33,963 nt of DNA, from the NCBI GenBank assembly GCA_017505405.1, contig JAFVPI010000073.1:1-33963 (forward strand). Direction: 5' to 3'. The notes below the pieces were generated by a model. The model was given only the letters and a program-made list of their open reading frames with translations. It was not told the origin of the DNA and ran no database searches. The position numbers and the translations under genes are program-made. Each line of letters starts with the position of its first letter. Within the stretch, counting starts at the first letter, position 1. Positions 1-33,963 of this stretch are shown one piece after another. Source of the DNA: Mogibacterium sp. GTDB taxonomy: Bacteria > Bacillota > Clostridia > Peptostreptococcales > Anaerovoracaceae.

Positions 1-1242
1 ATAGAAGCGGGCGGATGTGTATGTTCTGAGCTTGTTGCTCGACGTGATCACAGGCATCTTCTCGCTGAGCGGATTGTTCATGTACATGAGCGGGCAGATG
101 TATGAAGTGATGACTCCTGTTGCCTTGAGTCTTTCGGCATATTCGGTCTTTTCGAATGCTTCGAGAACATCAGGAGCAGCGGTGAAGACCGTCGGGACTG
201 ACACCTTTGGTGCACCGCTTTTTGCAAGTCCTTCTTCAACCTTTTCAGTCCAGTCCTTGAGCTGCTGCAGGCTCATGTGCGGACAGCCCATGAAGCAGAG
301 CTTTGGCTCAGCGTCCTTATTCTTCCAGATCACAGGGTATTCCCTGTAGACTCTTTCGAGTTCCGCATCGTCTACGACATATACCTTAGCGCCTTCTTTG
401 ATGAGCGACTCGCCGTATCTGGCAGCCTCAGGCGTGAGTTTGTCGATGTGATAAAGGCCTACAGCTCCGTTTGAAGCGGTGGCTGCGCCAAAGTCCTTCA
501 GGTAAGTGCATGCCTCGTCATCGAGCTCCGTGCCGAGCCACTTGTCGAGTCCCTTCACGTAAGGAACATCCTCCATGACTTTCATTCCTATAGCGGATCC
601 GAGCAGCTGAGCCTCAGGCTTTTTGGTCGTCTTTATCTCTACGATCCAGTCCGCCTTGCGGCCTTCGTCTGTAAGGAGACCGAATTTCGGCACGTATCCT
701 ATCACCGACCCCATCAGGTCGATAATACCGGAGTTGCGGTTGCATCTTGCGCCGAGCACTGAGTTGGCATATACGACAGCCGATGACTCAGACCAGCTGA
801 GCACTTCGCCGAATCCCGGCTTGTTGCCTACTTCATCCATGTAGCAGGTGCACGTGAAGGCATTGTCCGAGAGCAGGCCGAGTTCTGCCAGCTGTTTCTC
901 ATAATCCTTCTGTCTGCTGTACATGAACATTTTGAAAACGACATCCTGTGCGATGTTGCTTGGAACGTTCTTATCGAGCGGTTTAGGATCTACCGTGAAC
1001 TTCTGTCCGGACGGAGCGCCCGCTTCGAGCAGCTTGTCCATAAGATCATAGACCGGTCCGAGAGCCTTGAGCCCGAACGAGGTAACGAGGTGGTTGTACT
1101 TGCTGCTGATAGGGACCATCTCGGTCGCGCCGAAAAGCTCTCCGTATCTGACAAGTGACTCCATCACCTTGGCAAGAGTCTCACCCTTTGAGCCTTCGAG
1201 TATCGCTCTCTGCTCGTCGGTCAGTTTTACTTTATAATCCAA
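1..1242 (-). CDS. Aconitase X large (catalytic) subunit, 3' end cut by the window edge
   Basis: Conceptual translation from 1242 downwards is open for all 414 codons to base 1, so the C-terminus lies outside the window. The N-terminus (LTDEQRAILEGSKGE) and the late segment VITSSNKLRTYTSAR resemble the AcnX/DUF521 family. Its known members are cis-3-hydroxy-L-proline dehydratase in bacteria and mevalonate 5-phosphate dehydratase in archaea. Cys167 (in ARCNRNSG), Cys316 or Cys320 (CFMGC) and Cys383 (in SYICPLMY) are the likely Fe-S ligands. The start must be the TTG at 1242, because a TAG codon immediately precedes it in frame, and GGAG lies 9 nt upstream. Family length is about 400-420 residues, so only a short tail should be missing. 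The small swivelling subunit is not fused at the N-terminus and may follow outside the window. Spacing of 77 bp from the dipeptidase gene, without a clear terminator, allows co-transcription. The substrate cannot be read from sequence. Confidence 0.8.
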   Translation of the reverse strand, partial: MDYKVKLTDEQRAILEGSKGETLAKVMESLVRYGELFGATEMVPISSKYNHLVTSFGLKALGPVYDLMDKLLEAGAPSGQKFTVDPKPLDKNVPSNIAQDVVFKMFMYSRQKDYEKQLAELGLLSDNAFTCTCYMDEVGNKPGFGEVLSWSESSAVVYANSVLGARCNRNSGIIDLMGSVIGYVPKFGLLTDEGRKADWIVEIKTTKKPEAQLLGSAIGMKVMEDVPYVKGLDKWLGTELDDEACTYLKDFGAATASNGAVGLYHIDKLTPEAARYGESLIKEGAKVYVVDDAELERVYREYPVIWKNKDAEPKLCFMGCPHMSLQQLKDWTEKVEEGLAKSGAPKVSVPTVFTAAPDVLEAFEKTEYAERLKATGVITSYICPLMYMNNPLSEKMPVITSSNKLRTYTSARFY

Positions 1243-1319
1243 CTATCCCATCTCCTTTCCTTAAATCTTTATCTGTATCTTCACCTGATATTTTAACACA
1301 TTGAGGTGTTGTTAACCTT

Positions 1320-2780
1320 CTAATTGTCCGACAGCTTCGAATTGTTCTTCATGCGCACGCTCGAAGTATCGAGTATGCAGCCAAGGGCCTTATCGGTCTC
1401 TTCCTTTGCCATCGTGCAGATCTTCTTATTGGCTTCGGCAGCGAGTGAAAAGTCTCCTGTCTCTGCCATCTTTTTATCGTATTCGAGGATGAGCTGACGG
1501 CTGCGGATGTTGACTGCAGCCTGATAGCGCTCGATGTTCTGTATACAGTGATCGTAATCCTTGTCAGCCATCGCTCCTATGAGTCTTGATGTCCAGAACA
1601 GGTTCTCAGTAGAGACATCCAGCGTCACCTTGCTGAGATAGTCAGGGATCGATGGCACGGAAGTGTACAGCGGCACCCAGCACGAGAAAGTGGTGCATCC
1701 GTAGCAGATCCACTGTATGCCTTTGATCTCCCCGGGAACTCCGTTTCTGATCTGCGTTATATGTGTGACTCCCGTGCGGTTGATGCCGATCGGCCGGTAC
1801 TTTCCGCTGAGACCGATCTCGTGCTTTCCGTACGGATCGTAAGGCGTTCCCTGGAAATGGCCTGCGAGCAGATACTGTACGTCTTCGACCGTGACCTTTC
1901 TGTCCGGTACCAACGACCACGGGATGTCATCGCTCTCCGGTGTGAACTCTGCATCAAGGCCTTCCCAGCTGTGAGACTTCGGAGCCAGGTAGCGTCCGAT
2001 GAACCACGCCCTCGGAGTGTTGTAAACGTGATCCATGTCGCGGCGCGAGCCGAACACCTTTCTCGGATCAAACTCTCCGTTCTGATTGCAGTCGAGGGAA
2101 TTATCCTTTATGAATTCCCTGAGGTCAGCCGAGCACATATGTGACTCCTGCTTTCCGAATGCGTCTTCAAAATCGAAGTAATCGGTGCCAAACTGGTTAG
2201 GATTTATCACTACACGGTCATCAGGTACGCGTGTCGCTATCCAGTGATGCCCGCCGATCGTGTCCATCCACCATATCTCGTTCTCATCGTTGAAAGCTAT
2301 GCCGTTCGATTCATATGTGCCGTATTCTTCGAGCAGCGAAGCAAGCCTCCTTACACCTTCTCTCGCGCTGTGTATGTAAGGCAGCACCAGCACTACTATA
2401 TCCTCTTCTCCTATACCGCCCGGGACTTCCTTCTGTCTGCCCTTAGCGGGTATATACCTGACAAGCGGATCAGCCGATAGTACCCTTGCGTTTGACGTGA
2501 GCGTCTCTGTAGCGGACATTCCCACACCAGCCTCATTTATGCCGGTGGCCGCCCATATCCCTTTCTTCCCGTCAACACTCGGGCAGGCTGTATACCTCAT
2601 CGGATCATCCGGCAGCTGTATCTCAAGGTGAGAGATCTTGCTTCTGTACCTTTTCGGCTGCTTCTTCGGATCGACGATAATGGTCTTTTTTACATCGAAG
2701 CGTCCGTCGTCTGTTCTTGAGATCATTGTTGAGTTATCGTTGCTGGCCCTCTTCCCCACAAGTACTGTAGTACACGACAT
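1320..2780 (-). CDS. pepD: C69-family dipeptidase (PepD/U34)
   Basis: This 486-residue protein begins MSCTTVLVGKRASNDNSTM, the N-terminal signature of peptidase family C69. In that family the cysteine close to the N-terminus (here Cys3) is the nucleophile of an Ntn-hydrolase fold. The later EIWWMDTIGGHHWIA segment is also typical. Family members hydrolyse a broad range of dipeptides in the cytoplasm; no signal peptide or membrane segment is visible. The ATG has an AGGAGG 10 nt upstream. It lies between the YdcF-like gene (47 bp upstream) and aconitase X (77 bp downstream) on the same strand. A peptidase beside an AcnX that may act on hydroxyproline would be consistent with peptide or amino-acid use, but that link is inference. 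Confidence 0.88.
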   Translation of the reverse strand: MSCTTVLVGKRASNDNSTMISRTDDGRFDVKKTIIVDPKKQPKRYRSKISHLEIQLPDDPMRYTACPSVDGKKGIWAATGINEAGVGMSATETLTSNARVLSADPLVRYIPAKGRQKEVPGGIGEEDIVVLVLPYIHSAREGVRRLASLLEEYGTYESNGIAFNDENEIWWMDTIGGHHWIATRVPDDRVVINPNQFGTDYFDFEDAFGKQESHMCSADLREFIKDNSLDCNQNGEFDPRKVFGSRRDMDHVYNTPRAWFIGRYLAPKSHSWEGLDAEFTPESDDIPWSLVPDRKVTVEDVQYLLAGHFQGTPYDPYGKHEIGLSGKYRPIGINRTGVTHITQIRNGVPGEIKGIQWICYGCTTFSCWVPLYTSVPSIPDYLSKVTLDVSTENLFWTSRLIGAMADKDYDHCIQNIERYQAAVNIRSRQLILEYDKKMAETGDFSLAAEANKKICTMAKEETDKALGCILDTSSVRMKNNSKLSDN

Positions 2781-2827
2781 TAACCTGTTCCTCCTGAAAT
2801 TTTTGATTTATGTTAGTTTTTTATGGC

Positions 2828-3868
2828 TTAATTTGCCTTTATGAGCATCACCGTGAACCACATCCAGAATGCCCATCCGAGGGCAAACAGCAGAGCGTGC
2901 TTCTTCTCTGAGTGAACCGCGATGAACTCGCGTATAAGAGCGCACGGCCAGTAATAAAGCGCAACATGGCTTCCGATGCCCTTGCACTTAAGGCCGACCT
3001 TGCGGCAATATCTGAGTGCCCTGTAAACATGATAATTACTGGTCACAAGTGCTGTGTATTTTCTTCCTTCGCGGCTGTCTATTATTTCTTTGGAGAACTT
3101 CAGGTTCTCAAGGGTAGTAGCCGACTTATCTTCCACAATGATATCGCTCTCTGGTATGCCCTGCTCGAGCAGATATCTCTTCATGGCCTCGGCCTCTGAT
3201 ATGTTCTCGTCAGACCCCTTGCCTCCCGAAGGTATGAGTTTGGTAGGCGACGGATCCTTGCGGTAAACGAATACCGCCTTATCCAGTCTCTCCTGCAGGA
3301 GTTTCGACACCTTTTCCCCTTCAATGAGTCCGGCACCGTGTATTATCACATAGTCGAAGTCCTTGCTCCTCGGGATTATCATCAGGAATACCGAATATAT
3401 CATGAATACGACAAATGAGATCGAACCGTATATTACCGTCACGGCGATCAGAGATGTCACAAGAAACGGGGTGGAGTGGAAATACGCCGTCTGTGCCTCG
3501 AGCCCAAACATAAATGAGTAGATAACGACATTGTACGCAGTCAGTATCTCCCCTACCAAAACCGCAATTCCCAGCGCCAGCGATAGCAGATGCGCAGCAC
3601 ATTTCCCCTCGTTTCTGATCATCACGATGCCGTTGTGTATGAGGGAAAACGGGACTATAAGAATAGCAGCCATTGTCAGCAGAAATGTCGTCAGCATCAT
3701 TTCCTTTGCCTGATCTCCTGCAATGTTGACCACAAACGGGATCATTGAAAGCAGAGCAAAAGCCAGCAGATGGCAGTTGCGGTATCTGCTCCTGTCCTTA
3801 CTGAAAGAATAGTAGAACATTCCCCAGAATATCAGTGTAAAAAGTAAAGTTATCGCGGTAGCACTCAT
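2828..3868 (-). CDS. YdcF/DUF218-family membrane protein
   Basis: The protein has 346 residues. The first about 165 contain several hydrophobic helices (for example near residues 5-25, 35-55, 60-80, 95-120 and 140-165). A soluble DUF218 domain follows, with the core DYVIIHGAGL, IPSGGKGSDE, SEAEAMKRYLLEQGIPESDII, KSATTLENLKFS and TSNYHVYRALRYCRK. A C-terminal hydrophobic stretch closes the protein. This layout is that of the YdcF/SanA/ElyC family of Gram-positive bacteria, which is linked to the cell envelope but has no settled reaction. The ATG at 3868 has a GGGGG-type ribosome binding site. It is followed on the same strand by pepD. It probably has its own promoter, since a strong terminator lies upstream at 3938-3966. 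Confidence 0.8.
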   Translation of the reverse strand: MSATAITLLFTLIFWGMFYYSFSKDRSRYRNCHLLAFALLSMIPFVVNIAGDQAKEMMLTTFLLTMAAILIVPFSLIHNGIVMIRNEGKCAAHLLSLALGIAVLVGEILTAYNVVIYSFMFGLEAQTAYFHSTPFLVTSLIAVTVIYGSISFVVFMIYSVFLMIIPRSKDFDYVIIHGAGLIEGEKVSKLLQERLDKAVFVYRKDPSPTKLIPSGGKGSDENISEAEAMKRYLLEQGIPESDIIVEDKSATTLENLKFSKEIIDSREGRKYTALVTSNYHVYRALRYCRKVGLKCKGIGSHVALYYWPCALIREFIAVHSEKKHALLFALGWAFWMWFTVMLIKAN

Positions 3869-3937
3869 TATCTGCCCCCATTAATAAAATCTGTCAGATC
3901 TTCCTGAAAAGCTGACACTTTATTATATCGCAAGCAG

Positions 3938-3966
3938 AAAAAAAGGACTACCTTAACGGCAGTCCC
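3938..3966 (-). terminator. Intrinsic terminator after the Na/Pi cotransporter gene
   Basis: Read on the minus strand, GGACTGCC, a GTTAA loop and GGTAGTCC form an 8-bp stem with one G-U pair (3945-3965). Seven T residues follow (3944-3938). It starts 14 bp past the stop of the cotransporter gene and isolates it from the YdcF-like gene. Confidence 0.85.
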
Positions 3967-3978
3967 TTCCAAACCCTG

Positions 3979-5736
3979 TTATATCTCAAATTTTTTCTTA
4001 TACTCTGCAAAATGTTTCTTGAAGAAATCATCATGCCTGAAGCTCGGCTGTCTGTGATATGCGTGATGTCCTTCCACTTCTGAGACAGCTTCCAGAACAT
4101 GCACGGCTATATTGCTGCAATGATCGGCAATACGCTCATAATCCGTGATCATGTCATTGAAGACGAAACCGTGCTCCAGCGTACACTCCTGCTTGCCGAT
4201 CCTCTCGACATGATTGGCTTTCATTGTGTCACATATGTCATCTATGACCTCCTCTAACGGGTCAACCGCAAGAGCGTTGTCATAGCTGTTGTTCGCAAAG
4301 GAGAATATGGTAAGATTCGTGATCTCCTTTATCGCTTCCTCCAGTACGTTCAGTTCCCTTAATGCGTCTTTTGAGAACTTGATCTTCTTTTCGTGGATCT
4401 CTTCTATCGATTCTGCAATATTCCTTGCGTGGTCAGACATCCTCTCGAAGTCTGACAGTACTTTCAGGTCTTCGCTGACCTGCGCGGAATGCTCATCATC
4501 CAGGTCAGATGTAGTAAGCTTGAAGAGATAATTGCCGAGTTTGTCTTCGTAGCGGTCTATCACGCTTTCGAGATCAATTACCCGCTTGAGACCTTCCTTG
4601 CTGTACTCCCTTCTGGTTTCAATGACACCCATTACGCTTTCCAGAGTTTTGGCTGCCATGGATTCAATGACTTCCTTGCTCTGCGCGAGAGCAAGTGTAG
4701 GGTGATCGAGAAATCTCGGCTCGAGCTTGTCCATGTCTGCCTTTTCTTCCAGCGCCTCCTGTCCCTCCGGGAAGAGCTTGCATACCAGCTTTTCAAGCGC
4801 TCCTATAGCCGGCGCCAGAACTATGACCACTGCCAGTCTGTAAAGGGTATTTGTAAGAGCTACAGATACCATGCTCATCCCCATCGTCATGAAGTCGAAA
4901 TGAACGATCGCACTGACGATGTAGAAAATGCCTCCGACGATCACAGCACCAAGCACATCGATAATGAGATAGACAAAAGCAGTTCTCTTTCCGTTGACGC
5001 TGGCTCCGAGAGCACTGAGCATTACCGGTACCGAAGCTCCGATGCCGATACCCATCAGGATAGGGAAGGCCATGTCGAACTCGACAGCTCCTGTGACTGC
5101 CAGAGCCTGGAGAATACCTACCGCAGCGCTCGCGCTCTGTATCACTGCCGTTACAAGTACACCTATCAGCACACCGAGTATCGGATTGCTGAAGCTTGTC
5201 ATCATATCTATGAACTTAGGATCCGTTCTCAGCGGAACGATGGCTCCCGACATCATGCTCATGCCGTACATCAGTACCGCGAAGCCGAGCATTATGCCGC
5301 CTATGTTCTTATGTGCTGCCTTCTTTCCGAACATCCAGAGCAGTATACCTATAAGAGCTACAACGCCCGTCAGCACCTCAGTACTGAACAGTGAAGCTAC
5401 TCCTCCCCCTCCGCCTAAGCTGTTGAGGGCAAGTATCCAGCCCGTGATGGATGTGCCGAGAATCGCTCCGAGCACTATGCCGATCGCCTGTTTCACCTGC
5501 ATCATGCCGGAGTTTACGAAACCTACGACCATTACCGATGTCGCGGATGATGACTGGATCGCTGCAGTGACTCCCGTACCAAGCAGGATTCCTTTTATAG
5601 GATTGCCTGCGAGCTTATACAGGATCATTTCCATTTTGCTGCCCGCTACCTTCTTGAGCGAGTCGCCCATGACCGACATTCCGAAAAGGAACATCGCCAC
5701 GCCGCCTAATAAGGAGATTACATTAGTTGCATCCAT
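3979..5736 (-). CDS. Na+/phosphate cotransporter family protein with C-terminal PhoU-like domain
   Basis: The 585-residue protein starts with two homologous Na/Pi-cotransporter repeats. Each carries a QSS/QSA motif: AAIQSSSATSVM in the first and AVIQSASAAVGI in the second. About eight to nine membrane helices fill residues 1-310. The C-terminal about 230 residues (from about 340) form helical PhoU-like repeats, with DYERIADHCSNIA and DFERMSDHARNIAE as diagnostic segments. Relatives move phosphate with sodium; E. coli YjbB of the same family has been linked to phosphate efflux. The ATG at 5736 is preceded by GGGGAGG and AAAGG. It is a single-gene unit, with its own promoter and riboswitch-like leader upstream and a strong terminator downstream. 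Direction of transport cannot be read from sequence. Confidence 0.88.
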   Translation of the reverse strand: MDATNVISLLGGVAMFLFGMSVMGDSLKKVAGSKMEMILYKLAGNPIKGILLGTGVTAAIQSSSATSVMVVGFVNSGMMQVKQAIGIVLGAILGTSITGWILALNSLGGGGGVASLFSTEVLTGVVALIGILLWMFGKKAAHKNIGGIMLGFAVLMYGMSMMSGAIVPLRTDPKFIDMMTSFSNPILGVLIGVLVTAVIQSASAAVGILQALAVTGAVEFDMAFPILMGIGIGASVPVMLSALGASVNGKRTAFVYLIIDVLGAVIVGGIFYIVSAIVHFDFMTMGMSMVSVALTNTLYRLAVVIVLAPAIGALEKLVCKLFPEGQEALEEKADMDKLEPRFLDHPTLALAQSKEVIESMAAKTLESVMGVIETRREYSKEGLKRVIDLESVIDRYEDKLGNYLFKLTTSDLDDEHSAQVSEDLKVLSDFERMSDHARNIAESIEEIHEKKIKFSKDALRELNVLEEAIKEITNLTIFSFANNSYDNALAVDPLEEVIDDICDTMKANHVERIGKQECTLEHGFVFNDMITDYERIADHCSNIAVHVLEAVSEVEGHHAYHRQPSFRHDDFFKKHFAEYKKKFEI

Positions 5737-5761
5737 ATAGCCTTTCTTCCTCCCCTTTGTT

Positions 5762-5802
5762 AAAAAAAGAGACTCATACCGAAAAATATCGGTAAAAGTC
5801 TC
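5762..5802 (-). terminator. Leader terminator (expression platform) of the Na/Pi cotransporter
   Basis: On the minus strand GAGACTTTTACCGATA pairs with TTCGGTATGAGTCTC and is followed by seven T residues (5768-5762), only 26 bp before the start codon. The 5' arm (5787-5802) contains the bases that also form the 3' strand of the aptamer P1 helix (5789-5797). The two structures therefore exclude each other, which is the arrangement of a transcription-attenuation riboswitch. Confidence 0.8.
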
Positions 5803-5890
5803 GCTACTTCGAACATACTCCGGGGCGCATTGTCCCGTACTGACGAAATATGTTACGCAAATCTGCGCAAGCTACTCCCTATTTAACCAA
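5789..5890 (-). promoter_or_regulatory. yybP-ykoY-like (Mn2+) riboswitch aptamer
   Basis: The minus-strand leader shows the landmarks of the yybP-ykoY family: GGGAGTAGC near the 5' end (5879-5871), CGTCAGTACGGG in the middle, and GCGAGACTTTTACC at the 3' end. P1 pairs TTGGTTAAA (5890-5882) with TTTTACCGA (5797-5789), with one mismatch. P2 is a 7-bp hairpin with a GATT loop (5870-5853). A further helix pairs CATA (5852-5849) with TATG (5817-5814) and encloses CGGG/CCCG (5837-5834 with 5824-5821). In the known family Mn2+ stabilises P1. Here that would prevent the overlapping terminator and turn the gene on. The family call rests on recognised motifs and hand folding, not on a covariance search. 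Confidence 0.68.
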
Positions 5891-5894
5891 CTTA

Positions 5895-5924
5895 ATTATC
5901 ACACAAAATGCTCTGGGTTGTCTA
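5895..5924 (-). promoter_or_regulatory. Promoter of the Na/Pi cotransporter gene
   Basis: On the minus strand TAGACA (5924-5919) and GATAAT (5900-5895) are separated by 18 bp. The expected start near 5888 falls at the first base pairs of the aptamer P1 helix, so promoter and riboswitch support each other. Confidence 0.55.
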
Positions 5925-5937
5925 CACTTTATATGTG

Positions 5938-7092
5938 CTAAGCTTCAAACATTTCAGCCACTTTTTTAAGCAGATCTCTGATCTCAAGATGCTGCGGACA
6001 GACTTCCTCGCACATGCCGCATTCTATGCAGTCGCCCGGCTTGCCGCTGCCTTCTCCGATCACCCTGTCATATGCCTCCCAAGGATCCACCTTGCCGAAA
6101 AGCACCATGCTGTTATATGCCCTGAACAGCTTCGGTATCCTTATCTCCATCGGGCAGTGGTTTTCCTCTATGCAGTATCTGCACTGGGTACAAGGTATGG
6201 CTCCCATGGATCCGAAGACATCAGCGACCTTATCGACAGCCTCGCGTTCCCTGTCAGAAAGAGGTGCGAAATCCCCGTCATTGCAGCTGAATATATTAAG
6301 ATTGTCCTCCAGCTGCTCCATGTTGCTCATGCCTGACAGCACCATCTCGATCCCGTCAAATCCGGCTGCGAATCTGAGAGCATAGCCCGCATTGCTGCAG
6401 TCTGATCCGGTCTCTGCCCTGAGTTCATCAAACACCTTCTGTGCTGCGTCAGGGAGCTTGACGAGATTGCCTCCTCTTACCGGCTCCATTACGAGGACCG
6501 GCTTGCCGTGTTTGCGGCATACTTCGTATACCTTGCGGCTCTCTACGGCAACACTCTCATAGTCGAGGTAGTTGAACTGTATCTGAACGATCTCAACGTC
6601 AGGATATTCCGTGAGAATGCGGTCGAGCACATCAGCCTTATCGTGGAAAGAGAGCCCCACATGGTGCACTTTCCCTTCCGCCTTCAGATCGAATGCGGTC
6701 TCGTAAGCGCGGCATTGCTTGAAGAACTCAAAGTTTGATGCATTCTGCGCGTGCATCAGCAGGAAGTCGAAATACTCCACACCGCACGCTTCGAGCTGCG
6801 AGTCGATCAGCGGTCTGATATCCTCTTCTGTTTTGAAATACTCATCTGTAAGTTTATCAGTCAGGACGTACTCGCTGCGGTCGTGTCTGGAGGTGAGGCA
6901 CTCCCTTATGGCTATCTCGCTGAGTCCGTCATGATATCCATGTGCGGTATCGAAATAGTTGAATCCCCTCTCGAGGAAGCGGTCCACCATTTTGCATACC
7001 TGCTCATTGTCGATTTTGCCATCTATCATCGGCAGCCTCATCATGCCGAACGCGAGATGCTTTTTGTTTTCACTGAAAGCTCTGTTACCCAT
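5938..7092 (-). CDS. Aldo/keto reductase with C-terminal 2x[4Fe-4S] ferredoxin domain
   Basis: The 384-residue protein has a TIM-barrel AKR domain with the usual tetrad: Asp48 and Tyr53 (FDTAHGYHDG), Lys80 (LTDKL) and His114 (LLMHAQN). After about residue 285 it carries two cysteine clusters, CTQCRYCIEENHCP and CIECGMCEEVCP, for two [4Fe-4S] clusters. Such Fe-S AKRs are common in anaerobic Clostridia; most have no known substrate and may couple NAD(P)H to ferredoxin. An ATG five codons further upstream (7107) is open but has no ribosome binding site, whereas GGGGAG stands 5 nt before the ATG at 7092, so I chose that start. It follows glutaminase by 48 bp on the same strand without a terminator and may be the last gene of the citrate operon. 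Confidence 0.85.
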   Translation of the reverse strand: MGNRAFSENKKHLAFGMMRLPMIDGKIDNEQVCKMVDRFLERGFNYFDTAHGYHDGLSEIAIRECLTSRHDRSEYVLTDKLTDEYFKTEEDIRPLIDSQLEACGVEYFDFLLMHAQNASNFEFFKQCRAYETAFDLKAEGKVHHVGLSFHDKADVLDRILTEYPDVEIVQIQFNYLDYESVAVESRKVYEVCRKHGKPVLVMEPVRGGNLVKLPDAAQKVFDELRAETGSDCSNAGYALRFAAGFDGIEMVLSGMSNMEQLEDNLNIFSCNDGDFAPLSDREREAVDKVADVFGSMGAIPCTQCRYCIEENHCPMEIRIPKLFRAYNSMVLFGKVDPWEAYDRVIGEGSGKPGDCIECGMCEEVCPQHLEIRDLLKKVAEMFEA

Positions 7093-7140
7093 GTTTTCTC
7101 CCCTCATTTCAATTATTACATATTGTATTCAGCGCGGAAA

Positions 7141-8202
7141 TCATATCACATGCGATCCCCTTATGCCTCTGATAATGTCATTCTCCTCTTCTGTTTCCTT
7201 GTTCCACTCAGGGTCATAGAAGAGATTCAGCCTGAGATCGTTGGATATCTCCCTCAGCAGCTTGCATCCGGCGATGCTGTTTCCCTGGGTATCGAGCGCA
7301 GGTCCGAACACTCCTATGCCCGCGCGCTTGTCCGAGACTGAAAGCAGTCCGCCGCCGACTCCTGACTTGGTAGGTATTCCCACTTTTATGGCGAATGATC
7401 CGGAACCGTCATACATTCCGCATGTAAGCATGAGCGTTTTAACTATGCGCGCGGTACGCGACGGCATAAATCTCTTGCCGGTCTCTGCGCAGACTCCATC
7501 GTTGGCCAGGATCACGCCAAGATTTGAAAGCGAATCCGCAGTGGCGCTCATCGAGCACATTTTTGTATAGAACCGAAGAGTATCCTCAACGTCTTTTTTC
7601 AAAATGCCCTTGCTCTGCAGGAGATACGCTATGGAACGATTTCGCGAGCAGGTCTTCATCTCCGACTGGTAGACCACCTCATCCAGCACTATTTCCGGAT
7701 CTGAGCATATGCTTCTGGTAAATCTCAGTATATCCTGAAACGACAGCTCCGGCAGCAGCAGTCCGCAAAGCGCGAGTCCGCCAGAGTTGATAAGTGGATT
7801 ATAAGGCTTGGAATTGCTTACATCCAGCTCCACCAGGGAATCGAAGGCTTCACCCGAAGGCTCCATTCCAACCTTGCTGAACACTGCCTCGCGTCCGCAT
7901 AATTCAAGAGCTACTATAAGCATAATGACCTTGCATACTGACTGCATGGTGAACCTGACATCGTAATCTCCCATACAGATCTTTTCACCCTTCAGCGGGT
8001 TAATAACAATACCGAGCTGGTGCGGATCCACCTTGCCCAGCTCAGGTATGTATGTGGCAACCCGGCCCTTAGGGATCTCCTCTCTTGCAATATCCATGCC
8101 TCTTTTTATTATCTCTATTGCCTTGGATTTTTCCTGCAGTCTGTACTGCTTGTCTATTACCAGATCTTCCGCCTGACCTTTGTTGTTTTCGATCTCAGTC
8201 AT
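7141..8202 (-). CDS. glsA: Glutaminase
   Basis: The enzyme hydrolyses L-glutamine to glutamate and ammonia. The 353-residue sequence matches the serine-dependent glutaminase family of beta-lactamase fold. It has GRVATYIPELGKVDPHQLG, the catalytic S-x-x-K in MQSVCKV (Ser88, Lys91), EPSGEAFDSLVELD, NPLINSGGLALCGLL and TKSGVGGGLLSVS. It is about 45 residues longer than the usual about 308, with extra segments at both ends that have no recognisable domain. The ATG overlaps the end of the LysR gene by 8 bp and has AAGGAA upstream, so it is translated from the citrate operon mRNA. This places glutamate production from glutamine with the enzymes that link citrate and 2-oxoglutarate. Confidence 0.92.
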   Translation of the reverse strand: MTEIENNKGQAEDLVIDKQYRLQEKSKAIEIIKRGMDIAREEIPKGRVATYIPELGKVDPHQLGIVINPLKGEKICMGDYDVRFTMQSVCKVIMLIVALELCGREAVFSKVGMEPSGEAFDSLVELDVSNSKPYNPLINSGGLALCGLLLPELSFQDILRFTRSICSDPEIVLDEVVYQSEMKTCSRNRSIAYLLQSKGILKKDVEDTLRFYTKMCSMSATADSLSNLGVILANDGVCAETGKRFMPSRTARIVKTLMLTCGMYDGSGSFAIKVGIPTKSGVGGGLLSVSDKRAGIGVFGPALDTQGNSIAGCKLLREISNDLRLNLFYDPEWNKETEEENDIIRGIRGSHVI

Positions 8203-9121
8203 TGTTCCTTACCCCTTCCTGCTTATCTTCCGCGCCTGTCATTTCGTATGATATGTGTTCTGCCAGATCCCATACGCTCTGAACTTCCGGACTCATTTCG
8301 TGTGAGGAAGACCTCAGCACGCAGATGTCCCTGTACATTGACGAGTCTGCGAAAGGTATCTTTTTCACGTTGAAGCTGTCGAGAATCGGAAGTATCGGCA
8401 TTATTGCCACTCCCGCGCCGGTGGAGACCGATGCCGCGATAGAGCTGTATTCGTCCGCTTCAATTATAGTATTCGGTTCAAACTCAACCTTTCTGAACTC
8501 TTTTTCAAGCTGATGATACGTAAGCGTTTCGTGATTCAGCGAGATGAAATACTCCCCCGCAATGTCAGACAGCGTCACCGACTCGGCGTCCGCAAGACGG
8601 TGCGTGGCCGGCACTATCAGGTAGAGCTCCTGGCGGTAGATCGGGATGAAGTCTATGGAAGCCATATCCGGCTTTCCCGCAATAAGCAGGTCAAGAGTGC
8701 CGTTCATCAGCTGCTCAACAAGCTCCCCGGCCTTTCCCTGACGGAAGCGGAAAGCGATCTGCTCGTTTCCCTGATGCATGTAGAATCTGTTGACGAATTC
8801 AGGGAGGGCAGAGAAGCTCACACTGTAAATATACCCCATGCTGATGCCTCCCGTCGACGGGACTTTCATTTCCCGCAGATGTTCAGTACCCTCGGAAAGC
8901 TCAGCAAGAGCTCTCTTCGCGTACGGCAGGAACTCCTCTCCGTATTTTGTCAGGGTCACCTTCTTGCCGTTTTTCTCAAACAGCGGCACCCCAAGCTCCT
9001 GCTCGAGTTTGCTGATAGCGTAGCTGAGGCTCGGCTGCGATATATAAAGGAGCCGCGCAGCACGGGTATAGTGAAGCACCTCGGCTGTAACACAAAAGTA
9101 TCTGATCTCCTGAAGAGTCAT
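8195..9121 (-). CDS. LysR-family regulator, likely of the citrate operon
   Basis: The 308-residue protein has an N-terminal winged helix (MTLQEIRYFCVTAEVLHYT, then SQPSLSYAISKLEQELG) and a periplasmic-binding-protein-like effector domain (about 90-300) typical of LysR regulators. Its ATG shares one base with the stop of citXG (TAATG), and its end overlaps glutaminase, so it is translationally coupled inside the operon. A perfect dyad upstream of the operon promoter (17913-17937), with T-N11-A spacing and centred near -64, is the obvious candidate site, implying activation with a pathway metabolite as co-inducer. Bacillus CitR and GltC are LysR regulators in the same metabolic area; the effector here is unknown. 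Confidence 0.88.
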   Translation of the reverse strand: MTLQEIRYFCVTAEVLHYTRAARLLYISQPSLSYAISKLEQELGVPLFEKNGKKVTLTKYGEEFLPYAKRALAELSEGTEHLREMKVPSTGGISMGYIYSVSFSALPEFVNRFYMHQGNEQIAFRFRQGKAGELVEQLMNGTLDLLIAGKPDMASIDFIPIYRQELYLIVPATHRLADAESVTLSDIAGEYFISLNHETLTYHQLEKEFRKVEFEPNTIIEADEYSSIAASVSTGAGVAIMPILPILDSFNVKKIPFADSSMYRDICVLRSSSHEMSPEVQSVWDLAEHISYEMTGAEDKQEGVRNND

Positions 9122-10443
9122 TACCGGTCCTCCCTTTCTTCAATGGACAGGAATGCGCTTATAGTCTTCCAGCGCTCCAGCAGAAAAGCAAGCGCAAGCA
9201 TGTCCGCGCTGCCTCCCGGGGACAAGCCGCGGCTGATCAGCTCCCTGTCAAATGCATGCAGCGCGTCAATGCGCTCATCAGGCGGCATCGCCGAGATCCT
9301 CGCAGCCTCATCCCTGACATATTCGAGCCCATCCCTGCCCCCGCGATGAAGAAGGTTGGTATCTTCGAGCACAGCCATGGAATCGCACAGCGCAAGAGAG
9401 GCCGGCCCGCGGCAGCCGCTTTTTCTGTAATAGCTGAGGCGCTCAAGGCAGTATACAGCATCCGGGAATCCGGCTGCCGCTTCACCAGTGGCGCCTCTGG
9501 CACCGTATGTCTTATATACCGCTCCTCCGTTGGTCACCGGAGCTGCAAGTGTTTTTATCAGATGATCCTCTGCATCCTGACATGCCAGTCCGGCTGCGTT
9601 TTCGATGCACGAGCCGCCTTCATTGGCAAGGCAGCTTCCCATTCCCGCAAGCAGAAGGCCCATCGAGTAGATCAGTCCCTTATGAGTGTTGACGCCGCCC
9701 GTGGCAGCTAACATCTCTTCTTCAGCTCTTATTCCGCGCTCACGCAGGGGACCGATGCCGCAGCGCTCCATGCCCAGCAGCGCCGCGTCTTTGAAATACG
9801 GAGCAAGCGCGTCTGCGCTTTTCTCAAACAGAGTCACATCCATGTCAGTATGCGCTCCGTTATTGCTCATGTCTACAAGGCCGGGCTTCGGAGTCGTATA
9901 CAGCTCGTCCATGAGAGAAGCGTGCGCGGCCTCTGCCAGCCTTCCGGCGCAGAAAGCTTTGAGCAGATCCTCTGTCGCTTTCTTCACCTCTCCGAGACCG
10001 TGCCTCCTGCTCCTTGCGCATTCCGCTGCGTAGGAGTCACATATAAGGCAGCGCCGGCCTATGGCTCTTGAAAGCTTGCACCCTCCCGGCACTATCACAT
10101 CAAAGTCAAAGAGCCTTGCCGCAGGGAATGAATCCTCGATTCCTTCCAGCAAAGCTTTGACCCCCGCTCCCTCTTCATCAAGCAGCCAGAAAGCCTCGCA
10201 TCCGCTCACTTCATCCAGAAAGAATTCCTCCGCTATGCGGAAGCCCTGCTCTTTCAGCTTTTCAATGCCTGTATCAAAAAGCATGCGTATCATCGGCGTG
10301 CGCTTTACGTCGCCCGCGATGTTCATTGTAAGGCAAACAAGGCACCGGTCAGGTCCGGCACCCTCAAGCATCCTGTTCTGTATGAAAGCCCGTCTTTCGC
10401 GGGCTGCAAGCATCTGCTCAAGATCTACGCTGTATGACTTCAT
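9121..10443 (-). CDS. citXG: CitX-CitG fusion: citrate lyase prosthetic-group transferase and synthase
   Basis: Residues about 1-165 match CitX (holo-citrate lyase synthase): RRAFIQNRMLEGAG, CLVCLTMNIAGDVK, and GRRCLICDSYAAECARSRRH. Residues about 170-440 match CitG (triphosphoribosyl-dephospho-CoA synthase): ELYTTPKPGLVDMSNNGAH, MGLLLAGMG and the C-terminal GGSADMLALAFLLE. CitG makes triphosphoribosyl-dephospho-CoA from ATP and dephospho-CoA, and CitX transfers it to the serine of CitD. The same fusion is known in Haemophilus and some lactic acid bacteria. The gene overlaps citC by 26 bp and abuts the LysR gene by one base. The ATG at 10443 has GGAAAG about 7 nt upstream. Confidence 0.93.
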   Translation of the reverse strand: MKSYSVDLEQMLAARERRAFIQNRMLEGAGPDRCLVCLTMNIAGDVKRTPMIRMLFDTGIEKLKEQGFRIAEEFFLDEVSGCEAFWLLDEEGAGVKALLEGIEDSFPAARLFDFDVIVPGGCKLSRAIGRRCLICDSYAAECARSRRHGLGEVKKATEDLLKAFCAGRLAEAAHASLMDELYTTPKPGLVDMSNNGAHTDMDVTLFEKSADALAPYFKDAALLGMERCGIGPLRERGIRAEEEMLAATGGVNTHKGLIYSMGLLLAGMGSCLANEGGSCIENAAGLACQDAEDHLIKTLAAPVTNGGAVYKTYGARGATGEAAAGFPDAVYCLERLSYYRKSGCRGPASLALCDSMAVLEDTNLLHRGGRDGLEYVRDEAARISAMPPDERIDALHAFDRELISRGLSPGGSADMLALAFLLERWKTISAFLSIEEREDR

Positions 10444-11383
10444 AGGTGCTTTCCGGTACCATCTCCCTTATCTTCTCAATATTTCCGCTCTCAATCAGGC
10501 TTCTCACCCTGCCGGCGCTGATCTCCGCCAGGCGCGGTATCTCTTCAAAGCTGATCCCGTTTGCAGGGAGCAGCTCCTTCATCCTTTCGTTGTATGCGCG
10601 CGTGACAGGCGAAAACGGCTCTTCTCCGGCGAAACGCCTGCTTATATTGAGCGCCGGAGCTATCCTTCTGCAGAACAGCTCTATGTCGAGATCAGACTTC
10701 ACCAGATCTGCGCGGGACTCATCCCGTATGAAATACGCCGGGAACGTAGCGCGCGATATAAGATAGAGGTCGCTTTCGAAAACATGGCAGTTTGCTATAT
10801 CTTCCGTCCCTTTTCTGATCATCTCAAGCCGCTCCTGAGGACTGAACATCGATCCCTTCTCAGAGACGGCGAATACATAGAGATCGTCACAGTGTGAAAC
10901 TGCGTATTCTATGAGATGCCGGTGCCCGAGCGTGAATGGATCGCAGTTGCACACAACAGCTCCGCACACTCCGTCATACTTCGGAATGGATTCCAGGAAA
11001 CTGTCAAGTCCGCCCTTTCTGTTCTCCAGCAGGACCGCATCCTTTGTTTCTATCACGATATGGAATCCCATGGATCCGAACATGCGAAGGTTCTCCGGTT
11101 TTGTGCACAGAAAGAGCCTGTGGACTCCCCGGGCATATGCTTCTGAAATCAGAGCCGAAAGAACGGCTGCCATCGCTCCCTGTCCTTCCGCGTCGGGAGC
11201 AACAGCAAGCTGCTTTACCGTATGCCCCGCAAGAGCGCCGCATGCTACCAGCCTGTCATCTTCTGTCATCAGCGCAATTATGTCCGCGTCGCCTTCGTCG
11301 CGCAGACCGCATGTCTCAAGAAGCTGCAGATATTCACTTAGCTGCCTTTCCGGCAGTGGAGTATCGTAAATTGAAATGCCCAT
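10418..11383 (-). CDS. citC: Citrate lyase ligase ([citrate (pro-3S)-lyase] ligase)
   Basis: CitC acetylates the thiol of the CitD prosthetic group with acetate and ATP, activating citrate lyase. The 321-residue protein has an N-terminal GNAT-like domain (about 1-120; KQLAVAPDAEGQG). A nucleotidyltransferase domain follows, with CNCDPFTLGHRHLIEYA (the HxGH-like TLGH at 151-154), FSPQERLEMIRKGT and the conserved SRATFPAYFI. The C-terminal AGRVRSLIESG is the ISxxxVR-like motif. The ATG at 11383 is the only in-frame start, because an in-frame TAG lies close upstream. Its ribosome binding site is poor, with AAGGAAGG about 18 nt away. A hairpin separates it from isocitrate dehydrogenase, so it may be expressed at a lower level than the lyase subunits. 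Confidence 0.93.
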   Translation of the reverse strand: MGISIYDTPLPERQLSEYLQLLETCGLRDEGDADIIALMTEDDRLVACGALAGHTVKQLAVAPDAEGQGAMAAVLSALISEAYARGVHRLFLCTKPENLRMFGSMGFHIVIETKDAVLLENRKGGLDSFLESIPKYDGVCGAVVCNCDPFTLGHRHLIEYAVSHCDDLYVFAVSEKGSMFSPQERLEMIRKGTEDIANCHVFESDLYLISRATFPAYFIRDESRADLVKSDLDIELFCRRIAPALNISRRFAGEEPFSPVTRAYNERMKELLPANGISFEEIPRLAEISAGRVRSLIESGNIEKIREMVPESTYEVIQRRS

Positions 11384-11496
11384 GGTTAATTTATCTAGCT
11401 ACCTTCCTTTAACTACCCGGGATTCCCTCTTGTAAAAAAAGATCGGAGCGCCGGATTGTGCGTTTCGCTGCATATCGAATGCCAGTCGCCGGAATG

Positions 11497-11530
11497 AAAA
11501 GCCGGGCTGCTATAAAACAGGCAGCCCGGC
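11497..11530 (-). terminator. GC-rich hairpin between icd and citC
   Basis: On the minus strand GCCGGGCTGC and GCAGCCCGGC (11530-11521 with 11510-11501) form a perfect 10-bp stem with a 10-nt loop, followed by TTTT. It sits 11 bp past the icd stop. With only four T residues it probably terminates partially, or protects the 3' end of the aconitase-citDEF-icd transcript. This would lower expression of citC, citXG and the regulator. Confidence 0.6.
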
Positions 11531-11541
11531 GCTTGACGTTT

Positions 11542-12750
11542 TTAAAGCTTCTTCTCGAGGCGCTCGCGTATTGCAGCGATGAAGTCCTTCGTGAGGACAG
11601 CCCTGGCTTCCATGCCGTCGACCAGTCCGACCAGGTCTTTGGTCATGATGCCGGCGTTGAGCGTATCGATGCATGCCTCCTCGAGCTTATCGCCGAATGC
11701 CTGCAGATCCTCGAGTCCGTCCATCTCACCGCGCTTTCTGAGAGCGCCGCTCCACGCGAAGATGGTAGCCATCGGATTGGTCGAAGTCTCTTCGCCGTTG
11801 AGGTATTTGTAGTAGTGGCGTGTCACTGTTCCGTGAGCCGCTTCGTACTCGAACTTGCCGTCAGGGCTGCAGAGCACGGACGTCATCATAGCGAGCGAAC
11901 CGAACGCTGTGGATACCATGTCGCTCATTACATCTCCGTCGTAGTTCTTGAGAGCCCAGATGAAACCTCCCTCGCTGCGGATAACGCGTGCGATGGCGTC
12001 GTCGATCAGCGTGTAGAAATATGTGAGACCGAGCTCCTCAAACTTCTCCTTATAGCACTCATCGTATACGCTCTGGAAAACATTGCGGAAGTGCATGTCG
12101 TACTTCTTTGAGATGGTGTCCTTTGCAGAGAACCAGAGATCCTGCTTTGTCTCGATCGCGTACTTGAAGCACGAGTGAGCGAACGATTCGATCGAAGTAT
12201 CCTTGTTGTAGATGCTCTGAAGAATTCCAGGGCACTCGAAGTCATAGACTGTCTCGCGGTACTCAGCTCCGTTCTCGCCTGTGAATACGAGCTCTGCCTT
12301 TCCCTTCTCCGGCACGCGGTATTCTGTTCCCTTGTAGAGGTCCCCGTAAGCGTGACGCGCTACAGTGATAGGCTTTTTCCAGTTGCGTACTACAGGCTTG
12401 ATGCCGTCTATGGTGATCGGAGCGCGGAATACAGTTCCGTCGAGTATCGCACGGATGGTGCCGTTAGGGCTCTTCCACATCTCGTGGAGGTTATACTCGG
12501 TCATGCGCTGGGCGTTTGGTGTGATCGTGGCGCACTTTACGCCTACGCCGTACTTCTTGATTGCTTCTCCCGCGTCTTTTGTGATCTGATCGCCCGTCTC
12601 ATCGCGGACAGGAAGTCCGAGGTCGTAGTATTCAGTCTTGAGGTCGACGAAAGGCAGGATGAGCTCATCCTTTATCATCTTCCAGAGTATCCTTGTCATC
12701 TCATCCCCGTCCATCTCGACGATAGGGGTGGTCATTCTGATCTTTTCCAT
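11542..12750 (-). CDS. icd: NADP-type isocitrate dehydrogenase (eukaryote-like type II subfamily)
   Basis: The 402-residue protein matches the homodimeric NADP-dependent isocitrate dehydrogenases related to mitochondrial and cytosolic IDH, not the E. coli Icd type. Visible motifs are [15 protein letters not shown], the substrate segment [20 protein letters not shown] with [21 protein letters not shown] (Arg equivalent to human IDH1 Arg132), the metal ligands in [20 protein letters not shown] and NYDGDVMSD, and [16 protein letters not shown]. It interconverts isocitrate and 2-oxoglutarate plus CO2 with NADP(H). The ATG has AGGAGAAAAA upstream and follows citF by 27 bp. Its placement inside a citrate lyase operon ties citrate to glutamate metabolism. 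Confidence 0.94.
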
Positions 12751-12777
12751 TTTTTCTCCTTATTTATCTCCTGGTCT

Positions 12778-14328
12778 CTAAACTTCCTTTATCTGTCTCA
12801 CAACGTCCATGATGGTGCCGTCGCGCGCTTCGATGATGCCTACTATCCTGTCTTCGAACTCCACCTTGTCAGGCTCGCCGACTATCGAGTAAGCGATGTC
12901 GCGGAGCTCCTCGATGGTCTTGAGAGGCACGCAGTCAGCTTCCTTTAATGCCTTCAGGATATCCGGCCTTGCAGGGTTGACCGCTACGCCGTAGTCCGTG
13001 ACTACTACATCGATACTCTCTCCCGGTGTGGTGACGGTTGTGACATCGGTGCAGATCGCCGGTATCCTGCCCTGCAGAAGCGGGCAGATGACTATCGCGC
13101 ATTTTGCTCCCTGTGCTGTATCCGGGTGTCCGCCCTGTGCGCCGGTGATCATGCCGTCGGATCCTACAACTACGTTGCAGTTGAAGTGTACGTCCACCTC
13201 GAGGGATGCCAGCACTACGTAGTCGAGCTTGTTTACTACTGCGCCCTTGTTGAGAGGGTTAGCGTAAACGGCAGCCGGGATCCTGTGGTGGTTCACGTTC
13301 TTGAGGCTCTTTACCGCGTCAAGGTCGAAGTCCTGTACGTCGAGCATTACGTCAGCCATGCCGTCTTCGAGGAGCTTGCACATTGCCTTTGTGAGGCCTC
13401 CGACACCGAATCCCATGCGGATGTTGCGCTCTCTCATGATGTCTGCGAGGTACTGTGTCGAAGCGATCGAAGCTCCGCCTACGCCCGTCTGATACGAGAA
13501 CCCGTCCTTGAACCAAGGTGTGTTTACAACTACATCGGTGCAGTACTGCGCCATGAGCAGCTTTCTCTGATCGGTAGTCGGCTTTGCAGCACCTGTCGCG
13601 ATCTTTGACGGGATACCGATCTCATCGACTACGCACACATAGTCCACTTTGGTCTGGGAGATGTGCGCCGGGAAGTTCGGATATGGCACCAGGCAGTCTG
13701 TGATCGCAACGCAGTGATCCGCATGGTTGCCGTCAACTATCGCGTAGCTTAGTACGCCGCAGTCAGCCTTGCCTCCGATACCTCTCAGATTACCGTAATC
13801 GTCAGCGGTCGGAGCTCCGATGAAAGCGATGTCGATGTGGCTCTCGCCGGTAGCTATAGATCTTACGCGGCCGCCGTGCGAACGCATTATGGCCAGACCC
13901 TTCAGCTTGCCTTTCGAGATAGCTTCGCCTATGCCGCCTCTGACTCCGGACGACTCAATATTCGTGATTGTGCCGTCCTCTATCATCGGCACGAGCGCGC
14001 TGTGAGCCTTGCCGAGTGAGGATGCACATATTCTTATGTCCTTGAGACCCATGTCGTGGATCTCTTTCATTACCATGTTGACTATCAGGTCTCCTTCGCG
14101 GAAATGGTGGTGGAACGAAACGGTCATGCCGTCGTGTGCCTCGCACTTCTCCAGAGCTTCCCTGATACTCCCTACCAGCTTGGATTTCTGGTTGTTCATT
14201 ACCGGACGGATCGTAGGGCCGTGGAGTGTGATCGGCTTATCGTCGCGGTAATAGTTGCCCTGAAACGGCTCTTTCCCGGTGATCTCGATTATCTCTTCCG
14301 GGATCTCTCTTCCTACTGCGTTTTTCAT
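12778..14328 (-). CDS. citF: Citrate lyase alpha subunit (citrate:acetyl-ACP transferase)
   Basis: The 516-residue protein aligns along its full length with CitF. Motifs include DGMTVSFHHHFREGDLIVNM, RSHGGRVRSIATGE, IAFIGAPTADDYGN, SYQTGVGGASIASTQYL, LDYVVLASLEVDVHFN and YGVAVNPARPDI. The alpha subunit swaps the acetyl group on the CitD carrier for citrate, giving citryl-CitD. An in-frame GTG at 14352 is open, but AAGGGGG stands 9 nt before the ATG at 14328, one base after the citE stop, so the ATG is the better start. It is followed by icd rather than by accessory lyase genes. Confidence 0.95.
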   Translation of the reverse strand: MKNAVGREIPEEIIEITGKEPFQGNYYRDDKPITLHGPTIRPVMNNQKSKLVGSIREALEKCEAHDGMTVSFHHHFREGDLIVNMVMKEIHDMGLKDIRICASSLGKAHSALVPMIEDGTITNIESSGVRGGIGEAISKGKLKGLAIMRSHGGRVRSIATGESHIDIAFIGAPTADDYGNLRGIGGKADCGVLSYAIVDGNHADHCVAITDCLVPYPNFPAHISQTKVDYVCVVDEIGIPSKIATGAAKPTTDQRKLLMAQYCTDVVVNTPWFKDGFSYQTGVGGASIASTQYLADIMRERNIRMGFGVGGLTKAMCKLLEDGMADVMLDVQDFDLDAVKSLKNVNHHRIPAAVYANPLNKGAVVNKLDYVVLASLEVDVHFNCNVVVGSDGMITGAQGGHPDTAQGAKCAIVICPLLQGRIPAICTDVTTVTTPGESIDVVVTDYGVAVNPARPDILKALKEADCVPLKTIEELRDIAYSIVGEPDKVEFEDRIVGIIEARDGTIMDVVRQIKEV

Positions 14329-14329
14329 T

Positions 14330-15232
14330 CTAAAGATCCCCCTTGTATACACCTGATGCCTTGGCCAGAGCTATAGTTCTTTTTGCGCCGTCGTAGAACG
14401 CGATGTCAATCATCTTGCCGTCAACCGTGAATACTCCTATGCCCTGAGCTTTCTTGGTGTCGATCTCCTTGATGACCTTCTCGGCGAAAATGACAGACTT
14501 CTCACTCGGCGTGTATATTTCATGAACGACAGGGATCTGGCGCGGATTGACTATTGACTTGCCATCAAAGCCCATGGCATGTATGATCTCGGTCTCCTTT
14601 CTGAAACCTTCCATATCATCGAGGTTAGTCCATACTGTATCGAAGCACTGCACCTTTGCTGCTCTTGCAGCTATGACCATGTGCTGCCTGGCTCCCATGA
14701 ACTCCACACCGGTCCCTGAGATAGGAACCTGGAGGTCCTTGGAATAATCGCCTCCCGAAAGAGCGATGCCGAAGAGTCTCTCAGATGAGTCGCAGATGCT
14801 CATGGCATTGATGACGCCTCTCGCGGATTCGAGGGCCGCCATTATGAGCACGCTGCCCTCCGGCCTGTTGAACTCTCTTTCTGCCTCTGCGATGGCGTAC
14901 TCGACTGTACGCACATCATCAGCTGTCTCGGTCTTAGGAATTCGGATTGAATCGCAGCCTCCTGCAACAGCGCATCTTATATCCTCACGCCAGAGGTTTG
15001 TATCAAGTCCGTTGATACGGACTACTCTCTCAACGCCCCTGTAGTCTATCTCCTGCAGGGCGTGATAGAGTGAATAACGCGCTGCATCCTTTTCTCTTTC
15101 AGCTACTGCGTCCTCGAGGTCGAGCATGATCGAATCCGGTTTATACACGTACGGATCCTTGATAAGGCTCGGCTTCTGGCAGTTCAGAAACATCATGGTG
15201 CGGCGCAGGCGGTATTTATTAGGATTGCTCAT
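14330..15232 (-). CDS. citE: Citrate lyase beta subunit (citryl-ACP lyase)
   Basis: The beta subunit cleaves citryl-CitD to oxaloacetate and acetyl-CitD. The 300-residue sequence shows the CitE/HpcH aldolase motifs: MFLNCQKPSL near the N-terminus, MLDLEDAVAEREKDAARY (acidic Mg2+ ligand), VVRINGLDTN, IRIPKTE and LIMAALESARGV (second acidic ligand). The ATG overlaps the citD stop (ATGA), and GGGGAGG lies 9 nt upstream, so translation is coupled to citD. Confidence 0.95.
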   Translation of the reverse strand: MSNPNKYRLRRTMMFLNCQKPSLIKDPYVYKPDSIMLDLEDAVAEREKDAARYSLYHALQEIDYRGVERVVRINGLDTNLWREDIRCAVAGGCDSIRIPKTETADDVRTVEYAIAEAEREFNRPEGSVLIMAALESARGVINAMSICDSSERLFGIALSGGDYSKDLQVPISGTGVEFMGARQHMVIAARAAKVQCFDTVWTNLDDMEGFRKETEIIHAMGFDGKSIVNPRQIPVVHEIYTPSEKSVIFAEKVIKEIDTKKAQGIGVFTVDGKMIDIAFYDGAKRTIALAKASGVYKGDL

Positions 15233-15528
15233 TTTATCATACCTCCCCAGTTGATCCTGCCTTCGTGCTCAGCAGCACGCATAACGGCACACTCCACTCT
15301 GGCCTTGATGGTGCAGTCAAGAGCGCCCTTGTCGACTATGCTTACTCTGGCATTGCGCACCCCAAGACGCTTCAGGGTCGCAAGTGCAACCTTTCTTATC
15401 TGTCTTCCGTACTGCCTTATTACAGCACTTTCGAGTTCGAGCTCTATGCCTTTTTTTGCCGGCTCGACCGTGACCATGCAGTCGCTGCTCTCAAGAGTTC
15501 CTGCAACTGCGGTTTTTTTGATTTCCAT
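15229..15528 (-). CDS. citD: Citrate lyase gamma subunit (acyl carrier protein)
   Basis: The 99-residue protein begins MEIKKTAVAGTLESSD, nearly the E. coli CitD N-terminus (AVAGTLESGD). Ser14 is therefore the expected attachment site of the phosphoribosyl-dephospho-CoA arm made by CitXG. A conserved DKGALDCTIKARVECAV lies in the C-terminal half. GGGAGG precedes the ATG, and the gene starts 21 bp after the hydratase stop. Confidence 0.95.
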   Translation of the reverse strand: MEIKKTAVAGTLESSDCMVTVEPAKKGIELELESAVIRQYGRQIRKVALATLKRLGVRNARVSIVDKGALDCTIKARVECAVMRAAEHEGRINWGGMIK

Positions 15529-15549
15529 GGCATTCCTCCCGGTAAATCC

Positions 15550-17793
15550 CTATTTGTTCTGTGCCGCATAGTAATTCATGAGGCAGCCTCTTAGGATAAT
15601 TTCCTTTTCATCAGCGGTGAGGCCTTTGACATACAGGGTCAGATCACTGACCGATCCGTCCTTGCGTATGGCCTTTGCAGGGATCTCTTCCTGTCCGCTC
15701 TCGATAGCGGCGTGGATGCCAGGCACAAATACGAAGTCGCCCTCTTCATAAGGGAACTCGTCTCCCTCTGCAAGCGTGAACGGCAGGATGCCCCAGTTGA
15801 TGCAGTTGCTGCGGTAGCGCTTAGTAGCGTACTCGTAGCAGATGTTTGCGAAACCGCCAAGCACTTTCTGGCACGATGCCGCCTGCTCACGGGCAGAACC
15901 ATCGCCCGGCTTGTTTGCAAATACGCAGGAGCCAAACTGTGTGTTCTTCAGAAGCTCATCCGCATCTCCCACAGCTCCGAGCGCCCTCACCATCTTTGCA
16001 GGCTTTTCCCCTTCGCGGCGGGCAGCCTCGTCAGCAGCCACAGCCTTGGAGCGGCCGACATATTCCGGAACGCGGCGTGAAAGCGCGAATTCCGAGAGTC
16101 TGAGAGGATTGCTCCTGTACGAGCTTGTCTCTCCCGAAGGGATGAGCTCATCTGTCGTAGTGACAGGATCTCTGATGACCGCCGCGAGCTCGAGCAGCAT
16201 GTTGTCTGCCAGCTCGTACATCTTCGGCCAGTCAGTAATGTTAGGTCCGAGTATGAGCTCGGTCTCAGGCTCTGCCTTGCCGAATCCGTAGTAGCAGCGT
16301 TTCTTGTATACTTCATTATCGAATGTGTACGGGACCTGTTCTGTCTCGTAATCTATGTCTGTGGCCGCGGTTATGTATCCGCCGTTTCTGGCGGTAGCGG
16401 CGATCGATCTCGAATCCATCAGAGCAACTGCGCTGATCTGTCCCTCGCCCGGCTTGGAGCCTTCGCGATTAGGGAAGTTTCTCGTTGTGTGGCGGAGCGA
16501 GAGGCCGTTGTTGGCCGGTACATCCCCCGCGCCGAAGCACGGTCCGCAGAACGACGGCTTTATTACAGCGCCGGCCTCAAGCAGAGTCTCGGTCTTTCCC
16601 GCGCGGGTGAGAGCCAGGCTCGTCGGAACGCTTGTAGGGTAGACCGAAAGCGAGAAGTAGCCGTTGCCGGTGCTTCCGTCCTTAAGAATGTCTGCTGCCT
16701 CAACTATATTGTCGAAAATACCTCCGGAGCAGCCTGCGATGATGCCCTGATTCGCGAGGACCCCCTTATCGCTCACCTTTGACCTGAGGTCGAGATGTGC
16801 CTTAGGGAACTTCTTTGCGGCTTCCGCTTCAACGCCGGCAAGTATCTCATCGGCATTTTCTATGAATTCGTGTATTGTATAAGCGTTTGAAGGATGGAAA
16901 GGAAGAGCTATCATCGATTCCATCTTGTCGAGCTCGATGGTTATGATCGCGTCATAGTATGCGCCTTCCTCAGGCTCCAGCTTCCTGTAGCACTCCGGAC
17001 GCTTGTAGATCTCATAGTATTTCTTTATCTCATCATCGGTTGCCCAGATGGACGAGAGGCAGGTCGTCTCAGTCGTCATTACGTCGATGCCGCTTCTGAA
17101 ATCGTAAGGCAGATACTCAAGTCCCGGTCCTGCAAATTCAAGTACTTTGTTCTTTACCAGCCCCCGGCCGAACGTCTCCTTAACGAGAGCGATGGCTACG
17201 TCATGCGGTCCTATGCCTTTTTTAGGCTTGCCTGTCACATAGCAGAGGACCACTTCCGGAGGAGTGATGTCCCAGGTGTTCTTCAGGAGCTGCTTGACGA
17301 GCTCAGGTCCGCCCTCGCCGACTCCCATGGTTCCGAGAGCTCCGTAGCGTGTGTGGCTGTCCGAGCCGAGTATCATGTTGCCGCATGCAGCCAGCTCCTC
17401 CCTTGCGTAGGAGTGTATGACACTCTGATTCGCAGGAACATATATTCCTCCGTATTTCTTTGCGGCAGAGAGGCCGAATACGTGATCGTCTTCATTGATA
17501 GTGCCTCCGACAGCGCACAGGCTGTTGTGGCAGTTTGTCATGGCATAAGGAATAGGGAACTCCTTAAGGCCGCTTGCTCTGGCCGTCTGGATGATACCAA
17601 CGTACGTGATATCGTGCGAGACCAGCGCATCAAAACTGATATGGAATATACCGTCATCAGACTGGGCGCGGTGCGCGTTCAGGATCTGATAAGCAATAGT
17701 GCCGTTTCTTCCGGCGTTTCTGTCAGCATCTTGTGCCGCTTTCTGCGGAGCACCATTATGCCATTCGGTACCCTGCTGATAATACTTGATCAT
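15550..17793 (-). CDS. Aconitase-family hydratase (probable aconitate hydratase), first gene of the citrate operon
   Basis: The 747-residue protein is a full-length aconitase-superfamily enzyme with catalytic and swivel domains. It resembles the E. coli YbhJ-type hydratases more than AcnA or AcnB. Evidence includes LGSDSHTRYGALGTMGVGEG (about 142-161), the cluster cysteines Cys355 (AGCSGG) and Cys416/Cys419 (SFCGPCFGAGD), and RNFPNREGSKPGEGQ. The first cysteine lies in GCSGG instead of the usual SCTNS, so substrate range deserves care. With citrate lyase and isocitrate dehydrogenase in the same operon, citrate to isocitrate is the most economical reaction. A TTG 12 codons upstream (17829) is open, but GGAAGG stands 5 nt before the ATG at 17793, so that start was chosen. 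Confidence 0.85.
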   Translation of the reverse strand: MIKYYQQGTEWHNGAPQKAAQDADRNAGRNGTIAYQILNAHRAQSDDGIFHISFDALVSHDITYVGIIQTARASGLKEFPIPYAMTNCHNSLCAVGGTINEDDHVFGLSAAKKYGGIYVPANQSVIHSYAREELAACGNMILGSDSHTRYGALGTMGVGEGGPELVKQLLKNTWDITPPEVVLCYVTGKPKKGIGPHDVAIALVKETFGRGLVKNKVLEFAGPGLEYLPYDFRSGIDVMTTETTCLSSIWATDDEIKKYYEIYKRPECYRKLEPEEGAYYDAIITIELDKMESMIALPFHPSNAYTIHEFIENADEILAGVEAEAAKKFPKAHLDLRSKVSDKGVLANQGIIAGCSGGIFDNIVEAADILKDGSTGNGYFSLSVYPTSVPTSLALTRAGKTETLLEAGAVIKPSFCGPCFGAGDVPANNGLSLRHTTRNFPNREGSKPGEGQISAVALMDSRSIAATARNGGYITAATDIDYETEQVPYTFDNEVYKKRCYYGFGKAEPETELILGPNITDWPKMYELADNMLLELAAVIRDPVTTTDELIPSGETSSYRSNPLRLSEFALSRRVPEYVGRSKAVAADEAARREGEKPAKMVRALGAVGDADELLKNTQFGSCVFANKPGDGSAREQAASCQKVLGGFANICYEYATKRYRSNCINWGILPFTLAEGDEFPYEEGDFVFVPGIHAAIESGQEEIPAKAIRKDGSVSDLTLYVKGLTADEKEIILRGCLMNYYAAQNK

Positions 17794-17867
17794 TGTTTCC
17801 TTCCTTTCCTGAAACAATAAGGTTTCCAACGATTTCCGGAAGCGTGAAAAGGCTTCCCTGCACTTTG

Positions 17868-17897
17868 ATTATAGGATTGTAATCACATCAATTCCAA
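17868..17897 (-). promoter_or_regulatory. Promoter of the aconitase-citrate lyase operon
   Basis: On the minus strand TTGGAA (17897-17892) and a consensus TATAAT (17873-17868) are 18 bp apart, giving a start near 17861, 68 bp upstream of the hydratase ATG. A half-site ATTGTA (17876-17881, plus strand), like the GntR operator, lies in the spacer. Confidence 0.6.
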
Positions 17898-17912
17898 TAC
17901 ATTTTCCCCAAG

Positions 17913-17937
17913 AAATGATAGAGACTGTCTATCATTT
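17913..17937. promoter_or_regulatory. Perfect dyad, candidate LysR-type activator site of the citrate operon
   Basis: AAATGATAGA and TCTATCATTT are perfect 10-bp inverted arms around GACTG. The core ATAG-N7-CTAT fits the T-N11-A pattern of LysR regulators. The centre (17925) is about 64 bp upstream of the predicted start, the standard position of a LysR recognition site. The regulator gene lies inside the operon at 8195-9121. Confidence 0.55.
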
Positions 17938-17998
17938 TTGTATTTTATTGTTTTTCATCTGCAGGGCTGATTTGCTCCATAAATGCCTGCTTTCTTTA

Positions 17999-18026
17999 TT
18001 GACATCGGGCGCTGAAGGGGTATACT
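17999..18026 (+). promoter_or_regulatory. Promoter of the GntR regulator gene
   Basis: A consensus TTGACA (17999-18004) and TATACT (18021-18026) are separated by 16 bp, 47 bp upstream of the chosen start codon. Confidence 0.65.
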
Positions 18027-18039
18027 AAATTGTATACAA
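18020..18039. promoter_or_regulatory. Candidate GntR/FadR-type operator
   Basis: TTGTATACAA (18030-18039) is a perfect 10-bp palindrome of the kind bound by FCD-type GntR regulators. A second GTATAC (18020-18025) overlaps the -10 element. The site covers the expected start of transcription of the regulator gene, so negative autoregulation is likely. Confidence 0.5.
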
Positions 18040-18072
18040 CATCAATAAATGTATGGAATATGGAGGTGTGCT

Positions 18073-18732
18073 ATGGATACTATCAATGGAGAAAAAACCA
18101 GCCAGCCGCTGTCGGCCGGACTGTATTCCGAGCTTCAGAAAGATATTCTCTCGGGCGCCATCCCTGACGGAAGCAAGCTCACGGAGCAGGTCGTCTGCAA
18201 GAGATACAACGTGAGCCGCACCCCTGTAAGGGAGGCTTTCAGACAGCTGGAAGCAGATGGTCTCATCGAAAACATTCCTAACCGCGGAGCCTTTGTTACA
18301 GGCCTTACTAAACGCGATATCTCAGACCTTTTCGACCTCAGGATACTCTTTGAAGTCCAGGCCGTGGAGTGGGCTGTCAAGCGCATGAACAGTGAAGAGA
18401 TCGACAGGCTTGCGGAAAGCCTGGAGTTTATGGAGTTCTACACCCTAAAAGAAGATGTAGAGAAAGTGCTCTCATTCAATACCCAGTTCCATAACATAAT
18501 CTATGCAGGCACAAGAAACCGCATGATACAGAAGACGCTGGCGATATACCATACCTATCTGAAATACTCTGCGCCGCATAAGACTTATACGGAAGAGAGC
18601 CTCAGATCCATACTTGAGGAGCATAAGGCGATTTATGATGCCTTTGAGTCAAGAAATGCTGCTGCAGGCCGCAAGGCTATGGAGTACCATATGGAGCAGT
18701 CCAAGCTCCGCCGTATAGCGCAGTATTTCTAA
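18073..18732 (+). CDS. GntR-family (FCD/FadR-type) transcriptional regulator
   Basis: The 219-residue protein has the GntR winged helix in the N-terminal third, with LYSELQKDILSGAIPDG, SRTPVREAFRQLEADGLI and NRGAFVTGLTKRDISD. An all-helical FCD ligand-binding domain follows (about 85-215), with metal/ligand-type residues in FNTQFHNIIY and the EEHKAIYDAFE region. FCD regulators usually bind carboxylic acids, so citrate or a related acid is a fair guess. An ATG eight codons earlier (18049) is open, but GGAGG stands 6 nt before the ATG at 18073, which I take as the start. It is divergent from the citrate operon, convergent with the PIG-L gene (4 bp between stops), and probably represses itself. 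Confidence 0.88.
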   Translation: MDTINGEKTSQPLSAGLYSELQKDILSGAIPDGSKLTEQVVCKRYNVSRTPVREAFRQLEADGLIENIPNRGAFVTGLTKRDISDLFDLRILFEVQAVEWAVKRMNSEEIDRLAESLEFMEFYTLKEDVEKVLSFNTQFHNIIYAGTRNRMIQKTLAIYHTYLKYSAPHKTYTEESLRSILEEHKAIYDAFESRNAAAGRKAMEYHMEQSKLRRIAQYF

Positions 18733-18736
18733 AACA

Positions 18737-19507
18737 TCATACCGTCTCAGGAGTACAGTGCATGTGAGTCACTCCAAGCACGCGGAAGCCTTCTGCATGC
18801 GCGCTCATATTACGGATCCCGAAATCGGCAGAACGCAGCTTCAGATACATCTGGAGCTGTTTTGTTTCTGCATCTCCCGCCGGAAACTGGCTGACGTGGC
18901 ATCCGAAGAGAGCCTCCATCTGAAGAGCGAACGCTTCCTTTGAGACCTTCACATAGCGGTTCGGCTTTGCAGTCATGTAATATGCGATGCCCTTTACATC
19001 TGCGGCGGAGGCGCCTTCTCTTTCCACTATGCCCTGATACGGAGCAAAGTATGCAGCGTGAGACGCAGCGCGGCCTGCGTTCAGATGATCTATGTGGCAC
19101 TCACGCCCGGTATCGGGATCCGGCGCGAATATTAGATCGGGATCACACTCTCCTACGATCCGGGCGATGCCCTTTTTCATGTCCTCATAGTCATAAAAGC
19201 CGCCGTCGCACAGATCCAGAAAGCGGACATCCTTCACGCCGAGACGCTCAGCGGAAGCAACAGACTCCTGCCTTCTGAGCGCGGCAAGCTCAGCTCCCTT
19301 TATGCCGCCTGAGTGCCCGTCACCGTATCTTCCGTCGGTCAGTATAAGAAAGCTTATCTGCTTACCTTCTCCCGCAAGCTTTGCGACAGTTGCCCCGCAT
19401 CCGATCTCGATGTCATCCGGGTGCGGACCAATGAACAGATATCTTGAAAATGATTCGATCTTTGGCGCCGGGGCCGCGATCTTCAATGCCAGTTTTGTCA
19501 GGCCCAT
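18737..19507 (-). CDS. PIG-L/LmbE-family deacetylase
   Basis: The 256-residue protein carries the zinc-binding motifs of the family: FIGPHPDDIEIGCG (His29, Asp31, Asp32) and ECHIDHLNAGRA (His138, Asp140, His141). LILTDGRYGDGHSGG lies between them. Family members remove N-acetyl groups from amino sugars such as GlcNAc-PI, chitobiose, and precursors of mycothiol or bacillithiol. The substrate here is unknown. GGGAG stands 6 nt before the ATG. It is divergent from the ATP-grasp gene, with 179 bp between the start codons. Confidence 0.85.
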   Translation of the reverse strand: MGLTKLALKIAAPAPKIESFSRYLFIGPHPDDIEIGCGATVAKLAGEGKQISFLILTDGRYGDGHSGGIKGAELAALRRQESVASAERLGVKDVRFLDLCDGGFYDYEDMKKGIARIVGECDPDLIFAPDPDTGRECHIDHLNAGRAASHAAYFAPYQGIVEREGASAADVKGIAYYMTAKPNRYVKVSKEAFALQMEALFGCHVSQFPAGDAETKQLQMYLKLRSADFGIRNMSAHAEGFRVLGVTHMHCTPETV

Positions 19508-19539
19508 GTCTTACTCCCGCCAGAGGCTTTCGTCAGCAT

Positions 19540-19559
19540 AACGGCAATGCCGTTTTTTT
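19540..19559 (+). other. Short hairpin with T run in the PIG-L/ATP-grasp intergenic region
   Basis: AACGGC, AAT and GCCGTT form a 6-bp stem followed by T residues on the plus strand. It looks like a small terminator, but no plus-strand gene ends nearby. On the minus strand it lies in the PIG-L leader, without a T run. Confidence 0.35.
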
Positions 19560-19592
19560 CCTGAAACAATTATATAATGAACCCCTTCATAC

Positions 19593-19620
19593 TTGCGTGT
19601 TTTTTGTGTCATAATATAGT
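19593..19620 (+). promoter_or_regulatory. Possible promoter of the ATP-grasp gene
   Basis: TTGCGT (19593-19598) and TATAGT (19615-19620) are 16 bp apart, 66 bp upstream of the ATG. The match is moderate and the surrounding sequence is AT rich, so other hexamers are possible. Confidence 0.35.
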
Positions 19621-19686
19621 ATTATCAAAAGACCCTGATTTATCAGATCAGTTATCTCGGGTATTGAAAAAAGAAAAGAGACAGGT

Positions 19687-20907
19687 ATGAATCTAGTTTT
19701 TATATCACCTAACTTCCCGGACAACTTCCGGAACTTCTGCAGCAGGCTGCGCCAGAACGGCGTGAATGTTCTGGGCATCGGAGACGCTCCTTACGATTCG
19801 CTGAACGATGACCTGAAAAGATCGCTTACTGAGTATTACAAAGTGGACTCCATGGAGGATTACAGCCAGGTCTACCGCGCGGTCGCCTACTTCGCTTTCA
19901 GGCATGGCCGCATCGACTGGATCGAGTCCAACAACGAGTACTGGCTTGAGCTTGACGCAAAGCTGAGGCAGGATTTCAACGTCACAACTGGAGTCCAGCC
20001 CGGCGAGCTAGCTCTCTGGAAGAGCAAGGCAGCAATGAAGCCTGTTTACAAGGCTGCGGGCATCCCTTCCGCGCGCCAGCACCGTGTGTCGACAATGGAC
20101 GCCGCGCTGGAGTTTATCGATGAGATCGGCGGATATCCTGTTTTTGCGAAACCGAACGTAGGAGTCGGCGCGACTGCAACCTATAAGATAGATAACGAGG
20201 ATGAGCTCCGCGCCTTTTTCAGCGAGGTCTCCGGTCATGACTATGTCATGGAAGAATATATCGTCGGGGATATTTACACCTATGACGCCATCTGCGATCA
20301 GAACGGGGATCCTTTATTCGAATCCTCTTTCAGATGTGTAAACGTCGCAGATTCCGTGAACGACGGCACTGAAGCCATCATTTTCGTATTGCCGGAAGTG
20401 CCTGATCAGCTGCGCGACTACGGACGCAAGGCCCTCCAGGGATTTAAGGTAAAGAGCCGCTTCGTGCATTTCGAATTCTTCAGGCTGACCGAAGCCCGCA
20501 AGGGACTTGCTGATGTGGGAGATTTTGTAGGACTTGAAGTAAACATGCGTCCGGCAGGCGGATTCATCCCTGACATGATGAACTACTCGCATTCAACGGA
20601 TGTATATCAGATCTGGGCAGATATGGTAAGTCACGGTCAGAGCAATAAAGCGCAGGGAGGACCGGACCGCTACTGCGTATTTATAGGCACCAAGGATGCT
20701 TTCAAACACACGCACAGTCACGATGAGATACTTAAGCGCTACGGAAGCAAAATAACAATGTGCCAGCGCATGCCTGATGTATTCGCTGCTGCCATGGGCA
20801 ATCAGATGTACATGGCCCTTCTGGATACAGAAGACGATGTGCGCGAATTTGTCACCTTCGTACTGGACGAGCAGGCTAAGCTGATAATGCCTACCCTGTA
20901 CGTATAG
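19687..20907 (+). CDS. ATP-grasp domain ligase of unknown substrate
   Basis: The 406-residue protein has a preATP-grasp N-terminal region (MNLVFISPNFPDNFRNFC) and an ATP-grasp fold. YPVFAKPNVGVGATATYKI is the ATP-phosphate loop, YVMEEYIVGDIYTYDAI the adenine-side strand, and GLEVNMRPAGGF the Mg2+-binding ExN motif. Such enzymes join a carboxylate to an amine or thiol through an acyl phosphate. They occur in peptide-like natural-product and nucleotide pathways, but nothing here fixes the substrate. It is divergent from the PIG-L deacetylase and is closed by a strong terminator. A weak AGAGACAGGT ribosome binding site precedes the ATG. Confidence 0.78.
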   Translation: MNLVFISPNFPDNFRNFCSRLRQNGVNVLGIGDAPYDSLNDDLKRSLTEYYKVDSMEDYSQVYRAVAYFAFRHGRIDWIESNNEYWLELDAKLRQDFNVTTGVQPGELALWKSKAAMKPVYKAAGIPSARQHRVSTMDAALEFIDEIGGYPVFAKPNVGVGATATYKIDNEDELRAFFSEVSGHDYVMEEYIVGDIYTYDAICDQNGDPLFESSFRCVNVADSVNDGTEAIIFVLPEVPDQLRDYGRKALQGFKVKSRFVHFEFFRLTEARKGLADVGDFVGLEVNMRPAGGFIPDMMNYSHSTDVYQIWADMVSHGQSNKAQGGPDRYCVFIGTKDAFKHTHSHDEILKRYGSKITMCQRMPDVFAAAMGNQMYMALLDTEDDVREFVTFVLDEQAKLIMPTLYV

Positions 20908-20931
20908 GTCCTGCACTGTACAAATACAAAG

Positions 20932-20960
20932 AAAAGAGACGGCCGGGGCCGTCTCTTTTT
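20932..20960. terminator. Bidirectional intrinsic terminator between the ATP-grasp gene and ptsI
   Basis: AAAAGAGACGGCC, GG and GGCCGTCTCTTTTT form a long perfect stem with A residues on one side and T residues on the other. It serves the two convergent genes, 25 bp past the ATP-grasp stop and 21 bp past the ptsI stop. Confidence 0.88.
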
Positions 20961-20980
20961 CTGTATCAGGTTTTGATGAA

Positions 20981-22687
20981 CTATTCTTTAGCGGCTGCCT
21001 TAAGTGCTGCTAAGACGTCTTCAATGTTATCCATTGCCATGACCTTCTCTGCAAGCGCGTCAGCCTCGGCTTTTGACCATTTTGAAATAATGGAGCGAGC
21101 CGTGAGAACAAGCACAGGGTTTACGCTGTACTCGTCAAGTCCGAAGGACATGAGCAGCGGGATCATGAGAGGATCCGCAGCTGCCTCTCCGCACATTCCT
21201 ACAGGTATTCCAGCTTCCTTTGCGGCTGCTATGATCTGTCTGATCGAGCGGAGTACCGCCGGCTGAAATGCTGAGTACAGATAAGCAACCTTCGCGTTGC
21301 CTCTGTCTACTGCCATTGTGTAACCTGTAAGGTCGTTTGTTCCGATTGAGAAGAAGTCTGCCTCTTTGGCGAGGAGATCAGCGATAGCAGCAGATGCCGC
21401 TGTCTCTGTCATGCATCCGACCTCGATACCCTCGTCGAACGGGATTCCCTCCTTGCGGAGATCGTCCTTGATCTCAGCGACGAGCTTCTTGACCGCCCTT
21501 ACCTCATCGACTGTGGTAACGAGAGGCACCATTATCTTAGCCTTGCCGAAAGCGCTGGCTCTTGTTATTGCGCGGAGCTGCACCTTGTACATGTCCGGAT
21601 TGGCGAGGCAGTACCTGACAGCTCTGAATCCGAGGAACGGATTCTCCTCTTTCTCGAAGTCCATGTAAGGGATGTCCTTGTCACCGCCGATATCCAGTGT
21701 ACGGATGATGACAGTCTTGCCCTGCATGGTCTCGAGTGCTTCCTTATATGCTTCAAACTGCTCTTCTTCGGTAGGGAGATGCGTGTTGTCCATGAACAGG
21801 AACTCCGAACGGAACAGGCCGACGCCTTCTCCGTCGCATTCCATGGCTTTCTTTGCATCCTTAGGTGTACCGATGTTGCAGAAGATCTCAAGCTTATCTC
21901 CATCAGCAGTCAGTGTATCCTTGCCAATGAATTTCTTCAGTTCTTCTCTCTTCTTGATGAACTCTTCGCGCTTGTCGACATATTTTGCAAGGACATCTCC
22001 TTCAGGATTGATGAATACATCACCGGCGGTGCCGTCTACGATGGCTGCATCCTTGTCTTCGACCAGGTCTACGATTCCAGGCACCGATAATACGGCCGGG
22101 ATCTCGAGAGCTCTTGCGAGAATTGCGGAGTGAGAAGTAGGGCCTCCGACCTCTGTAATGATTCCGACAACATTCTCTTTTACTATCTGTGATGTCATGG
22201 ATGGTGTCAGATCCTTGCAGACGAGCACGGTTCCCTTAGGGACCTTGCTGATCTCGATATCCTTGACGTCGAGAAGTTTTTTGAGGATGCTCACCTTGAC
22301 GTCTGCGATGTCTGATGCTCTCTGCTTCATCATCTCATCATCCATAGTGGAAAATATGCCGTAGAACATGTCGCAGACACCTGTAAGCGCAGCTTCAGCG
22401 CACTGTCCGGCATCTATCATGCTGAACATCTCACCCGACATTGACGGGTCGGAGATCATGACTGCATGTCCTAAAAGGATCTCTGATTCTTTTTCACCGA
22501 TGTTTTTCTTAACATCTTCAGCCATTGCGTATGTTTCTTCTACGAAGTCATCTATGGCCTTCTGGAAACGGGCTTTCTCTGCAGCTACATCCGAGACCAT
22601 CTTTGCTTCAAAAGAAAGATCCTGCTCTATTATGCGGCAGATGCTGCCGATTCCGATTCCGCGCGACGCTGCAATTCCTTTGTACAT
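20981..22687 (-). CDS. ptsI: PTS Enzyme I (PEP-protein phosphotransferase)
   Basis: Enzyme I autophosphorylates with PEP and passes the phosphate to HPr. The 568-residue sequence has the phosphorylated His186 in GGPTSHSAILARALEIP, the LFRSEFLFM and TLDIGGDKD motifs of the PEP-binding barrel, FFSIGTNDLTGYTMAVDRGN, and the conserved cysteine in GIPVGMCGEAA. Length and order of domains are normal. GGAGG stands 7 nt before the ATG. It is the last gene of a minus-strand run that starts with the glucitol-type EII genes, so the general and substrate-specific PTS parts are probably co-expressed. Confidence 0.95.
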   Translation of the reverse strand: MYKGIAASRGIGIGSICRIIEQDLSFEAKMVSDVAAEKARFQKAIDDFVEETYAMAEDVKKNIGEKESEILLGHAVMISDPSMSGEMFSMIDAGQCAEAALTGVCDMFYGIFSTMDDEMMKQRASDIADVKVSILKKLLDVKDIEISKVPKGTVLVCKDLTPSMTSQIVKENVVGIITEVGGPTSHSAILARALEIPAVLSVPGIVDLVEDKDAAIVDGTAGDVFINPEGDVLAKYVDKREEFIKKREELKKFIGKDTLTADGDKLEIFCNIGTPKDAKKAMECDGEGVGLFRSEFLFMDNTHLPTEEEQFEAYKEALETMQGKTVIIRTLDIGGDKDIPYMDFEKEENPFLGFRAVRYCLANPDMYKVQLRAITRASAFGKAKIMVPLVTTVDEVRAVKKLVAEIKDDLRKEGIPFDEGIEVGCMTETAASAAIADLLAKEADFFSIGTNDLTGYTMAVDRGNAKVAYLYSAFQPAVLRSIRQIIAAAKEAGIPVGMCGEAAADPLMIPLLMSFGLDEYSVNPVLVLTARSIISKWSKAEADALAEKVMAMDNIEDVLAALKAAAKE

Positions 22688-22709
22688 TTTTATTCCTCCG
22701 TTAATAAAT

Positions 22710-22736
22710 GCTCCCCTGCAAAAACTGCAGGGGAGC
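22710..22736 (-). other. Strong hairpin between ptsH and ptsI
   Basis: GCTCCCCTGCA and TGCAGGGGAGC form a perfect 11-bp stem around 5 nt. On the minus strand the bases after it are ATTTATTAAC rather than a T run. It therefore more likely stabilises the ptsH mRNA 3' end, or reduces ptsI expression, than acts as a full terminator. Confidence 0.6.
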
Positions 22737-22755
22737 AGAGAAGATTTACTTATAA

Positions 22756-23019
22756 TCAGTCTCCCATTCCAGAATCGATGAATGCTGTGATCTCAGCGAG
22801 AGCAGCTTCTTCATCCGGACCGTCGCAAACGACTTCGATCTGCGAACCGCACTTAATGAGCGCGGTCATCAGAAGCATAACGCTCTTGGCGTTGAAGTCC
22901 TTACCGTTGTGCTTAACGATGATATTGCTCTGGTACTTAGCTGCCATCTGGGAAAGAAGGCTTGCCGGACGCATGTGCATTCCCAGTTCATTATTGATTG
23001 TGAATTCTTTTGATACCAT
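22756..23019 (-). CDS. ptsH: HPr phosphocarrier protein
   Basis: The 87-residue protein has the active-site His15 in NELGMHMRPASLL and Ser46 in FNAKSVMLLMTA, the regulatory site of HPr kinase in Bacillota. It carries phosphate from Enzyme I to EIIA. The active-site loop reads GMHMRPA instead of the usual GLHARPA, an uncommon change of the residue after His. It is 32 bp downstream of the HAD gene and 68 bp upstream of ptsI. Confidence 0.94.
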   Translation of the reverse strand: MVSKEFTINNELGMHMRPASLLSQMAAKYQSNIIVKHNGKDFNAKSVMLLMTALIKCGSQIEVVCDGPDEEAALAEITAFIDSGMGD

Positions 23020-23051
23020 AATAAATCTCCTTGACTACTTATCAGTTTGAG

Positions 23052-23732
23052 TTATACCGACTCCCTGCAGACTAATTTTACAACATCTGCAGGTGTCTCG
23101 GCAAGATATGTTGCACCGGCATTGATTAATTCCTGCCGGTCACCATATCCGTAGAGAACGCCGATGGATCTGATACCTGCTTCGCCGGCGCCTTCCATGT
23201 CAAACATGCGGTCACCGACCATTACAGTACGTTCCACCTGAAAATGATCTGTTCTGGTTGTTGCCAGAAAACTAAGTGCTTTCTTAAGCAGTGAGCCTTT
23301 ATCGGTCTTCTTATCTTCTCGAGCCGGCCCTATGACTGCCTGAAAATACTGGTCTATTCCTGTGTGGTTTAAAACGATTTCAGCCATATCCCGGGGCTTG
23401 GCTGTCACAACAAGAAGTATTCTGCCTGCATTCCGAAGCGCTTCGAGCATCTGCACCACTCCTTCGTAGACAGAGGCGTTATATATACCTTCTCTGTCGT
23501 AGAATTCGGTAAAATACGCATTTGCCCGATCCGCTTCTTCCGCACTCATATTGTAGAATTTCTGAAAAGACTCCCACAGTACCGGACCGATCATTCTCTT
23601 CATATCTTTACGATCCCCCGGATCGACCCCCGACTTCTCCAACGCATAGGTTATTGAGTCGTAAAGTCCTTCCTCAGACTTGATAAGTGTTCCGTCCAGG
23701 TCAAAAATGATGTACTGGTAAAGCGCCTCCAT
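23052..23732 (-). CDS. HAD-superfamily phosphatase (phosphoglycolate phosphatase-like)
   Basis: The 226-residue protein has the HAD motifs: DLDGTLIKSEEG (nucleophile Asp11, acid Asp13), LLVVTAKP (motif II), a lysine in the KKTDKGSLL region, and VMVGDRMFDMEGAGEAG (motif IV). The cap is of the Gph/PGP subtype. It sits between the EII genes and ptsH on the same strand. This suggests dephosphorylation of a sugar or polyol phosphate, perhaps to relieve accumulation, but the substrate is not determined. Confidence 0.85.
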   Translation of the reverse strand: MEALYQYIIFDLDGTLIKSEEGLYDSITYALEKSGVDPGDRKDMKRMIGPVLWESFQKFYNMSAEEADRANAYFTEFYDREGIYNASVYEGVVQMLEALRNAGRILLVVTAKPRDMAEIVLNHTGIDQYFQAVIGPAREDKKTDKGSLLKKALSFLATTRTDHFQVERTVMVGDRMFDMEGAGEAGIRSIGVLYGYGDRQELINAGATYLAETPADVVKLVCRESV

Positions 23733-23751
23733 TCTTCTCTTCCTTTTTTAC

Positions 23752-23788
23752 AAATCTGACCCATGGAACGGATCCATGGATCAGATTT
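23752..23788. other. Long inverted repeat between srlE and the HAD gene
   Basis: AAATCTGACCCATGGA and TCCATGGATCAGATTT pair with one mismatch around ACGGA. On the minus strand no T run follows, so it is an imperfect terminator or an RNA-stability element at the end of the EII mRNA. It begins only 8 bp after the srlE stop. Confidence 0.6.
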
Positions 23789-23795
23789 CTTTTGA

Positions 23796-24809
23796 TTAGT
23801 ACAGACCTACGCTGAAAGCAAATGCGATCAGAACTGCCAGAGGACCTGTTACGATACGCGAGAACAGAACTGCAGGAACGCCGTACTCGATTGTTTCAGG
23901 CTCAGCCTCTCCGAGGGAAAGACCTACCGGTACGAAGTCAGCACCGACCTGACCGTCAATAGCGAACAGAGCCGGGAGAGCATACTTCGCAGGGATAGCA
24001 CCTGTAGCGAACTGCGCGCCGAGGAGTGTACCTACGATCTGAGCGATTACAGCTCCAGGTCCGAGGATCGGTGACAGGAACGGCAGCGAGCAGATGATAC
24101 ATATTACCAGCATGCCCGGAAGGGTTCCGCACAGAGGAGCGATCGTGTTAGCGATTACGTTACCAAGTCCGCTCGCACTGATGATACCGAGGATCGTACT
24201 TGTGAATGCCATGAACGGCAGGATGTTCTTGATGACCATGTCGATGGTCTCACGGCCTGCCTGGAAGAACTGGCCTACTACGTAGCCGACGCCCTTACCG
24301 AGACGAACTACGAAGCCCTGCTTCTTTCCTTCATTAGCTGCTGCGATTTCAGCCTTAGCCTCAGCCTTTGTCTTAGGTCCCTTGTCAACAGCAGGTGCTG
24401 CAGCTGCTGCAGCTGCCGGTGCTGCGGCCTCAGCCGGAGCATCGTCTATTACCTCGATGTTCTTTTCGCGTACAGCGGAGACATAGATATCTTCTGTGAT
24501 AAACATCGCCAGAGGGCCGGCCTTTCCTGCCGGCATAAGGTTTACTGTATTGATTCCCTTCTTAGGATAAACGCCGCATCTTGCTGTTCCGCCGCAGTCT
24601 ACTACTGCAACCATGATCTCGTCATCAGGAAGGGTTGTTTTCCAGCCATCTACCGCTTCACCGCCTGTGAGCTCAGCGATCTTTGCTGCTACAGGGTGGA
24701 TCCCTCCGCCGGTTACGCTGAGAACTGTATGGCACTTTTCGGTTGGTGTAATTATGAGAGGGCCGCCCCAGCCGCCGTCTCCATGGCAGATTTTAACCTT
24801 TTTATACAT
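23796..24809 (-). CDS. srlE: PTS glucitol-family EIIB domain fused to C2 membrane domain (SrlE type)
   Basis: Residues 1-122 are the glucitol-type EIIB domain with the DCGGTARCGVYPKKG motif; Cys72 or Cys78 is the phosphorylated residue. An Ala/Pro/Lys-rich linker follows (about 123-165). A membrane domain of about 165 residues comes next, with LPFMAFTSTILGIISASGLG, PFLSPILGPGAVIAQ and DGQVGADFVPVGLSLGEAEP, typical of the SrlE C-terminal half. The protein phosphorylates and, with EIIC, imports a polyol. The family is named for sorbitol, but the neighbouring enzymes suggest another substrate. The EIIB portion is nearly identical to the separate gene just upstream. Confidence 0.92.
   Translation of the reverse strand: MYKKVKICHGDGGWGGPLIITPTEKCHTVLSVTGGGIHPVAAKIAELTGGEAVDGWKTTLPDDEIMVAVVDCGGTARCGVYPKKGINTVNLMPAGKAGPLAMFITEDIYVSAVREKNIEVIDDAPAEAAAPAAAAAAAPAVDKGPKTKAEAKAEIAAANEGKKQGFVVRLGKGVGYVVGQFFQAGRETIDMVIKNILPFMAFTSTILGIISASGLGNVIANTIAPLCGTLPGMLVICIICSLPFLSPILGPGAVIAQIVGTLLGAQFATGAIPAKYALPALFAIDGQVGADFVPVGLSLGEAEPETIEYGVPAVLFSRIVTGPLAVLIAFAFSVGLY
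24440..24809 (-). repeat. Direct repeat copy 1 (EIIB coding segment of srlE)
   Basis: This 370-bp segment aligns without gaps with 24853-25222; both end at an ATG start codon and are offset by exactly 413 bp. Many third positions are identical, for example the shared stretch CGATGTTCTTTTCGCGTACA. The duplication is therefore recent or kept uniform by gene conversion. Confidence 0.9.
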
Positions 24810-24826
24810 TATCTTTCCTCCCCTCT

Positions 24827-25222
24827 CTACTGGATATTCTCAGTGAGAAGATCATCGTCTATTGCCTCGATGTTCTTTTCGCGTACAGCGGAGACATAGT
24901 TATCTTCTGTGATGAAATTTGCCAGGGGGCCGGCCTTTCCTACCGGCATAAGGTTTACTGTATTGATCCCCTTCTTAGGATAAACGCCGCATCTTACTGT
25001 TCCGCCGCAGTCTACTACTGCAACCATGATCTCGTCATCAGGAATGGTTGTCTTCCAGCCGTCTACCGCTTCACCGCCTGTGAGCTCAGCGATCTTTGTT
25101 GCTACAGGGTGGATCCCTCCGCCGGTTACGCTAAGAACTGTATGGCACTTTTCGGTTGGTGTAATTGTAAGAGGGCCGCCCCAGCCGCCTTCTCCAGCAC
25201 TGATTTTAATTGTCTTATACAT
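24827..25222 (-). CDS. Free-standing PTS glucitol-family EIIB domain (tandem duplicate)
   Basis: This 131-residue protein is the EIIB domain alone, with the same DCGGTVRCGVYPKKG motif. It matches the first about 124 residues of the following srlE at all but about 14 positions (about 89 percent). It ends with a short unrelated tail (LLTENIQ) where srlE continues into the linker and membrane domain. It has its own ribosome binding site and lies 16 bp after srlA and 17 bp before srlE. Both cysteines are retained, so it may be active as a second phosphate carrier or a dosage copy. Confidence 0.9.
   Translation of the reverse strand: MYKTIKISAGEGGWGGPLTITPTEKCHTVLSVTGGGIHPVATKIAELTGGEAVDGWKTTIPDDEIMVAVVDCGGTVRCGVYPKKGINTVNLMPVGKAGPLANFITEDNYVSAVREKNIEAIDDDLLTENIQ
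24853..25222 (-). repeat. Direct repeat copy 2 (free-standing EIIB gene)
   Basis: This is the partner of the 24440-24809 repeat. Identity breaks off at the distal end, near residue 124 of both proteins, marking the edge of the duplicated block. Confidence 0.9.
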
Positions 25223-25238
25223 GATTTTTCTCCTCTCA

Positions 25239-25754
25239 CTATTTATTTCTTGTCATAAATGCATAGATTCTCTCTGTAAGCAGCCCTCTGATAAGAATGA
25301 CTATGAGTCCGACAATGAAATAACGGACTGCAAGGCCTCCTGTGCTGAGGCCTGCTTCCTGCAGACCTGTAGCGATACCGAGGTATACGAACAGCTCACC
25401 GGCGTTTGCATGTGGGAAGAGCCCTGTAACCGGATGTACAAAGCTTACTGCTGCATCATAGTAAGCAGGTTTATACTTTTCTTCCAGGAACCGTCCGAAT
25501 GTGTAGCACATCGGATTTCCGAGGAAGAAAACTGCCATGAGAGGGAGCAGTGTATATCTGAGGACAGCAAACCTGGTAATCTTTTTGGCAAAGTTTTCTA
25601 CCTTTTCAGTACCGATCAGCTTGATGATAGAGTTGACAAATGTCATCAGGCATACAACCATAGGGATGATTCCTGACACCCAACCCATGAAGGTCTCGCC
25701 GCCGGCAGTGAACAGTGACATAAAGCCCTCTGCCAGTTTGGTTATAAGTTCCAT
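25239..25754 (-). CDS. srlA: PTS glucitol-family EIIC membrane subunit
   Basis: The 171-residue membrane protein corresponds to SrlA/GutA. It starts MELITKLAEGFMSLFTAGGE and has FFLGNPMCYTFGRFLEEKYKPAYYDA and the HPVTGLFPHANAGE segment, plus about four hydrophobic helices. It forms the polyol channel with the membrane half of SrlE. The ATG has AGGAGG upstream. It is followed by the free-standing EIIB gene. Confidence 0.93.
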   Translation of the reverse strand: MELITKLAEGFMSLFTAGGETFMGWVSGIIPMVVCLMTFVNSIIKLIGTEKVENFAKKITRFAVLRYTLLPLMAVFFLGNPMCYTFGRFLEEKYKPAYYDAAVSFVHPVTGLFPHANAGELFVYLGIATGLQEAGLSTGGLAVRYFIVGLIVILIRGLLTERIYAFMTRNK

Positions 25755-25820
25755 ATAGTTCCTCCATTCGAATTATTTTTGTCTCCATTTAGCATGGATC
25801 CAGCTTTTTTATATATGTAA

Positions 25821-25860
25821 CACCGGTTCCCGCAATTCTGCCACAGCTGCCATCCCGGTG
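25821..25860. other. Inverted repeat between gutM and srlA
   Basis: CACCGG (25821-25826) and CCGGTG (25855-25860) are complementary around a 28-nt loop. No T run follows on the minus strand. It may be a weak processing or stability element; the rest of the 120-bp gap shows nothing else. Confidence 0.3.
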
Positions 25861-25874
25861 GTTCATATCTGTAT

Positions 25875-26348
25875 TTACCTGAGTTTCTTTCCCTTTTTGC
25901 CTCTTTTTGTTTCCATGAAAGCTTCCTGCTCTCTTGTCAGCTCTCTGTCAGTAAGCCTTACCTCCAGAGCTTCCAGCGCACGGATGTATCCCTGCCAGCG
26001 CTTCCACTCTTTTTTATCCAGATCTTCCGTCAGTTTGAGCAGCTCGAAAATGCTGCTGCCTACCAAAGGCCGCCCCAGAAATGAGCTTACAGGATGAAAA
26101 CGTGACCACACACCGGATCCATCGAGCACCTCAGCGCCGGTGATGATCCCATCGCTGTCACAGGCAATAATGGCAACATGACCATCAAAAAACTTACCGC
26201 GCCTCTGCCCCATGCCGACGTTCCCCAGCTGGTGCACCCTGCGCACTGCTTTTCGATAGTTCTGGATCTACAGGACTCCGCCAATCGACTGCAAAACAAG
26301 CAAACCGAATATTATTAGAATCAGAACGGATATCCCGCTAAGCTTCAT
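25875..26348 (-). pseudogene. gutM: gutM-like operon activator interrupted by an in-frame amber codon
   Basis: A continuous frame from the ATG at 26348 (GGGAG 9 nt upstream) encodes a membrane anchor, MKLSGISVLILIIFGLLVLQ. It then meets TAG as codon 27 (26268-26270) and continues without a frame change as IQNYRKAVRRVHQLG and NVGMGQRRGKFFDGHVAII to the normal end, 158 codons in all. The downstream part matches GutM/SrlM (E. coli RVGVGRSSGRFKPRVVVAI). The stop lies where GutM proteins often have Gln (GGWQ in E. coli), so a single CAG to TAG change explains it. GutM relatives are membrane-anchored co-activators of glucitol PTS operons. The remaining reading frame could restart at a GTG (26246), but would lack the anchor. 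TAG is used as a normal stop in citE, so reassignment is unlikely. Confidence 0.75.
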
Positions 26349-26389
26349 TGATCAATTCTCCCGCTAAGTCCTATTTTCCTAATGTTAGC

Positions 26390-26418
26390 ATTGTATCTTC
26401 AATTACTATTATTATCAA
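26390..26418 (-). promoter_or_regulatory. Promoter of the gutM-srlA-srlE-ptsHI run
   Basis: On the minus strand TTGATA (26418-26413) and TACAAT (26395-26390) are separated by exactly 17 bp, giving a start near 26383, 35 bp before the gutM ATG. Confidence 0.55.
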
Positions 26419-26636
26419 GGACTATGTTCTGACCAAATGCCTGATTTAATACATTTTTATTATTGTCAGCGCATTTTGTTCTAATGTTAATATTAACGCA
26501 AATCATCTATACATTTGCATAAAACAATCTCATCCCATAATAGTTCCGCCGGATCAATTGCACATTTCAAAGCAAATTCGCTGTTGTCGCATTCCTTATG
26601 AGAATTTCAACGTAAGAAAATTTTACGCAATTGTTC

Positions 26637-26665
26637 TTGATATATGTTGAAATATTAACTAAGAT
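26637..26665 (+). promoter_or_regulatory. Promoter of the isomerase-yjbQ-aldolase operon
   Basis: TTGATA (26637-26642) and TAAGAT (26660-26665) are 17 bp apart. The motif ACGCAATTGTT (26625-26635) directly abuts the -35 element, which suits control by the SorC-type regulator. Confidence 0.5.
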
Positions 26666-26726
26666 GAATTCGTAAAATGAGCTTACTATATATTTTGAAA
26701 ATATAAAAAAAGAGAGGAACCGCTCC

Positions 26727-27422
26727 ATGGTAAAAGCTGAACGTCCATTCCTGATCGTTAATCCAAAATCCTATCTCTATGGGCAGAAGAGTCTGGAACT
26801 CGCCATGGCTGCTGACAGGACTGCTGCTGAGACAGGCCTTCAGATTTATTTCACATGTCCTTATGCTGACATCAGGTTGATCCGACAGAACACCAGCCAC
26901 ATTATCGTCTGCGCGCAGTCTCTCGATCCGCTTACACCCGGCCGCGGAATGGGACACGTTCTTCCCGAATCACTTAAGGAAGCCGGAGCAGACGCGGTTT
27001 TCCTCAATCACGCTGAGAACCCTAAGACTGTTGCAGAGCTGAGTGCCTGTATTGAGCGCGCAAAAGATCTTGAGATGATCACTATAGTATGCGCTGACAG
27101 CACAAAGGAAGCTGCCGCTGCTGCCTGCCTCGATGCAGACATCGTGCTTGCTGAACCTACAGATCTGATCGGAACAGGAAAGACTGCCGACGATTCATAC
27201 GTAACAGAAACGGTAGCTGCACTCCACAAGGTAAACCCGGACGTGCTGGTCATGATCGCATCCGGCGTTGTTACAGCTGATGATTGCTATAATGTAGTAA
27301 GACTCGGCGCTGACGGAACCGGTGCGACCTCCGGTATCCTTAACGCTCCATCACCGGCTGTACGCGTACAGGAAATGGCAGAGGCTATTGTAAAAGCATA
27401 TAAGGAAAGAGAAGGAAAATAA
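26727..27422 (+). CDS. Triosephosphate isomerase homologue, archaeal-type, probably a sugar-phosphate isomerase
   Basis: The 231-residue protein has the TIM active-site set: Asn12 and Lys14 (VNPKSY), His95 (VFLNHAENP) and Glu143 (LAEPTDLIGTG). Its length and the PLTPGRGMGHVLPESLKEAG and EPTDLIGTG segments are like archaeal TIMs and unlike the about 250-residue bacterial TpiA. The usual phosphate-binding GCGAGI-type segment is replaced by IASGVV, followed by GADGTGATSGIL. This points to a shifted substrate. TIM relatives are known to isomerise other ketose phosphates, for example L-erythrulose 1-phosphate in erythritol catabolism. It is the first gene of a three-gene plus-strand operon and shares one base with yjbQ (TAATG). 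Confidence 0.8.
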   Translation: MVKAERPFLIVNPKSYLYGQKSLELAMAADRTAAETGLQIYFTCPYADIRLIRQNTSHIIVCAQSLDPLTPGRGMGHVLPESLKEAGADAVFLNHAENPKTVAELSACIERAKDLEMITIVCADSTKEAAAAACLDADIVLAEPTDLIGTGKTADDSYVTETVAALHKVNPDVLVMIASGVVTADDCYNVVRLGADGTGATSGILNAPSPAVRVQEMAEAIVKAYKEREGK

Positions 27423-27952
27423 TGAAGGTTTACAAAGAACAGATCGACCTGAGATCTCACGGAGGAACTCCTACTTTTATAAATATAACACCGGAAGTAA
27501 AGCAGGCCATCGCAAACAGCGGTATCCGGAGCGGAATCGTAACTATCATTTCCCCTCATACAACATGTTCGGTGTTCTTTGAAGAATTCGTTCACGACCT
27601 TACTGAAGACGGAACAGAATTTCTGCAGATGGATCTGAACGATGCGCTCTGCAAAATCATTCCGGATCAGACTGAGATCCCACCCGCCGGGCCTTACATG
27701 TACCCGGGTCCTGAGCATTATGCCGACGTAGCTTCATGGCCTGATGCTGAGGTTTACCTGCCGGGCGGTGATAAGACAGCCCTTCTCAACTGCGATGCAC
27801 ACATAAAGGCTACTCTTCTCGGCAACAGTGCTACACTGGAAGTCGAAGACGGAAAACTCGCAGTCGGTACAACCGGTTACGTTTACTTCGTAGACTTTGA
27901 CAGAACAAGAGAACGAGGCAGAAGATGCAGAGTCATCGTAATGGGTGAATAA
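27422..27952 (+). CDS. YjbQ/UPF0047-family protein
   Basis: The 176-residue protein contains the UPF0047 signature residues: SPHTTCSVFFEE, HDLTEDG, and the conserved NCDAHIKATLLGNSATLE. It ends with YVYFVDFDRTRERGRRC. The family is called secondary thiamine-phosphate synthase because E. coli YjbQ shows weak activity of that kind; its real roles are mostly unknown. This member is about 40 residues longer than the usual about 135-140, with the extra length around ADVASWPDAEVYLPGGD. Sandwiched with TAATG coupling between an isomerase and an aldolase, it is likely to act on a sugar phosphate here, which is inference. Confidence 0.82.
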   Translation: MKVYKEQIDLRSHGGTPTFINITPEVKQAIANSGIRSGIVTIISPHTTCSVFFEEFVHDLTEDGTEFLQMDLNDALCKIIPDQTEIPPAGPYMYPGPEHYADVASWPDAEVYLPGGDKTALLNCDAHIKATLLGNSATLEVEDGKLAVGTTGYVYFVDFDRTRERGRRCRVIVMGE

Positions 27953-27976
27953 ACAAATTACAGGGAGGATATAGAA

Positions 27977-28807
27977 ATGCTTGTTAATTCGAAAATTTTG
28001 CTGAAGAAGGCACAGGAAGGCCATTACGCGATCCCGTCTGCAAATGTTATTGACATGGAGAGCATAAAGAATCAGATACAGCTGGCAGAGAAGCTCGGAC
28101 TCCCTTTGATCGCAGCCGTCGCTGAGAGCCATCTTGGCAGCAGCATCAGCCTTGAGGACGCTGCACTGGTAGGCAGAAAGTATGCTGCTGAAGCAAGCGT
28201 CCCTGTAGTTTTGCATCTCGACCACGGTCAGAGCTTTGAGACATGCAAAAGAGCCATCGACCTCGGATTCACTTCCGTCATGATAGATGCTTCCATGAAG
28301 AGCTTTGAAGAGAACGTTGAAACTACGCGCAAGGTAGTTGAGTACGCACACGCCCGCGGAGTCACGGTTGAGGCTGAGATCGGCCATGTTGCCAGCAACT
28401 TCGATGAAAACGATCAGGAGGCTCTCTATACGACTGCAGAGGAAGCTTCTGCATTTGCTGAACAGTCCGGATGCGACTCACTTGCTATCTCGATCGGTAC
28501 CGCTCACGGTGTTTATAAGGCTAAGGCGATTCCTGAGATAAGCTTTGATTCACTTGCTGAGATCCGTCAGGCAACCAGCGTGCCTCTCGTACTTCACGGC
28601 GGATCCGGTTCCGGGGACGACAACCTCAGCCGCTGCGCAAAGGAAGGCATCTGCAAGATCAACATCTACACAGATATCTACCTCGCAGCAATGAAGTCTC
28701 TTGAAGAAGCGGATGCTTCAGACTACTTCAAGGTCAGAGCTGCCCTTCAGAAGGGAATGAACGACTGCCTCGGACATTACTACAGGGTGTTCGGTACACG
28801 GGCATAA
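27977..28807 (+). CDS. Class II ketose (bis)phosphate aldolase
   Basis: The 276-residue protein matches the class II FBA/tagatose-bisphosphate aldolase family. It has LHLDHGQSFETCKRAID (catalytic Asp and first zinc His), VEAEIGHVASN (Glu), GTAHGVYK (His), PLVLHGGSGSGDDNL (His) and CKINIYTDIYLA (the phosphate-binding KIN-x-x-TD stretch, with Tyr where fructose-bisphosphate aldolases often have Asp). It cleaves a ketose phosphate to DHAP and an aldehyde. No sugar-phosphate kinase is present in the locus, so a ketose 1-phosphate is as plausible as a bisphosphate. GGGAGG precedes the ATG by 8 nt. Confidence 0.9.
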   Translation: MLVNSKILLKKAQEGHYAIPSANVIDMESIKNQIQLAEKLGLPLIAAVAESHLGSSISLEDAALVGRKYAAEASVPVVLHLDHGQSFETCKRAIDLGFTSVMIDASMKSFEENVETTRKVVEYAHARGVTVEAEIGHVASNFDENDQEALYTTAEEASAFAEQSGCDSLAISIGTAHGVYKAKAIPEISFDSLAEIRQATSVPLVLHGGSGSGDDNLSRCAKEGICKINIYTDIYLAAMKSLEEADASDYFKVRAALQKGMNDCLGHYYRVFGTRA

Positions 28808-28822
28808 GTCTGCAGAATCATA

Positions 28823-28900
28823 GCAGAAATACAAAACGGCGGAAGTCCGGTATGGACATGCCGCCGATTTTAGTTACTTTTTGTATTTTATGATTTCTGC
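28823..28900. terminator. Compound terminator between the aldolase gene and the sorC-type gene
   Basis: An inner hairpin CGGCGG...CCGCCG (28837-28866) contains a second GTCC/GGAC pair and is followed on the plus strand by ATTTTAGTTACTTTTT. Outer arms GCAGAAATACAAAA and TTTTGTAT...ATTTCTGC extend it into a long dyad. This serves the two convergent genes. Confidence 0.75.
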
Positions 28901-28909
28901 CTGTACAGG

Positions 28910-29893
28910 CTACTGCAGCTTTGCCAGTTCGATGAGCTTTCTGGCGCATTCCGTATCTGTAATAAGGATATTCAGATAACCGCCGCGTATCGCACCAATC
29001 ACAGCTTCCGCTTTTCTCGCGCTGCCGGCTATGCCGATCTTGCTTGGTATCCTGCGTATGTCCTTAAGGCGCATTGCAGCCACGCGGTCATTATAGAAAC
29101 TGAATTGATCCGTATTGCCGTCACGGTCGTAGAACTGCAGGCACATATCTCCTACAGCTCCGCGATCTACCAGCATTTCGCGCTCATCAGATGTCATATA
29201 TCCGGCTTTAGCCAGAGTATGCTCATTTCCGTCCGGTACGCCTATTCCTACGAGGACCACATTGAGATGCCTGAATTCGTCAAGGATATAATTAACTGCC
29301 TTTTCCTTCATGAAAAAATCCAGGACGCTGCTTTCGGAGAACACTGCCGGTGAAAGGAACTGGGTGTAGGTTCCGCCGAACTTTTCTGCAAATTTTCTTG
29401 CAAGTTCATTTCCCTGCACGTCCGTGCCGCCTTTGGTGTTGCGGCTGATACTTCCCTCCAGAGCTACAAAACGGAGATCTTTGTGCTTTTCATAGGTTTT
29501 GTTGGTGCTGACTACGTTGTTCAGCGTGTTGCCCATCGCAACACCTATCCTGTCACCCTCTTTAAAAAAGCTTTGCAGGTAGTCTGATGCCGTTCCGAAC
29601 ATGTATGATGCGGCTTCTGTTCTGGAGTCAAGCACGCTGTTTTCGACTATCAGGACATCCTTGAGCCCATATGCCCTTTCAAGAGTTTTTTCCATTTCGC
29701 CATAGTCATAAAAGCGCGGGTTGTGCAGTTCAATTGTAACGATGCCCAGCTCACGGCCTTTCTGAAGCATGCGCAGTACGGAGGATCTGGACACACCCAG
29801 ATAATCTCCTACCTCCTGCTGGTTCATATTATCCTGATAGTACAGGCTGCAGACCTTGTAGATCAGCCGCTCATCATCTACGATTTTTTTCAT
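28910..29893 (-). CDS. SorC-family sugar-binding transcriptional regulator
   Basis: The 327-residue protein has an N-terminal helix-turn-helix (YYQDNMNQQEVGDYLGVSRSSVLRMLQKGRELG). The SorC/DeoR-type sugar-phosphate binding domain follows, with IGVAMGNTLNNVVS, ALEGSISRNTKGGTDVQGNELARKFA, VLVGIGVPDG, GAVGDMCLQFYDRDG and GIAGSARKAEAVIGAIRGGYLNILITD. SorC regulators respond to phosphorylated sugars. It lies between the two plus-strand parts of the pathway and is transcribed away from EIIA. A perfect palindrome (29942-29964) is just upstream of its start. Confidence 0.9.
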   Translation of the reverse strand: MKKIVDDERLIYKVCSLYYQDNMNQQEVGDYLGVSRSSVLRMLQKGRELGIVTIELHNPRFYDYGEMEKTLERAYGLKDVLIVENSVLDSRTEAASYMFGTASDYLQSFFKEGDRIGVAMGNTLNNVVSTNKTYEKHKDLRFVALEGSISRNTKGGTDVQGNELARKFAEKFGGTYTQFLSPAVFSESSVLDFFMKEKAVNYILDEFRHLNVVLVGIGVPDGNEHTLAKAGYMTSDEREMLVDRGAVGDMCLQFYDRDGNTDQFSFYNDRVAAMRLKDIRRIPSKIGIAGSARKAEAVIGAIRGGYLNILITDTECARKLIELAKLQ

Positions 29894-29941
29894 CTTAAGA
29901 CACCATTTTCAAGCATGTTGCATAATTGTTACAAATATATA

Positions 29942-29964
29942 CACGCAATTGTTTTAATTGCGTG
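29942..29964. promoter_or_regulatory. Perfect palindrome, candidate SorC-type operator
   Basis: CACGCAATT and AATTGCGTG are perfect 9-bp inverted arms around GTTTT. The left arm and spacer contain ACGCAATTGTT, also found at 26625-26635 before the isomerase operon. Related ACGCAA half-sites occur at 26496, 30026-30034 (reverse) and 30159. Confidence 0.6.
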
Positions 29965-30106
29965 CTCATTATACAGAAGCCCTTTATCAAATGCAACTAT
30001 TTCCAGTTAACTGCAAACAATAATCATTGCGTTATTTTGATAAATCATCTGATTAAGCAGCTATGAACAAGAATCATGTTTCACTCAAATGTTCTGAACA
30101 GTAAGC

Positions 30107-30135
30107 TTGAAGTCGGGTAATTCAGGACATATAAT
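30107..30135 (+). promoter_or_regulatory. Promoter of the EIIA-oxidoreductase operon
   Basis: TTGAAG (30107-30112) and a consensus TATAAT (30130-30135) are 17 bp apart. The predicted start is near 30142, and ACGCAAATGGTT (30159-30170) lies in the leader, where a repressor could act. Confidence 0.6.
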
Positions 30136-30185
30136 ACTCAGTGTCAAGAGATGTTTATACGCAAATGGTTAAAAGGAGGTCTCCC

Positions 30186-30557
30186 ATGAAATATGATGTT
30201 ATCGTTACGGGAATCGGAGATATGGCATTTGCATTCCTCGATCCGGAGATGGAGATGAGATTCGTCGTTCTGTTTGACGACAATGCACCGGCAGAACTGG
30301 CGGAGCTTGCTCTCCTGCATACAAAGGGAGCGCTGACAGAGGCACCTGCCCCTGGCGATACCATGAAGATCGGTGAGAAGACTTACAAGGTCACAGCTGT
30401 AGGCGACGAGGCAATTCACACTCTCGCAACACTGGGACACTGCACTCTTGCGTTTACTGCAGATACAGAACCTTATCGTCCGGGCTGCATCAATCTGGAC
30501 GGCGAGGTTATCACCGAGGCAGATGTTGCTGAGGGAACTGTCATTCAGATCTTCTGA
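30186..30557 (+). CDS. srlB: PTS glucitol-family EIIA
   Basis: The 123-residue protein matches the glucitol EIIA family. It has the phospho-accepting His45 in LALLHTKGAL, then GDTMKIGEKTYKVTAVGDEA, LATLGHCTLAF and GTVIQIF. It receives phosphate from HPr and passes it to EIIB. Although the frame is open from 30141, GGAGG stands 6 nt before the ATG at 30186, and family proteins begin there. It is separated from the EIIB/EIIC genes by about 5 kb and paired with the oxidoreductase, so its expression can be set independently. Confidence 0.92.
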   Translation: MKYDVIVTGIGDMAFAFLDPEMEMRFVVLFDDNAPAELAELALLHTKGALTEAPAPGDTMKIGEKTYKVTAVGDEAIHTLATLGHCTLAFTADTEPYRPGCINLDGEVITEADVAEGTVIQIF

Positions 30558-30616
30558 TTATCTGCTGAAAACATTATAAATAAAAGCATATGACCACCAA
30601 GGAGGAATAACCTATT

Positions 30617-31936
30617 ATGCTTAACATGAACTGGAAACTGGAACAGAGGGAAAAAGAAGGAAAGATCATCAAAGTCGGTATCGTGGGAGCCGGACAGATG
30701 GGCCGCGGAATGGTTACACAGATGGTTCTCATGAAGGGAATGACACCTGCGATCGTATCCGATATCAACGTCTCTCTCGCAGTACAGGCTTTCAAATATG
30801 CAGAGGTTACTGACGATGAGATCGTTGTTGCAAAGTCTCTCGATGAAGCAAACGCAGGAATCGCAGCCGGCAAGTACGTAGCATGCGGTGATGCGGCTTT
30901 CGTTTCCGCAGCAGATGGCGTCGACGCCGTTATCGACTGCACAGGAGTTCCTGATGTAGGCGCAAAGGTTGCTACAGACGCTATGAAGAACGGCAAGCAC
31001 GTAGTAATGCTCAACGTTGAGACAGACGTTGTTATCGGACCTTACCTCGACAAGTTCGCTAAGGATCACGGCGTAATCTACACAGGTTCCGCTGGTGACG
31101 AGCCGGGCGCTGTAATGGAGCTCTACTGCTTCGCAAAGGCTATGGGCCTCAACGTAGAAGTAATGGGCAAGGGCAAGAACAACAAGCTCGACTATGAGTG
31201 CAACCCTGACACAGTACTCGAAGAGGCTACACGCCGCAAGATGAGCCCGAGAATGCTCTGCGCTTTCAAGGACGGCACAAAGACAATGGTAGAAATGACT
31301 GCTATGTGCAACTACACAGGACTTATTCCTGACGTAATCGGCGGACACGGCCCTGCAACAGCTCCTGGAACAGAGGGCGTTAAGCAGCTCAACGAGATCT
31401 TCAAACTGAAGAAAGACGGCGGAATCCTCAACAAGCACGGCGTAGTTGAGTATGTAAACGGAATCGCTCCTGGCGTATTCGTAACAGTTTCCACAGACAA
31501 CGCTGAGATCGCTTATCAGCTGCAGTACCACAGCATGGGTCCTGGACCACTCTGGACACTCTACAGACCATATCACCTCTGCAACCTCGAGACACCGCTC
31601 ACAGTTGCCAAGGCTGTTATCGACGGAGAGAAGACATGCGTAGCTAAGGACGGACTCGTTGCTGAGTGCATCACAAGAGCTAAGATCGACCTCAAGGCTG
31701 GTCAGAACCTCGACGGAATCGGCGGATACACAACACTCGGATCGATCTGCACAGAGGCAGAGGCAACAGAGAAGGGTTATGTACCATTCGGCCTGATCAA
31801 CAAAAACGCTGTTATGAAGGTTGACTGCAAGAAGGGCGACCTCATCACATACGACATGGTTGAGCTCGACAAGAACACTCTGATCTACAAGCTCAGAAAA
31901 GAGCAGGATGCTATGTACGGAAAGCACGTTCTGTAA
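30617..31936 (+). CDS. NAD(P)-dependent oxidoreductase with C-terminal SAF domain (COG4091 type)
   Basis: The 439-residue protein has a Rossmann fold from residue 16 (KVGIVGAGQMGRGMVTQ), a homoserine-dehydrogenase-like middle (GVDAVIDCTGVPDVGAKV, TGSAGDEPGAVMELY, GKGKNNKLDYECNPD) and a SAF-type C-terminus (AKIDLKAGQNLDGIGGYTTLG, KKGDLITYDMVEL). Members of this family are often called predicted homoserine dehydrogenases, but lie in sugar operons and have no agreed substrate. Following EIIA, it most likely oxidises the polyol phosphate produced by the PTS. AAGGAGG stands 11 nt before the ATG. Codon use is very regular (ACA for Thr, CTC for Leu), consistent with high expression. Confidence 0.8.
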   Translation: MLNMNWKLEQREKEGKIIKVGIVGAGQMGRGMVTQMVLMKGMTPAIVSDINVSLAVQAFKYAEVTDDEIVVAKSLDEANAGIAAGKYVACGDAAFVSAADGVDAVIDCTGVPDVGAKVATDAMKNGKHVVMLNVETDVVIGPYLDKFAKDHGVIYTGSAGDEPGAVMELYCFAKAMGLNVEVMGKGKNNKLDYECNPDTVLEEATRRKMSPRMLCAFKDGTKTMVEMTAMCNYTGLIPDVIGGHGPATAPGTEGVKQLNEIFKLKKDGGILNKHGVVEYVNGIAPGVFVTVSTDNAEIAYQLQYHSMGPGPLWTLYRPYHLCNLETPLTVAKAVIDGEKTCVAKDGLVAECITRAKIDLKAGQNLDGIGGYTTLGSICTEAEATEKGYVPFGLINKNAVMKVDCKKGDLITYDMVELDKNTLIYKLRKEQDAMYGKHVL

Positions 31937-31969
31937 TTCCGTAAACAGATCTCCTATAAAAGATATTTA

Positions 31970-32002
31970 AAAACTGCCGGATCAAAGATCCAGCAGTTTT
32001 TT
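31970..32002. terminator. Bidirectional terminator between the oxidoreductase and SHOCT genes
   Basis: AAAACTGC(C)GGATC, AAA and GATCC(A)GCAGTTTTTT form an 11-bp stem with one mismatch and a T run on each strand. It overlaps the last codons of the SHOCT-protein gene. Confidence 0.82.
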
Positions 32003-32395
32003 CTTTTTAGCGTCAAATTCTTCTTTTGTTATAATGTCCAGATCCAGCAGTTCCTTAAGCTTTTTCAGTTCCTCGTACGGATCCATGCCGGCTGCAGATG
32101 CAGCTGCATGATCGCCGGGTGCGGCGCCTGCGGGACTGCTTTCGCCTTTCCGCATTTTCTCAAATTCTCTCAGCGCCAGCTCCAGCTTGCTTTTTCTTGA
32201 CCGTGCAAAAGGAACCGGGATCTCCCTTCCTCCTGTCCGCAGGGTCAGGATCCCATATGGTGAAAAGAGCTGTGAACTGGTGATCTCCAGTGACTCGATC
32301 TCCGTGTATGGGTAGTGATGACCGCGGGCTATCAGCTCATCTTCATCAAAAATAATAGGTTCGATGCTGAGCTGCCCTTCTATCTCATGATACAT
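31982..32395 (-). CDS. SHOCT-domain protein of unknown function
   Basis: The 137-residue protein has an N-terminal beta-rich part (about 1-80; PYTEIESLEITSSQLF and GILTLRTGG, resembling PH-like DUF4429 segments). A variable Ala/Pro linker and a C-terminal SHOCT motif follow (YEELKKLKELLDLDIITKEEFDAKKKKLLDL region, 107-137). SHOCT is a short oligomerisation helix pair. No membrane segment is visible. It follows the lipoprotein enzyme by 45 bp and may be in its operon. AGGAGG precedes the ATG. Confidence 0.75.
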   Translation of the reverse strand: MYHEIEGQLSIEPIIFDEDELIARGHHYPYTEIESLEITSSQLFSPYGILTLRTGGREIPVPFARSRKSKLELALREFEKMRKGESSPAGAAPGDHAAASAAGMDPYEELKKLKELLDLDIITKEEFDAKKKKLLDL

Positions 32396-32440
32396 GGCCT
32401 GACCCTCCTTCTTTTAAGATGCAGCCGCAGGCCTCTCCCG

Positions 32441-33871
32441 CTAATACAGAGGTTCCGCAAGCCCAAAGTTTTCCTCATTAATCGCCTTTGCGCGCTTGAT
32501 CGCATCCGGCAGGACTTTCAGAAGATAGTCCACTTCTTCTTCCGTATTGTAGATCCCAAAGCTTACACGGATCATTCCCGGTGTGTTTACATCGGAGCAT
32601 TCCGCAAAGTTTCTGACCTGCTCATCAGTCAGCCCATAAAATCTCCAGACATATGGATTTGCACAGAACGCGCCTCTTCTGGTTGCTATTGCGTATTGCT
32701 GTGACAGCTGTTCCGCCAGAAGATGTGAGTTGCAGTCACTGAAGTTGAACGATATGACGCCGACACGGTCGCTCAGATCCTCAGAATCTCCGTAGACTAT
32801 CACGTTATCCATCTTCAGAAGTCCGTCGACCAGTCTCTGGTTCAGAGCCTTCTCATGTGCCTCGATATTGTCAAATCCGACTTCCTCAAGAATGTCTATT
32901 GCCTTGCCCAGTCCTATGACACCCGGATAGTTCGGTGAACCGGCTTCGTAACTCTTTGGTGCATCCGCATACTCTACCCAGTCATCCCCTACGATATAGA
33001 TCGTGCCGCCGCCATAGAATTTAGGCATGTGGCCGCTCAAAGCTTCACTCAGACCGACTACTGCGCCGCCGCCATATGGCGAATACATTTTGTGTGCAGA
33101 GAATACGAAGAAATCGATATTCTCGTCTTCGGTCTCACCAAGCATTGAGAACTTTCTGTGCGCAACGATCTGGGCACCGTCAACGATGATCTTTGCGCCG
33201 TACTTATGCGCAAGCTTTGCTACCCTGTGCACGTCTGTAACATAGCCGGTTACATTTGAAGCCGCTGTCACGGATACGTATTTGACCTTGTTTTTCTTGA
33301 GCTGCTTCTCGATCTCATCGTACATAACACGCCCTTGATCATCTACTTCAGCATAGATGACCGTACCGTTTTCACGCCACGGGAGATCGTTTGAATGATG
33401 TTCCATGCGTGTCGTGAGGACGACATCGCTCTTTTTCTCAATAAGCGCTGATGCCAGTTTATTCAGGCCGTCCGTGGTATTGTTGACATAAAAGACAGTA
33501 TACGTCTCCGGATCTGCTCCTACAAAATCAATGATCTTATCTTTTGTAGAATTGTACAGATCCGTCGAATAGTCCGACTTAGGCGAAAAGCCTCTGCCGA
33601 TCGAGCCGTACTTCTTGAGCTCTTCCTCTACTTCATCAGCGACAGGCTGAAGCGCCGGCGTGGTTGCAGCATTATCAAAATTCGTAACAGTTTTCTTGCT
33701 GCCGTTCTCTAGCTCCATCTCCTCATCGATGCCGACAACATAATCCCTGATGTTGTCCATCGTGTAGCCCTTGTCCCCCTCCGGGGCTGCACTCTTACCG
33801 CAGGCGCTGAGCATGCTGATGCTCAGAGTCAGGACAATTATCCCGGCCAGCCATTTTTTCATCTTTTTCAT
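32441..33871 (-). CDS. Lipoprotein PLP enzyme of the cysteine desulfurase/aminotransferase class V fold
   Basis: Residues 1-24 form a lipoprotein signal: a basic N-terminus (MKKMKKW), a hydrophobic core and the lipobox LSAC with lipidated Cys24. The mature part is a full class V enzyme. It has FDNAATTP, MEHHSNDLPW (His158/159), ASNVTGYVTDV, IIVDGAQIVAH (Asp231, Gln234), the PLP-binding Lys261 in FSAHKMYSPYGGG, and RRGAFCANP, where Cys403 aligns with the catalytic cysteine of SufS-type desulfurases. The predicted location is the outer face of the membrane, unusual for a PLP enzyme. The reaction could be cysteine desulfuration or another beta-elimination, but is not proven. GGGAG stands 6 nt before the ATG. 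Confidence 0.85.
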   Translation of the reverse strand: MKKMKKWLAGIIVLTLSISMLSACGKSAAPEGDKGYTMDNIRDYVVGIDEEMELENGSKKTVTNFDNAATTPALQPVADEVEEELKKYGSIGRGFSPKSDYSTDLYNSTKDKIIDFVGADPETYTVFYVNNTTDGLNKLASALIEKKSDVVLTTRMEHHSNDLPWRENGTVIYAEVDDQGRVMYDEIEKQLKKNKVKYVSVTAASNVTGYVTDVHRVAKLAHKYGAKIIVDGAQIVAHRKFSMLGETEDENIDFFVFSAHKMYSPYGGGAVVGLSEALSGHMPKFYGGGTIYIVGDDWVEYADAPKSYEAGSPNYPGVIGLGKAIDILEEVGFDNIEAHEKALNQRLVDGLLKMDNVIVYGDSEDLSDRVGVISFNFSDCNSHLLAEQLSQQYAIATRRGAFCANPYVWRFYGLTDEQVRNFAECSDVNTPGMIRVSFGIYNTEEEVDYLLKVLPDAIKRAKAINEENFGLAEPLY

Positions 33872-33914
33872 AATAATCTCCCGCTTTCACCTGTGTTTAT
33901 GCTTATCCATATTA

Positions 33915-33962
33915 CTACGGCAGTATGACAGTGATCCTTGTTCCTATGTCTTTTCTTGAGAT
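33915..33962 (-). CDS. Possible C-terminal end of an upstream gene (partial)
   Basis: The last 15 codons before a TAG at 33915-33917 read ISRKDIGTRITVILP on the minus strand. The ending GTRITVILP resembles the close of histidine-kinase ATPase domains (G-T-x-x-T-V-x-L-P). The fragment is too short for a firm call and the rest lies outside the window. Confidence 0.35.
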   Translation of the reverse strand: MSRKDIGTRITVILP

Positions 33963-33963
33963 G

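Follow-up and report, generated by a model that had tools for sequence, protein, structure and literature searches.

The DXR-II or DRL enzymes of Brucella and others (PDB 3upl, 3upy) are type II DXP reductoisomerases with a biosynthetic role, converting DXP to 2-C-methylerythritol 4-phosphate (MEP), and MEP production has been reported for 11 members of the family (PMC3847144). The same source describes K191, K193, T229 and R320 as DXR-II residues, with T229 replaced in the DLO families, gives the SAF domain as common to most DXR-II proteins, and sets out a puzzle, namely that this second, unrelated reductoisomerase is kept by bacteria that possess DXR-I or lack the MEP pathway. Close to the present locus on its transport side is the srl/gut operon for sorbitol, in which EIIA, EIIBC, EIIC and GutM accompany a sorbitol-6-phosphate dehydrogenase. 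Homologues of triosephosphate isomerase (TIM) also function in the erythritol and threitol pathways (EryH/LerI), where a second TIM serves for a carbonyl shift in polyol catabolism.

Here we describe a gene cluster from Mogibacterium sp., lying in a window (the whole stretch of DNA analysed) of 33,963 nucleotides, that joins elements of all three. We consider it somewhat probable (roughly 0.55) that the cluster serves for the uptake and breakdown of 2-C-methyl-D-erythritol (ME). A search of open-licence papers found, among the matches listed, neither a catabolic DXR-II nor a pathway of ME utilisation, in keeping with the view of the initial annotation that a PTS-fed polyol pathway of this kind is apparently undescribed.

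A glucitol-type PTS cluster with a DXR-II homologue

Family profile searches recovered every gene of the initial annotation in its place (Table 1), and the PTS part of the cluster was found to reach further to the left, on the minus strand (20981-26348). The GutM frame is interrupted, and open copies of 153-174 aa occur in seven relatives. Behind the regulator gap follow EIIA, which probably starts at an ATG near 30186, and the DRL gene, both on the same strand and separated by 59 bp.

Table 1. Features of the cluster, with the profile or structure matches on which each assignment rests
Feature	Position	Strand	Basis
PTS enzyme I (PtsI)	20981..22687	-	Pfam PEP-utilizers N, mobile and C domains
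HAD-family phosphatase	23052..23732	-	Pfam HAD_2; relative also at L104 and L105
Glucitol-type PTS EIIBC (SrlE)	23796..24809	-	NF049924 473 bits (cut-off 400); Pfam
N-terminal EIIB piece of glucitol PTS, duplicated	24827..25222	-	PF03612 positions 1-121/184
Glucitol-type PTS EIIC (SrlA)	25239..25754	-	PF03608 260 bits; NF049923
GutM frame	25875..26348	-	PF06923 on 25875-26246; interrupted by in-frame TAG 26268-26270
Gap holding two copies of ACGCAA (candidate sites for SorC)	26490..26640		Motif search
Archaeal-type triosephosphate isomerase homologue	26727..27422	+	NF003302 177 bits (cut-off 132); 1hg3 152 bits
YjbQ/UPF0047 protein, long form	27422..27952	+	PF01894; TIGR00149
Class II (DHAP-type) aldolase	27977..28807	+	PF01116 299 bits
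SorC/DeoR-type regulator with sugar-binding domain	28910..29893	-	PF04198 203 bits
Inverted repeat ACGCAATT-N5-AATTGCGT, candidate operator	29943..29963		Between regulator and EIIA-DRL
Glucitol-type PTS EIIA	30141..30557	+	PF03829 97 bits
DRL / DXR-II type DXP reductoisomerase homologue	30617..31936	+	PF21135 DRL_cat 205 bits; 3upl 323 bits

Sequence comparison identifies the product of the gene initially annotated as a COG4091-type SAF oxidoreductase as a homologue of type II DXP reductoisomerases, in the Brucella 3upl family. It shares the DRL_cat domain, its alignment to 3upl spans residues 8-436 of 439 and is thus near full-length, and the substrate-binding residues K191, K193, T229, H250, R320 and Y322 (Brucella numbering) are present, as are both family markers, G121 and H250. 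The Pfam SAF domain gave no match at E 0.001, and the 3upl alignment still runs through residue 436. The 3upl match and the conserved DXR-II residues led us to reject the generic polyol-phosphate dehydrogenase that had been proposed for this gene. This identity points to 2-C-methylerythritol and DXP as the substrate pair in place of an undefined tetritol or deoxy polyol; of the substrates suggested at the outset, the branched polyol fits best. Whereas the described DXR-II enzymes are biosynthetic, the present one is embedded in a PTS cluster and is predicted to run also in reverse.

The regulator would sense a phosphorylated intermediate. ACGCAA motifs had been thought to be shared by the genes around it; as a motif enriched across the window this was rejected (18 copies against 15.6 expected), and what stands is a plausible local clustering, because 5 of the 18 copies, those of the inverted repeat at 29943-29963 among them, fall in two regulatory gaps, chosen after the fact (26349-26726 and 29894-30140).

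DRL and glucitol PTS genes across genomes

In a phylum draw of 398 genomes, DRL was present in 26 of the 30 genomes with EII-GUT versus 39 of 398 overall (Fisher 4.6e-27, kinship ignored), and 24 of 35 EII-GUT places lay within 10 kb of a DRL gene. Seven of the remaining 11 EII-GUT places carried an SDR, all seven scoring above the cut-off of NF004817 (sorbitol-6-phosphate dehydrogenase), and four had neither DRL nor SDR. The 44 DRL places of the draw (a split frame in G080 counted once) gave 40 loci, four genomes contributing two each; the places not used were the window's own, those of G213 and G080, and a weak third one in G298. Glucitol PTS genes were missing from the vicinity of 13 of these 40 loci. 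A second set, the best 80 of at least 562 confirmed relatives ranked by similarity to the window DRL protein, includes six loci whose contigs are, judged by length, those of draw loci (L131, L136, L161, L162, L165, L173); a glucitol EII gene was found in 43 of the 52 named loci of 14 kb or more, the other 28 of the 80 being shorter than 14 kb. Genes in relatives were called as mechanical ORFs and scored with profiles built from the same loci at cut-offs that we set, and family names were library-checked for single representatives. Other partners seen at some DRL loci were an FGGY kinase (Pfam in L052), a zinc alcohol dehydrogenase and a SIS domain (Pfam in L046; like genes occur in both L046 and L052), and an FSA-like aldolase at 12/40 draw and 4/80 named loci.

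A sorbitol operon of the usual kind in which the dehydrogenase has been exchanged would account for EII and GutM genes that match glucitol systems, and is highly improbable. No sorbitol-6-phosphate dehydrogenase gene was found in the cluster, and the best candidate in the genome (95% complete) reached 121 bits against the NF004817 cut-off of 304; the cluster differs from srl/gut operons also in its SorC regulator and in having DRL in the dehydrogenase's place. The absence of this gene and the doubt about sorbitol, both voiced at the outset, are thus borne out by genomic evidence, since the SDR missing here occupies the DRL slot at other EII-GUT places. Across 120 DRL loci the best NF004817 relative scored 123 bits. 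Seven DRL genomes do possess an NF004817 enzyme (G174, G176, G201, G244, G339, G341 and G381), which in G244 and G339 lies at a second glucitol PTS separate from the DRL-linked one, and in G201 at the only EII-GUT of the genome. To our knowledge sorbitol 6-phosphate is, moreover, not a DXR-type substrate.

Two putative ends of a proposed ME pathway

From the genes, their co-location, residue conservation and genome content we infer the substrate, the direction of every reaction and the TIM and YjbQ steps of the following route. The glucitol-type PTS would take up ME as MEP (the sorbitol PTS of Salmonella is said, in work attributed to Testa in 2004, to accept ME as a substrate), and DRL would convert MEP to DXP in reverse. 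The DXR equilibrium favours MEP, and reverse flux therefore needs efficient removal of DXP. In the window, the TIM-like protein and YjbQ may shift the DXP carbonyl from C2 towards C4 to give a 5-deoxy-pentulose 1-phosphate, which the class II aldolase would split into DHAP and acetaldehyde; an endpoint of DHAP plus an aldehyde, as had been suggested, seems sensible.

K14, H95 and E143 are kept in the TIM homologue (33 aligned copies), and the aldolase retains D82, H83, H177 and H207 (30 aligned copies). In an alignment of 35 YjbQ copies, H46, C49, E55, H58, H99 and H127 each reach a conservation of 93% or more. We know of no isomerase activity for YjbQ. A bacterial-type TIM (310 bits) on another contig of the same genome rules out the TIM-like gene as the only TIM, so that here, too, a TIM homologue stands beside the housekeeping enzyme, as in the erythritol and threitol pathways. 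The window differs from these in its pairing of an archaeal-type TIM with YjbQ, and in an end formed by an aldolase rather than RpiB and without a kinase; among the cluster genes scanned with Pfam, neither a polyol/tetrulose kinase nor an RpiB family was found.

The trio of TIM, YjbQ and aldolase recurs with DRL at 3/40 draw and 20/80 named loci (the latter including a TIM-YjbQ pair without aldolase at L181), which fall into distinct branches of the DRL tree, and L133, L144 and L160 carry only one of TIM and YjbQ. That tree has 94 rows (loci below 10 kb, six repeats and near-identical sequences being excluded), scores a module missing from a short contig as absent, and contains the Brucella enzyme (3upl core) as its sole functionally tested entry, whose long branch is only weakly placed. 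DRL does not always accompany the trio: 8 of 12 genomes with an archaeal-type TIM gave no DRL match, and in four of the eight the trio adjoins a galactitol-type PTS, the arrangement of L094-L097, whose genomes lack a DRL match and for which no dehydrogenase was seen by eye in the gene lists of L096 and L097. The substrate of the trio therefore need not be DXP, and the trio could form a pathway of its own for a different sugar taken up by a PTS, merely co-regulated with the PTS and DRL, with DXP handled elsewhere. We regard this as unlikely, yet worth serious consideration; it would suit L068, where the trio comes with a SorC gene of its own and adjoins a DRL and PDH-like operon. Against it, the trio is repeatedly co-located with the DRL-PTS on separate branches, and the trio beside DRL and a glucitol PTS in Thermoanaerobacterium sp. 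(L149) closely resembles by eye that following a galactitol-type PTS at L096, an arrangement expected if both PTS types deliver the same sugar phosphate.

For the putative ME catabolism in relatives the survey suggests a second way of removing DXP. Genes for E1a and E1b of a pyruvate or acetoin dehydrogenase (PDH)-like complex were found at 16/40 draw and 9/80 named DRL loci, with glucitol EII genes at 16/16 of the draw loci, E2 at 15 and E3 at 7, and E1a lay within 300 bp of DRL at 12 of the 16. The module thus shares E1a and E1b with known acetoin and pyruvate dehydrogenase complexes, nearly always E2, and E3 in about half of cases, and differs from them in its predicted substrate, DXP. NCBIfam naming was checked at L037 (E1a, E1b, E2, E3) and L068 (E1a, E1b, E2), and left the E1 genes undivided between PDH and acetoin dehydrogenase. 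An E1b-like gene at L050, outside the 16 loci, proved by Pfam to be a transketolase half. No PDH-like module was seen within the window. Such a complex may cut DXP, an acyloin, between C2 and C3 to yield acetyl-CoA and glyceraldehyde 3-phosphate; purified PDH is reported to form 1-deoxyxylulose from pyruvate and glyceraldehyde (PMC3424233).

This recurrent module fits DXP, a methyl ketone, and not xylulose 5-phosphate, and so weighs against a different PTS substrate on whose phosphate DRL would act, for example a tetritol, or apiitol, which the same rearrangement would turn into xylulose 5-phosphate. A hydroxymethyl analogue could conceivably undergo DRL-type chemistry, TIM homologues belong to the erythritol and threitol pathways, and the partners of DRL differ between loci (FGGY kinase, zinc alcohol dehydrogenase, SIS domain, FSA-like aldolase). 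Because the DXR-II residues are conserved and the 11 reported members make MEP (PMC3847144), we nonetheless judge such a substrate improbable.

Isoprenoid synthesis and the biology of DXR-II

The window genome (G000) gave no DXR-I match and possesses IspG, which makes it probable that the same DRL works in the forward direction as well, supplying MEP for isoprenoids. A biosynthetic role is thus likely, and biosynthesis might even be the sole role, the PTS and trio serving another sugar as chance neighbours or the PTS salvaging ME for isoprenoids. In line with this, 6/6 relatives tested (L103, L104, L105, L109, L113, L114) lacked a DXR-I match and had IspG (of the 80 named loci, 24 had their genomes searched for DXR-I and IspG), and at L059 ispD and ispF come directly after DRL in gene order. 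We find an exclusively biosynthetic DRL distinctly unlikely: 12 of the 24 genomes with DRL within 10 kb of EII-GUT already possess DXR-I, and the close, co-oriented EIIA-DRL pair behind the regulator gap does not look like chance. G244, which has the PTS-DRL, both modules and HMG-CoA synthase, gave neither an IspG nor a DXR-I match, and its DRL cannot feed the MEP pathway. Salvage of ME would yield MEP directly, leaving DRL superfluous. In Brachyspira (L134) a DXR-I match was obtained and IspG was not found.

Taken together, ME may be eaten by reversal of the entry into isoprenoid synthesis, with an amphibolic DRL in this lineage, YjbQ as a ketose-phosphate isomerase walking the carbonyl with TIM, and Bacillota DXR-II enzymes being mostly catabolic, a combination that we put forward only tentatively. 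A catabolic role for DRL, if true, would answer why a seemingly redundant DXR-II is kept, and many 'glucitol/sorbitol PTS' annotations in the phylum would be wrong. The YjbQ family would gain a pathway context. There would also be a biological sink for the methyl tetritol of plants and microbes, 2-methyltetrols also arising by isoprene oxidation.

The DXR-II homologue and its gene cluster

On sequence grounds, our best reading is that this cluster would degrade 2-C-methyl-D-erythritol (ME) via DXP. The initial annotation placed a glucitol-type PTS, an archaeal-type TIM, YjbQ, a class II aldolase and a 'SAF oxidoreductase' around one SorC gene at 26727..31936; gene calls, Pfam and NCBIfam bore out the presence of these genes, and the cluster extends further on the minus strand (see table). 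The oxidoreductase gene stands, but its identity has to be revised to a type II DXP reductoisomerase homologue (DRL, DXR-II), as it matched DRL_cat in Pfam (205 bits) and, among PDB sequences, 3upl and 3upy alone (323 bits), which we take to be the Brucella DXR-like enzyme, and retains K191, K193, T229 and R320 plus G121 and H250 (Brucella numbering, by alignment). In the available text of PMC3847144, 3upy is B. abortus DXR-II, and T229 is invariant across DXR-II; its sister families, DLO1 and DLO2, have another residue there.

The source genome (2.3 Mb, 148 contigs, 95% complete) has its closest named relatives, among the matches listed, in loci L103-L111, L113 and L123 (DRL identity 90-99% over the matched part). 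Most of these are MAGs under the labels Mogibacterium, Clostridiales, Lachnospiraceae, Ruminococcaceae or Eubacterium, and several come from horse, goat, roe deer or reindeer. GutM, interrupted in the window, is open in L103, L104, L108 and L113 (157-aa copies); EIIBC, partly duplicated in the window, was found only once in each of L103, L104, L105 and L113, and the L108 contig starts inside a piece resembling the duplicate. The window's class V aminotransferase carries, by eye, an N-terminal lipoprotein signal peptide, which suggests an exported PLP enzyme.

Features of the window and of two compared loci
Feature	Position	Strand	Evidence or remark
Aconitase X; citrate lyase parts, isocitrate dehydrogenase, aconitase	1-17829		Pfam for aconitase X, others by eye; perhaps a citrate-fermentation region
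GutM, EIIC, EIIB piece, EIIBC, HAD phosphatase, PTS enzyme I	26348 to 20981	-	Pfam
GutM frame	25875-26348	-	In-frame TAG, 26268-26270
EIIBC N-terminus, partial duplicate	24827-25222	-	Adjoins full EIIBC
Archaeal-type TIM, long YjbQ, class II aldolase		+	
SorC		-	Right of aldolase
EIIA		+	After SorC
DRL	30617-31936	+	After SorC
Class V aminotransferase	32441-33871	-	PF00266, 286 bits
DRL, then ispD and ispF	L059:8019-10718	one strand	
RpiB and glycerol-1-phosphate-dehydrogenase-like gene (Fe-ADH_2)	L150:14873-16795		Clostridium psychrophilum; between TIM/YjbQ/aldolase and glucitol PTS genes

Two kinds of glucitol-type PTS

In a phylum draw of 398 genomes, the window's own included, DRL was found in 39, the glucitol-type EII in 30 and both in 26 (Fisher 4.6e-27, kinship ignored), with 24 of 35 EII places lying within 10 kb of DRL. 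At the 11 EII places without DRL, an SDR exceeded the NF004817 cut-off for sorbitol-6-phosphate dehydrogenase in seven, and no SDR of this type was found at the other four. At 120 DRL loci, which share kinship and of which the 80 named ones were chosen by similarity, the top relative of such an SDR reached just 123 bits. This dehydrogenase, noted initially as missing from the cluster, likewise gave no match in a search of the window's genome. The NF004817 enzyme is also present in 7 DRL genomes, and in G244 and G339 it sits at a second glucitol PTS separate from the DRL cluster. Given this split between DRL-linked and SDR-linked EII, 'glucitol PTS' is, judged by gene content, of two kinds.

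No glucitol PTS lies near DRL at 13 of 40 draw loci, some of which have kinases or other partners and some of which are apparently stand-alone. Both without a glucitol PTS, L046 and L052 carry an FGGY kinase, a zinc alcohol dehydrogenase and a SIS domain protein (Pfam, one representative each), together with an RpiR-type regulator by eye, a possible kinase-based version. In L048, L049, L051, L054 and L056, DRL accompanies an FSA-like aldolase (NCBIfam for L048), PtsI and a zinc-ribbon-like small protein (by eye); G115, G149, G226 and G298 have, in addition to the DRL of this arrangement, another copy that is PTS-linked.

Two lower modules and the predicted route through DXP

PTS uptake would deliver ME as its 4-phosphate, MEP; this is the compound that DXR-II makes, and DXR-II in reverse would yield DXP. 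As DXP is an acyloin, CH3-CO-CHOH-R, a PDH-like complex could cleave it to acetyl-CoA and glyceraldehyde 3-phosphate, reversing the DXS condensation. The trio of TIM, YjbQ and aldolase would move the DXP carbonyl from C2 to C3 to C4 before retro-aldol cleavage to DHAP and acetaldehyde; both modules would break the same bond, C2-C3. According to PMC3424233, pyruvate and glyceraldehyde are converted to 1-deoxyxylulose by purified PDH, aceE mutants make DXP, and wild-type PDH fails to rescue a dxs mutant, its product being insufficient.

E1a and E1b of pyruvate/acetoin-dehydrogenase type (family names from NCBIfam, L037 and L068) lie near DRL at 16 of 40 draw loci, with glucitol EII in 16/16, E2 in 15/16, E3 in 7/16 and E1a within 300 bp of DRL in 12/16. 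The trio, the window's lower module, accompanies DRL at 3/40 draw loci and 20/80 named loci (the best 80, by similarity, of at least 562 relatives), and only L068 has both modules. Mapped on the DRL tree, the trio (18 rows) takes 11 changes and the PDH module (22 rows) takes 14, of which well-supported branches force at least 8 and at least 9, respectively; each module was therefore joined to DRL, or lost, several times, although short contigs inflate such counts.

Aligned copies retain K14, H95 and E143 of TIM (presumably catalytic), H83, H177 and H207 of the aldolase (which we take to be metal ligands) and a conserved His/Cys/Glu set in YjbQ. Archaeal-type TIM exceeded its cut-off in 12/398 genomes, YjbQ adjoining in all 12: DRL is present in four, the trio accompanies a galactitol-type PTS in another four, and in the remaining four (L093, L098, L100 and the short contig L099) no aldolase was found. 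SIS-domain, epimerase or FGGY kinase genes adjoin the pair in L093 and L100; in L093, L098 and L100, which lack DRL and aldolase, it would serve another pathway. Standing beside DRL or other partners, TIM and YjbQ look like a reusable pair rather than a DRL accessory, which weakens the claim that their substrate must be DXP.

Catabolic and biosynthetic roles of DRL

DXR-I occurs in 22 of the 39 DRL genomes (12/24 of those with DRL beside the glucitol EII), IspG in 38 and HMG-CoA synthase in one. That one, G244, has PTS-linked DRL and both modules, and a search of its genome gave no IspG or DXR-I match; its DRL therefore cannot serve the MEP pathway. IspG and DXR-I were likewise unmatched in the searched genome of Virgibacillus L176. 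A purely catabolic DRL is argued against by the window genome and 6/6 relatives tested, in which DXR-I was not found and IspG is present; there DRL is probably the sole DXR, working in both directions. DRL upstream of ispD and ispF in L059, whose genome also has DXR-I, is a further link to MEP. No report of a catabolic DXR-II was found among the open-licence papers listed, and as far as those listings show the arrangement is undescribed; it is real and conserved, and its catabolic role is predicted.
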